This document shows positions 1-64,000 of a stretch of 64,000 nucleotides of DNA, piece after piece. The DNA is taken from assembly GCA_021464245.1 (NCBI GenBank), contig JADCRB010000041.1:124001-188000 (forward strand), given 5' to 3'. A program made the position numbers and the translations under genes. The notes under the pieces were generated by a model that saw only the letters and a list, made by a program, of their open reading frames with translations, searched no databases and was not told the origin of the DNA. The stretch's first letter is position 1; each line of letters opens with the position of its first letter. This stretch comes from Carallia brachiata (lineage: Eukaryota; Streptophyta; Magnoliopsida; Malpighiales; Rhizophoraceae).

Positions 1-266
1 GAGAAATCTTACGCCCTTTGTCAGTTGAGATATTTAAAATCAATAAACTTACGGGGACTCGGCGCCGACGCACGTCATCAGCGATCAAAAAACACTTTTT
101 CATTAAAAAATATTTTTTTTCCAAAAATTAAAATTTAATATAACACTAAATTGTCTAATAATAAATTTTTTTTTCAAAAAAATGAGTTTGGAGTTAGATT
201 TTGAAAATAAAAAATAAAAAAAAAACTCAAAAAAAAGAGGGGACGTTGCTACTGCATCCTGTATTG
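1..266. other. intergenic, no gene seen
   Basis: AT-rich DNA with long A and T runs. No coding frame, tRNA or recognisable repeat was seen. Confidence 0.5.
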
Positions 267-520
267 ATGCTTTGTTTGGGAAATCATGAAAAAGAAAAGG
301 AAAAGAAAAGGAAGAGAAAGTATTTTTTATTTAATTTTTTTTATTTATCTTTTATCAATTCAAATAATTAACTTTTACTTTTTCTCTCATAAATTATTAT
401 TTATTTTCTTTCTTATAACTTTCTAATTATTATTTTTTATTAATTATAATATTATTATTACTGTACTATTTTCTATTCATTTTCTTTTCTTATCACTTTC
501 TATCAAATCAAACAAAACAT
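267..520. repeat. MITE-like repeat, copy A
   Basis: A roughly 250-bp AT-rich element. It begins near GCTTTGTTTGG and ends near CAAACAAAACAT, which are imperfect terminal inverted repeats. Its interior is very similar to 54595-54848, sharing for example the stretch around AATATTATTATTACTGTAC, so both are copies of one family. It has no coding capacity. The superfamily is not assigned because a clean target duplication was not found here. Confidence 0.6.
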
Positions 521-3450
521 GAAACTCGGTCAAAATTTTGTCAGTTAGACTCAATTATGAGAATTAAAAATTAAACCAAAAAATTTGTTTATATTTAATT
601 AAAAAATTAAAACTGAAACAAAATTTATGGTTAGTTGATTTTAATGGAAAATTGTAGAATTTTATTTTAAACATAAAAAATTTGATGTATTTGTTAAAAA
701 AGAAATTTACAATTACCATTATATAAGGTAAATAAGCAATTAAAATTATAATAATACTTTATTAAAATTTATATGTTGTTAATATTTGCATTATTAATAT
801 TTACTAATATTATCAAAATAAAAAATAAAAATATTAATATAAAAAAAAATTTAATCAGTTTCATTTAATTAATTATGATTTTCTAATAGTAAAAAAAGTA
901 CGAACCAAGGACTTGATGTAATACAAGTGATAAAAATGTATGTTATCTCTCGTAATAGTAGGGATTTGAACGCCACCCTTCTCACATTCTCCCTTCCAAA
1001 TGGCCCTTCTTTCTCGACCCAAAAGAAAATTGTGTGAACTGAAAAAATTGATTTACATTTGTTTGGTTAACTAATTACAAAATTTGTTTCATTAATCAAA
1101 ATTTTTATTCAATTTTATTGGATTAATTGAATTTTTGTTTTATTATTTGAACATCTCTACTTATGACCAATTAGAAACAATGTTTGCCTTGCCCAAATAG
1201 ACGAGAGATAATGCTTTTTGAACTCCATTTCCACGCCCAACATGTAAAGATAAAAGAAGCAAGAAACACAATATGTACAAAGGAAATTATCTAAGTAATA
1301 TCTTTATTTTTCACTTTCATTTATTTCTAATTAGTATGTTTTTACTGCAGTTTGCAACGTCACATAATTTCAGGTCAAGCAGCTTTGGTACTCCAGAATA
1401 TTATATTGGTAAAAACATCTGTCATTCGGGTTCTCGGGCCTTTTTAAAAGTATCTATGGTTTATACTATATTCGAATATAAAGAAAATAAATAAATAAAT
1501 AAATACAAAATAACACAATAATAATAATATTATAATTAATAAAAATTAATAATTATAAAATTATAAAAAAATAATTTATAAAAATTAAAAATAATTATTT
1601 AAATTAATAAAAAATAAATAATTAAAAAAATATATCTTCTATTTATTTTCGTTTCTTTTTTCAACAGAAAATTGCCAAACACGGGGAAAACCTTATGATG
1701 CGCACTGCACTAATTAAATCAAGGGCCAATTTGAATGTGGATTTTCGTTCACCAGGATCCGACGCGTGGAAGATGATTCGACAACCAACCCTTTCTTATC
1801 GATGGACTGCAAAATTCGTCCTTTTTCTGTCGTTATTAACCATTTTTTAAAGAAAAACAAAACTGCATCATCGGTGCATATATCATCGCCTTTGTCGATT
1901 AATATAAATTGTTTATTAACATATTTATTTAATTTTTTTATAAGAATAATAGATAATTTAATTATTAATAAATTTGAATTTAATTCTACTGCAGTTTACT
2001 TAATAATTATTAAATTTTGAATGTATAACTGTTCATCATAAATTCTTTAAATTTATCATTGGAGTGAGGACACTCAACATATAATTAAGAAAAATTGTAA
2101 GTTTAAAAATTTAAATCTAAATTAACTGCATTTAACAGACACTGAATCATCATTCATAATATTACCTTGAGTGATATTGTTAATAATCATTTTCGTTGCG
2201 GCAAAAAAGTGACACTTTTACTAGAAAAGTTAAGGCGAAAAAACAATATAGCTAATCTTATTACTCCTGATGGATAAATACAATTAACCTACGGTGGTTT
2301 ATTTGTCCGTCTTCTTTGCAGCTTAGTGGGCCCATATTGCTTCGCGCGATGTATTAAGCAAATTCGTTGGCACATGAAAATAAAGACATAAATTCTTTCT
2401 CACAATTTTTTATTAAGTCAAATATACTATTAAAGATTCGTTAATAAAGTTATAGATTAGGTGGTAAATCAATCCAAATTAAAGAATTGTCCTGTGTACT
2501 AGGTTAACAATCATCTCTTTACTCTCTCCTCTCGAGCGATTACTTTGTATGAATGCCCAACGTTGAATGAAAGTATTCAGTTATGATAAAAACAAAAAAT
2601 AAATAAATAAATAAAGACATAAATCAAGAACGAAGATTAAAAATTTGTCGGCACATCGAGGTGGAAACAAAAAACTGAATTAGTTGAGCGCCAAGATTCG
2701 GTTGTTCACGTGTTGTGTCTTCCCGCAACTTAACGGCGAAGTTCGCGGTATGGATCGAATTTATTATTAAAGAATACATGGTCACATATAATAAAATTCA
2801 AAAATTTTACATAATTTATAATCTTTATAGACATTCCTACTTATATACTCCAACTTTTAAGTAGATTTTAATTTTAAAAGTTTAATTTGACATGACATCA
2901 TAAGTTAGTTATCTTTTTGTCTGTAATTGTCACTAAGCAATTTGATCATTTACGTATAAGTTTAGTTTGTTTCAGTCTAACTTTTGTCTATTATGTGCTA
3001 ATTAGGTTTACTATACGTTAAGAGGACGTGTTAAAAAGTATTAAATCTCATATCAATAAAATACAAACATTTAGTATAACTATAATACTCTTAAATTTTT
3101 TCAACTATTAATTTGAGTTTTTGAGTAAATTTGAGATTTTAAAACTTTATTTAACATTTATAAAGTTAAATAAACTCCCCCATTAGCTAAAAACAAGAAG
3201 AAAATCTTTCTTTTTAGACATATAACTCGTAAATACATTTAAACATAAAAATATTTTATGTTATATAAATAACATTTCTTATAATATAAAAGAGATTCAT
3301 ATTAATGTATAGATATTGATGTAAAATTTGACTCTTAGAGGACACTTTAATAGTTAAAATGAGTTTTAATCATGGGAAGAGGAGTAGAATTTATGAGAAT
3401 GAGGTGAGCTATCTCTATTATATAACTCATGATTTAATAAATTTTCTCAT
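521..3450. other. AT-rich intergenic region
   Basis: Nearly 3 kb of AT-rich sequence. The short frames at 1273-1494 and 1766-2020 have no recognisable domain and a composition like the surrounding non-coding DNA. Nothing supportable was found. Confidence 0.5.
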
Positions 3451-3455
3451 AGATC

Positions 3456-4518
3456 TGTAAAGCGTAAATTTCGAGTCTAAAACAATTAAACTCGAAAATA
3501 CAAAAATAAATTACAAATAAATATTTAAAAATAAAAGAAAATTTACGTGGGGTCGATCTCCGTAGATCCTCCGATTAGTGTTCCTTTTTCGATCTCCGTA
3601 GATCCTCCGTCAAGGGCTGCACGAGCTTGATCTTGACAGAAATAAATTCCACAGATTTTTCTTGAACTGGGTAGACTGAAACCGGATCTGATTTGGACGT
3701 TTTGGCTACGGTTAAGAACCGCAGACCTGATCTGAGCCGATCTGGCTTAATTTCACCGAGGGTCGAAGAGACTTGTTCTCGGATGAGCTGCCTGGATTTT
3801 GCTGAGGGCCGTATGAGGTTAATCCCAGCCGATTTGTAGTAATTTGATATTTTTAACTCTATTCTCAGAAATTCAGATCTAGGCGATCCAAGAATATAAA
3901 TTTAAAAATAACTTTAGAAATGGAAACAGCAAATTTTTTGAGCCTTACCCCTGAAATATCTCTCAAAACGGAGTTAGGAGAGTATACTGCTAAGTAAAAG
4001 CACGTAAGAAGAAGAGAAATTTTCTTGAGAGATTTTCAAAATTTTCTTTTTCTCTCAAATTCTCTGGATTTTTCTGTTTACAGATTTGCTGAATGTGTTT
4101 TGAACTGGGGGGGTAGGGGCCTATTTATAAGGCTTTCTTTCGTTGTGAGAAATGTAATTTCAATTTGAAATTAATTCCCCACAGCTCCTGTGTGCCTTTT
4201 CTGTGATTGGCTCCTTCCTTCTCTGGAGATTTTGAGCCTATTTATAGGCTAGGAGAAGGCACTGTACCACCAACTTTTCGTTGATTTTTTTTTTTTTCTT
4301 CTTCTGCCTAACTTTGATTTTTTTTTTCTTTTTTTTTTTTTTTCAACTTCTGGAAGCTGACATTTGATTTTTCTTTCCTCTTTTTTTTTTCTTCATCTGC
4401 CTAACTTTGATTTTTTTTTTTCTTTTTCAACTTCTAGAAGCTGACATTTGAGTTTTCTTTCCTTTTTTTTTTTTTTTTTTCATCTGCCGAACTTTGATTT
4501 TTTTTTTTGTCTTTTACA
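3456..4518 (-). repeat. 3' LTR of element 1
   Basis: Starts TGTAAAGCG and ends CTTTTACA in plus-strand reading. It aligns throughout with 13164-14204. It carries a TATA-like TATAAATAG on the minus strand near 4121-4129 and a second near 4231-4240. A 20-bp segment at 3554-3573 is repeated at 3590-3609; this duplication is absent from the other LTR and so postdates insertion. Confidence 0.95.
4295..4510 (-). repeat. U3 tandem repeats with TTCnnGAA dyads
   Basis: About two and a half copies of a roughly 85-115-bp unit combining a T-rich run, a CTGCC(T/G)AACTTTGA block and a CAACTTCT(A/G)GAAGCTGACATTTGA block. Each full unit holds a palindrome: CTTCTGGAAG at 4347-4356 and CTTCTAGAAG at 4431-4440. 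Both match the two-unit core of a heat-shock element. The same array is in the 5' LTR at about 13990-14200. Confidence 0.7.
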
Positions 4519-4535
4519 AATGCCCCCACTTCAAG
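4519..4535 (-). promoter_or_regulatory. polypurine tract of element 1
   Basis: Immediately inside the 3' LTR the minus strand reads GAAGTGGGGGCAT, a purine-rich tract in the expected place for plus-strand DNA priming. Confidence 0.7.
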
Positions 4536-4777
4536 GGTCGGTAAGGAAGAATTTTGCAGACGTGATCCGCACCGAGTCTTGAAGTCCAGTTTGAAATTTG
4601 GAAACGTCCTATTGAATCTTGGAGTCTTCTATCTTTGAATATGTCTGCTGTTGTTGGATCGCAATAGGAATCTGATACGATCTTGAGAAAGTTAGCACCC
4701 CAGCCAATATAAAAATTGACCTTCTGGCTCCAGGTGCATTCGAGCTTCCATAGCCCGCAAAGGATTTTTTATATCTC

Positions 4778-5152
4778 TTAAAGTTCCAGAGCTCTGGTGA
4801 GGATGATCCGGTAGGCAAAGAACTTGAACCTCCCCAAGAGGAAGGCCCAGCACTTTGGAACTTTAAGACCTGCGCACAGAGAGACTGACTGTAGTGATGA
4901 TTTCCAAGTCTGCTTCGACGTAAGGAGAGTAGTTGGAACTTCCCTGTACGTCGCCGCATCCAAAGAAAGATTAGGATGATTGCAGCGTCTCATCCCTCTG
5001 TGGTAGTTGTGAACTAAGGAGAGTAGTTGGAACTCCATGACATCGATGGCGTTAGGGATCCCTCGAGGAAGACTACTCCTTCTTTTCTTAGCTCGTGCGC
5101 CTCCAACTTCTTGATCGAAGAATTTCCTGAGACAAGTGCAGAGACTAGCCAT
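4778..5152 (-). CDS. short conserved accessory ORF downstream of WOX (element 1)
   Basis: A 124-codon frame beginning MASLCTCLRKFFDQEV, with an AAAATGGCT start context. It lies between the WOX ORF and the 3' LTR on the same strand. Its first 34 residues are matched in element 2 (25065 and downstream, beginning MANLFICLRKFFDQEV) with mostly conservative changes, including a basic KKRRSS-like stretch. After that the two copies diverge, so the rest may not be coding. I recognise no domain. It could be a captured exon, part of the WOX-derived 3' untranslated region, or a true extra ORF, which Tat elements are known to carry. Confidence 0.35.
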   Translation of the reverse strand: MASLCTCLRKFFDQEVGGARAKKRRSSLPRGIPNAIDVMEFQLLSLVHNYHRGMRRCNHPNLSLDAATYREVPTTLLTSKQTWKSSLQSVSLCAGLKVPKCWAFLLGRFKFFAYRIILTRALEL

Positions 5153-5333
5153 TTTCTTTTGAGAAAGAAGAGCTGAGGAGTGAGTATTATGGCTCGGACA
5201 TGCAGGATATATATACATAACATAAAGAGTTTTTTTTTTTTTTTTTGAAAAGTCATAAAGAAGGTACGCAGGGTCATCCACGTCCCTTTCCTGCATAAGA
5301 GACAAAAGAGGCAGCGACTGACGCGTGTCACGA

Positions 5334-5393
5334 AAGTCGTTACCGTGTATTGCAGAAGTCGTTGCCGTGTGCTGCAGAAGTCGTTGCACCTTA
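5334..5393. repeat. 22-bp tandem repeat after WOX stop
   Basis: Units begin AAGTCGTT at 5334, 5356 and 5378, giving a 22-bp period and nearly three copies. They sit about 15 bp beyond the WOX stop codon in the transcribed direction. Element 2 keeps the array at about 25240-25295 with a slightly different third spacing. Confidence 0.8.
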
Positions 5394-5407
5394 TCTTGTC
5401 GGCCGTC

Positions 5408-6019
5408 CTAGCGGGGCCCGAGGCGCAGCTCCAAGTCAAGCTCGATCTTGTCTGGTGGGCCGCTGATGTTGACGTCGCTTTCCGGCTGGTTGATGCTGCC
5501 GGAATATTCTGGAAAGAGAGGCAAAGTTTCGCTAGAATGACTCCTTTCTGCTAGAAAATGTCCTCCTAGACTTAAGTACCTAGGAGGGATGAACCCTTGG
5601 CTGACTCCGTAAGACCACCAGGACCAGCGTGCATGCTCCCATGGGCTACGGCTTTGATGAACATACCGTGGAGAGACTATTGCGGTGGAAGAACTCGGAC
5701 CTGCTTCATTTGACGGCGAAGTTGTACTGGTGGGATCTACCATCGGAACAGCAGACTGTTCTTTGGAAAAATCAGCTCTCAGTGCTGGTTTCTTCCTGCT
5801 TCTCCGATTCTGGAACCAATAAAACACATTTTTTCCTTCGATTGCCCCGAGTGAGCGCAATCGTGAGACAAGTTGGTAAATCTGAGATGCATTAGGCATA
5901 ATACCTCCATTGTTGTGGAAGACTTCCTCTAAAATTTGCAGTTGCGCCATGGTTGGTTGCCACCTTGTGCGGGGTGACCTTTCTTCTCCCTTGTCTTGAG
6001 GTTCTGCAACTGGTTCCAT
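5408..6019 (-). CDS. WUSCHEL-related homeobox (WOX) protein captured by retrotransposon
   Basis: An uninterrupted 203-codon ORF on the pol strand, between integrase and the 3' LTR. Residues about 16-78 form a WOX-type homeodomain with the enlarged loop typical of the family. It includes TRW at the start, RLRSLGAIEGKNV, and recognition-helix residues FYWFQNRRSRKK (66-77). A canonical WUS-box, TLPLFP, is at 165-170, and a C-terminal LDLELRL (194-200) fits the EAR-type LxLxL repression motif. WOX proteins are plant nuclear transcription factors controlling stem-cell and organ identity; WUS-box and EAR motifs recruit TOPLESS-type corepressors. The WUS-box and EGKN signature point to the WUS clade, but RRSR in helix 3 is more like WOX11/12, so the clade is uncertain. 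Start is the ATG at 6019; element 2 keeps an open frame further upstream. No intron interrupts it. I infer capture from a spliced transcript. Confidence 0.9.
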   Translation of the reverse strand: MEPVAEPQDKGEERSPRTRWQPTMAQLQILEEVFHNNGGIMPNASQIYQLVSRLRSLGAIEGKNVFYWFQNRRSRKKPALRADFSKEQSAVPMVDPTSTTSPSNEAGPSSSTAIVSPRYVHQSRSPWEHARWSWWSYGVSQGFIPPRYLSLGGHFLAERSHSSETLPLFPEYSGSINQPESDVNISGPPDKIELDLELRLGPR

Positions 6020-6153
6020 CTTTCTTGTGGCAGAGGAGCAAAGGTCTTGTGTGTGGTGAAGATCGATTGAGACTGATGCTGAGTTTCAGACTCAAACCTT
6101 CCGTCGCTTTTATATTTTTGGGCCGTTCACAGTTTATACTCATGCGGGTCAGG

Positions 6154-6440
6154 AGTTGGATTGGATTTTGAACTTGGTTTCTGGACTGTGTTTGGAACTT
6201 GGAATTTTTTGGGTTTTGGGCTTTGAATTGAATTTGGGTTGAGTGTTTGGGTTTTGGATTTGGATTTGGGTTTTTGGGACGAGTGTTTGGGTTTGGATTT
6301 TTGGGTTTGGATTTTCGCTTGGACTTTCAGATCGGGACTTCCGAATTTTTTTTTTTTTTTTTTTCGATTTTTTTTTCTCTTTTTTTATTGATTTTTTTTT
6401 CTTCTCTTTTTTTTTTGATTTTTTTGATTTTTTTTTTTTT
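6154..6440 (-). repeat. low-complexity spacer between integrase and WOX
   Basis: Plus-strand reading is a TTTGGGTTTTGGATTT-like array (about 6165-6330) followed by nearly pure T with scattered C, G and A (about 6343-6442). On the transcribed strand this is CCAAA/CCCAAA repeats and an A-rich tract. Element 2 has the same kind of spacer at about 26095-26430. It separates the integrase stop (6451-6453) from the WOX start. Confidence 0.75.
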
Positions 6441-6450
6441 TTAAACATAT

Positions 6451-7600
6451 TTACACATAATATTGTTTCAGAAATTTACCATTGATTGGGCCGATTCGGA
6501 CGCCTTCTTGGTCTGACAGCATGTAAGCGTTGTGAGTATAGGCCTCCTGCACTAGGTATGGCCCATCCCATTTGGAAGTAAGCTTGTCACCAGGCCGATG
6601 CTTCATGTTGATGGGCCGTCGCACTGCAAGAACAAGGTCTCCAACTTGAAAAGATCGAGGGCGGACCCTGCGGTTGAACGTGTTGGTGAGCCGGGCTTGG
6701 TAGCACTCAAGTTGCTGTTGTGCTTCGAGCCTCCTTTCATCGGGCTTCTAACTCATCCAGACGTAGGCGAGCATTCTCCTCCTGTGTGAGTCCTTCCAGA
6801 ACAGCCATGCGCAGGGATGGAATCTGTGTTTCCAACGGCAGTATTGCTTCGACACCGTAGACAAGTGAGTATGGCGTCGCCTGTGTTGGAGTCCGGTAAG
6901 TTGTACGATACGCCCATAATGCCTCCGGAATTCTGTCATGCCAATCTCTTTTGGATTTAGAGACTACCTTCCGCAACAGGTTGCATAAGGTCTTGTTGAA
7001 TGCTTCGGCCAAGCCATTTGCTGGGGCATTGTACATGGATGACTTGTACTGCTTGAACTTGAACTTCTCGCAGAGCTTGTCGATAAGCTGTTGTAGAACT
7101 GCTTACCATTATCAGTGATGATGAATCGAGGGACTCCATAGCGATAGATCAGCTGAGTCCGGATGAAATTGGCAACATGCTCCTTCTTTACCTCTCTAAG
7201 TGGAATGGCTTCAGCCCATTTTGAGAAGTAGTCGGTTGCTGCGAGGATGTACAGGTGACCCAGGGATGACTTTGGCAAGGGCCCCACTAAGTCGAGACCC
7301 CAAGCTTCAAAGGGCCAGGATGAGACAGTTGGATGCAGTGGCTCCGGTGGTTGATGTATGTAATTCGCATGAAATTGACAAGCTTGACAGGTTTTAGCAA
7401 ACTCAATTGAATCACGTACCATGGTTGGCCAGTAGTATCCCATCCTTCTGAGTTGGAAGTGCAACTTAGGCCCTGATTGATGTCCGCCACAAACACCAGA
7501 ATGTGCTTCAGTGAGAGCCTGTTTTGCCTCTTCATTGGCTAGGCAGCGAAGTAGAACTCCATCAAAAGACCTTCGATACAGAGCATCCTTGAGTATATGA
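6451..7600 (-). pseudogene. integrase of element 1 (frameshifted)
   Basis: The retroviral integrase domain, which inserts element cDNA into chromosomes. An HHCC zinc finger is seen as EAHSG..GGH (about 7490-7530) and CQACQ. The catalytic core has GLDLVGP (first Asp), IITDNGKQF (second Asp) and ANGLAEAFN (Glu). The C-terminal part reads through KPGDKL-like and LKQYYV to a TAA at 6451-6453. Between ITDNGKQF and NAPANG the frame shifts (the readable segments are 6964-7464 and 6737-7036), so the protein is broken as read. It lies directly upstream of the WOX ORF. Confidence 0.85.
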
Positions 7601-7629
7601 AGCGGGGAGCTCGTCGTTGAATTTCTGTC

Positions 7630-8280
7630 TTATGACGACGATCTTCGGGCAGCTTCCCGTGCTGTAGTAGTCAATGATTGGTTGGCGCCAATCCTCGTCC
7701 TCCGCGAGACGTACAGATACAGTTGGCTGCTGTAGTGTAGTTTCTTCATCATCCTTTGTGGCACTATCCATTTCTGGCATACGGCAACAACTGTAGCCTG
7801 GATTTCTGACTTTGCAAGAGAAGTGGCCAGGTTAGCCAACGCGTCTGCCTGAGTGTTTTCTCGTCGAGGCACATGCTCCAAGGTGATGCTTTCAAATTCA
7901 TCCATTAGCTGTCGAGCACGTTGATGGTAAGGCGCAAGGTCCTCTTTCTTCACATCATACAATCCTGTAAGTTGGTTGATGACGAGCTGGGAATCTCCAT
8001 GGACTTCTATAGTTGGAATCTTCATATCGACAGCCATTTGAAGACCAATGATCAAAGCCTGGTATTCAGCAACATTATTTGAACATAACTCACCGAGAAT
8101 GATAGCATATGGTAGTATTTGTCGTTGAGGAGTGACAAACACTATGCCGGCACCAGCACCATCACGCCTTGCTGCACCATCAAAGAACATCGTCCATGGT
8201 GGCAGTGTCTCAATGTAAAAGACCTCTTCATCTGGAAGATCATCTGTGAACTCCCAATCTGGGAACAGGGTGATCTGCAA
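7630..8280 (-). CDS. second, archaeal-type RNase H domain of element 1
   Basis: A 216-codon open segment of the polyprotein. It contains a full RNase H fold with all four acidic residues: FFDGAA, NNVAEYQAL, VHGDSQLV and NTQADALANL. This extra RNase H after the RT-linked one is diagnostic of the Tat lineage of plant Ty3/gypsy elements. The domain covers roughly residues 28-160; the C-terminal 50 residues look out of frame with the continuing polyprotein. Confidence 0.85.
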   Translation of the reverse strand: MQITLFPDWEFTDDLPDEEVFYIETLPPWTMFFDGAARRDGAGAGIVFVTPQRQILPYAIILGELCSNNVAEYQALIIGLQMAVDMKIPTIEVHGDSQLVINQLTGLYDVKKEDLAPYHQRARQLMDEFESITLEHVPRRENTQADALANLATSLAKSEIQATVVAVCQKWIVPQRMMKKLHYSSQLYLYVSRRTRIGANQSLTTTAREAARRSSS

Positions 8281-8299
8281 GGAAGTCTGCTAGAGCTTG

Positions 8300-8656
8300 T
8301 CCTTTGACTGCTTTTTGAGGCACGTAGACAATGTCGTAGCTTTGTAGGATTACTGCCCACTTGGCAAGTCGTCCTGACAAGATTGGTCTAGATAAGATAT
8401 ATTTGACAGGATCAGCTCTGGCAATGAGACGTACCGTGTGAGCTGCATGTAGTGCCTCAGCTTGTCAATGGCAAAGAACAGTGCTAGACATGTCTTTTCA
8501 ATGGGCGAATAACTCAGCTCCGGACCGTTTAGTGTTCTGCTCAAGTAGTACAGGGCAACTTCCTTTCCCTGCTCGTTTTCCTGTGCAAGCAAGGCTCCCA
8601 AAGATCTTTCCTGCGCTGCAATGTAGAGAATCAACGACTTTCCTTGAATTGGAGCC
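8300..8656 (-). pseudogene. RT-linked RNase H domain of element 1 (frameshifted)
   Basis: Open segment 8350-8634 reads LYIAAQERSLGALLAQE, SYSPIEKTCLALFFAIDKLRHY and so on. This is the RNase H-like domain that follows reverse transcriptase in Ty3/gypsy pol. The frame is lost after RHYMQ compared with element 2, where the same place reads RHYMQAHMVRLIA. It is separated from RT by another frame break near 8657. Confidence 0.8.
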
Positions 8657-9556
8657 CTAGGACGGTGGATTGGAAAGGTACTTCTTTATGCTCTCAAAGG
8701 CTTTGCTGCAAGCTTCGTCCCACTCGAAGTTGACATCCTTCTTCATCAACCGATGGAAAGGTTGACATCTCCCAGCTAAATTGGAGATGAAACGGCGAAT
8801 GTAGGCCAGCTTTCCTTGTAGACTTCGCAGCTCGTGCAGGTTTTTAGGTTCAGGCATCTTTTGAATTGCCTCAACCTTTGACTGATCAACTTCGATTCCA
8901 CGATGGCGCACCACGAACCCAAGAAACTTTCCTGATGTGACACCGAATGCGCACTTGAGAGGGTTCATTTTGAGCTGATGCCTCCGAAGTCTTTCGAACA
9001 CTGTCTTGAGATCCTCGAGGTGGTCTTTGCGCTTCTTAGTCTTTACAACTAAGTCATCAACATAACATTCTACAATCTTGTGCAGCATGTCATCAAAAAT
9101 TTTTTGCATAGCACGTTGATAAGTGGCGCCAGCATTTTTCAATCCAAACGGCATAACTTTGTAGCAGTATATACCTTTTGGGGTGCGGAATGCTGTCAAC
9201 TCCTCGTCTTCTGGTGCCATTCTGATTTGGTTATAGCCTGAAGAACCATCCATGAAAGACAATGCTTCGTGACCCGTTGTTGCATCGACTGTGATCTCCG
9301 TTATGGGCAACGGAAAGTCATCTTTCGGGCAGGCCTTGTTAAGATCTCGAAAATCAACACATACCCTCAACTGTCCATTCTTCTTTCTTACCGGGACAAT
9401 GTTGGCAATCCACGTTGGGTAGGTGACCTCTCGGATGAAGCCGGCATTGATCAGCTTGTTCACCTCCTCCTCGATTTGTGGAATGAGTTCCGGGCGGAAC
9501 CGTCGTTGTGGCTGCTTGACAGAACGGACACCCTTCTTTACTGCTAGACGATGCAC
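8657..9556 (-). CDS. reverse transcriptase domain of element 1
   Basis: A 299-codon uninterrupted segment with a complete Ty3/gypsy reverse transcriptase: VCVDFRDLNKACP (residues 65-77), FMDGSSGYNQI, MPFGLKNAGATYQRAM, and the catalytic YVDD at 165-168. It copies element RNA into DNA in virus-like particles. The preceding linker lies in another frame at 9544-9774 (FVSALLTAEEEQEYV, DVFAWSYKEMPGL), so one frameshift separates linker and RT near 9550. Confidence 0.92.
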   Translation of the reverse strand: MHRLAVKKGVRSVKQPQRRFRPELIPQIEEEVNKLINAGFIREVTYPTWIANIVPVRKKNGQLRVCVDFRDLNKACPKDDFPLPITEITVDATTGHEALSFMDGSSGYNQIRMAPEDEELTAFRTPKGIYCYKVMPFGLKNAGATYQRAMQKIFDDMLHKIVECYVDDLVVKTKKRKDHLEDLKTVFERLRRHQLKMNPLKCAFGVTSGKFLGFVVRHRGIEVDQSKVEAIQKMPEPKNLHELRSLQGKLAYIRRFISNLAGRCQPFHRLMKKDVNFEWDEACSKAFESIKKYLSNPPS

Positions 9557-9961
9557 CGCAATTTTGGGTCAAGTCCAGGCATTTCTTTGTAACTCCATGC
9601 GAACACGTCCCTGTATTGACTTAATACCTGAACATATTCTTGCTCTTCTTCTGCAGTAAGTAAAGCACTTACAAATGTAGGTCGAGGATCTTCCGGAGAG
9701 CCAAGATTGACCTCCTTGAGTTCATCAACAGTTGCTTGGCCACCATCTTCAAGTTCCGGGGGAGCCTCCTTCACTTCACCATCTGATGAGTCGGAATCAG
9801 CCTCCTCGCTAATTGTGACATGAAATGCAGAACCTCTGACTTCACCTTCTTTGTTTGACTGGATAAGCCTGTCTGTTTGGTGGTGGTGGTGATGGCACGT
9901 GCATCAGCTGCTCGGCTTCGGCTCTTTAGCGTGATCCGCACAGGTGACTTCTCCTGATAGC

Positions 9962-11221
9962 CTAAGCCAGGTCGGGACTGTGATGTTTGAGAAGCGGCGC
10001 CATGTGTGGACGGCAGCGTACCCATTGTGCTCGGGTTTGAAAGTCATAGCCCGCCTTTGCCAAAAGCTTGTATGCATTAGGATCAAATCCTTCATGTGTT
10101 CTTCTTTCTGGAAGTGAGCCGCCTTCGACTGCCCCCGTGTGTGGTTTGACGAAGCCTTTTAATGGTTTTGAAGAAACCGGCTCAATCTTTGGTATCGGCA
10201 GAGTGTAAGTCTCCTTCAGGTTGTGCAGCTCCTTTGTTTTGGGTTGGCTATGACCTTGCTCCTGTTTAAGATCAATACAATAAGAGAAAGGGGGTTGACC
10301 TTCTGAGCGTCGTGACTTCGGCACATAGCGTAGGACTGGAGTGGAGCTTGAAGATGCAACATCCTTCGGACGAAGTTCAGCAGGCTGTGGCAGCTTTTCA
10401 TTTGTTGGAGCCTGGGGTTGGGCATTGGCAGGTTCTTCGACAGCTTTTCCCTTTTTGTGGATGCCCCCAGTCCAAGTAGCTTTTGATGGAATGATCTCCG
10501 GATTGTCTGTGTCGGTGTAGAAGACTGCATCCGCCAAATGTGATTCAGCATCATCGAACGGCTTTAAGTCAGCATTGACCTTTTGAACGCCACCATTGTA
10601 GTACTTGAAGCACTGATGCAGGCTTGAGAGCACAACTCCATTTCCATGAATCCACGGTCGTCCTAGCAACATCTTATATGTGGTACGTGCATCAATCACG
10701 TGAAATAGAGTGCTAGAAGTGAGATTACCGATAGTTAGCTCCAAGCGAATCATCCCAATTGCTTTCTGTCCTCCTTGATTAAAGCCATGAATCATCAAGC
10801 GGCTGTCTGATAATTCATCAATGCCGATGCCGAGCTCCTTTATGGTGGATTTTGGGATAATATTGACTGCTGACCATCGTCGATCAGAATACGTCGGACC
10901 TTCTGTTCTCACATAGCCTGATACATACAGCGGCCGATTGTGGGGTTTGGACCCCAGCAGGAGATCCTCATCTGAAAATGAGATAGCAGAGTAACATCCG
11001 ACGTGATTTTGGTCCGCCTGTTGCTCCGCTGAGTTAGACTCATTTGATGGCTGTGATTCAGCTGAGGTCTGGAGAGTATTGCTGACTTGATTTTGCCACA
11101 CTTCTGTTGATTGCAAAGCTATAAACAGCTGAGGGTTAGCGAGAAGGGTTTGGAGAGCTTCATATACCTTCTCCGTTGTCGACTTTTTGTTGTCGAGCGG
11201 CTCCTCCTTACGGTGTGTCAC
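9962..11221 (-). pseudogene. gag C-terminus/aspartic protease region of element 1
   Basis: A 419-codon frame. Residues about 105-200 correspond to a retropepsin-like protease (SAVNIIPKSTIKELG, GNLTSSTLFHVIDARTTYKMLLGRPWIH). Element 2 reads a DDGS active-site motif just before VVNIIPKS. In element 1 a 2-nt and a 1-nt deletion on either side put that stretch out of frame, replacing DDG with DRRW although the ORF remains open. The protease is therefore probably inactive despite its long ORF. The C-terminal half is proline- and lysine-rich linker. Confidence 0.8.
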
Positions 11222-11689
11222 CTCTTCTGATGGTTTTGAAGTGATGGTGGTTGGTTTGCGAGGTTACGCCTTCCTGGTCCAGAATGATTTTATTCTGGCT
11301 TTTGAGCTTCATGATTAGCTCCTTCAGGACGAACACTTCTCGGTTGGATGACTTACTATCCGGTGATATTTGCAGAATCTCGGATCGCTGACTCGATCCT
11401 TTTCATTCGGCCGCTTGCACTCTGGGAGTTCGATCAGCTTCGCCTCCAGGAGTTGGTCAAGATGTCGGGGACGTCTGAGTCGGGGAATGGATACTGCTTC
11501 TGCTCCAACTCTCGCAATGTCACCTTCCGCCTTTCCTGTTGTTTTGGCTGAGTTATTTGGGTCGGAGGATTTACCTTAGCTTTGGCGCCCACTTTTACTG
11601 GTGCGGCTTCAACAGTCATCACTTCTTTCCTTTTCCGGAGCTGTTGGGTTTCTTAATCTCCCTTCTGCCCCCTTGCTGGTCCAACTGGA

Positions 11690-12170
11690 TGGGAACCGTG
11701 CCTCCGGAAGTCTGGATGCTTATCTCCATATCATGTGCGGGTCGCCATTCTTCGAAGTTCGGGGTTTGACACCCTGCAGGATGTATAACAGCTCCCAATG
11801 CATTCCTGGATGCACATCTCCACGGCAGAAGTCTCCGTCAGGCGATCTTTGCAGTCCAAGCTGAGGGCACGCCATCTGTTGATGTATTCGACAACGGGCT
11901 CTCCTTTTCTTTGTTTGGTGCTGGTAAGCTCCATCATACTTACCGTCCTTCGAGTGCTGAAAAATCTGTTGAGGAACTCTCGTTGTAGCTGTTCCCAACT
12001 GTCGATCGATTCTGGTTCAAGATTTATGAACCAGGTGAAAGCGGTCTCCCTGAGTGAACGAACAAACTGCTTCACCAAGAGATCTCCGTAAGTCCCTGCG
12101 TTGTTGCAGGTTTCAACGAAGTGGGCGATGTGCTGTTTGGGATCGCCTCGTCGTCGAATTGTTGAAATTT
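11690..12170 (-). pseudogene. gag core (retrotransposon gag domain), element 1
   Basis: The open segment 11731-12078 carries the retrotransposon gag signature AFTWFINLEPESIDSWEQL, EFLNRFF, and GEPVVEYINRWRALSLDC. Gag builds the virus-like particle. One frameshift separates it from the N-terminal gag ORF (near 12150, compared with element 2). Another lies near 11810, where element 1 has one base fewer than element 2. Confidence 0.85.
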
Positions 12171-12914
12171 GGGCGGCTGGTAGCCCAAGGGCATGTTGAG
12201 ACTTTCGATCCGTCTGGTGTACGGTTTGACGTACATCTGTGATCCTTGGAAGGATGTAGCTTGTTGCAGTCGGATCGTATTGGCTATCATTTCCTGCAAT
12301 TGTTGAACAGATAGCGAAGCTACAGAATTTGAGGGTGGCAGCTGTGTAGAACTACCTGGTCGCTTTTCTGCAGGGAAGACGTCGGCTGGTGTGGCTTCTG
12401 GAGTGAAACCGGGTGGATATGGTTGCTCCTCGCGGATTTCGGGATCAACTTGGATCGGGGCTTTTCCTTTGAGAGCTGCGATCTGTTGATCTTTTTCCTC
12501 CACGACTCTGATCAGCTGCAAAATTTTGTTCTCCAATTCTGAAATTCTTTCCTCTGTGCTGGTTGTGTTGGTCATCATGACGGCAACAGATGAGGCTCCG
12601 GGAAAGACTGGGGGAGAAAACTCTTCTGATTCTTCTGTGTGAGTCGGATTTTGTTGAGCAGGCTTCGTCGTGTTGCCCCCGATTTCGATCGGGGTGGGTG
12701 ATCGACTCCTCCATGCGGCAAGAGAGTCAGGGGAGAGATCCTGTTGTGCAAGCTGTGGACTCTCCATTTCGACATTTTGTCGGGTTTGGACGGCAAGAAA
12801 TTGTGTCCGTCCCCGGGTTTCTGGACCTGCGTACCCAGGTAGGGTAGTTGATGCAGGCAATGGAGCCGTTGCCTTCTTTTTTGTGGCAGCAGTTGTACTC
12901 CTTTTCGGTGCCAT
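12072..12914 (-). CDS. gag N-terminal region of element 1
   Basis: A 280-codon frame starting MAPKRSTTAATKKKA, the first ATG after the 5' leader. It contains a short coiled-coil-like stretch (ERISELENKILQLIRVVEEKDQQIAALKG region, about residues 122-150) and a conserved RRIESLNMPLGYQPPKF block before a frameshift near 12150. Residues after that point do not match element 2 and are out-of-frame translation. Confidence 0.8.
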   Translation of the reverse strand: MAPKRSTTAATKKKATAPLPASTTLPGYAGPETRGRTQFLAVQTRQNVEMESPQLAQQDLSPDSLAAWRSRSPTPIEIGGNTTKPAQQNPTHTEESEEFSPPVFPGASSVAVMMTNTTSTEERISELENKILQLIRVVEEKDQQIAALKGKAPIQVDPEIREEQPYPPGFTPEATPADVFPAEKRPGSSTQLPPSNSVASLSVQQLQEMIANTIRLQQATSFQGSQMYVKPYTRRIESLNMPLGYQPPKFQQFDDEAIPNSTSPTSLKPATTQGLTEISW

Positions 12915-12934
12915 TTGATGTGCTGAACACCTGT

Positions 12935-13034
12935 AAAATTTTTTTTTTTTTTTTTTTTTTTACTTTTTTTTACTTTTACTTTTTACTTTTTTACTTTTTA
13001 CTTTTTTTTTTACTTTTACTTTTTTTACTTTTTT

Positions 13035-13073
<39 letters not shown>

Positions 13074-13115
13074 CTCTCGGCTCCCCTTTTACCTCTTTTT
13101 TTTTTTTTTTTTAAG
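12935..13115 (-). repeat. A-rich 5' leader of element 1
   Basis: The plus strand is a T-rich run interrupted by AC/ACTTTT steps, so the element RNA has an A-rich leader (AAAAAGTAAAAG-like) between the primer-binding site and gag. Element 2 has the equivalent tract at about 32915-33155. Confidence 0.75.
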
Positions 13116-13142
13116 GAACAAGAGATGGGAGGTGAAGATGTC

Positions 13143-13163
13143 CCACCGAGCGTGCCAAAAATT
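13143..13163 (-). promoter_or_regulatory. primer-binding site region of element 1
   Basis: Immediately inside the 5' LTR the minus strand reads TTTTTGGCACGCTCGGTGGG. The internal TGG would pair with a tRNA 3' CCA end. The same site is kept in element 2 (TTTTTGGCACACTCGG). I did not assign the tRNA. Confidence 0.6.
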
Positions 13164-14204
13164 TGTAAAGCGTAAATTTCGAGCCTAAAACAATTAAACT
13201 CGAAAATACAAAAATAAATTACAAATAAAAATTTAAAATAAAAGAAAATTTACGTGGGGTCGATCTCCGTAGATCCTCCGATTAGTGTTCCTTTTTTTGA
13301 CTCCGTCAAGGGCTGCACGAGCTTGATCTTGACAGAAATAAATTCCACAGATTTTTCTTGAACTGGGTAGACTGAAACCGGATCTGATTTGGACGTTTTG
13401 ACTACGGTTAGAACCGCAGAGACCTGATCTGAGCCGATCTGGCTTAATTTCACCGGGTCGAAGAGACTTGTTCTCGGATGAGCTGCCTGGATTTTGCTGA
13501 GGGCCGTATGGCTATAATCCCAGCCGATTTGTAGTAATTTGATATTTTTAACTCTATATTCTCAGAAATTCAGATCTAGCGATCCAAGAATATAAATTTA
13601 AAAATAACTTTAGAAATGGAAACAGCAAATTTTTTGGCCTTACCCCTGAAATATCTCTCAAAACGGAGTTAGGAGAGTATACTGCTAAAAAAGCACGTAA
13701 GAAAAGGAGAAATTTTCTTGAGAGATTTTCAAAATTTTCTTTTTCTCTCAAATTCTCTGAATTTTCTGTTTACAGATTGCTGAATGTGTTTTGAACTGGG
13801 GGGGTAGGGGCCTATTTATAAGGCTTTCTTTCGTTGTGAGAAATGTAATTCAATTGAAATTAATTCCCCACAGCTCCTGTGTGCCTTTTCTGTGATTGGC
13901 TCCTTCCTTCTCTGGAGATTTTGAGCCTATTTATAGGCTAGGAGAAGGCACTGTACCACCAACTTTTCGTTGATTTTTTTTTTTTTTCTTCTTCTGCCTA
14001 ACTTTGATTTTTTTTCTTTTTTTTTTTTTCAACTTCTGGAAGCTGACATTTGATTTTCTTTCCTCTTTTTTTTTCTTCATCTGCCTAACTTTGATTTTTT
14101 TTTTCTTTTTCAACTTCTAGAAGCTGACATTTGAGTTTTCTTTCCCCTTTTTTTTTTTTTTTTTTTCATCTGCCGAACTTTGATTTTTTTTTTTGTCTTT
14201 TACA
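13164..14204 (-). repeat. 5' LTR of element 1
   Basis: The promoter-bearing LTR, TG...CA, followed by target duplication AGATC at 14205-14209. Compared with the 3' LTR it lacks many single bases, mostly within short runs of the same base. It carries the U3 tandem array (dyads CTTCTGGAAG at 14033-14042 and CTTCTAGAAG at 14114-14123) upstream of the TATA box. Confidence 0.95.
13812..13820 (-). promoter_or_regulatory. LTR TATA box
   Basis: TATAAATAG on the minus strand in a GC-richer setting, a plausible core promoter for element 1 RNA. A second TATAAATAG lies about 110 bp upstream (near 13927-13935). Confidence 0.6.
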
Positions 14205-14534
14205 AGATCAAAAAATAGATATTTATGTAAAATTTCTTAAATTATATAAAAAATCCTTTGCAATTAATATATACTTTTTTTTTTTGGTACACAGATGATT
14301 CTATTAGATAGGAACTTTTTTGCATTTAACATGTAGATTATGTTTCTATTTATCAACTTCTTTTATTGTAAATAATATTAGGTGGCTTCAAATAAGTATC
14401 AATAAGGTCAATAGTTTTGATAATTTATTAATTTTATTATTTTTTTATAAATTTAATTGTTTAATAACTTATATTATTTTAAAATTAATTATTAAAATTT
14501 TTCATTTTTTTAAATACAGTCATTCGTAAAAGTG

Positions 14535-15030
14535 CATTATTGGAGGCCATCCCACGTGATCATTCACTGCCTCCGACCAACAATTCAAGCTCTCTATTAT
14601 TGGTAGTCACTCTACACGATCATAATTTTCCTGACTCAGGCGGATACATGTACCTACTTCAAAAAAACTTAATTCCTTGTAACGCTGTTTAGCTTTTCCA
14701 TCGTGTATGGCAGAACACAAGCCAAAACCTTGTTGGTTTCAAGTTTGAATATTTACTCAAGTATAATAATAATTTTCATTATACAAAAAGAAAACACCAA
14801 AATGTCATTACATTTCTAGGCAAGCTGGCCCGTGCACATTGGTCCCAACTGATGGCCCGTTTGTTCAATCCAGAACGCAATCTAAAGTGGGGCACATAAA
14901 ATTATATGGCTTATATATTGATCAATTATTATTATTATTATTATTTTTGCAAAATTATAGCCAGAAGCATGCAATATGTAAGGGCAAGAAACATGTGCCA
15001 GGTGAGTGAGACTCAATTATTATCATTGTG
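14535..15030 (+). repeat. diverged repeat, inverted relative to 21650-21915
   Basis: Blocks such as CATCCCACGTGATCATTCAC (14551 on), GATGGCCCGTTTGTTCAATCC, AAAGTGGGGCACA and AAACATGTGCCAGGTGAG reappear reverse-complemented at 21650-21915 with point changes and different fillers between blocks. No coding content. This is probably an old transposable-element remnant. The rest of 14205-15586 is AT-rich with nothing else supportable. Confidence 0.65.
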
Positions 15031-15586
15031 TTTAACTTTTTCGATGGTGTCATTGGAAAATTAATTATGGAGATGGATGGGCCAAGATGGCACCCTATTC
15101 ACCACGAACGACAGCCTCAGAGCAAGTAACAGACGCTGATATGGATACTGAAGACCCGTTATTATTTAATTACAAATTTTAGTAAAATCAATTCAAACTG
15201 AAAAAATTAATTTACATTTATATAGTAAAATTTGATTCAGTTAATGTAATCAAATTACATTTATTTCGCAATATTTGGTTCAGTTAATATAATTAAAAAT
15301 AAAAATATTAGTATAAAATAACATTTTATGATTTTCTGAACACATCTACTTTGCCAAATCAAAGTTTTAAGAGTTAAACTGAAAAAAAAAAAAAAAAACT
15401 CATGATACAACCAATTTAATTAGTTCAACTAAAAATTAAATTAGTTAAACTGATAGTTAAATAATATGTTAAATTTGAAACCGACTAATGAATCGGACCA
15501 AAAGCCACTTTTGCATCCGTCATAGATGGGCCAGACAAGACGACAGTGCGTGCATCTCTTCGCCAACAGAATCAAATTATTTGTGG

Positions 15587-15757
15587 TAGGGCTGTTCAAA
15601 ATTAACTAATCTGACCCAATTCGATTAATTTAATCTAAATTAATTCGAATCTGTTAAAATTGCCAAAATTAGGATGGTTGCAGTTTTAAATTTTACAACC
15701 CGCTAAGGGCAGATTGGATGCGGATTGGGGAGTTCAATCCGTCCAATTCGACTCAAT

Positions 15758-15803
<46 letters not shown>

Positions 15804-16469
15804 TATTGTGAATTAAATTTATCGATATCAATTGGATTAAAATCAAACAATCACATTTCATATAATCTTACAAATCAATAAAATTAGAAGTAAAAATCTA
15901 TTTATTACTCCCGTATTATCATCATATCTCTAATTGTTACCACATAATTTTATTTAAAAAATAGAAAAAATCGGAATATCTTTATCTCTCCTATTTTTGG
16001 CAGCACAAATGAGATATAAACATTATAAAAGAGAGAGAGAGAGAGAGAAGAGAAAGAAGAGAGATGCCGCCTTATTTGCCGAGCGGAAACAAAATAAAGA
16101 ACTTTTTTATTGATAATTTGTACTTTTACCAAGTAAATTGATCTAATATAATCTTTTACTCAATTTAATCAATTCTTATGAATATTTAAAATTACAAATG
16201 GATATGATATATACATTATAATAATAAATTAGTAGAATATGTAAAAATATTGATGATTAATGATATGTATAAATTGAAAAAAATTATAATTTTTATTATA
16301 TCAATCCGCTCAAATCGATCCAATTCAATTCATTGTTGATGGATTGATTAGATAGATTGGGTTGTATGGCAGATTGGGTGCGTGATGAAAAAATATTCAA
16401 CTCACTGACGACAAATTAAATATACAAATATAACTTCAAATCGATTTAATCCAACCTGTGAACACCCTT
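15587..16469. mobile_element. hAT-like non-autonomous element (MITE)
   Basis: An 883-bp AT-rich element. Imperfect terminal inverted repeats (TAGGGCTGTTCA left; AAGGGTGTTCA at the right end, reverse strand) are flanked by near-identical 8-bp duplications ATTTGTGG (15579-15586) and AATTGTGG (16470-16477). Eight-base duplications are typical of the hAT superfamily. It contains a (TA)n tract at 15762-15798 and a (GA)n tract at about 16030-16048. No transposase. Confidence 0.6.
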
Positions 16470-16739
16470 AATTGTGGCTTAAAGTTGCCTCTACAGCAGT
16501 GAGTCTGGTACGGAATTGCAGAGCTATGGTGGATGGACGGTAGATGGTACGAATTACTCACATGCATAGATAAGGCAATCACTTGCAGACTGGCTAGCCA
16601 GTTTTGCGTTTACCATGCCTATAGGACTGCACATCTTGTCTCAGCCACAATCGTGTTTGGTTGGCTGAAGAAAGTACGTGCATTGAGTACCAATTTTCTT
16701 GCAGGACTCTGTCGCAATAATAATTGACTGTCCCGGCCA

Positions 16740-17400
16740 CCCATGTGACCTGCAACGATCCTTCCATGTGTTGTTTTATTAATTGGTTGGATCCCTAGAT
16801 GCGTTGATTGGCGCCCGTCAGCATCAAATACATATACTAAAAACTTTTAAATTTAATTTACCACCATTTAAATATAATTTATTATTTTAAATTTATAATA
16901 AAATTTTATTATAAAATAAAAGTAATTAAATAAATTTATACTGAATATACTGAAAGATTAGTAATAAGTTAAATTTACATAAAAAATAAGTAAAAATATA
17001 AAACAACATCAAGCATTAATACACGTGTTAATATTTTATGGAAAAAAATTAATTAAAAAATTTGTCATTTTGATAATAAAAAAAAAGTAAATTTTATGAT
17101 TCACCTTAAGGAAAAGTTAATATTGACACGCAATCCTCGTTCGTGGTTGACTACCTACCTGATACTTTTTATGTATTTATTTTCGTATGCTGACAAAATT
17201 TTGGAGTCTTCTTAAATTATACATAATTATTTATGGCTTTGTGTGGATTTGCAAATCACACTGTTTGTCCCAATCTCATATGGTACACCTGAATTTATTT
17301 CAGGAGGATTTTTTCAGATTATGAGATTCTCCTGTAAAAATAAATTTCAGCCTAACTCAAAAAGTATGGTGCGACGTATGCCTGTTAACTCATTTACAAC
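16740..17400 (+). repeat. diverged direct duplicate of about 20640-21150
   Basis: Shared blocks include TTGGTTGG..GGC(G/A)CCC(G/A)TCAGCAT, ACACGTGTT..ATATTTTATG, a CATATGCTCACAAATTT-like block and GGATTTGCAAATCACA(C/G)TGTT. Order and orientation are the same, with different AT-rich fillers. No gene. Confidence 0.55.
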
Positions 17401-17782
17401 TTATTCGGAGTACAAAAAGATAGGAGAAATGAAGTGAAAAGAAAGAAAGTAATAAAAAATAAAGTGAAGAAATAAAATTTAATTTTATCTTATATTATTT
17501 AGAGTGATAAGAAATATATGATAAAAAAAGTGAAACCGTCAAAAAAGTTAAATGGGATGCAATTGTTAGAAAAAATCAGTCCCAATTGACAAATATAATC
17601 ACCAACTTATTGATAATATGCTTTTTTTTTTTTTCTTTTTGCAATTGTTAAAAATAATTGTCGGAAGAGTTTGGCCCATCCCGGTCATTTTTTTTTTTTA
17701 TACATTTCTGGATCCCGCAATGTGGACAGAGACATATAAAAGGGACAGCGAGGATAATAACTTTGTTGTAATCGCAACTACG

Positions 17783-17922
17783 GCTGTTTAAAAACCGACC
17801 AACCCGACTCAATTTGACCAATTTAACATGCACAAATATGTACTTGTTAAAATTGTAAAGATTTGGATTAGTTACAGTTTTAAAATTTATGACGGATTGG
17901 AGCATCTGACCTGCCCAATTTG

Positions 17923-17957
<35 letters not shown>
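17783..17957 (+). repeat. truncated copy of the 15587 hAT-like element
   Basis: Starts GGCTGTTTAAAAACC and follows the left part of the 15587-16469 element (GTTAAAATTG, GTTACAGTTTTAAAATTT, CTGCCCAATT), ending in its own (TA)n tract at about 17929-17957. The right part is missing. Confidence 0.55.
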
Positions 17958-17960
<3 letters not shown>

Positions 17961-18678
17961 AAATTAATTTTAGTTATTGTTCTAAGAGTATCTGTTTTTT
18001 ATGCGTAGTGTTATGTAAGTTATGGGGGATATTTATTCCGCTTTGAATGAATGGAGAAGAATGTTCTATTGAACGTTTCATTGCACCTACTGGATCATCT
18101 GTACGTGCTGCATACAATAGAAGATACATAACTCTAAAGGAATGATTCAAATCTCCCCAATATTCCAGTTCTAAAAAAGTTATGCATATATTCAAATTGA
18201 AAAAGGATCACACTTTGTGTACAATATCTTGAGCTCATTGATGCATTGTAGATGATCAAAGCCCAATAACTTATCCCAGAACAGAACACATGTTATACAC
18301 ATCTCGATATGTATACATTTAATACAAATTTCTTTATAATTATTTGAAAAAAAAATATTTGATTTAGATGAGTGTCTGTATGCTCGACACAGACATTGTC
18401 AATGCAAAAAATAAAAAAAAAAATAAGAAAGCTTATATATATAAAAAAAAAAGTCATAACCAAAGAGTAAAGTCCCATCATTTATTAGAGATAGAGATGA
18501 AGAAGTGCAGCTGCTTGCTAAATAGAAAATTATAAATTTTTTTTTATTGCATGTAATCCGTTAAAATTGCTCTAATTCAATTCGCTAATAAATGATGAGA
18601 CTTTTAAATAATAACTTCAATTGCTCTAATAACTCCAATTAAATAATTTTAAAATAATAATAAAATAATTGTAATAAG
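17958..18678. other. AT-rich intergenic, no gene seen
   Basis: Short frames only, no recognised domain. It precedes the solo LTR directly. Confidence 0.4.
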
Positions 18679-19518
18679 TGTAAATTTTAAATCTAAAATA
18701 ATTAAATTTGAAAATATAAAAATAAATGATAAATAAAAATTTAAAAATAAAAAAAATTTACGTGGGGTCGATCTCCGTAAATCTTCCGATTAGTGTTCTT
18801 TTTTTTTTTTGACTCCGTCAAGGGCTCCACGAGCTTGATTTTGACAGAAATAATTTTCACAGTTTTATCTTGAACTGGGTAGATTGAAACTGGATCTGAT
18901 TTAGACGTTTAGATTACGGTTAAGAATCGAAGAGATCTGATCTGAGTCGATTTGACTTAATTTCACCGAGGGTCGAAGGGACTTATTCTTGGATAAACTA
19001 CCTAGATTTTGCTGAGAGCCGTATGAGACTTGATCCCAGCCGGATTTGTAATATTTTGATATTTTCATATCTATATTCTCATAAATTCAGATTTAGGGTG
19101 ATCAGAGAATATAAATTTAAAAATAACATTAGAAATTGAAACAACAAATTTTTTGGGGTTTAACCCTGAAATATCTCTCAAAAAAGAGTTAAGAAAGTAT
19201 ACTGCAAAATAAAAATACGTAAGGAAAAAGAGAAATTTTCTTGAGAGATTTTTAAAATTTCCTTTTTCTATTAAATTCTCTAAATTTTTCTATTTACAGA
19301 TTTGCTGAATATATTTTGAACTGAGGAGCGATAGCTTATTTATAGGACTCCTTTCAATATGAAAATATTGTGTAAAAGGAAGAAAATTAAAGTCACCAAC
19401 TGTACAGTTGGTGACTTTTGGCCACTGTGGTCGGCATATAATTTATTTTTTTATTAATTAAATTCATATTATTGTAAAAGGCAAAAAAAAAAAAAAAGTT
19501 TACCACTGTGCTTTTACA
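18679..19518 (-). repeat. solo LTR related to elements 1 and 2
   Basis: Starts TGTAAATTTT and ends CTTTTACA. It aligns with element 1 and 2 LTRs over the R/U5 part (TTTACGTGGGGTCGATCTCC, GACTCCGTCAAGGGCT, CCGTATGAG). Imperfect flanks ATAAG/ATAAT look like a mutated 5-bp target duplication. No internal region follows, so it is a recombination-derived solo LTR. A TATA-like TATAAATA sits near 19336-19346 on the minus strand. Its U3 differs from both elements and holds the palindromes listed separately. Confidence 0.8.
19391..19416. repeat. perfect 26-bp palindrome in solo-LTR U3
   Basis: Reads AGTCACCAACTG then TA then CAGTTGGTGACT, a perfect self-complementary sequence. Element 2 U3 has an analogous hairpin (CCACCAACCATTTGGTTGG at about 24291-24309), so an inverted CACCAAC motif recurs in this LTR family. 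Confidence 0.85.
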
Positions 19519-19553
19519 ATAATATGAATTTAATTAATAAAAAAATAAATTAT
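19438..19553. repeat. perfect 43-bp inverted repeat across the solo-LTR end
   Basis: The arms are 19438-19480 and 19511-19553, perfectly complementary, with a 30-bp spacer containing an A15 run. The right arm holds the terminal CTTTTACA of the LTR plus 35 bp of flanking DNA. The left arm is an inverted copy lying inside the LTR. Confidence 0.9.
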
Positions 19554-20029
19554 CTTAAATTTGATTATATTACTTATAACTATTTATTTCAAATCATGTA
19601 ATATTACTCTATTTTTATAAGAAAAAAAGTATAGATCCAATTTTCTTGCCTCCTTTTTTGCTTGAAAAAGTAACAAAATGTCGATTTTTTTTATAATTAT
19701 ATTGTTAAAATATGAAAAAAAAAAAGAATTACATATTATCATTCTTTTTTCGTTTCAAAAAATTTTAGCATGGCTGTAAAAAATCGACAGCTCGTTGCAA
19801 TTTGTGTACTATTAAGGAAAAAAATGGGGTATGGATCCAGATGCTCATTTTTATGCAGCCAGTCTCGAAATTAACCTGCCACACTCGGCGCCCTTTTGGT
19901 AGCAATATGAGGCAGCAAATAAGCCAATTAAGCGCTCTTTTTTTTTTTTTTGGGCGAAAAATTAAGTGCTCATAATTTATGGCAACTGAATAGGTTATAA
20001 TTAATCGAATTTTTCATTTTTGCAAATAA

Positions 20030-20135
20030 AGAGGGAGTCCCACTTTATAATTGATTGGGCCATCTCGAAATTGACCTGCCACACTCCGCGCCAATTTGGG
20101 ACCATTGGGAAAGTACGTTTGCAAGGCGGGAATCA
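20030..20135 (+). repeat. dispersed repeat unit (GAAATTGACCTGCCAC type)
   Basis: Contains GTCCCACTTTATAATTGAT, GAAATTGACCTGCCACACTC, CGCGCC and AAGTACGTTTGCAAGGCGGGAA. A related unit is at 22345-22680 (interrupted by about 215 bp of AT-rich DNA), and a shorter one is at 19866-19895. No coding evidence. Confidence 0.65.
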
Positions 20136-20639
20136 ACAACGCATGTTGCTTTTCATCAAGGTGAGGGTAAATGCGCCGTACAGATGCCCATTGACCCCCA
20201 CAAAAATATTTCCAGCGCAACGATCAAGAAGAGGACCCATATGTCCTTTTCTCTCATTAGTTTTTCTTCTTTCATGTTTTTTTTAAAATTTTTTATTACC
20301 AGTGGGAATTTTCTTCTATTGATAGACGAAGGAAGATCAAAATAAATGTGGACACGAATACGTCCACGTACATTATCAAACATGCAATCCATGTGCATGC
20401 TATTCCGCTACTTTCAAGAATCTGGCCAACTTTGCGGGCGTTATTTTTTATTGAAAAATATAAGAAACAATATTTAAGTGCGAGCCATTACATAATTAAA
20501 ATTTTTTAAAAAATAAATAAATTTTTAAATATTATTATATAAATTATATAAATACTCAATTTATTATTATTTAAATTTAAGTTGAGTATTGAAATTTTTT
20601 TTTATTACTTCCTAACTTTTTTTTGACATTCTTGTTACT

Positions 20640-21023
20640 TCCTAGCTTGCTATTCGTTTGCCATCTATCCACATGTCCGTACACCTGGATATATTTTTGC
20701 AAAAATCTTATTAAACCATGTGTTAGGTTTTTTATTGGTTGGTTGGCACCCATCAGCATTAAACCACCAAACACGTGTTTTTATATTTTATGAACTATAA
20801 TTAATTAGAAAAAAATTGTCTTTTTCATGACAAAAAAGAAAACGAATGTCATGATGACCACTTGCGAAAAGGCTAGAATTGATTTGGATTCCTCTCTAGT
20901 GATCAACAACGTACCTAATGCTTTTACTTCTACTTTGTTATGCGGACCAAATTTTCAATCTTCTTGTAACAATTTATGTCTTTACTTTCATATGCTCACA
21001 AATTTGGGAATCTTTTTTTAGAT
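20640..21023 (+). repeat. diverged direct duplicate of 16740-17220
   Basis: Counterpart of the segment at 16.7-17.2 kb; see shared blocks there. It runs into the foldback MITE at 21024. Confidence 0.5.
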
Positions 21024-21180
21024 CATACATAATTATATGGCTTTTGGCGGATTTGCAAATCACAGTGTTGGCCCCAATCTCATAAAGTACCCGTGAATTA
21101 CATGTCGGGAGGATTTCCACAAAATGAGATTGGAACCGACAATGTGATTTGTAAATCAACACAGCCATAAATTATGTATG
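21024..21180. repeat. short foldback/MITE with about 57-bp inverted repeats
   Basis: The left arm starts CATACATAATTATATGGC and runs to CCCAATCTCAT. The right arm, reverse-complemented, starts CATACATAATTTATGGC and runs to TCCAATCTCAT. A roughly 40-bp centre separates the arms. A half copy with its flank is at about 17217-17330. Confidence 0.7.
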
Positions 21181-21649
21181 GCTGCAACGGAAAATCCAAA
21201 ACTAATGGAATCAGATGCAGGCCAATGACAGCGAGGATAACAACTTTGCCGAAAAAGGCGCAGCAACAAGTGGCTGGACAGGCAATTATTATTATTATTA
21301 TTATTTTTTGTCCTATGGGGGCTTATAGCCAGTAGAGTGCAGGACACAGTGGTGGGATTTAAGGGGGACGGGTCCTTGGCCAGTGGACTCCAAATCGATC
21401 CTGGTCAAGTGCTGTTTTACACGACGGTGGAGGCTTGGACAACAAATGAAAACCCAACGGCATTGTTCGTGCATCAGCTTCTTGGGTGTCTTTGAATTAG
21501 CTCACGACAGTTCTGCACCAGCACAAAAACAGCATGGGTCTGAGGGACGCCATTACTAACAGCCTCCATAGCCGGGTTTGAGTGCAATTATTGTTGGGAT
21601 AGAGTAGCAGAAGATTAATTGGAGCGCATGCCAAAATATGCCCAAAAGA

Positions 21650-21915
21650 TTTTTTTTTTGAAAAAAAAAAACAGTGATCATAATGAAGTCTCACCTAGCA
21701 CATGTTTCTTGTGCCCCACTTTGCGTTAAGTTCGGATTGAACAATGGGCCCATCAGTAGGGAACAATGAATCATGAATGAAATTTTCGTATCATTGCTAT
21801 ACACCAATTTGGAAAAATAGAGAATTATGATTGGGTACTGCAGAAGTCCAATAATAGAGGATGAATTATTGGTGGGAGGCAGTGGATGATCACGTGGGAT
21901 GAGCTCCAATAATAT
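21650..21915 (-). repeat. inverted counterpart of 14535-15030
   Basis: Reverse complement shares the CATCCCACGTGATCATCCAC, TGATGGGCCCATTGTTCAATCC and AAAGTGGGGCACAAG blocks with 14.5-15.0 kb. Confidence 0.65.
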
Positions 21916-22344
21916 TTGTTTTTATCAATGATTGTGTTTACACAAACACATGAAACTGGAAACTTTGCCGGTCAAATAAGCTTACGCGTCACATGCACGT
22001 CCAATGGCAGGGCAGCGATTTTCCTGTCAAAAATTAATTTCGGCCCAGCTCAACAAGTGAAGTGCGACGTGCGCCTTTTTGGTCCCATTTATCTTCTGTA
22101 TACATTTTTGGTTTTATAAAATTTTTCTTTTTGTGGTATATTGTTGGCAGAATCTGCCGGCGAAACTGTCGGAAGAGTTAAAAGCAAAGGAGCATGGCCC
22201 ATCCCGAGCGTTACTTTTCATTTCACCTCACTGGACCCAGCTACAAGGCCGCAAATGAGACAATCGAGAATCACTATTAGGTCAGTTGCCGAACAACCAC
22301 CAAATAAAAAAAATATTACGTGGTTGTGATTTTTGGCAACGAAC

Positions 22345-22680
22345 AGGGAATCCCACTTTAGAATTGATCGATTATATAAAAAGAATCTCATTATATTATC
22401 ATATAAAACGTTATTTATATAGTATTTATATTATAATAATTAACATATTTTATAAAATTAAAAAAAAAATAAATCAAAATGAATAGTAATATTTTTTAAT
22501 TTTATGTTTTATTATTTTAATTATATAAAACGTATTATTATTACAACTTAAATATTATATAAATAACTTTTTATACGATCACGAACATTTTCTCACGTAG
22601 AAATTGACCTGCCACCCGCCCTCCGCGCTCATTTGATACCCATTTGGAAAGGACGTTTGCATGGCGAGAATAGGCCACAG
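22345..22680 (+). repeat. dispersed repeat unit, interrupted copy
   Basis: Counterpart of 20030-20135: AATCCCACTTTAGAATTGAT at its left, then about 215 bp of AT-rich insertion, then AGAAATTGACCTGCCAC and GGACGTTTGCATGGCGAGAA. The rest of 22681-23585 is AT-rich with no gene seen. Confidence 0.55.
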
Positions 22681-23590
22681 AAATTCTGCATGGTCGTTTC
22701 CGTGTCATTTCTTATTTGGTGTACGCATGCAATGAATTCGACTGCCTGGCAGGAGGACCATCAAAATTTCATCAATTATGGCGCGTTCAATTTTAAAATT
22801 AAATACAGAACAAAAATATAACGGTTAATCGATTAATTTATTTAACTAGACGTTTAATATTTTTAACAAAAAATAAATAAAAAATACCTTTAATTTTATT
22901 ATAAATATTAATCAAATAATTATACAAAATAATCAATCAATTATTATATATTTATCTTCCATTTACATTTTTTTTGCATCCACCTAAATTTTCCCTTCAT
23001 TTTCCACCCTGCAATCATTTTTGCTCGGATGATGAGAAGAAGATGAACGGCGTCGGCATCCAAGATTTGAACGCAGCGCATCCAGATATCACGTCATCAG
23101 CCGGGCTGAAGAGCTGATGATTTTCAGGCTAAAAACTAAAAAGCTGGCGGCAAAGCTTTTAGGTACACATATCACACATGTTGAAAAATTTACAATTAAC
23201 ACACTCTGTTTTATATTCCATAATAATTCACGCCTTGCATTTTGAAATATAACAAAAAAATATTTTGTAACTACAGTTAATATAAAAAAAATCACCACTT
23301 TTGTATCATATAATAAATTTAAAATATTTTTTAAAAAATAACAAATTTAATATAATTGAATTATTTATACGTAGATAGCGTGATAGATTTGTTATAAAAT
23401 AATTTAATTATATTAAATTTATTACTCTTTAAAAGATGTGCTTAAATGTATTATATGACGTAAAGGTAGTAATGTTTTATTATATTAGCCCTTATAACGA
23501 AAAATTGTTACACAAACTAAACGAGAGTAGTGAAAACACATATCCACCCCTTTCTTTTAATAAAATTTATACGATGTTCCAAAAAATAGG

Positions 23591-24403
23591 TGTAACGGGC
23601 GTAAAACGAGCTTATAACAGTTAGACTTAAAAATACAAAAATAAATATACAAATAAAATTTAAAATAAAAGAAAATTTACGTGGGATCGATTTTCGAAAT
23701 TCCTCCGATTAGTGCTCTTTTGTGACTCTTGTCAAGAGCTACTCGAACTTGATTTGACAGCAGTAAATTCCACAGTTTTATTTTGAACTGGATAGACTGA
23801 AAATGAATCTGATGTAGACGTTTAGAGTATGGTTAAGAATTGCAGAAACTTGATCTGAGCCGATATGACTTAGTTTCACCAAGAGTCGAAGAGACTTGTT
23901 CTCGGGCGAGCTGCCTGAACTTTGCTGAGGGTCGTATGAGGCTTGATCCCAGCCAGATTTGTAATATTTTGATATTTTAGATCTATACCCTCACAGATCC
24001 AGATCTGATGCGATCGGAGAGTATAAATCCAAAATATATTTGGAAAATGGATACAGCAATATTTTTTTGGGATTTACACCTGAGATATATCTCAAAAAGA
24101 AATTAAGAGAGTATACCACAGAATACAAAATCGTAGAATAATGAAAATTTTAAAGAATTTATTGCAATATTTATGTTCGGCGAATTTTTTTTCTTTTTTT
24201 TTTCTACTCTCTCTGCTTGTTTTTTTTTTTCGCTGCCTGGATGCAATTTGGGGGGGAGGCCAATTTATAGGCCTCCCCTGCCTGTCTGCCACCAACCATT
24301 TGGTTGGTGGCATTCAATTTAGGTTGGCAGCTGCCAACCTTGACTTCAAGGTTGGCGGCTGTCGACGCCTCTTTTTCTTTTTCTTTTTTTTTACTAGTTT
24401 ACA
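23591..24403 (-). repeat. 3' LTR of element 2
   Basis: Starts TGTAACGGGC and ends TAGTTTACA in plus-strand reading. R/U5 is homologous to element 1 and U3 is not. U3 holds a TATA-like TATAAATTGG (minus strand, about 24260-24269) and the CCACCAAC/GTTGGTGG hairpin at about 24291-24312. Confidence 0.93.
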
Positions 24404-24915
24404 AATGTCCTCACTTCAAGAGTCGATAAGGAATAATTTTACTGAAGTGATCCGAACCGAGTCTTGAAGTCCAGCTTGAAAATTGAGATGTCCTGTTGAA
24501 CATTGAATGTTGAAGTCTTCTATCTCCGACTAGCCCAACTGTTGTTGGATCTCAACAGAAACTGATATGATCTTGAGGAAGTTAGTAGCCCAACCAATAT
24601 AGAAATTGAAGTCTTGACTCCAGGTGAGGTCGAGCTTACATTGCTCACAAAAGATTTTATATATGTCTTAAAGTTCTATAGCTCCGGTGAGAAAGATCCG
24701 GTAGGCAAAGAACTTGAACCTTCCCATGAGGAAGGTCAAAACTACAGAACTTCAAGACCTGCACACAGAGAGACGGGCTGTAATGATGATTCCCGAGTCT
24801 GCTCCGACGTAAGGAGAGTAGTTGGAACTTCCCTGTACGTCGCTGCATTTGTAGATCCATAAGGACGATCACAACTTCTTGGCTCGCTGCAATAGATGTG
24901 AACTAAGGAGAGCGG

Positions 24916-25065
24916 TTAGAACACCATGACACCGATGGTATTGGAGACTAAGTTTCGAAGGCTGTTAGGGATCCCTCGAGAAGGACTACTCCTTCTTTTA
25001 TTAGCTCGTGCGCCTTCAACCTCTTGATCAAAGAACTTTCTAAGACAAATGAAGAGATTAGCCAT
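24916..25065 (-). CDS. short conserved accessory ORF (element 2)
   Basis: A 49-codon frame starting MANLFICLRKFFDQEVEGA. It matches the N-terminus of the element 1 frame at 5152-4778 at the same place relative to WOX and the 3' LTR. It ends after SNTIGVMVF, where element 1 differs. No recognised domain; conservation is seen by eye only. Confidence 0.3.
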   Translation of the reverse strand: MANLFICLRKFFDQEVEGARANKRRSSPSRGIPNSLRNLVSNTIGVMVF

Positions 25066-25305
25066 TTTCTTTTTGAAAAAAAGAAGAGCTAAAGAGTGAG
25101 TGTTATGACTCGGGTATGCATGGATATATACATACACCAAAGATTTTTTTTTTAAAAAAGTGCACAGAATTGAGTGGGGTCCTCCACGTCTCTTTCCCGC
25201 ATAAGAGACAAAAGAGGCAGCAGCTGTCGCGTGCCACTAAAGTCGTTACCGTGTGCTGCAGAAGTCGTTACCGTGTGCCGCCCAAAGTCGTTGCACCTTA
25301 TCTTG

Positions 25306-25932
25306 TCAACCGTCATAGCGGAGCTCAAGGTGTAGCTCCAAGTCAATCCCGGCCTCGTCCAATGGGCCGATGATGTTGACGTCGCTGGAGCCTTCCAGCT
25401 GGTTGATGCTACCGGAATATTCTGGAAAGAGAGGTAAAGTTTCACTAGAATGACTTCTTTCTGCTAGAAAAGTTCTTCCTGAACTTAAGTACTTAGGATG
25501 GATGAACCCTTGGCTGACTTCGCAAGACCACCTTGACCAGTACGCATACTCCCACATGCTACGGCTTTGATCGTTATAGCCTGAAGAGACTATTATAGTG
25601 GTAGAACTCGGACCTGCTTCATTTGAGGGCGAAGCTGTATCGGTGAGACTTACTATCGGAACGACAGACTGTGCTTTGGAAAAAGCAGTTCTCAGTACCA
25701 GTTTCTTCCTGGTTCTCCGATTCTGGAACCAATAAAACACATTTTTTCCTTCGATCGCCCCGAACGGGCGCAGTCACTAGACAAGTTGGTAAATCTGAGA
25801 TGTATTAAGAATAATACCTTCATTGTTGTAGAAGACTTTCTCCAAAATTTGCAGTTGTGCCATGGTTGGTTGCCACCTTGTGCGGGGTGACCTTTCTTCT
25901 GCCTTGTCTTGAGGTTCTGCAACTGGTTTCAT
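25306..25932 (-). pseudogene. WOX homeobox pseudogene in element 2
   Basis: Equivalent of the element 1 WOX ORF, in one frame for 208 codons except for two adjacent stops (TAG TGA at about 25787-25792) inside the homeodomain after ASQIYQLV-equivalent residues. Downstream, KNVFYWFQNRRTRKK, the complete WUS-box neighbourhood (FLAERSHSSETLPLFPEYSG, identical to element 1) and a C-terminal LELHLEL EAR-like motif remain. Upstream, the frame stays open to 26064 (MAHMSINCERLKN...), a segment that element 1 also has but out of frame. It shows that WOX was already part of the family before these two insertions diverged. Confidence 0.88.
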
Positions 25933-26433
25933 CTTTCTTCTAGCAGAGGGCAAAGGTCTGGTATATGGTGAAGATCGGTTGAGACTGAGGCTAGGTTTCA
26001 GACTCAAACCCTCAATTATTTTTATATTTTTGAGTCGTTCACAGTTTATACTCATGTGGGCCAAGAGTGGAACTGGATTTTGAACTTGAGTTCTAGACTT
26101 GTGTCTAGAACTTGTGATTTTTGGGTTTCGAGCTTTGGATTATATTTGGGTTTTTGGTCTTAGGTTTTTGGGCTTGAGTTTTTGGGCTTTCTTGATTTGG
26201 GCTTTTGGATTTGGGTAGAGTGTTTGGACTTCTCGACTTGGACTTTTGGATTTGGCTCGAGTGTTTGGGTTTTGGATCTAGACTTGGCTTGCAGGTTTTG
26301 GAATTGGGCTTGAGTTTTCTGATTTGGGCTCAAGTGTTTGGGCCTGGATTTTCGGGTTTTGATTTTCGCTTGGACTTTCAAATCAAGAATTTCAAATTTT
26401 TTTTCTTTTTTTATTTTGATTTTTTAAACATAT

Positions 26434-27560
26434 TTATACATAATACTACTTCAGAAATTTAACATTGATCGGGCCAATTCAGACGCCTTCTTGGTCTGAC
26501 AGCATGTAAGCGTTGTGGGTATAAGCCTCCTGAACTAAGTATGACCCGTCCCATTTGGAAGTAAGCTTGTCACCAGGCCGGTGCTTCATGTTATGGTCGT
26601 CGTACTGCAAGAACAAGGTTTCCAACTTGAAAAGATCGAGGGCGGACCCTGCGGTTGAATATGTTGGTGAGCCGGGTTTGGTAGCATTCGAGTTGCTGCT
26701 ATGCTTTGAGTCTCCTTTCATCAAGGGCTTCTAACTCATCCAGACGTAGGCGAGTATTCTCCTCCTATGTGAGTCCTTCCAGAACAGCCATGTGCTGAGA
26801 TGAAATTTGTGTTTCCAACGACAGTATTGCTTTAACACCATAAACAAGTGAGTATGACGTCACCTGTGTTAGAGTCTGGTAAGTTGTACGATACGCCCAT
26901 AATGCCTCCGGAATTCTGTCATGCCAATCTCCTTTTGATTTAGAGACTACCTTCCGCAATAGGTTGCATAAGGTATTGTTGAATGCTTCGGCCAAGCCGT
27001 TAGCCAGGGCATTGTACATAGATAACTTGTACTGCTTGAACTTGAACTTTTCGCAGAGTTTATCGATCAAGCTGTTATAGAACTGCTTGCCATTATCAGT
27101 GATGATGAATCGAGGGACTCCATAGCCATAGATTAGCTAAGTCCGGATGATATTGTCAACATGCTCCTTCTTTACCTCTCTAAGTGGAATAGTTTCGGCC
27201 ATTTTTGAGAAGTAGTCTGTTGTTCCTAAGATGTAAAGGTGACCTAGAGACGACTTTGGCAAGGGCCCCACTAAGTCGAGACCCCGAGCTTCAAAGGGCC
27301 AGGACAAGACGGTTGGATGCAGTGGCTCTGGTGGTTGATGTATGTAATTGGTATGTAATTGGTATGAAATTGACAAGCTTGACAGGCTTTAGCAAACTCA
27401 ATGGAATCTCATCCTTCTAAGCTGAAAGTGCAACTTAGGCCCTGATTGATGTCCTCCACAAACACTAGAATGTGCTTCAGCGAGAGCTTGCTTTGCCTCT
27501 TCATTGCTTAGGCAGCGAAGTAAAACTTTATTAAAAGACCTTCGATACAGAGCATCCTTG
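26434..27560 (-). pseudogene. integrase remnant of element 2
   Basis: Pieces in several frames: HTNYIHQPPEPLHPTV and GLDLVGPLPKSSLGHL (27137-27376), YNALANGLAEAFNNTLC (26765-27070), and RPGDKLTSKWDGSYLVQEAY (26479-26724). The last codons contain a TAG where element 1 has Gln (LK-stop-YYV). A 13-bp local duplication (GTATGTAATTG) near 27339-27364 adds to the damage. Confidence 0.85.
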
Positions 27561-27742
27561 AGATATATGAAACGGGGAGCTCATCGTTGAATTTCTATCT
27601 TATGACGACGATTTTCGGGCAGCTTCCCGTGCTGTAGGTAGTCAATGATTGGTTGGCGCCAATCCTGATCCTTCGCGAGATGTACAGATACAGCGTTCGC
27701 TGCTGTAGTTTCTTCATCATCCTTCTATGGAACTATTCATTT

Positions 27743-28290
27743 CTAGCATACGACAACAACTATAGCATGAATTTCTGACTTTGCAAAAGAAGTGGCCAGG
27801 TTAGCCAACGCGTCTGCTTCAGTATTTTCTTGTCGAGGCACATGCTCCAAGGTAATGCTTTCAAATTCATCCATTAATTGTCGAGCACGTTGATGGTAAG
27901 GCACAAGGTCCTCTTTCTTCACATTATACAATCCTGTAAGTTGGTTGATGACGAGTTGGGAATCTCCATAGACTTCTATAATTGGAATCTTCATATCGAC
28001 AGTCATTTGAAGACCAATGATTAAAGTCTAGTATTCAGCAATATTATTTGAATATACCTTACCGAAAATGATAGCATATGGTAGTATTAGTCGTTGAGGA
28101 GTGACAAACACTATGCTGGCACCAGCACCATCACGTCTTGCTGCACCATCAAAGAACATCGTCTATGGTGGCAGTGTCTCAATGTAAAAGACCTCTTCAT
28201 CTGGAAGATCATCTGTGAACTCCCAATCCGACGGACATGGTTATCTGCTAGGAAATCTGCTAGGGCTTGTCCCTTTACTGCTTTTTGAGG
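27743..28290 (-). pseudogene. second RNase H remnant of element 2
   Basis: The segment 27743-28006 keeps VYGDSQLVINQLTGLYNVKKEDL and NTEADALANLATS. The N-terminal half (FFDGA region, about 28110-28170) is present but separated by stops. Same Tat-type extra RNase H as element 1. Confidence 0.8.
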
Positions 28291-28314
28291 CACGTAGATA
28301 ATGTTGTAGCTCTG

Positions 28315-28680
28315 TCAGATTACTGTCCACTTGGCAAGTCGTGCTGAAAAAATTGGCCTAGATAAGATATATTTGATAGGATCAGCTATGGCAATGAGAC
28401 GTACCATGTGAGCTTGCATGTAGTGTCTCAGCTTATCAATAGCGAAGAACAGTGCTAGACATGTCTTTTTAATGGGCGAATAGCTCAGTTCCGGACCGTT
28501 TAGTATTCTGCTCAAGTAATATAAGGCAACTTCCTTTCCCTGCTCATTTTCCTGTGCAAGCAGGGCTCGAAAAGACATTTCCTGTGCTGCAATTTAGAGA
28601 ATCAATGACTTTCCTTGAATTGGAGCACCCAAGACTGGTGGATTAGAAAGGTACTTCTTTGTACTTTCGAAGGCTTTGCT
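28315..28680 (-). pseudogene. RT-linked RNase H remnant of element 2
   Basis: 28315-28578 reads RALLAQENEQGKEVALYYL, SYSPIKKTCLALFFAIDKL and RHYMQAHMVRLIAIADP. It is more complete at its C-terminal end than element 1 but is broken upstream by a stop. Confidence 0.8.
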
Positions 28681-28692
28681 GCAAGCTTCGTC

Positions 28693-29571
28693 TCACTTGA
28701 AGTTAACATCCTTCTTCATCAGCCGATGGAAAGGTTGACACCTCCCAACTAAATTGGAGATGAAACAGCGAATGCAGGTCAGCTTTCCTTGTAGGCTTTG
28801 CAGTTCATGCAGGTTTTTAGGTTCAGGCATCTTTTGAATTACCTCAACCTTTGACTGATCAACTTCGATTTCACGATGGTGCACCACGAACCCAAGAAAC
28901 TTGCCTAATGTGACACCGAATGCGCACTTCAAAGGATTCATTTTGAGTTGATGTTTGCGAAGTATTTCAGACACCTTTTTGAGATCTCCGAGATGGTCTT
29001 TGCGCTCCTTAATCTTTACTACTAAGTCATCAACATAACATTTTATAATCTTATGCAGCATGTCATCAAAAATTTTTTGCATGGCACGCTGATAAGTGGC
29101 GCCAGCATTTTTTAATCCGAATGACATAATTTTGTAGCAGTATATACCTTTTGGGGTTTGGAATGCTGTCAACTCCTCTTCTTCTGGTGCATTCTGATTT
29201 GGTTATAGCCTGAAAAACCATCCATGAAGGACAATGCCTCGTGACCCGTTGTTGCATCAACTGTGATCTCCGTTATGGGCAACGAAAGTCATCTTTCGGG
29301 CAGGCCCTTTTAAGATCTCGAAAATCAACACATACCTCAACTGTCCATTCTTCTTTCTTACTGGGACTATGTTGGCAATCCACATTAGGTAGGTGACCTC
29401 TCGGATGAAGCCAACATTGATCAGCTTGTTAACCTCCTCCTCGATTTGTGGAATGAGTTTCGGGTGGAACCATCGTTGTGGCTGCTTGACAGAACGAACA
29501 CCCTTCTTTACTGCTAGACGATGCACCGCAATTTCGGTCAAGTCCACATTTTCTTTAATCCATGCGAACAC
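28693..29571 (-). pseudogene. reverse transcriptase remnant of element 2
   Basis: Two open pieces. 29257-29571 holds the N-terminal part (HRLAVKKGVRSVKQPQ..IVPVRKKNGQLR) and then shifts frame at VLIFEIL. 28693-29172 holds the palm, with MSFGLKNAGATYQRAM and the catalytic YVDD. About 60 residues between them are out of frame or interrupted. Confidence 0.88.
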
Positions 29572-29899
29572 GTCCCTGTATTGACTTAATACTGAACATA
29601 TTCTTGCTCTTCTTCTGCAGTAAGTAAAGCACTTACAAATGTAGGTCGGGATCTTCCGAGAGCCAAGATTGACCTCCTTGAGTTCATCAACAGTTGCTTG
29701 GCCACCATCTTCAAGTTCCGGGGGGCCTCCTTTACTTCACCGTCTGATGAGTCGACTCAGCCTCCTCGCTAATTGTGACATGGAATGTAGAGCCCCTAAC
29801 TTCATCCTCTTTGTTTGACTGGATGATCTTGTTTGGTGGTGATGGTGATGGCACGTGCATCGGCTGCTCGGCTTCGGTCTTTTAGCGTGATCCGCACAG

Positions 29900-31122
29900 G
29901 TGACTTCTCCTAATAACCTAAGCCAAGTCGGGACTATGATCGTTGAGAAGTGGTGCCATGTGTGGACGGCAGCGTACCCATTGTGCTCGGGTTTGAGAAG
30001 TCATAGCCCCTTGGCCAAGCTTATGCATTAGGATCAAATCCTTCATGTGTTTTTTCTTCTGGAAGTGAGCCGCCTTCGACTGCCCCTGTGTGGTTACGAA
30101 GCCTTTTAATGGTTTTGAAGACAAAACCGGCTCAATCTTTGGTATCGGCAGAGTGTAAGTCTCCTTCAGGTTGTGCAGTCTTTTTTTGGGTTGGCTATGT
30201 CCTTGCTCCTGTTTAGGATCAATACAATAAGAGAAAGGGGGTTGACCTTCTGAGGTCGTGACTTCGGCACATAGCGTAGGACTGGAGTGGAGCTTGAAGA
30301 TGCAATCCTTCGGACGAAGTTCAGCAGCTGTGGCAGCTTTTCATTTGTCGGAGCCTGAGGTTGAGCATTGGCAGGTTCTTCGACAGCTTTTTCCTTTTTA
30401 TGGATGCCCCCAGTCCAAGTAGCTTTTGATGGAATGATCTCCGGATTGTCTGTGTCGGTGTAGAAGACTGCATCCGCCAAATGTGATTCAGCATCATCTA
30501 AACGGCTTTAAGTCAGCATTGACCTTTTGAACGCCACCATTGTAGTACTTGAAGCACTGATGCAGGCTTGAGAGCACAACTCCATTTCCATGAATCCATG
30601 GTCGTCCTAGCAACATCTTATACGTGGTACGTGCATCGATCACATGAAATAGAGTGCTAGAAGTGAGATTACCGATAGTTAGCTCCAAACGAATCATCCC
30701 AATTACTTTCTGTCCTCTTTGTTTAAAGTCATGAATCATCAAGAGACTGTCTGATAACTCATCAATGCTGATGCGAGCTCCTTTATGGTGGATTTTGGGA
30801 TAATATTGACTACCGAGCCATCGTCGTTCAGAATATGTCGGACTTTTTGTTCTCTCACATAACTTGATATATACAGCGGCCGATTGTGGGGTTTGGACCC
30901 CAGCATGAGATCATCATCTGAAAATGAGATAGCAGAGTAACATCCAACGTGATTTTGGGCCGTCCGATGCTTTGTCGAGTTGGAATTACTCGATGGAAGA
31001 GATCCAGCTGAGGTATGGAGAGTGTTGCTGACTTGGTTCTGCCATACTTCTGTTAATTGGAAAGTTGCAAACAGCTGAGGGTCAGCAAGAAGAGTTTGAA
31101 GAGTTTTATATTCCTTCTCCAT
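29900..31122 (-). pseudogene. protease/linker remnant of element 2
   Basis: 30739-31122 retains the active-site region HILNDDGSVVNIIPKS, intact in sequence here. 30494-30742 continues with TSSTLFHVIDARTTYKMLLG, and 30166-30480 and 29918-30124 hold the linker. Compared with element 1, single-base losses are dense between 29580 and 30190. Confidence 0.8.
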
Positions 31123-31689
31123 TGTCGACGTTTTGTCATTGAGCGATTCCTCCTTATGGTGTGTCGTTTTTTCTGATGGATGTGAAGTGATGGTGGTCTG
31201 ATTTGCCGAGGTTATGCCTTCTTGGTCTAGAATGATTTTATTCTAGCTCTTGAGCTTCATGATTAGTTCCTTCAAGACAAAACATTTCTCAGTTGGATAA
31301 CTTATTATGCGGTATTATTTGCAGAATCTTGGATCGCTGACTCGATCCTTTTCATTGGGGCGCTTGCATTCTGGGAGCTCGATCAGTTTCGCCTCCAAAA
31401 GTTGGTCAAGAATGTCTGGGAATCTGAGTCGGGAAATGGGTAACTTTCTGCTCCAACTCTCGCAATGTCACCTTCCGTCATTCCTGTTGTTTTGGCTAAG
31501 TTATTTGGGTTGAAGGATTTACCTTAACTTTAGCTCCCACTTTTACTGGTGCGGTTTCAACAGTGATCACTTCTTTCCCTTTTCCTAACTGTTGGGTTTC
31601 TTAATCTTCCTTTTGACTCCTTACTGGTCCAACTGGATGGGAGCCATGCCCCCGGGAGTCTGAATGCTTATCTCCATATCATGTGCGCG

Positions 31690-32885
31690 GGTCGCCAGTT
31701 CTTCAAAGGTTCGAGGTTTGATGCCCTGCAGGATGTATAACAGCTCCCAATGCATTCCCTAGATACACATTTTCACAGCAGAAGTCTCCGTGAGACGATC
31801 TTTGCAGTCTAAGCTGAGGGCACGCCATCTGTTGATGTATTCGACAACGGGCTCTCCTTTTCTTTGTTTGGTACTGGTAAGCTCCATCATACTTACCGTC
31901 CTCCAAGTGCTGAAAAATCTGTTGAGTAACTCTCATTGTAGCTGTTCCCAACTGTCGATTGATTATGGTTCAAGATTTATGTATCAAGTAAAACGGTCTC
32001 CTTGAGCGAACGAACAAACTTCTTTATCAAGAGATCTCCGTAAGTTTCTACGTTATTGCAGGTTTTAACGAAATGAACGATATGTTGTTTAGGATCGCCT
32101 CATCCGTCGAATTGTCGAAATTTGGGCAGCTGGTAACCCAAAGGCATGTTGAGACTTTCGATCCGTCTGGTGTACAGTTTGACGTACAACTGTGATCCTT
32201 GAAAGGATAAAGCTTGTTATAGGCGGATCATATTAGATATCATTTCCTGCAATTGTTAAACAGATAGCGAAGCTACAGAATTTAAGGGTGGCAGCTGTGT
32301 AAAACTACCTGATTGCTTTTCTACAGTGAAGATGTCGGCTGGTGTGGCTTCTGGAGTGAAACCGGGTGGATATGGTTGCTCTTCGCGGATTTCGGGATTA
32401 ACTTGCATCAGGGGCTTTTCTTTCGAGAGCAGCGATCTGTTGATCTTTTTCCTCCACTACTCTAATTAACTGCAAAATCTTGTTCTCCAATTCTGAAATC
32501 CTCTCTTCTGTGCTGGTTGTGTTGGTCATCATGACGGCAACAGATGAGACTCTGCAAAAGACTCGGGGAGAGAGCTCCTTTGATTCTTCTGTGCGGATCT
32601 ATATAGAATGAGTCAGATTTTGTTCAGTAGGATTTGTCGTGTTGCCCCCGACTTTGATCGGGGTGGGTGATCGACTCCTCCATACGGCAAGAGAGTCACG
32701 GGAGAGATCATGTTGCTGTGCGAGCTGTGCACTCTTCGTTTCGATATTTTGTTAGGTTTGGACGGCGAGAAATCTTGTCCGTCCACGGGTTTCTGGCTTA
32801 CGTACCCAGGTAGGGTAGTTGATGCATGCAGTGGAACAATTGCCTTGTTGCTGGTATCGGCCGCTGTATTCCTCTTTAGTGTCAT
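31690..32885 (-). pseudogene. gag remnant of element 2
   Basis: Begins MTLKRNTAADTSNKA at 32885, equivalent to the element 1 gag start, and reaches the gag core (around 31750-32150), where a TAG interrupts after EMCI and several frames are used. Recognisable only by alignment to element 1. Confidence 0.75.
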
Positions 32886-32914
32886 TTGATGTCCTGGATA
32901 ACTGTTAAAATTTT

Positions 32915-33155
32915 CTTTTTTTTCTTTTTTTTTACTTTTTTTTGTCTTTTTCTCTGTTTTGTCTTTTTCTCTTTTCTTTTTCTTTTTCTTTTTTTATTTT
33001 TTATTTTTTCTTTTCTTCTCTCAGTTCCCCTTTTACTTTTTTTTTTTTTTTCTTTTTCCTATTTTTTTTCCTTGGCTCCCCTTTCACTTTTTTTCTTTTT
33101 CCCTTTTTTTCTCTCTACTCCCCTTTTACTTTTTTTTTCTTTTTTTTTTAGGAAC
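32915..33155 (-). repeat. A-rich 5' leader of element 2
   Basis: T-rich with C interruptions on the plus strand; equivalent of 12935-13115. It contains repeated CTCCCCTTTCACTTTTTT-like units. Plus-strand frames here are low-complexity Phe/Ser/Leu translations, not genes. Confidence 0.75.
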
Positions 33156-33196
33156 AAAAGATGGGAGGTGAAGTCCTACCGAGTGTGCCAAAAATT

Positions 33197-34002
33197 TGTA
33201 ACGGACGTAAATTTCGAACTTGTAACAGTTAGATTCGAAAATACAAAAATAAATTAGAAATAAAAATTTAAAATAAAAGAAAATTTACGTGTGGTCGATT
33301 TTCGAGATTTCTTCGATTGGTGTTCCTTTGTGACTCCTGTAAAGGGCTACTCGAACTTGATCTTGACAGCAGTAAATTCCATAACTTTATCTTTAACTGG
33401 GTAGACTGAAATTGAATCTGATGTAGACGTTTAAACTACGGTTAAGAACCGCAGAGACTTGATTTGGACCAATATGACATAGTTTCACCGACGGCTGAAG
33501 GGATTTGTTCTCGGACAAGTTGCTTGAACTTTACTGAGAGCCGTATGAGACTTGATCCCAGCCAGATTTGTAATATTTTGATATTTTAGATCTATACCCT
33601 CACAGATCCAGATCTAATGTGATCGAAGAGTATAAATCTAAAATATACTTGGAAAATAGATACAACAAAATTTTTTTGAGGTTTACACCTGAGATATCTC
33701 TAAAAAATAAATTAAAAGAGTATACCACAGAATATAAAATCGTAGAATAATAAAAATTTAAAGAATTTATTGCAATATTTTGCAATATTTATGTTCAGCG
33801 AATTTTTTTTCTTTTTTTTCTACTCTCTATGCTTTTTTTTTTCTGCCAAGATTCAATTTGGGGGAGGCCAATTTATAGGCCTCCCCCGCCTGTCTGCCAC
33901 CAACCATTTAGTTGGTGGCATTCAATTTAGGTGGGCAGCTGCCAACCTTGACTTCAAAGTTGGCTGCTGTCGACACCTTTTTTTTTTTTTTACTTGTTTA
34001 CA
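33197..34002 (-). repeat. 5' LTR of element 2
   Basis: Starts TGTAACGGAC and ends TTGTTTACA in plus-strand reading. It aligns with 23591-24403 with scattered substitutions and is followed by ATAGG. Confidence 0.93.
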
Positions 34003-34374
34003 ATAGGTCCACCGATTAACTAGCCAAAAAAAACACAAAAAAAAATTATTAGGTTAACATTTTCATCAACAATATCGCATTACGAAAAACTAACGCAATA
34101 AATAATTCAACCCCAAAATTTAGCCCAAAAATGATTTTTTTCATTTAATAAGTTAGGGGCAGTTTAGTCACTTTATAATATTTATAATAATATTTTTCTA
34201 TTTATTTCAAACTTTTTTTCAGGTATACTTAATTGTTATGGAACACAAATTTTCCTATATTTTTTTGTTACATTTGAAAATGCACGGTGTGAATTGTTAC
34301 CAAATCTAGAATAAAGAATGTTAAATATAACTTTTTCTTTTTTAAATAATATTAATTAATTGTGTTTACTATCT

Positions 34375-34690
34375 GATGTGGTAGTTTAATAGTAATTTGA
34401 CATGTCTTCCCCCTATATTGATTTGGGTTTGAATTCTCGTGCTAACGTCTGCCCTTTTTAATTAGGGACCCCAAGTGGAGCATGGTATTGTGAGTTTAAC
34501 ACTCGTTAATACTGTGATAGGACGTAAAGAAGACCTGCCCAGGCCTAGTAGTACACGGGTAAGAGGTCCTTTCCTGTAAATTAGGTTGAATAGAGTAAAC
34601 AAAGCAGAGGCTTAGCAAAGGCTTATTTTAGATCTAATCTACAGATTTAATGACCAATATATTTACGACGATTTTTTTTAATAAAAAAAA
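34375..34690 (+). repeat. SINE-like repeat, copy A
   Basis: About 300 bp with a box-B-like GGGTTTGAATTCTCG and an upstream TGGTAGTTTAATAGTA that could be box A. Distinct blocks match 44245-44560 in the same order: TATTGA..GGGTTTGA/GAGTTCGA, GTGCTAAC/GCACTAAC, ACAGAT(T/C)TAAT near the 3' end. tRNA-derived SINEs have this layout. No target duplication was established. Confidence 0.45.
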
Positions 34691-36972
34691 TCAATTGTGT
34701 TTTCTCAATTGGCCGCCAAAGAGCCCTTAGAGGCTTCTTTGAGGGATACTACTTTGTTTTAAGGTCCTTCTTCCTGTACACAGGAAAAAAATTTGATAGA
34801 GGTATCTGGAAACTTACATTTCTTTGTTGTTTTTCCATTAGTAAACAAACACGGGACCATATATAACGTCATAAGGAAAAGAGAACGTGTGCCCAGACCT
34901 TTTTACTTTTTAATATCTTTATCGTTTCGCTAGCCTGTACAATGAGTTTACTAGAAAATTTTATGGTGACTAATTTTATCCTTGGTCAATGTACTTTTTT
35001 TTAATTTTACTACCCACAATTATTTTTATGCTTTTTTTTTACTATAGTTCATATGTAGTATATGTTGATTTACTATTAAAAAGTTAAAAATTAAATATAT
35101 CACAAATTTATAAAAAAAAATGTTACTATATTATTTTTATCGGTAATTATAAAAAAAATAAAAATAAATATTCATAACAATCTCCTACTTTTTTTTATCA
35201 CCAACAATACAGTTTTTATCAAATATAGTCTCACTTTAAAAAAATAATAGTTCGGTAATCTTAGAATTTTTTTTTTAAAAAAATTATCCAACTATTAAGT
35301 CAAGCATACATAATTATTAATCTTGTTAACTTGTCATGCTCGTGTGGCAGAGACATTGGCGTGTAATAAAGCATTGATGACAACAAGGTGTCATATAGGA
35401 TGATAGTATTATTGGGCCAAGCCCGATTTATTTAAGGCCCAATTTGTAACTTGCACTAAAATCATATGTAATATAAATATAATAATTATAATATTTAGAA
35501 GTCAAGAGAACTAAATATTTAATTAAATATGAAATGAATTAATATATTAATAAAAATGCTAAAAAATCTCGGGTCTGTTTAGTTGATGAGAAAATGAAAG
35601 AGACGGAGAGAAAGAGGAAGAGACTGCAACAGATATTTTTGCTGGCTAGTTTGATATAGTTATGAAACAACTCAAGAATCTGTTGATTGCTAAGGCAACT
35701 GGCAAGGGTGGTCGGAAGAGGAAGACAGAGGAGCAGGAGGAGGAGGAGGAGAGGGTCAGGTGGCAGTGGTAGTTGTTCGTCATTTGACCCAAGAAAAGGG
35801 TATCGTCGGCGATTGGAGACGGTTCGCCATTGGTGCTTTAACAAATTTTTCAAATTAGTGCAAGACCGATAGAGTGGTTCTTTATTTACTATTTTTTCTT
35901 TTAAAAAAAAAATATTTTTTTGGCAGAAATTTTTTTTTTTTCAAAAACCGCATAGTTGAGATTTTCTTCGAGGGCTTCTTTTTATGTATAATTTTTAATT
36001 ACAATCATTTCAGATTTAATTAAATCTTTAATTAATTTATTGACTTATAAATTATTATGATTATTATAATTATATAAGCTTTTTGTGTAAATTACAGATT
36101 GTGCCTTAAATGACTTGGGCTTAATCTAATGACACACATGTTGTGTATGGCACCTTGTTGTCATCAACTCTTCATTATACTTCAGCATCTCTGTCGTGCC
36201 AGCATGATAAATCAATAAGATTAATGTTCCGTTCACTTAAAAATTGGATAAGTTTGTTCAAAAAAATTCCAAAATTCCAAAATTATTGTTTTTCGAAGTC
36301 ATACTAAATTTAATGAAAACGGCATAATTGCAGATAAAAAAATATATTAACCTTTTATATTTTTATGAAAATAAATTATCTTGCCTTTTAAAGCGGTTAA
36401 ATTACGGTTATATTTTTAAAAATTTTATTTGTGACAGTTATATTTTACTTTTTTTTTATAATTGTCATACGTAATACGTGTTTGTTGAATATTAAAATGA
36501 TAAAAATTAATTATATTATAAATTTATTATTAATAAATATTAATATATTAATTTTTAATTAATTATTATAAAAAATAACTATTTATAACAAAATCTTATT
36601 TTTAATTTCAAAAGGAATTATACCAATTTTCTTCTAAATAATATTGAAATATGTCCATAAAAGCAAATATTTTGGCTCTCGATTCTCGATCGTACTGGAC
36701 AGGTCACCAAGTGGTCCGCCACTTTCTTGCCATTTGCAAATTTCTGTCCCAACAATTGTCCTCCCCCGCGATAGTCGCCGTCTTTGCCGACAAGAAAATC
36801 CTCCCGAGATCACATTCACGGGTGTCCTGTTCAAATCTCAACTGCGACGATTCCCCTTGTATGGGCAACAACAGGCATTGGCTTATAAGTTTTAGATTAT
36901 ATTTGATGTGTCAGCAAAAATTTTTAAAAAAATTATTATTGTTATTTTTTATTTTTTTATTTTTTATATTAA
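34691..36972. other. intergenic region, no gene recognised
   Basis: Mostly AT-rich. A purine-rich AGG/GAGGAG block near 35720-35760 generates Leu/Pro or Arg-rich frames on either strand and is better read as a simple repeat. A GC-richer island at 36650-36900 has short frames on both strands without any domain I recognise. Confidence 0.45.
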
Positions 36973-37210
36973 TCTAAATAATTTTATTTTTTTTCTACTT
37001 TTTCTCTCACAAATTACTATTCATAATTTCTTTCATCATACTTTTTTTCTCTCACTTTTTTCTACTACTCTAAATAATTTTATTTTTTCTCCACTTTTTT
37101 CTTATAAATTACTATTAACATTTTCTTTCACCATACTTTCTTTCTCTCAATTTTTTCTATCACTCTAAATAATTTTATTTTCTCTCTACTTCCTTTCTCT
37201 TTCTCCTCAT
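36973..37210. repeat. about 95-bp tandem repeat
   Basis: Units begin TCTAAATAATTTTATTTT at 36973, 37069 and 37164. The first two are 96 and 95 bp and the third is partial. The unit interior resembles the MITE at 267-520 (CTCTCACAAATTACTATTCAT-like), so it may be an expanded MITE interior. 37211-37958 is AT-rich with no gene. Confidence 0.7.
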
Positions 37211-37958
37211 TTTCTCTTCTTTCCACTTATTTCTTTGCACTCCAAACACACTCTTAAGAATAATATAATATATCTTTAAATAAATAATAAATAATAATAT
37301 AACTTTTGACTATTATTTTTTATATAAATTTATTTATTCAATAGTTTATATAATTTAATTATTATTTTAAAATTATTTAACTAAAGTTATTATACTTTTT
37401 TCAAGTTTTAATTTATCTTTTTGTACATTTGCATGCAATCATTTGACTTATGAATTGGCCAATTTATCTAAAGTCTTTAATATACAATTTAATTTTAAAT
37501 AATATTAAAATAATTACAAAATTTATTTAAATAACATATATCATATTAATCATACTTTAATTCTAACTAAAGAATTCCACTAGATACACAAGACACGTTG
37601 ATGCAGTTGCACACTTGCATATATAATATATTGATATATACTTGATTTATGCTTGATATACATACATTCATACGTATATAATAGTGATATATAAATCTGT
37701 TAAATGCATTCAGTTTTAGTATGACGTGCATGCGCGGGCCAATTTAACAGTCCTCGCAATCGTTCCTGATATTGTGCCGTTGAATGGACAAGCAAATCAC
37801 GCGACAATATTTATTCTTTTTTTTTTCAAATAAAATATTGCTTTACAGATATGCATGCATGAATCTTGATTCACGACTTTCGAAAATAAGAATATCGGCC
37901 AACCTCCAAAAACTGGATAATAATTGTATAATTTTTATTGAAAAATGTATGTGGTAAC

Positions 37959-38820
37959 TGTCATACGACTAATTTTCTTACTTAAAATTTCGCATTGTGA
38001 TTGCATTAAGTCACACTTAATCTCAGCCAACCGCACACACAACGATTTGCACAATGGAACTTTATAGATAAGGTACGCAACTTACACACTCGAAAGAGAC
38101 ACAATAGCATATACGGGAACCTTTCTCAACCTTTTATTACTTAATTCAAGTAATATAAAAGAACAATCACTTTGAACTCTCAACAGTATTTCACTCTTTC
38201 TCTCTAAGTGATTTCTTTTTCATTGAGTACAAATGACAACCCATAGGGTCTATATATACATGACACCCCCAGCTATTTACGCCTTGGAGATAAACATTAT
38301 CTCCCCACGATCTCTATCGTGGCCGATAATCCTCATCTTCTCACGTTCTCATTCATGACTCGATTCTGATAAACCTTATCTCCCACGATCATCCATCACT
38401 TGATCTCGATAAGTCTTATCTACCCACGATCCTTTGCCATGCACGATATGATGAGCATTATCCCGATGCTTGGCCACCCAGATAGAGCCACACATATGCA
38501 CGTCCCCATGTTCCACACGTCGTAGGAGACTCGGTGTGATGCAGTGCCATGTAGACTTGGCCAAGACCCAGTCTTGTGTTTTGGGCCTCTTGGCCCAAGC
38601 CCATGGCCCATCTGATGGAGCCTACGAACATGTAGTTCAGCATCTTTTGTTCAACCCAAGTCTTGGTCCACACTGGGACCCGCATGTAGGCCCGTGCCTA
38701 CGCTGACCCTCTCAGCTTTCACCTTGTTTCAAGGAGTGCCCAGCCACTCCAAAGTCCCATGCTAGGAATTGGCTCAAGGTGCCGCCAACTCCTGCATGCC
38801 AAGTGTTCAAGGGGCTAACA
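37959..38820 (-). repeat. 3' LTR of element 3
   Basis: Starts TGTCATACGACTAATTTT and ends GGGGCTAACA. It aligns along its length with 43179-44034. A minus-strand TATA-like TGTATATATAGACCC is near 38247-38260. The purine tract AGGTGGGGGTAGTT lies just inside it (38821-38834, minus strand). Confidence 0.93.
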
Positions 38821-38881
38821 AACTACCCCCACCTATTGAAGCCAATCTCCTCGTTGGTAGGGTTGATAGGTAGTCTTCCAC

Positions 38882-39259
38882 CTACTTCTTGAACTGCCAT
38901 AGAGTCACATCTCTTTCCCAACTCGCCTCATTGTCTGGGGCATTCTTCCACTTGACCAAGTACTCAACCCCTGTTTTCTTACTTTGTCCCTGCGTTCGGT
39001 GGTCCAGAATTCTCTCAACTTCACGCTGGAACTCAGTTCTAATTGTAGGGGGAGCACGTCGTGCTTGCTTCCTTGGAGGCTCATCGCCTACTTCCTCATG
39101 GAAGGGCTTCAAGAAACTCACGTGGAAGGTTGGATGTACCTTCAACCTTTCTGGGAGTTGCAACCTGTATGCAACATTGCCAACTTTCTTCACCACTGTG
39201 AAGGGACCGTCATACTTTGGAACCAGCCCACGATGCACTGTCTGCTGATCTTCTTCCAA
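38882..39259 (-). CDS. integrase C-terminus and chromodomain of element 3
   Basis: A 125-codon segment ending the polyprotein. KYDGPFTVVKKVGNVAYRL and KVHPTFHVSFLKPF form the integrase C-terminal module. VERILDHR, EYLVKWKNAPDNEASWE and LWQF form a chromodomain (about residues 80-123) with conserved aromatic positions. Chromodomains of chromoviruses direct integration toward marked chromatin. It is separated from the integrase core by a frame change between 39260 and 39400. Confidence 0.88.
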   Translation of the reverse strand: MEEDQQTVHRGLVPKYDGPFTVVKKVGNVAYRLQLPERLKVHPTFHVSFLKPFHEEVGDEPPRKQARRAPPTIRTEFQREVERILDHRTQGQSKKTGVEYLVKWKNAPDNEASWERDVTLWQFKK

Positions 39260-39379
39260 ATTTGGGGAGTAAGTTTCAGCAACACCTTATCCCCAACTTG
39301 GAACTGCACGTCCCTCCTTCCTCGGTCCGCATACTTTTTCATCGCCTGGCTGCCTTGTCCAAGCTATCCTGGGCCTCCT

Positions 39380-40255
39380 CTAGCCGCTCTTGCTTAGAAC
39401 GGGCAAACCGGTGGGCTGCCGGCATCTCCCTCCTGAGCTAGTCCTGGCCACATCGTTAGGAGTAAGGGGCTGTTGCCCCATAGCTAGCTCAAAGGGACTC
39501 ATACCTGTGGAAGAGGACTTGTGAAGATTGTAGCAAAATTGGGCCGAATCCAACAACTCAAGCCAATTCCTCTGGCTTGCCGTCACGTAATGCCGAAGAT
39601 ATTCCTCAAGTAGGCCATTGATCCGCTCCGTCTGGCCATCGGTCTGAGGATGGTTGGCAGTAGAGAACTTTAACTCCGAACCCATCATGTTGAATAATGA
39701 GGTCCAGAACCTGCCAGTGAAACGAGGATCCCGATCGCTCACAATATCTTCAGGCAATCCAAAGTACTTAACTACCTGCTTGTAGAAAAGCTCAGCGGCT
39801 GTCTCCGCTTGACATGAAGAAGGGGCAGGAATAAACACCGCATACTTGGAGAACCGATCTACCACCACCATGACAGATCCCATGCCATCAATCTTCGGGA
39901 ATCCGCCAATGAAATCCATCGAAACCGACACCCATGGCTTCGTAGGAATGGGTAGCGGCTGCAACAAACCTGCCTCCTTCTGCCGCTCCGTCTTGTCCTG
40001 CTGACAAGTGATGCACGTCTTGACATATGCCTCGACGTCATCTTCTACCTTTGGCCAGTAGTAGTTGCGGGACAGCAAGGCCATCATCCTTTCGACACCA
40101 GGATGACCAGCCCACTGTGAATCATGAGACTCCCGCAGTATTTCCTTCCTAAGGCCTGCACCACTGGGAACATATACACGATTACCCTTGGCATGCAATA
40201 AATCATTATCGAGCCAGTATCGCCTTACCACACCCTCCCTGACTTGCTGTACCAC
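39380..40255 (-). CDS. integrase core of element 3
   Basis: A 291-codon open segment. The HHCC finger is SHDSQWAGH plus CITCQ. The DDE core is MDFIGGFPKI (Asp), IVSDRDPRFTGRFW (Asp) and TDGQTERINGLLEEYLRHY (Glu). It is intact in sequence, but the frame diverges after LTPNDVART before the C-terminal module. Confidence 0.9.
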   Translation of the reverse strand: MVQQVREGVVRRYWLDNDLLHAKGNRVYVPSGAGLRKEILRESHDSQWAGHPGVERMMALLSRNYYWPKVEDDVEAYVKTCITCQQDKTERQKEAGLLQPLPIPTKPWVSVSMDFIGGFPKIDGMGSVMVVVDRFSKYAVFIPAPSSCQAETAAELFYKQVVKYFGLPEDIVSDRDPRFTGRFWTSLFNMMGSELKFSTANHPQTDGQTERINGLLEEYLRHYVTASQRNWLELLDSAQFCYNLHKSSSTGMSPFELAMGQQPLTPNDVARTSSGGRCRQPTGLPVLSKSG

Positions 40256-40653
40256 TTGTTGATATGTGGCATCATGTGGGGCCTGCTCCTGATTTTGTCT
40301 AGCAAGTCACTCTGCACTTGAGTGAGGGCAGCAACCGTCTCTTGCACTTGTCGGCGACTTAGGGCATCTGCCACCTGATTTTGCCTTCCTGGCTTGTGTT
40401 CCCAAGTAAAATCATACTCAGCCAAGAACTCCTGCCACCGCGCCTGCCGTGCAGAAAGCTTCTTCTGAGTTTGAAAGAATGTGTTAGCCACATTGTCGGT
40501 CCGAACCACGAACCTGGTACCCAGCAAATACACCCTCCATGTGCGAAGGCAATGCACCACTGCAGCATTCCTTCTCATGTGCTGAGTACCGCTGCTCTGC
40601 ATCATTGAGTTTCGGCTCTCATAGGCAATGGGGTGGCCTTCCTGCACCAACAC
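40225..40653 (-). CDS. RNase H domain of element 3
   Basis: A 142-codon segment with [23 protein letters not shown] motifs, [10 protein letters not shown] and [10 protein letters not shown], the RNase H-like domain following RT. It overlaps the integrase segment in another frame at 40225-40255, so at least one frameshift lies there. Confidence 0.82.
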
Positions 40654-41539
40654 ACCTCCAATGGCTTTGTCGAGGCATCAGTTAGCACACTGAAAGGCAA
40701 CTCGAAATCAGGCAACCTCAGGACCGGCTCCGTGGACACCGCTGCCTTCAATTTGTCAAAGGCTTCTTGGCAATCTGTGGTCCACCTCCAAGGTCTATCC
40801 TTCTTGAGTAAGTCTGTCAATGGGGCCACCTTTTTGGAGTAACCCTGCACAAACTTCCTGTAGTAGTTAGACAAACCAAGAAAGGATCTCAACTCAGACA
40901 CTTTGGTAGGGGCCTCCCACTCCACTATTGCCTGGACTTTTCTCTCATCCATTTTAACTTGCCCTCGACTCACCCTATGCCCAAGGAACATAATCTCACG
41001 CCGGGCAAACTCACATTTTTCCTTTTTCACATATAATTGGTGCTCTCTCAACCTAGACAACACCAACCTCAGGTGGGACAAGTGATCCTCCAAGGACTCA
41101 CTATGCACAATACAACCACAAAATGATCAATGAAGTCATGAAACACATCATTCATTAAATTACAGAAAGTAGCAGGGGCGTTAGTCAAACCGAATGGCAT
41201 CACCAAGAATTCGTAGGAGCCATAGCGAGTGATGCACGTGGTTTTCCCCTCATCTCCTTCTGCAATCCTGACTTGCCAATATCCAGACCGCAGATCCAGC
41301 TTGGTGAAATACGGCTCTCGCAGCCTGTCAAACAAGTCCGCTATCAATGGAATAGGGTACTTGTTCTTTACCGTCACCTTGTTCAGAGCCCTGTAATCAA
41401 CACACATCCGCAGGGAGCCATCGTGTTTCCTCTGAAACAACACCGGGGCACCGTATGGCGCTTTGGAGGGCTGAATTAGGCCTGCATCCAGCAACTCCGT
41501 CAACTGCTTCCTCAGTTCTGCCAACTCTAGCGGACTCAT
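40602..41539 (-). pseudogene. reverse transcriptase of element 3, catalytic site deleted
   Basis: The upstream segment 41069-41539 has [39 protein letters not shown] and DFIDHFVVV. The downstream segment resumes at [16 protein letters not shown] (40602-41108). The catalytic YxDD, normally directly after FVVV, is missing, and the two segments are in different frames. The simplest reading is a deletion of about 13 nt. RT activity cannot remain. Confidence 0.9.
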
Positions 41540-41754
41540 GCGATATGAGGCTTGTGCTGGGTTTGGAACCGGGCACTAAATCGATCTTGTGGTCAGTGGC
41601 ACGCCTCGGGGGAAGACACTTGGGGAGTTCAGGAGGCATCACATCAGTGAACTTCCCCAACAGATGCCACACTGTCAGGCACCTCCGCAACAATACCTTC
41701 TTTGATCTCCATCAAACGCAAGGTAGGTGACTTCTCCCTTTTTCAGCCCATGCT

Positions 41755-42171
41755 TCACCTGCATAGCTGATAGCATACCACCCGACTTCCACCAATACTG
41801 GAAGAGGGAGTGAACGTTCCAGCAACGAAACATGGATGATCCTCATGCATGATCATGAGACCACCCAAGTGAGGCAACAGAGCAACTTTTGCGCTCACAA
41901 AGAAATCAACTCCCAGTATGATATCAAAATCATCTAACGGAACCACAGTGAAGTTAAGCTTACCAACAATTGCCCATAGTTACCTCCACTCCTGTCGTGC
42001 CAAGCACCTCCCGGGCTGCCGAATTGACTGCCTTCATTCGACTCTTTTGGTGACTTTCAGACCCAATGACTCCACCATCCTCTCAGCAACAAAGTTGTAG
42101 GTGGCACCAGTGTCAGCCATCGCCATCAACTCCTTATTACTGAGCCCGATCTTCACATACATCAAGCCGGA
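41755..42171 (-). pseudogene. protease region of element 3
   Basis: The retropepsin active site reads MADTGATYNFVAERMV at about 42095-42130, and PLDDFDIILGVDFF follows near 41895-41945 in another frame. At least one frameshift lies between (around 42040). It follows gag in the same frame after a TAA at 42172-42174. Confidence 0.8.
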
Positions 42172-43149
42172 TTATGGGGCACGTCCAGCTTGCACAGGAC
42201 TCACCAACTGTAGAAGATTGACACGAGACGGGCCAACAACGTCCGAGAGGCCACTCTCCTCAGCAACTATGGCACTTAACTTCTCCTGCTTCGGGCACTC
42301 CTTGGCCCCGTGTGGTCCATTACATATGAAACATCCCGAGTTAGTTTTGCCTTTACCTTGTTCTTGGTAGACGACTTTGCCTTTATCCTTGCCGTCACCG
42401 TTGTGCTTATCCTTCTTGCCCTCCTTCTTCTTTTTGCCCCTGTCTTTGGGTTGCTTCCCAGCATTAGAATCAGGAGACTTGTTGATTCGAAAATCAACTA
42501 AACCATCAGACATGTTGCGAATGTCAAGCATCAAGGAACTGAATTCCTTCACGTAGTCACGCACCGTACCACTCTGCTTCAACTTCTTCAAGGATTTCCT
42601 CGCAACCCATGACGTGTTGTAGGGTAAGAACTAGTCCTTTAACTCCTTCTTTAGGATCTCCCACGTCTCGATCTTAAGCCTGCCCACACTTGCATCGTCA
42701 TCCAACCAAGTCCGCTACCACAGCTTGGCGTCCTTGGCTAGATACATGCTGGTCAGATTGACCTTCTCGTCATCTGGCACTCAGGCAGCTTTGAAGTACT
42801 GCTCCATATCCCACAGAAAATTCTCGATCTCTTTAGCATCTCTCGCTCCCTCAAAAGCTTTAGGCTCCGGCACCTTCATCTTGGTCGAGCCCTCCATCAC
42901 ACCTCCGCTTGGTTGACAGGCCACATCCTTCTTAAGGATGGCTATTTCTGCTGTCATCTCCTCAAGCCAAAAAGCTATGTTTGAAGAGGCCACCACCTCT
43001 TGTTGTCGTTGCAGATCGATTATGTATTGCTCATGGGGCGCCAATGTCTGAAACAAGGTGAAATTTGTATCCGCCGAAAGATCACCGAGTACCTCAAAGA
43101 GTTTGACTATGCGCTCACGTACAGCATCAAGACCTAAACCACCTGCCAT
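42172..43149 (-). pseudogene. gag of element 3 with three in-frame stops
   Basis: Starts MAGGLGLDAVRERIVKLFEV at 43149 just inside the 5' LTR. One frame runs to 42172 but is interrupted by TGA (42781-42783), TAG (42715-42717) and TAG (42631-42633). The gag core spans about 42600-42800 (MYLAKDAKLW, WEILKKELKD). A lysine-rich stretch precedes a zinc knuckle CFICNGPHGAKEC (CX2CX3HX4C). No frameshift is needed, so this gag decayed by point change only. Confidence 0.88.
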
Positions 43150-43164
43150 TGGTCAAACCTTTAT

Positions 43165-43176
43165 GCTCTGATACTA
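43165..43176 (-). promoter_or_regulatory. primer-binding site, initiator-Met type
   Basis: The minus strand reads TAGTATCAGAGC two bases inside the 5' LTR, one mismatch from TGGTATCAGAGC, the usual complement of plant initiator tRNA-Met. Confidence 0.8.
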
Positions 43177-43178
43177 GT

Positions 43179-44034
43179 TGTCACACGGCTAATTTTCTCA
43201 CTCAAAATTTCGCCTCGTGATGGCACTAAATCACACTTAGTCTCAGCCAACTGCACACACAACGATTTGCACAATGGAACTTTATAAGTAAGGCAGACAA
43301 CTCACACACTCAAAAGAGACACAAGAGCATATACGGGAATATTTCTCAATCTTTTATTACTTAACTCAAGTAATATAAAGGAACAATCACCTGAACTCTC
43401 AACAGTGTTTCACTCTTTCTCTCTGAGTGATTTCTCTTTCACTGAGTACAAATGACAACCCATAGGGTCTATATATAGCTGACACCCCCAGCTATCTAGG
43501 TCTTGGAGATAAACATTATCTCCCCACGAGCTCTATGGCTGATAATCCTCATTTTCCCACGTTCTCATCCATAATTTGATCCTGATAAGCCTTATCTCCC
43601 ACGATCATCCATCATTTGATCTCGATAAGTCTTATCTACCCACGATCCTTTGCCATGCACGATCTGATAAGCATTATCCCGATGCTTGGCCACCCGGATA
43701 GAGCCACACCTGCACGTCCCAACGTTCCACACGTGGTAGGAGACTCGGTGCCATGCAGTGTCATGCAGACTTGGCTAAGACCCAGTCTTGTGTTTTGGGC
43801 CTCTTGGCCCAAGCCCATGGCCCATCTGATGGAACCCACGAACATGTAGTCCAGCATCCTTTGTCCAACCCAAGTTTTGGTTGACACTGGGACCCGCATG
43901 TAAGCCCGTGCCTACGCTGACCCTATCAGCTTTCACCTTGTTTTAAGGAGTGCCTAGCCACTCCAAAGTCTCATGCTAGGAATTGGCGCAAGGTGCCGCT
44001 AACTCCTGCATGCGAAGTGTTCAAGTGGCTAACA
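43179..44034 (-). repeat. 5' LTR of element 3
   Basis: Starts TGTCACACGGCTAATTTT and ends GTGGCTAACA. TATA-like motif near 43470-43478 on the minus strand. Confidence 0.93.
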
Positions 44035-44244
44035 GTAGCCGTTTGCATGTGCGTGCAATGTGGGAAAAAAAAAAGAAAAGAAAGAAGGTTGCGACCCATG
44101 AAGAATCGTCAAACTCAGTTGATTAAGAGTGTTTCTTGTTTCGGTACATTTGCCAATATCAACTCTTTATGAATCAAAGAAATTGTAGACAAATGCTGTT
44201 AAAAAAAAATTGTAGACAATCAATTATGTGGATCATAATATAAG

Positions 44245-44560
44245 TTAAATTACCACTTGAGGTACTAATATAATAATAATTTGGCCCTTCTTTCTTTGTA
44301 TTGACCCGAGTTCGAGTCTGAGCACTAACACTTGCACCCAGCAAAAAATGGGGATTTATGTCGAGTGTGCGGTACTAATTTCATATTTGTTCATACTGTA
44401 GTCGTGCGTGGAAAAGATTTGTATAGACCCAACAGTATTTAGGTGGAAGGTCTGCTCCCATTGAGTTGGTTAAATAAGGTATTTCAACGGAGGTTACTCC
44501 AACTTTAATTCACAGATCTAATAATCGTCGTACCCGCGATAGATCTAAATGCTAAACTTG
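44245..44560 (+). repeat. SINE-like repeat, copy B
   Basis: Box-B-like GAGTTCGAGTCTGAG and overall block order shared with 34375-34690 in the same orientation. Clearly diverged, so old. Confidence 0.45.
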
Positions 44561-47166
44561 CTTCTAAATTAAACAGCAAAGAAATACATTAATAATTATA
44601 CTGCAAAAATGTATCTAACTGTAACCACAAGTGTACTATACCGGCAATTTTTTTTGGGTAAATGAGAGACAAAGTATATTTTATATATGTTAGAAAAAAT
44701 AATTCAGCCCTCTCCGTATACGGTGTATAAGGCGTTTATTAGAAGTATAAATTAGACTCTTGTTGGAGAAAATATCATATAATGTATATCGGATGGCCGA
44801 TTCCGTACTTCTCCTAAAGTATAGTAATGGAAAAATGATTAGTTGTGCATTTAATTAATCAACAAAAAATCTAATACCTTTAATATAATTGATCGTGACA
44901 TCTTGATTTCTTGTTAAAATTTTTTTATTTCGTGTTCAATTTTTAGTTATTATGTCCTTCTTTCCTAATCTTCCAGTAATCTTCTTAACAAAAAACAATT
45001 AAAAAAAAATCATTAACAAAACGAAAAATTTCGGTAGTCGAATAATGGGCAGCGAAACGATCAGGAAGAAGGCCAATGAAAGACGGACCTAGTCCACGTT
45101 CTTATTTTGGGTCTGTTTGTGTTAGCTGTTGAATATTACTATTATTAATTACTGTTACTGATTGTTGATTCTAGCTTACTGTTACGTTGATAAAATTAAT
45201 GAAGTATTTGGTTAATTTTATACTTACTGTTACTGTTGAATAATGAAATGTGTAATTTAAATATATAATTTGTGTAGATATATCATATTAAAAATTTTAT
45301 TTTTATATTTTATAATTTTATATTTTAGAATAATATTTTATAAATAATATTAAGAATTATTTTACTTAATTTTTAACTTTTTTAAAAAATATTATTTTTT
45401 TATTAAATGATAAAAATTATTATGTTTGAGATTTTTTTTAATAAATGTCAATATTAAAGAAAATTGAAGTGAAAAAAAAAATGTTATTTAAAAATACTTG
45501 AAAAAAATTATCGAAGTTATATAAATACTAATAAAATAAATTAATATATCTAATTCATGTGTGAAGTAAAAAAAATAATAGTAAAATTATATAAATATTC
45601 TTTAAGGATAATTTAGTTCATATAAATTATTATTAATATTAAAAAGTGAAAAATAATCTAAAAGACAACAAAAAGTAACTCGAAACTGTTTTTAAATCAG
45701 CTGTTGTTAGGAAATCAAATAAAAAAATAAAAAAAATCAAACAGTAATACTAAAAAATTTACCAAACACTTATCTTCCTACTTTTTAAAAAATAAAACGT
45801 AAATATATTCTTTCAAAAACTAATCTAAACATCCTCATCCTCTTTACCATGGCCTTGCTCCCTTCTATTAATTAAATTAAATATTGGACGTCAAGTACCG
45901 TCTTTAAAAAAAAAAACTGAAGGCATTGATTGCAGATTTTGATATCTTCTTTTATATCTAATTTTTTTGACAAAAAATTTAAATTTTCAAACGAATGATT
46001 TTTATCTGGTGGACTCCGCTCGTTAGCTCATTTTAGTTCTTTTATGGTAGAGTTTTTCTGCCCGTGTACCAATGCTCGTGTACTTTCTAGCAAATGAATC
46101 TAAAGGTTAATTAAAGTGCTTACAATTGCTGAATTCGAATGTTATGGAGAAATTAACGGGCAACAATACAAGGCTATGACAGCCTTGACTTAATTTTAAC
46201 TATGAGAACCTTGACTTAATTGTACCATAGTAGATAAAAACATAATTCATTAGCATAAATACAAAAAAAGAAAAAACGTAATTTTTACTATCGTATTCAC
46301 GCTTGTAAGTAACTCTAGACAATATTCACAAAACAATATGGGTTTCCTAGTTTAAACTTTTATTTCTCATCGTCATTACAACTAAATGATCTCATGGCTT
46401 TGGTTGCCAAATCTTAATCCATTTCGTTTCATGTAGACTTGTTCGTGTGAGAAACAAAAAAAATGATTTTCCCTCTAATTCTTGTAATTGTTGATTTTCT
46501 TACATAAATTCAAAACAGTGCTAGGGTTCTTATGATTAAGAAGTTATGATATCAACTTGAGTTGTGTTCACATTTTAAAAAAAATAATAAGAAAAATGTT
46601 AAATTATTTAGTTTAGGAGATTTTTAATTTAATTCATTTTTTTAATAAGTATAATTTACTCATAATATTGTATCACATAATTAGTAGAGTCTACTTAAAA
46701 TAAAAATATAAAATAAATTTATATAGTTTAAAATTATGAGTGAGTTATATTTATAAAAAATATAATTTAAATTAACAAGTACCTAACTTTAATATATAAT
46801 TTATTTATGAACATTACTTATAATTTAAAACTTAGCCATCGTATAATTGCAGTGCTTTTTATTATTATTATTATTATTTTTATCTATTATACAGTTATTA
46901 ACTCTAAAACTACATAAATGATAATGACTCTTCTAATTATTAGAATATCACACTGTTTTTTAAAAATAAAAATTTGAGATTTTTACAATAAAAAGGGAAA
47001 ATTAAGGGGATGGGAAATGCTGACACCGAAAGGACAGATGGTGGGATCCATGGGTTGAAAAATATTTTGTCCTCCTTCTTCACAAGTTAACAAGTCATAA
47101 GTGAAAGAAAAAAACAAAATAATAGGCTGTCCCATCTTTTTACCGTCCAATAATTTTATTTAAGAG
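44561..47166. other. AT-rich intergenic, no gene seen
   Basis: 2.6 kb with no coding frame of interest, only homopolymer and AT-rich tracts. Confidence 0.5.
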
Positions 47167-48268
47167 TAAAGGTCAATTTGACCCACTACATTTTATTTTA
47201 TTTTAAATTTTATTTATAACATTTATTTAGTTAAATTTGATCCATAACGTTACGTCCGTTAGTCTAATTTGATCCTTCTGTCTATAATGCCGTTAACTCT
47301 GTTGATGTGACATGATAGAATTTGACACGTCAACAATTTTTCCACGTCAGCATGTCACGTCAATATCTGTTGCTGACGTGGCATAGGTATAAAAATTAAT
47401 TTGACTCACAAAGTTTCAGCTTATTTTAAATTTCACCCATAACGTTTTTTTATTGTTAAAATTGGCCCATAACGTTATATCTTTTAGTCTAATTTAAATT
47501 TTTCGTACCTAACGTAGTTAACTTCGCTGATATAGCGTAACAGAATTTGACACGTCATTAATTTTTTTCCAAAGAGATGGCTCTGTACTGGCAATGCTAA
47601 TGGTAGTTGGAGGCGGCGGCAATAGTTTGACGAGGAAATAATGACAATAACAAAAAAGAAAAAATTTAAAAATAAAGATAATAATAATAACTTTTGTTAA
47701 ATTTTATTAATTTATTTTTTTGCTTAAAAAACAAAAGTATTCAAGTGGATATATATTTATGATTTTAGTTTTTTATTTTGTTTGAATTTGCGGAGTGTGA
47801 TTTTCAGTATAAATGTTTGGTTTGAATTTTAAAATTTTACTGTAAATATGACATGTTGACATAGACGAAAATTATTGATGTGTTATACTCTGTCGCATCA
47901 TATTTACTGAGTTAACGACATTATGTACGAAAAGATCAAATTAGACTAAAAGATATAATATTATGGAGCAATTTTAATAACAAAAAAACGTTATGAGTGA
48001 AATTTAAAATAAACTGAAACCTTTTGGGTTAAATTAACTTTTATACCTATGTCACGTCAGCAACAGATGTTGACGTGGCATGCTGACGTGGAAAAATTGT
48101 TGACATGTCAAATTCCATCATGGCACGTCAGTAGAGTTAACGGCGTTATAGACAGAAGGACCAAATTAGACTAACGGACGTAATGTTATGGACCAAATTT
48201 AACAAAAAAAAATTGTTATGGGTGAAATTTAAAATAAAGTAAAATATGGTGGATCAAATTGACTTTTA
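47167..48268. mobile_element. foldback-type DNA transposon remnant, about 400-bp inverted repeats
   Basis: The outer ends are TAAAGGTCAATTTGACCCAC (left) and TAAAAGTCAATTTGATCCAC (right end, reverse strand). The arms, about 47167-47568 and 47875-48268, stay complementary with mismatches throughout, including the CGTTAGTCTAATTTGAT, GTTAACTC and CACGTCAACAATTTTTCCA blocks. The roughly 300-bp centre has no ORF. Such long terminal inverted repeats are typical of Mutator-like foldback elements, but no convincing 8-9-bp target duplication was found, so the superfamily is an inference. Confidence 0.7.
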
Positions 48269-48568
48269 TTTCATTCTATTTACGTAACAACTCTCTTTGT
48301 ATTAACGAATACAATAGGAAAAATTAAAGTCTGTAACCTTTGTCGATCATTACATTTTGACAGTTTGTTGTTGGTATACAACGTATTTTCTTGTTACGTA
48401 GGGTAGCACGAGTTTATGAAATTAACATTTATAATATTCCTTTTTCGGTTTAGTCTGTCCTTAGTCTAAAATTTTGTGTCTCTAAATCATAATAAGTGAT
48501 CTCTTAGAAACACTTTAATTATTATAATTATAATTTTTATTAAAATATTGTTACGTAAACGGGAGATT

Positions 48569-48584
48569 ATTTATTTATTTATTC
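48569..48584 (-). terminator. poly(A) signal cluster for P450
   Basis: Overlapping AATAAA motifs on the minus strand about 120 bp beyond the P450 stop codon. Confidence 0.5.
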
Positions 48585-48702
48585 ATGATAAAGGAGTACA
48601 GCATCCATATGTTCTACATTAAACCACAATTGACATAAAGGAAAAAGTTACGACAGAAATTTGGAAAGACAGACACAGGACATGCGAAAACAGATGGTAA
48701 AT

Positions 48703-50912
48703 TCATTGACGAATTTGATAAACGTGGTCTGGAAGTCGAGGTTCTGGGATCGCGGTAACGGGAACTTCAGGACAAGTAGTGAGACCATAGCGTTCCACCA
48801 TGCATATATCCTCAAGTTTCATATTCTCGGGTAATTTCCAGTTGAAGCAATGGAACACGTTGGAAACTGTTGTACGGACAAGCCTAAGTCCGAGGTTGTA
48901 GCCAGGGCACCTTCTTCGGCCAGAACCAAAAGGCAACAAGGTGAAATCTTGTCCATTCAAAGGGATTTCCTTGCCCTGCAAGAACCTTTCCGGCTTGAAT
49001 TCATAAGGATCTTCCCAATAGTTAGGGTCCCTCCCAATGCTCCATGTATTTATCAGGATGGTTGTTCCTTTGGGTATGTCATAGCCGGCTACATTGACAT
49101 CCTCAATCGCATAATGTGGGGCCAGCAACGGGGAGAGTGGATGTAACCTCAGTGTCTCCTTAATAATGGCCTCAAGGTAAGGCATATGTGCGGCATCTGC
49201 TTCTTCCATGAACCTATCTCGACCAACTACTCTGTCCAGCTCCTCTCTTAATTTTTCTTGGACGTGAGGGTGTCTGAGAAGTTCGTGAATCGCCCATTCG
49301 ATTGTGGTTCCAGACGTGTCTGTGCCCCCAGGCATTAGGTCCTATGTAATGTAATACAAAATATTAACATAACATAATATATTAACTGAAAATAGAATAA
49401 CCTAATCCCAACATTAAATCGAAGCAATTTAAATGCAGTATAAATATTGTTTAAATCTCGTTAATTTTCTCAATGCCAACGCAGAAATCTGATCAATTCA
49501 CATTTGAAAAGATGTGGAATTGCAAAAACAGACAACTAATCTACTAGCGCTATTTGTACACTGCCTTTGAATGCCCTGTTTTCAGGAAAGAGAAATTTAA
49601 AATTAAAAAAAAAAAAAAGCGCCTACCACTGTTGAAAGAATTAATTACAAATTTGTATACATTTGATCTTTTGTAGGAATACAGACCCAACAAAAAAAAA
49701 AACAAGGATATGACAATAAAAAATCATCCAATAAAATGGATTTCTGTAATTAGATTGACACTTAATTTGATGTATTCCATTTAATAATACTTCATTGCTA
49801 TATGCTTGACTCCCTCCGTTAATACAAATTAGTGAAGCAAAAGAAGTAAAAGGAAAATGATTTGGTCAGAGTTCAAGTAGTTGATAACAGTGTTAAGAAT
49901 TGATTTTCGAATCTTGTCCTCATAATTTCTACTCTAGGAGTTCCTTTAGACTAAAATAAAAAAAGGTGAAAGGAAGAAAACGAAGAGGAATATACTGACA
50001 TGGACTAAAGCCTTGACAGCATCAATGGTGAGCTTGAGCTCAGGATCCGCATCCTCCTCAGTCAGCTGCAGCAACACATCCACCATGTCTTTAGGAACAA
50101 AATCCTTGCCAGCTAATTCCTTCTTGGCCTTGTGATCAGCAATCACATAGTTGTGGAAAGCATCGAACTTCTTGTGCAGGATCTTCATCTCTCTTTTCGT
50201 ATCCCTGCAAGTCGAAGGCTCGCAGCCAAGGAATCCAGTCCCCAATATTGAGGACACCATTAAGCACCATCCACTCATCAATCAGATCGTGAAACTCGCT
50301 CATCGACACCAGCGACGTGTCGGTTTTATGGTCGCTGAAGTACTTGTCGCTCAGTACCACCCTGCATATGCTGGAGAGGGTGTAGCGTGCTATTTGTTTT
50401 TTGAGCACCACTGGAGTCCCTCTTTGAGCGTAAAGCCCAGCAAGGTATCTGCGCCTTTCCTCGACGCGAATGTATTCGAAGGATTCAATTCTTTTGGGAC
50501 TGAATAACTCTGTCAGGTAAACTTTTCGTGCGGTTCGCCAGTGTGGGCCATAAGGGGCCCACGTCATGTCCTGGAAATCGTAGCCAGTGTATTTGCCAGA
50601 GGCAAGAGGGGGACGGGAGGCAAACACATGATCGTATGTCTTGAGGAATGCTTCTGCCATTTTGGGGGATGTAGCGACCAGAACGTCGCGTACGCCATAT
50701 TTGACGTGCATGAGTTCGCCATATTTTTGGGCGAAGCGGTGGAGAGTTAAGTGTGGGAGGGTGCCAAGCTGGAGCAAGTTACCAACGAAAGGCATTGGTT
50801 TTGGACCAGGTGGAAATCTTTTTTTGCGATTTTTTAGTCCGTGGATTTTCTTTGAGATAAAGATCAATGCAGCTAGCCATGCTAAGGCTAAGACTATCAC
50901 AGAACTCTCCAT
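48703..50912 (-). pseudogene. cytochrome P450, CYP92-like (CYP71 clan), one frameshift
   Basis: Two exons, 50912-50000 and 49341-48703, with a GT..AG intron at the position conserved in CYP71-clan genes (exon 1 ends KALVH; exon 2 starts DLMPGGTDTSG). About 516 residues, normal for the family. Visible features: N-terminal membrane anchor (3-20), PPGP hinge (34-37), I-helix GGTDTSGT, ExxR in KETLR (about 366-369), PERF, and heme loop FGSGRRRCPG with Cys about 449. It would be an ER-bound monooxygenase using NADPH-P450 reductase. GVLNIGDWIPWL and FASRPPLASGKYTGYDF resemble CYP92 and TMTT-synthase-like proteins; the substrate is unknown. At about 50185-50190 (GYEKR, then MKILHKKF) one extra base shifts the frame, so as read it is truncated after about 245 residues. 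This could be a real pseudogene or a sequence error, because everything else is intact. Confidence 0.85.
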
Positions 50913-51011
50913 TGTTTTTGCTCAACTTGGCTTAAGAGCGGTAGCAGTAGGGAGGGATTAATAAGCTGCAGAGGACGTTTTGGCTTGTAATCACCGATCA
51001 GTGCGTTGCAT

Positions 51012-51020
51012 CTATTTATA
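51012..51020 (-). promoter_or_regulatory. TATA box of P450 gene
   Basis: TATAAATAG on the minus strand, 100 bp upstream of the ATG at 50912, within a GC-richer stretch. Good position for a plant core promoter. Confidence 0.65.
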
Positions 51021-54000
51021 GTAGTGATGGGAAAGATGCCTTCTGGCTCTAGTAATTATTTTTCAAGACACAAAAAAATCAACTGGAGAATTGTGCGGCT
51101 GACATCGATTTGGCGATGGGAACACAATGTCTATCACTCTTAACAAATTTGATGTGTGACGTAGCAATAAGCAAGAAATGAATTGAGCAAGCCAAAGGGA
51201 AAAATTAGAGCACACGATGACTTTTAAGTTTGATAAGTATACAAAAGGTAATGAATATTAAATTTTAAATAATAATATTTATATTTTTAATAATAAAATT
51301 TTATTATTTAAATTTTATTATATATATATATATATATATAATATTGTTATTAAAAATTATAATATTATTATTATCGAAACAATACGTCGGACAGCAGAAA
51401 AGTCACAATTAAAGGCATTGAAGTTTGACCACAAATTTAGAATCCCGACGATTGTGTTCACAGAGCGTATCATGTACATAATAGTAATTTTATAGTTTAA
51501 AAAACACTCAGTAATTATAGTTTATACTTCAATTTTAGAATTTTTAAGTTTAAATTTTTTTAAAAGATAAGATTTATAAAAAAAGATAATTATTTTTATT
51601 ATTTAATTTATAATTTAATAGATTTCTTAATAAGAAAAATAATGATAAGTTTTTTTTGTTGCATTTTTTTTTTTTTAGTTTTTAGAGTTTAACGTGCTTA
51701 CCATAAAGTGTAAAGCGAAGGGGTGAACGGCCCCCCTTCCATGGGGGCTTTTGGTCCCTCATCACTCCGCACAATCAAGAAAAAAATAAAAAAAGATGAA
51801 ACAAACAAAGAGCTTAGATAAAAATTATTAGCATTCATAAAAAATCATCTAACTAACTTATACTGAGTGACGACTTCTTTTAAATGATTAGGAAAAAAAT
51901 ACTTATTTTCCAGGTCCCACTTCCCACATCCATGGCTATCTAGTTTACCAGTCAAACAATTTTCCACACCTTTTTTCTCTCATGGGCAATGGAAAGTTTT
52001 GTCATTTATCTGTGCTCAAATATCTACTATAACTTTAGTTTCATTCTACATCCTAACTATTTTCTCTTTTGTTTTCCCTAAAGAAATTAAGGATTTCTTC
52101 TTCTTTGTTTCTTTTCCCCGCTACTTAAATCTATGCCACAATCTTTCGTCTTAATTCTTCTCCTGCCCTCAATTATTTTTCTTTTAATATGTTATTTTTC
52201 TTCCCCAAGAATATCCCCAACCCCAGCCATTTTGAAATTCTTTCATCTTTACATGTGTCCATATTAAATCCCATATGTAAGAGGACTGTTTTTATGTTAA
52301 TCTTGGGGATGCACATATCATCCTACAAATTTTAAATTTTCTCAGCATTTTTTACATTATTGTGGTACATCAACAATTTTTACATTATCACGTCTTTCTT
52401 TTGTTTTTTTGTTTATAATTTAGTCTCCTCTCCATGTTCTAAAGAAAGGTTCATATCAATCCCAATTCCGGTGGACCCAGTCTCAAACCTTCCCTCCAGC
52501 TAGTTAGTGGTCTCCCGCCTCAAGAGAGGATCCATAGCCTTTTATGATTCAACTTCTCCGAGAAAACTCACTATTCAAGTAATAATGTAGCGGAACAAGA
52601 CTTTTTAACAATTTATCACATTAATTATCAAATTTGAAATTTAGCATGCACTTCAATTAACACCCAACATTTATAATTAGAGAAAATTCGAATTCGAGTC
52701 AAATGCGCAGAAAGAAAATACGTTAGTGACTCATATAATAAAACCACGCGCCATTAATTTTGATGGCCTAAGTTAGAAGTTAACCTTCTCCTCAGTATTC
52801 AAATTTAATATAATGAAGCATAAACATAAAGGAACTTAAATGAAATTCAAATGCACATGAAATGAAGCATAATTTGTACATCAGTCACCAGAAATGAAAT
52901 CGGAATGAGATTCAGAGTGCAGTAGTGCCTGACATATATGTTGGAATATTATATTGTATAGATGACGAAATCTTGTTGGGGCTTCGTAAAACTTGGTTGA
53001 TTGTGTGATCAACAGTTCTACGTATTGCCTTGCGGCTGATTAACATCAATCAATATGTGGTGTGAAAGGGAAGTGGGAAAACAGTGTCGAAGCCGGACAG
53101 CAGTGATGGGGCTGTGTCGACGGCCGACACCAAAAAAGGAAAGTCCGACGAGGAAGTATTGGGCGGGATGACTCAGCTTATCCCCTGGCATCCTTGCTTC
53201 TTTTTTCTAATTAAACTACCTGGCCACGGGCTGCTCGACGCACGGCCACTTATTAGTTGGCCCTTGAAATAGCGCTCCACCAATCAAAAATTTAAGATTA
53301 TATTAAATACTTTAGGATAACAATAAATAATTTTAGAATTTAGTTTTTTTGGCAAAAAATAAAAAAATTAAAACAAGAATAATACAAGTTTGTGTATTTA
53401 TTCTGTGTCTGGGTACTACACAATCATGTAATCGAATCCTTTTTTAACTATATTGTAAGACCAAGTCAAGTAATGTGATGCCATGTCACTGGCCAAATGA
53501 GTTTGCAACATACTAATGCCGCGAGGCGTGTATCCATGCACAAAAAAACAGAGGAAAAAAAATCTTCAAGTTTTATTTAAAAAGGAAAAGGAAAAAGAAG
53601 GAGAAGAAATGAAAGTCACTCACACACACACAAAGGGAGTTGAGCATGCCACTCGCAATGGCAGGCAGAGTTATATAGATACTTAATTTAATTTTAGGTT
53701 TCAAATCTAAATTTTTTATACAAAACGAAAAAAAAAAAGTAGCAGGATTTTATAAAATTTTAATTTGAGGATTAAATTTCAATTCTTAATTTGAAGATTA
53801 AATTTCAATTCTTAGTCTATTATTAAAATAAAAAACAAAAAACAAAATGTTGAACACATGGCACTTTGTCTAACATATACAGCATAAATGGGTTGGACTG
53901 AAAATGCAAAAACGGAGGGAATGGTATTGATTTTTAATTAAAAAAAGAAAGTACTTTTTTAACTTGTAAGTTAAGTAAATTTTGTAACTTTCTAATCAAT

Positions 54001-54594
54001 AAATGAATTTTTTTTGTTAATATTATTATATTTTTTATATTATATCATATAATTTTATCAACTACATCATATATTATTATAAAAAATTATATATTTTAAA
54101 TTATTTATTATACATTTTATTTAAGATGTCATTATATAATGACAATTATTTAATAACTACTTAACATAACAATTATCCCCTTAAAAAAAAATCTAGCGGT
54201 GCTCGTACCGGCCCCCTACAAATTTCGTAACAAAAGCTAAATGTACGGCTTAGTCTCCTACCAACGTATCTGAAAATTTAGTGATAATTTGAAGTCCTCT
54301 TCTTTTTATGATTGTCAAAATTTGAATCTTCCCTTATTTCTTGGTTTCAAATAAATTATAGAGATTTATAATTGTTGTGCCCGTAACTTATATGTTGTTA
54401 CCAAATGTGAGATAAACTCACTTAAAATTATTAATATTTGAATAATAAATTTTATTTATAAAAAATATTAAATAATAATATCAATCATAATAATTCAAGA
54501 CTTAAAAATAAATCATGATTCATATCTTCACAATATTTTTACTTTTATTGTTAAAAGAAAAAAGAATGTCTCTTAAAATTATGATGGCCCTAGT
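51021..54594. other. intergenic region, no gene recognised
   Basis: AT-rich with a (TA)n tract at 51318-51341. A frame at 53084-53272 (MSKPDSSDGAVSTADTKKGK...) lies in a GC-richer patch but has no recognisable domain or start context, and I do not call it. Confidence 0.45.
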
Positions 54595-54848
54595 GCTTTG
54601 TTTGGCAAAGTATAGGAAAGGGTAGAAAAAGAAAATGATAGAAAACTATTTTTTATTTATATTTTTTTCTATTCATTTTCTATCAATCTAAACAATTAAT
54701 TTTTATTTTTTCTTTTCATAAATTACTATTTATTTTCTTTCTCACAACTTTCTAATCATTATTTTTTATCAATTATAATATTATCATTACTGTACTATTT
54801 TCCAATTCTTTTTCTTTTATATTTCTTTTCTTACAATCCAAACAAAGC
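54595..54848. repeat. MITE-like repeat, copy B
   Basis: A 254-bp element with perfect 11-bp terminal inverted repeats GCTTTGTTTGG / CCAAACAAAGC. The interior is very similar to 267-520. CTAG occurs just outside both ends, which may be part of a target duplication. Confidence 0.7.
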
Positions 54849-56141
54849 TAGAGGCCTCGTTGGTGGTTGGGAGTCGGACTTTTTTTGTTTAATTATTTAT
54901 GATGAGATGAAATGTCGATGAAATTAGAAATGAAAAGTAAATGAAATTGAATGCAGATCAAATGAAAAGCAAATAATAATTGAAATTTAGGTGAAATGAA
55001 ATGGGACAAATTTATAAGAGTCTGCCGCATCTTCTTGTCTCCAACTACCGATAGAAAAAGAGTGGTTATAAGGAAAAATATTCGGAACAGATGAATTCTC
55101 TCCAATTGGACATTCTTATAATTTGACTGCAATTCATGCTTTATTGTCGTCAAAAACTAATAAAAAACCTCTCAACACAATAAACTATATATACACATCA
55201 AATTAACAATGATAGGCATTTAATCGATATCAATTTGTATTTGAATCCTTGAAATTCATTTCGCATCACATATAAAAGTGGTCAAATAAGTCTATCCAAT
55301 ATGTTCTCAACACTTCTTTTGAATTGAGACAGACAGAGAAAAAAAATGTAAGAAAGAAAATAAAAAGATAAACATAATAATTTTTACATAAGTTATTTAA
55401 ATAAGTTTAAAAATGTATAAAAAAAAGAAGTAAATGAAAAATATAATTGTTTTTTAAGAAAGAAACAAGTATTTCATACAACCTGCATTAACAAGGCTAA
55501 TTTTGCCGAGGAATGGGCAACAGAACTCCACCTTCTTTCCACATGCTGAATCCTGAAGCAGGAAAAATTTGTAGCCAATGTCTTCATCTAGATGTCTGGC
55601 CCTTGCACTTGCTTGAACTGGGTAATCAACAGCTTGGATAGCCAATAAACTATCAGATTCCCCACAGAAACTTTCAAGGGACAATTCTTCCGTTTTTAAA
55701 CAAAGCTTTCCGTACAGCTTGTGATTCTAAGATGTAAACGGAGAACCCGTGCAACAGGCTTCGGCAAAGCTAAAGGGGGAGCACATTTGCGATGCACAAA
55801 AGGACCAAAAGTTAAAGCTAACTGTAGCAACTTTACAATAATTATTGCAGTTTGCAATGCAAGTTTTTCTGAGTTTTCTCACCAATTTTGAGATAGAATA
55901 TTCTCTTTCTAAACCCTTTTAGTTCCACACTTTTTGATACTTTCTTCCCATCCTTCTCGGACACTCCCAAAGTTCCAAGGAAGCTGACAAGAAGAAGGAG
56001 AAGAAAGAGAACAGAAGAATTCCAACATATATGTGTTATCTTGATATATGTATGTATGTATAACTAAGAGGCAAGAGAGGGAGAAACTGATTGGCTATTT
56101 TCAAAGAAAATGTCGAACAAACAAGAACTCTGTTTTGTGAA
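54849..56141. other. intergenic region upstream of UGT pseudogene
   Basis: AT-rich except for a GC-richer island at about 55480-55780. There the minus strand has a 76-codon frame (55454-55684: LAIQAVDYPVQASARARHL, DIGYKFFLLQDSACGKKVE). It looks less repetitive than its surroundings but I do not recognise it; it may be a gene or transposon fragment. Confidence 0.35.
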
Positions 56142-57962
56142 ATGGAAAGGAAAACAACAACAAAACAAAAAAAAAAAACAAAGCCTCATGCAGTTGTGGT
56201 TCCGTGGCCAGCACAAGGCCATGTTAACCCACTTACGAGATTTGCATAGCTCTTGCACTCGAAAGGCTTCCACATCACTTTCGTCCACACAGAGTTCAAT
56301 TACAGCCGTTTAGTCAGATCTCACCGCCCTGATTCCTCGGGTTGCTTTGTTGCTTCATCTGCTTTCTCCTACAAAGGATTTTTGCATTACACTGAACTCA
56401 TCAAACGAGGAATTTTCCCATTTAAGAGTAAGCAGATTTTTATTAATTCTTGCTTTCTTTCTTGAATTTATCGCTCTATTTTTTTTTTCCAGTTCCGTAC
56501 TGCACGGTTAGTGGTTAATTACACAGCAATCAAATTGGTTTTGTTCTGAGATTTTACTCTGTTCTCTTTTTACAATAAATTACCTGATAGTGTTTGTACG
56601 TATTTGATTGAGTCAATTATATAGAATTATGCATGTGTTTGAATGCCATGTATCTATTTAATTTAATTCCTCAACTACCAGCTTATTTTATAATTCAGAC
56701 AGGCAAGTCCTGTTATCCACTAACTTCCATCCATTAGCTTCAAAATTTCATATGGTGAATTCAATGTTGCGTTTCTCATGGTTAAATACAATGCTAGTTA
56801 ATATTGTATAATCTCTAAATTTTCTTGGTTTCGCTTGTACTTTTCATTGTTTCTTAAACCCTTTATATAACAAAATGTATGTACCAGAATTCAAACTCTT
56901 GAGCATTTCCTCTAATTCAATCTGAATTCCTTGTTTGTTGTTGTGTGTTGGCCTTTATGTTTATCTAGCAATCTGTTTCTGGGAGGAGGACGGATATCCT
57001 AGAAAATTTTGTTTCGCAGATGATGAGTATCTAACCGACGGAACTCTTGATACCCCAATTGATTGGGTGACTGGAATGGGCATATACGCTCGAGGGACCT
57101 TCCAAGTTTTTTTTTCCAAACAACCGATCCCAATGACATCGTGTTCCATTACATGAGATTAGAATGCGAGGATTGTCTAAGAGCTCGTGCCTTAATTTTC
57201 AACACCTTCGAGCCACTTGAGCAAGAAGCCCTCAAACACTGTCATCTCTAAATTCAATTTCCCAAACGTTTATACAATTGGGCCTCTTTCCCAACTAGCG
57301 CAAAAGCATGTCCCCAGAAGCGTCTCCGAGTCACTTAATCCAAGCCTATGGAAGCAGGATCCAAAAGCTTGGGAGTGGTCAGATGGCAAAGAACCTGAGT
57401 CTGTATTTTATGCGAAGTATGGATGTGTGGCAGTAATGTCATGCCAGCAATTTCAAGAACTGGCATGGGGGATTGCAGATAGTAACCAGCCATTTTTTAT
57501 GGGTTGTTAGACCTGATGTCGTGAAAGATGGACTGGCAACATTGTCCGAAGATTTTTTGGAAGAGACCAAGGGTAGAGGATTGGTACTGAGCTGGTGTGC
57601 GCAAGATGAGGTGCTACGCCATCCTGCTGTTGCTGCATTTTTGACCCATTGTGGTTGGAACTCTATGACGGAAACTATATGTGGTGGTGTGCCTGTGATC
57701 TGTTGGCCTTTCAATTCTGACCAAATGACAAATTGCCACTCGGCGCGCGATAGACGGGGGACTGGGATGGAAATCAATCCTGATGTGAAGCGCGAGCAAG
57801 TTTCATCACTGGCTAGGGAAATGATGACTGGGAAGAAAGGTAAGCAAATGAGGAAGAGGGCCCAAGAATGGAAACAAAAGGCAGGAAGAGACTGATGTTG
57901 GTGGATCATCTTATACAAACCTTGATAGGCTCATCAAGGAGGTTCTTCTTTGTGACACTTAA
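56142..57962 (+). pseudogene. UGT85-like glycosyltransferase pseudogene
   Basis: A two-exon copy of the gene at 61066. Exon 1 (56142 to about 56428) starts MERKTTTKQKKKTKPHAVVV and keeps PWPAQGHVNP, but has TAG at 56247-56249 where the intact copy has Glu. It also has an in-frame internal deletion that removes roughly residues 66-152, including the catalytic-dyad Asp. Exon 2 begins after TTTCGCAG at 57020 and ends at TAA 57960-57962. It still shows the PSPG box (WCAQDEVLRHPAVAAFLTHCG) but uses several frames. The intron retains homology to the intact copy (CCACTAACTTCCATCCATT). It is the product of local duplication in the same orientation, about 3.1 kb from the intact gene. Confidence 0.9.
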
Positions 57963-58188
57963 ACTATTAAAAAGGCCATTGTCTTGGATTATTGTATGTG
58001 TAGAATTTGCCTGATTTTTATGAACCGGTCATCATTTCATCTGAAATTTTTGAACTTGTTTTTTATTTCCTGATCTGCTGAAGTTTTATATTTATTTCCC
58101 ATTATCTATGGGCCTTTTAGCTTTGATCAATGTCATTTAAGGGTTTTTAGATGGGGAGTGGAATTTGATGTTTCGCTCCTTGGTATTT
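57963..58188 (+). other. 3' flank of UGT pseudogene
   Basis: Ordinary AT-rich flank directly before the hAT MITE target duplication (58189-58196). Confidence 0.4.
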
Positions 58189-58196
58189 GTTTATCC

Positions 58197-58680
58197 CAAT
58201 GTTGTAAAAACCGGCTTGGATCGGCCGGTCCGACCGGTTCAACCGGTGACCGGCTAAAGGTTCGGGCCGGTTTATGGCTACAGTTACCCCTTAACTTGGA
58301 CCGGTCAAAACCGGTAAAAACCGGTCAAAAATCGGACCCGATTCAACCGGTTCAAACCGGGTATAAAAGTTTTATAAATTATAATTTGATCCCAATGTTT
58401 ATTTAAATTATAATTTGAGTTTTAAATTTAATTAAAATTTTTAATTTAGTCCTAAATTTATCAAAACTTTCAATTTAATTTTAAATTTGTCAAAATTTTC
58501 AATTTAATCCTTAAAAATTAAAAAAGTAATATTTAATAATCATGTATAAGTATTATTTTTTAAAATTATTTTTATAAATATATATATTAATAAATACCGG
58601 TTCAAATACCGGTTCGACCGGTTGAACCTTGACCCACTAATATTTTCGGTTCGATAACCGGTTCAGTTCTGACAACCTTA
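58197..58680. mobile_element. hAT-type MITE rich in CCGGTT motifs
   Basis: A 484-bp element flanked by a perfect 8-bp duplication GTTTATCC (58189-58196 and 58681-58688). Ends are imperfect inverted repeats (CAATGTTGT left; TAAGGTTGT right on the reverse strand). Subterminal zones are dense in ACCGG/CCGGT motifs at both ends, and the centre is AT-rich. No coding capacity. Duplication length and subterminal repeats fit the hAT superfamily. Confidence 0.8.
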
Positions 58681-58688
58681 GTTTATCC

Positions 58689-61065
58689 ATTGCGGAAAAA
58701 CAAAAAAAAAATTTCCCTTCATCTGATCTTTCCCTCCTTCCATGGAACCGTACCTTGCTGGTAATCTATTCTTACTAACAAAAACGTGTTGGGACAGGAA
58801 TATTTACGGGTTGAATTGGACGGTTTAAAAGAAAAAATTGTAATTAAATCGTTATAATAGCGGTTTGAAAATTTCAAATCTCAACTAATCCTCCTAGCGA
58901 TTAAACCACCCAAACCAATCCGTCAAATGACGAATTGGTTTAGACAATTTTTTTAATTTTACAGTTTATCTTTCAAATTGTTTTTTTTTTTTAAATATCA
59001 ATATAAAGTAAAATCTAAATGCTCATTAGATATTTAATCAAAAAATTCAAAAATTCAATTAGACATTCTTTTAAATTCTCCTAATTTTCTTCAAACCAAC
59101 TTACATTACACGGAATCAAATTCTCACGATGATCTGCCAAAGAGGATTTGTCTATATACTGATGATGATATTATTTGCATACAATATAGGTCACTATTTG
59201 AAAGACAAGGCCGAATAGAATGGCTTTTAACAGCAAAAAGAAGCAGAGAATCCTATTTCCAATCCTAATTCCTAGACTAAGATCTAGCTAGTCAAATAGC
59301 TCTCATGCAAGACTTGGACTGTTATGAAACATCTTCCAACTATAATGAAAACAGCAACTATAACTTCAATCTTACCCTTTGTCAAGTCCTTACTCTTAAT
59401 TATGGCCTTAATCCCATAACTGTCTTCCAAAACAAAAATAACTGTAGCCAGATGCCAAATAATAGTAACATAAACGATCCCGCAACATATAAGATCAAGA
59501 GAACAACAAGTATCACAATTCTAATGTTATTACCTCTGTTTATAAGAGAAATCGTCCTTTTTATCAAAACTGCAAAACCGTCACTAATTTGCCTATAATA
59601 ATTTTAAAAAATTAAAAATCGTGAATAATTTTTTTCTTATAGTTTTGGCAATTATAAGTAGATTCGATGCAAATTGAAAGATTTTTAACGGATTAGATGA
59701 TTTATAAACAGCCCTAGGGATTTGTTTGTTTATAAGGAAATATAATTTCCGATTAAAACGGTGGTCATTAACAAAAACAGAAGCAGACCCACTCCGACCA
59801 TTTGCCGCCGTCGGCCAACTAGCGATGCTTGAACAACTGGCCTACGCCGACCGGATGCCGCCTACCAACCACAAGTCCTTCTGCAAGTTTTTGTTTTTTT
59901 CTGTAAAAATTTGCAGATCAAACAAAACATATTATGAGCATTGAATATTTGGATCTTGATTATGTTTTCCACACTTGATTTCTTCTAAATTTTGCTTTGT
60001 TCCTTTTTCTTTTTTTAAATCATCCCTGAATCGTTTAGCTCTCATTGATTCTTGCTGTTGTTGCACCCTGGATTCATAATTTTGTTTGGGCATTCAGTGT
60101 TTTGAAATGTTCAACGAGGCTTCTTGTGAGGCCAATGGAATGAGCCCGAAGCACGATTGAAGATAAGTAAAGCCTTTCTAAGAAGCTGAGGGTCGATTTT
60201 CACAAAGTTAACAACAGACAAATGGAAGTTGCATCATTGATGTCGCGTTATCTTGCTGATTTATTGTATGATATTTAGCAAAATCTTTACAAAAATTAAT
60301 TCCAGTATTAATTTATATTTTGTTTCCCAAAGTTTATCCCTGATATTTTTCAACTGATTATCAGTGTTAAATACAAACAATAGCAAAACAATTTTCTCAT
60401 ATAATAATTTCACAAAATATATTTATCATAAGCTCTTTTTTTCTTTTTAGCAAACGAGCAGAAGACTCGTGTTATGAGGAGCAGGAGAGAGAAAGACACT
60501 ATTCCAAAGACAAATTTTGAAGAGTATGATTTTATTGAGCATAATAAATACGTAATAATGTATATCGATATATTATTGAATTTAAATAAAAAATAACATA
60601 TGAGATATCAGATGTTTTTTAATAGACTATAATTAAAATAAATTGTGCAGTACTGTCTATTTACAAATAAACTTTAGTGGAATTTTCAATCTGACAAAAT
60701 AAAGTGACAATAATGGCTTCTTGTATCAAAAACTTGTTTAAAAAAAGATATATCACCGATCATTGTCCGGTAAAGACGAGCTTTTTGAACGAAAGTGGTA
60801 AAGAGGAGGTCCAGAGATAAATGTGTGCCATTTATATGAGCAAAAAAATGAGCCAAAATAAATAAGGAAATCTTCAAACTAGAAAATTGTACAGTAATTT
60901 TTTTTTTTTTTTGGGGGGAAAAATAGCCCTTGCCTTTACCATTGAAATATGCGCTGTCAGTATGCCTAGCAGCCAAGCCAAAAGGCAGTGTTTGGGGATT
61001 CTCTTGCCTTTGAGCAAAATAACTAAGGCAAATCACCATCAGCATCAGCGCAAGAGCTTGTGAAG
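58689..61065. other. intergenic region upstream of UGT85-like gene
   Basis: AT-rich with two GC-richer patches (59760-59900 and 60100-60200) lacking recognisable domains. The last few hundred bases would hold the UGT promoter; no convincing TATA box was identified. Confidence 0.4.
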
Positions 61066-63228
61066 ATGGAAGGGAGAACCACCAGCACAACAGCAGCAAC
61101 AATGCCTCATGCTGTCATGGTTCCATGGCCCGCACAAGGCCATGTTAACCCACTTATGAGATTTGCAGAGCTGTTGCATTCGAGAGGCTTCTACATCACT
61201 TTTGTCCACACAGAGTTCAACTACAGCCGTTTAGTCCGATCACACGGCCCCGATTCCGCAACCGTCAAGGGTCTTCCCGATTTCAGGCTTGAGACTATCC
61301 CCGACGGAACGCCGCCGCCGTCTAATCCAAATGCAACCCAGGACGTCCCTTTGGTGAGCGATTCCTTGAGGAAAAATGCTTTTGGTCCTTTCAAACAGCT
61401 CCTGGAGATGCTCAATAGTAAACCTGATGCGCCTCCTGTTTCGTGTGTAATTGCTGATGTAGTCATGAACTTTGCTATTAGAGCTGCTGAGGCTTTGAAC
61501 CTTCCTGGAGTTTCCTTGGTTACTTTCTCTGCTTTCTCCTTCGTGGGATATTCGCACTATCCCGAGCTCGTCAGAAGAGGCATTTTTCCCTTTAAAAGTA
61601 AGTACTTTGTACTATGAATTTCTTTCTTTTTTTTCTTTTTCCCTTTTCTGACAATTCATAGATCATTGACCTTATTTATATGTAGATATATTTGATCAGG
61701 GAAAACATTGGAGGACATAAGAAGGTGGAAAAAAAAGTGTACATAATACAATTAAATGATATATTTGTGCAACAGAGTTAATTTTTTGTGCAACAAAAAA
61801 TACTGTGATAATTTTTTGTTGCACATTTACTAATCTTGTTGCACAAATATCCTCTAGTTGTATTATTGACAAATTTTCTATCCACCAACCTATATCCTCC
61901 TAATGAAACCCATTTGATTAAACTGCTAGACTGTTAGCTAGCTCCTCTATATTTCAGACCAGCAAGTCCCATAGAACCACTAACTTCCATCCATTCAGCC
62001 CAAACTTTATCATATTTTCTTTTTTTTTTTTTTAATGTTTTTCTTGATATTTTTTTGATGGACAAGTCCATCCCAGTCGGATATTATTGGGAATTGCTTC
62101 TGACTCAATCAGAATCCCATTTTAATTTACAGTTGGCTTTTTAAGGAAGTGAAATTTCTTGGAGCTTATTATCTTTGGGTTCTATCCAAAGTTTGGTTGT
62201 TCGTTGTATGTTCATCATCAATTTTATCGCGTCAACTTTTTCGAGAAGGGGCCAAATAATCATTGAAAAGGAAATTCGTTTTTACAGATGACGATTACCT
62301 GACTGATGGAACTCTGGATACCCCCATTGATTGGGTCGCTGGTATGGGCACTATACGACTGAGGGACCTTCCAAGTTTTTTTCAAACAACGGATCCCAAC
62401 GACATCATGTTCCATTTTATGAGAGCAGAGTGCGAGGATAGTCTAAAAGCTCGGGCCTTAATTTTCAACGACTTTGAGGAACTTGAGCAAGAGGCAGTAC
62501 AGGTTGTCGAATCTAAATTCAATTGTCCAAACGTCTATACAATTGGGCCTCTTTCCTTGTTAGAACAGAAGCTTGTACCTAGAAGCCTATCCGAGTCACT
62601 CAATCCAAGCTTATGGAAGCAGGATCCGAAAGTTTTTGGGTGGCTAGATAGCAGAGCACCCGAGTCTGTGTTTTATGTGAACTATGGATGCGTGGCTGTA
62701 ATTTCAAGCCATCATTTTCAAGAAATGGCTCGGGGCATTGCGGATAGCAAGCAGCCATTTTTATGGGTTGTTAGACCCGATGTCGTGAAAGATGGAGAGG
62801 CAAAACTGTCCGAAGAGTTTCTGGAGGAGACCAAGGATAGGGGATTGCTGGTGAGCTGGTGTGATCAGGAGAAGGTGCTGCGCCACCCTGCTGTTGGTGC
62901 ATTTTTAACACACTGCGGTTGGAACTCTATGACGGAAACTGTGTCTGGTGGTGTGCCCGTGATCTGTTGGCCTTTCTTCGCTGACCAACAAACAAATAGC
63001 CACATCGCGTTTCACAAATGGGGCATTGGCATGGAAATCAATCCTGATGTGAAGCACCACGAAGTTTCGTCCCAGATCAGGGAAATGATGACAGGAGAGG
63101 AAGGTAAGCTCATGAGGGCGAGGGTTCAGGAGTGGAAACGAAAAGCAGAAATAGCCACTGATGTTGGGGGATCATCTTATAACAACTTGGATAGGCTCAT
63201 CAAGGAGGTTCTTCATTGCGGTGGTTAA
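61066..63228 (+). CDS. UGT85-like UDP-glycosyltransferase, apparently intact
   Basis: Two exons, 61066-61597 and 62288-63228, joined by a phase-1 GTAAGT..TTTACAG intron, giving 490 residues, typical of plant family-1 glycosyltransferases. The start is the ATG at 61066, giving MEGRTTSTTAATMPHAVMV. Catalytic His26 lies in PAQGHVNP and the partner Asp is likely Asp131 (VIADVV). The 44-residue PSPG sugar-nucleotide box spans about 368-411, from WCDQEKVLRHP through THCGWNS to WPFFADQ, ending in the Gln usual for UDP-glucose users. Family UGT85 enzymes are cytosolic and glucosylate small alcohols such as terpenoids, iridoids or cyanohydrins; the acceptor here is unknown. LYLTDG-like and LRDLPSF motifs support UGT85. 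YGCV replaces the more common YGS near residue 310. The only intact copy of the local pair. Confidence 0.92.
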
Positions 63229-63264
63229 GCTATTGAGATCGCTAATCTCTGAAGTTACAAGTGC

Positions 63265-63270
63265 AATAAA
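63265..63270 (+). terminator. poly(A) signal of UGT85-like gene
   Basis: AATAAA 37 bp after the stop codon, a plausible near-upstream polyadenylation element. Confidence 0.5.
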
Positions 63271-64000
63271 ATAGACTAAAAGTTATAATATTCAGTCCAA
63301 ATATCAACTCAGATGGGCCTCAGGTCGGGAGGCTGAACTAGTTGGTTAATTATATTGTGTGATTTGATGAACACTATTATTTTATCTATGGTCTTTCAGC
63401 GTTGCTCTCAATAAATAAATAAATAAATAAAAGTATGGTATTTGAGCATGCTTGTTATAATCTTATTCCCTTGCATGTCAAAGTTTAGGTGTTGTTTTCC
63501 ATCATCAATGCTTTTGCAAATTTGATCTAATTCCTTGTCAAAAGGGTTTTATATGTAGAGTTTGATCATTTTTTGCGACGTTCTATGATACTAAAAGCTA
63601 ATATACGCATGCTAAGTGAAGTGCCCAAATACAAACAATTTCTTCTTTGACTCATTTCTCATGATTATACTTGCGAAAAAAAAACTGCAACATTTTCAGA
63701 ATTAGAGATACTGTTTTTCATCGTTTTACAAGGCTGTAATCTGCTGGCTACTGCTTAATTTTCATCTTGAAACAATTTAGCCCAAACAATTTCCAAACTC
63801 ATATTTTGTGCAACATACAACATTAATAAAAATAATAACAAAAAATATTCTGTTTTTTATTCTTATATTTAAATTATGGTTGTATAAAATATAATTACAG
63901 TTACACAAATTAAGAGATATTTAGATACAATTTAGCCACCATTTGGCCATGTAATAGTGCCGTATCTAGAAACGGGGGTGGCCTCCTGTCTCCAGCTGCA
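63271..64000. other. 3' intergenic flank
   Basis: AT-rich, with a short (AATA)n tract at about 63410-63431. No gene seen before the window ends. Confidence 0.45.

Follow-up and report, generated by a model that had tools for sequence, protein, structure and literature searches.

Does a WUSCHEL-type homeobox frame that lies inside an LTR retrotransposon belong to the element or to the host, and what might its product do? The question is raised by a stretch of 64,000 nucleotides of Carallia brachiata DNA (the window), in which the first-pass annotation had placed a 203-codon open frame on the pol strand, between the integrase and the 3′ LTR of a Tat-lineage element. The frame is indeed there, at 5408..6019 (-); it starts with ATG and remains open and uninterrupted over its 203 aa.

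The element that surrounds it, A, is a full-length Tat-type LTR retrotransposon at 3456..14204 (-). The K2P distance between its 5′ LTR (13164..14204 (-), 1041 bp, with TATAAATA boxes) and its 3′ LTR (3456..4518 (-), 1063 bp) is 0.027. A putative primer binding site, TGGCACGCTCGG... (13140..13157 (-)), is found 6 nt past the 5′ LTR, and a PPT-like purine-rich stretch, AAGTGGGGG (4519..4531 (-)), directly precedes the 3′ LTR. The internal region contains a gag-position ORF (12072..12914 (-), 280 aa) and an ORF of the gag-protease region (9962..11221 (-), 419 aa), both without Pfam match, as well as a reverse transcriptase (8657..9556 (-); RVT_1, 4.8e-35), an additional RVT_3-type RNase H recognized by Pfam (7630..8280 (-), RVT_3 domain at 7633-8280) and an integrase core (6964..7464 (-); rve, 1.6e-8). 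RT, RNase H and INT are on the same strand as the WOX frame. The gag-protease region has homologues among plant proteins, several of them named Ty3-gypsy, and identity exceeds 66% in none of the best 120 of 434 matches. Because the gag-pol domains sit in separate ORFs in three different frames, element A is probably no longer autonomous.

Comparison of the window with itself by blast revealed two full-length elements of one family. The second one, B, is located at 23591..34002 (-), and a solo LTR of the family at 18670..19518 (-), with the exact TSD ATAAT on either side; element B with its WOX and the solo LTR were absent from the first-pass annotation. Both A and B have the paired LTRs with TG...CA termini and the TSDs that characterize LTR retrotransposons, with exact 5-bp duplications on either side of the element, AGATC for A and ATAGG for B. 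The WOX of B (25306..25932 (-)) occupies the same site and frame as that of A, from which it differs by one 6-bp in-frame indel, and it contains two in-frame stop codons (25774-25779). The LTRs of B are separated by a K2P distance of 0.134, and those of A and B differ by 0.37-0.42, far above the pol divergence of the two elements (about 0.09). Plant substitution rates of 0.7-1.3e-8 per site per year would put the age of A at about 1-2 million years and that of B at about 5-10 million years. With three insertions in 64 kb, the family is suggested to be high-copy.

Several other features of these elements and of the window were recorded. The LTRs of B are shorter than those of A by about 230-260 bp; those of A have, at their 5′ end on the element strand, a tandem repeat of 84-89 bp (4288-4515 and 13974-14193) that was not found in the 3′ LTR of B. 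A palindrome (19438-19553) spans the end of the solo LTR. The window also harbors a further LTR element (37959-44034), with LTR-like repeats of about 0.86 kb that are 90.7% identical and with H2C2 and rve integrase domains, a large inverted repeat (47222-48211; arms of 344 nt, 86% complementary, 302 nt apart) and a cytochrome P450 gene split into two or more pieces (48703-50912, Pfam p450). Two UGT85-like glucosyltransferase stretches, at 57001-57968 and 62269-63234, are repeats of one another with 81% DNA identity. Among the best 120 of 4180 matches to the protein of the second stretch, the top one is from Aquilegia coerulea (569 bits, 79%), followed by two from Ilex paraguariensis (562 bits with 50% identity across 85% of the query, and 557 bits with 78%), with further matches in Aquilegia (547 bits, 76%), to an unnamed protein (74%) and in Ranunculus (71%).

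The order RT-RH-aRH-INT is a criterion for angiosperm Tat (Ogre/Retand) elements (PMC6317226). We found this order in the family, with the aRH (RVT_3) identified in A and the native RH in B (28315..28578 (-); RT_RNaseH PF17917, 2.3e-16), where it lies between RT and a stretch homologous to RVT_3. The Tat lineage proposed in the first-pass annotation is thus backed by domain order, with one RNase H domain recognized per copy. The extra ORF of Ogre elements is 5′, ahead of gag; no such ORF was found in A, in which only about 250 bp separate the 5′ LTR from the gag-position ORF. As to antisense frames, the + strand of A has no ORF of at least 120 aa, the longest antisense stop-free stretches have 101 codons in A and 98 in B, and none of the seven antisense stretches of at least 87 codons in A and B matched Transposase_28. 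As neither a Retand-type antisense ORF nor an Ogre-type 5′ ORF was found, we assigned no subclade within Tat.

The comparison of A and B answers the first part of the question. In both full-length copies of the 64-kb window (2/2), the WOX has the same site and orientation relative to INT and the 3′ LTR. Pol-level similarity extends to ~6480, past the integrase core of A, and the alignment of the two elements is continuous from the pol end through the WOX to the 3′ LTR. In contrast, the flanks of A and B show no similarity among blastn matches of at least 100 bp. The different TSDs, the unrelated flanks, the three LTR distances, the common site and the uninterrupted frame together establish that the WOX is inherited element cargo, carried by two lineages that inserted separately, both with the WOX already in place. 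The E-values and the site shared by two independent insertions exclude chance. We considered that a host WOX might have come to lie by chance inside two related elements, or that one locus was duplicated together with its gene, as could be imagined from the distance of less than 30 kb between the two WOX frames. However, the TSDs are intact and differ, the LTR pairs have diverged to unequal extents, and the gene has kept the same placement in both elements and is uninterrupted, which makes a nested host gene extremely improbable. By comparison, WUS-clade host genes of Brassica have two or three exons (PMC6482515), and Arabidopsis WUS has at least two introns (PMC5466438). The Brassica study, in the parts that bear on this point, describes transposons near WOX genes rather than WOX genes inside elements (PMC6482515). 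The first-pass annotation, which had proposed cargo rather than a nested host gene, was therefore right on this point, as judged from the two full-length copies of the window.

As for the origin of the cargo, a host WUSCHEL coding sequence would have entered a Tat-type Ty3/gypsy family, probably when reverse transcription switched template to a spliced WUS mRNA, and would have been transmitted since then in two or more independent insertions. We rejected a LINE-type retrocopy of the WOX flanked by its own target duplication, as A has no direct repeat of at least 8 bp there; around the WOX of B there are two 8-mer direct repeats, which are low-complexity or AT-rich. In A, an A-tract follows the WOX stop codon at a distance of about 157 nt; it could be a poly(A) relic, and is not evidence on its own. 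A host WUS paralogue that had already diverged may have been captured, in which case part of the motif retention would belong to the host.

The encoded protein has the hallmarks of WUS. Its homeodomain (residues ~17-80) is the one Pfam domain of the frame (Homeodomain, 2.2e-12, 47.1 bits for a cut-off of 22.9), and only two PDB sequences match it at E ≤ 0.01, the AtWUS homeodomain 6ry3 (2.1e-18) and STENOFOLIA 6wig (5.2e-16), in agreement with the WOX homeodomain reported by the first-pass annotation. The alignment with AtWUS is gapless over 65 residues, whereas that with STENOFOLIA needs a gap of one residue, at a position where WUS is longer by one. The frame contains FYWFQNRRSRKK, ETLPLFP and a terminal LDLELRL, and both C-proximal motifs thus occur as previously described. 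All features of a modern-clade WOX that we looked for are present, namely the homeodomain with helix 3 IEGKNVFYWFQN, the WUS-box (TLPLFP, residues 165-170) and the EAR-type motif (LELRL) near the C terminus. The best 120 of 420 homologues are WUS-type proteins of plants; their identity to the element protein is 33-53% in the aligned part, and none of them is close. PF00046 and TLPLFP are present in all 120, and LxLxL in the last 45 aa in 116 of them. Among viral contigs, neither a relative of the protein nor a match to the DNA pattern of helix 3 was found.

The homeodomain has nevertheless diverged far from WUS. Over 64 columns it is 46.9-53.1% identical to the 120 WUS proteins, compared with a median of 92% and a lowest value of 56% between WUS proteins (7140 pairs). 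Among the columns that are nearly invariant in WUS, the element protein has kept 27 of 45, versus 5 of 19 for the other columns (Fisher p 0.027), and 31 columns are invariant across the TE protein and 28 WUS proteins hand-chosen among the same best 120 of 420. In a 64-column tree of 31 rows, five of them reference rows, the proteins of A and B pair with support of 98/95 and form their own long branch outside the WUS rows, a placement that calls for caution about long-branch effects; the pair is on the same side as the WUS clade, away from WOX9/11/13, with weak support (84/83).

In AtWUS, residues R38, Q89, N90 and R94 make hydrogen-bonding base contacts, W39 is an anchor, and K82, N83 and Y86 form a backbone cluster (PMC7203112). 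All eight (AtWUS numbering) are retained in both A and B. The hydrophobic base contact A93 has become Ser in A and Thr in B; Arg and Lys stand in place of K92 and R96, Pro in place of T35 and Arg in place of S36, and Y54 is His in A and Tyr in B. As the S36R substitution in AtWUS increases binding to a TAAT probe about six-fold (PMC7203112), a broader TGAA/TAAT preference is predicted for the element protein. The acidic stretch that precedes the WUS-box in WUS has been lost, with 2 acidic residues in 30 aa against a median of 10 in the 120 WUS proteins, only one of which has a count as low. The C-terminal region of WUS with the WUS-box and the EAR motif binds TOPLESS (PMC5466438). Given that the base contacts and both corepressor motifs are retained and the acidic stretch is lost, we predict from the sequence that the element protein is a repressor-only derivative of WUS.

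What might an element gain from such a protein? Plants do not set aside a germline early, and what counts for the fitness of a retrotransposon is therefore its insertions in the stem cells of the shoot meristem. As shoot meristem cells found the germline, the first-pass annotation had conjectured that an element making a stem-cell factor could bias its own transmission. We give a probability of about 0.5 to the reading that the captured WUS was kept as a nuclear, DNA-binding, TPL-recruiting repressor that acts on host sites in the meristem. Until A inserted, its lineage would have retained a nuclear protein with the WUS base contacts, the WUS-box and the EAR motif, while losing much of the remainder, the acidic domain included. 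Meristem cells would produce the protein, either from its own TATA promoter or by read-through from the LTR. It would occupy some of the WUS/TAAT-type sites in host genes, repress these targets via TPL/TPR and thereby shift stem-cell identity, or a stem-cell defence state, in favor of the element. A more specific version, in which a selfish, repressor-only WUSCHEL manipulates development by holding or drawing shoot stem cells into a state that inherits insertions, or by weakening silencing, seems unlikely as it stands. A mobile element with a repressor-motif form of a stem-cell regulator would make it possible to test whether plant transposons go beyond evading silencing and manipulate development, a question for which we know of no earlier direct handle.

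Alternatively, the WUS coding sequence may have been captured by accident and be carried along, decaying and without function for the element, an explanation that we place on the unlikely side. Plant LTR elements contain captured host sequences by the hundreds to more than 1000 per genome (PMC7264820, PMC13317346), and the WOX of B has its two stop codons. The dN/dS of the whole WOX frame between A and B, 0.74, is indistinguishable from that of a neutral simulation (0.73) and close to those of the shifted frames (0.71 and 0.74), so that this single pair does not show purifying selection over the whole frame; the corresponding values are 0.24 for RT, 0.34 for INT, 0.37 for the gag-protease region and 0.57 for gag. 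The K2P distance of the WOX (0.155) likewise exceeds those of the pol segments (0.084-0.103); it is 0.136 for gag, 0.163 for the non-coding 5′ leader of the element, 0.186 for the WOX leader and 0.207-0.315 for the spacers and tail around the WOX. However, the dN/dS test is weak, because roughly half of the divergence between A and B postdates insertion, as indicated by the LTR distances within each element, which dilutes the ratio toward neutrality, and because the pol RNase H, which the element needs, also gives 0.72. Moreover, an accidental passenger would hardly have kept these features. In simulations of neutral erosion to 50% homeodomain identity, with substitutions only and the TE sequence as the starting sequence, the frame was still open in 0.2% of 1500 runs, and in none of the 1500 were the frame, the eight contact and anchor residues, TLPLFP and LxLxL all kept. 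No frameshifting indel separates the WOX of A and B, compared with 25 in six gag-pol segments (4574 aligned bases), a rate at which about 3.3 would be expected in the WOX (Poisson P about 0.035). Nonsynonymous to synonymous changes are 16:12 in the motifs and 42:11 in the linker (Fisher p 0.043, with limits set after seeing the alignment and without the first 16 residues, which have 2:0). Helix 3 has one change in 17 codons and the WUS-box stretch 0:4 in 20 codons, while the EAR segment, with 3 nonsynonymous and 1 synonymous changes, counts against function. Our reading is that the DNA-binding helix and the WUS-box may be under constraint, with a fast-evolving linker. Should it prove to be only a passenger, the WOX would still show clearly that an LTR element can re-insert a developmental transcription factor from start to stop codon, and such insertions would supply hosts with new WUS-like genes.

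If the protein does have a role, the element itself might be its target. Acting mainly on its own LTR or internal promoter, it would resemble the accessory regulators of complex retroviruses, as could be suspected from its position between pol and the 3′ LTR and from the regulatory functions that have been suggested for the extra antisense ORFs found there in Retand elements (PMC11963269). Nevertheless, TGAA, tandem TGAA, TTAATGG, CACGTG and TAAT motifs are no more frequent than in shuffled sequence, both in the 5′ LTRs of A and B and in the regions upstream of the WOX, which argues that host genes are the likelier targets and renders self-regulation highly doubtful. Regarding a defence-related role, WUS restricts a virus in stem cells by repressing methyltransferases needed for rRNA processing (PMC9781121), and 26 of the 54 TE families raised in D7 shoot stem cells of Arabidopsis are LTR elements (PMC7560203). 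By analogy, these two observations make a stem-cell role of an element-borne WUS plausible. They would also suit a competitor, an altered WUS with its base contacts and without its acidic region, which would take over WUS sites in stem cells and interfere with the protection that the meristem owes to WUS. As the repressor motifs are retained, however, the protein may mimic WUS rather than oppose it, and we regard such a competitor as distinctly unlikely. We favor a captured WUS that represses host genes in the meristem.

Expression of the protein could start within the element. The WOX leader (6020..6120 (-)) contains a TATA-like box, TATAAAA, at 6114; this box lies some 95 nt upstream of the start codon and is matched in B at 26026, and there is no intervening ATG in A. 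On the element strand, TATAWAW starts number four in the internal region of A (8645 bp) and eight in that of B (8793 bp), and as such boxes are not rare there, a single site upstream of the WOX is weak evidence. The LTRs themselves contain TATAAAT boxes. On the other side of the WOX, the frame past its stop codon stays open for 209 codons in A (4778-5407 (-)) and includes ATG...MASLCTCLRKFFDQEV, after a stretch, TATATATCC, that is also present in B. The resulting small frame (4778-5154 (-)) has like starts in A and B, after a TATA-like stretch, with an A-B K2P distance of 0.135 at its start. We did not count it as a gene, its first 35 codons having 11 nonsynonymous changes to 1 synonymous between A and B, and no Pfam match being found. 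A 22-bp tandem repeat, AAGTCGTTGCCGTGTACTGCAG, in 2.5 copies (5334-5387), lies just downstream of the WOX.

The first-pass annotation knew of no described retrotransposon with an open WOX and its corepressor motifs. We found none either, nor any retroelement with a homeodomain gene, in the main texts of the literature searched, as distinct from the figures and supplements that hold full domain lists. A screen of 121 angiosperm genomes reported 15 extra domains in LTR elements, nine of which are named: PMD, G-patch, AIR1, DUF1409, LONELY GUY-type YgdH, ribosomal L26, B3, ArgoL2 and 2-ODD (PMC9289625). A homeodomain is absent from these nine and from the main text of that study, which is distinct from its full chart, and the main text of a 2026 review of gene capture mentions neither homeo nor WUS or WOX (PMC13317346). 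Homeo is likewise absent from the main texts of PMC11963269, PMC7264820 and PMC6317226, the first two of which also lack WUS and WOX, and WUS does not appear in that of PMC9289625.

Compared with AtWUS and other angiosperm WUS proteins, the element protein likewise has a gapless homeodomain with the hydrogen-bonding base contacts, TLPLFP, a terminal LxLxL and an MEP N terminus. It differs by its homeodomain, only 47-53% identical, its Arg at S36, the loss of the acidic stretch, its uninterrupted coding sequence and its location in a retrotransposon. Retand elements with antisense Transposase_28 ORFs are also Tat elements with extra ORFs between pol and the 3′ LTR, but their domain-bearing ORFs are antisense whereas the WOX is sense, and the region measures 2.9-6.6 kb as opposed to about 2 kb here (PMC11963269). 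The text of that study, which mined 617 assemblies, reports no sense ORF longer than 600 bp with a known domain in this region (PMC11963269). Maize Bs1 is similarly an LTR retroelement with transduced host gene segments, but these are partial segments of three enzyme or ATPase genes, whereas the element described here carries one regulator from start to stop (PMC13317346). In Phalaenopsis, a host-like extra ORF, an AlkB m6A demethylase, has likewise been kept in a Gypsy lineage with many consensuses; it is an RNA demethylase, active in vitro, in elements of about 25 kb (PMC9289625). The B3 domain of Aegilops tauschii LTR elements is, like the homeodomain, a plant transcription-factor DNA-binding domain, but of a different family, and the results section of the study does not mention corepressor motifs (PMC9289625). 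The LONELY GUY (YgdH) domain of Citrus and Populus Gypsy elements, found in Populus only without the five-consensus filter, is also that of a cytokinin/meristem regulator carried as cargo (PMC9289625). It is an enzyme-family domain in another plant lineage, whereas the WOX is predicted to be a DNA-binding repressor. Its presence in Citrus Gypsy elements hints that meristem regulators may be recurrent cargo of plant retrotransposons (PMC9289625).
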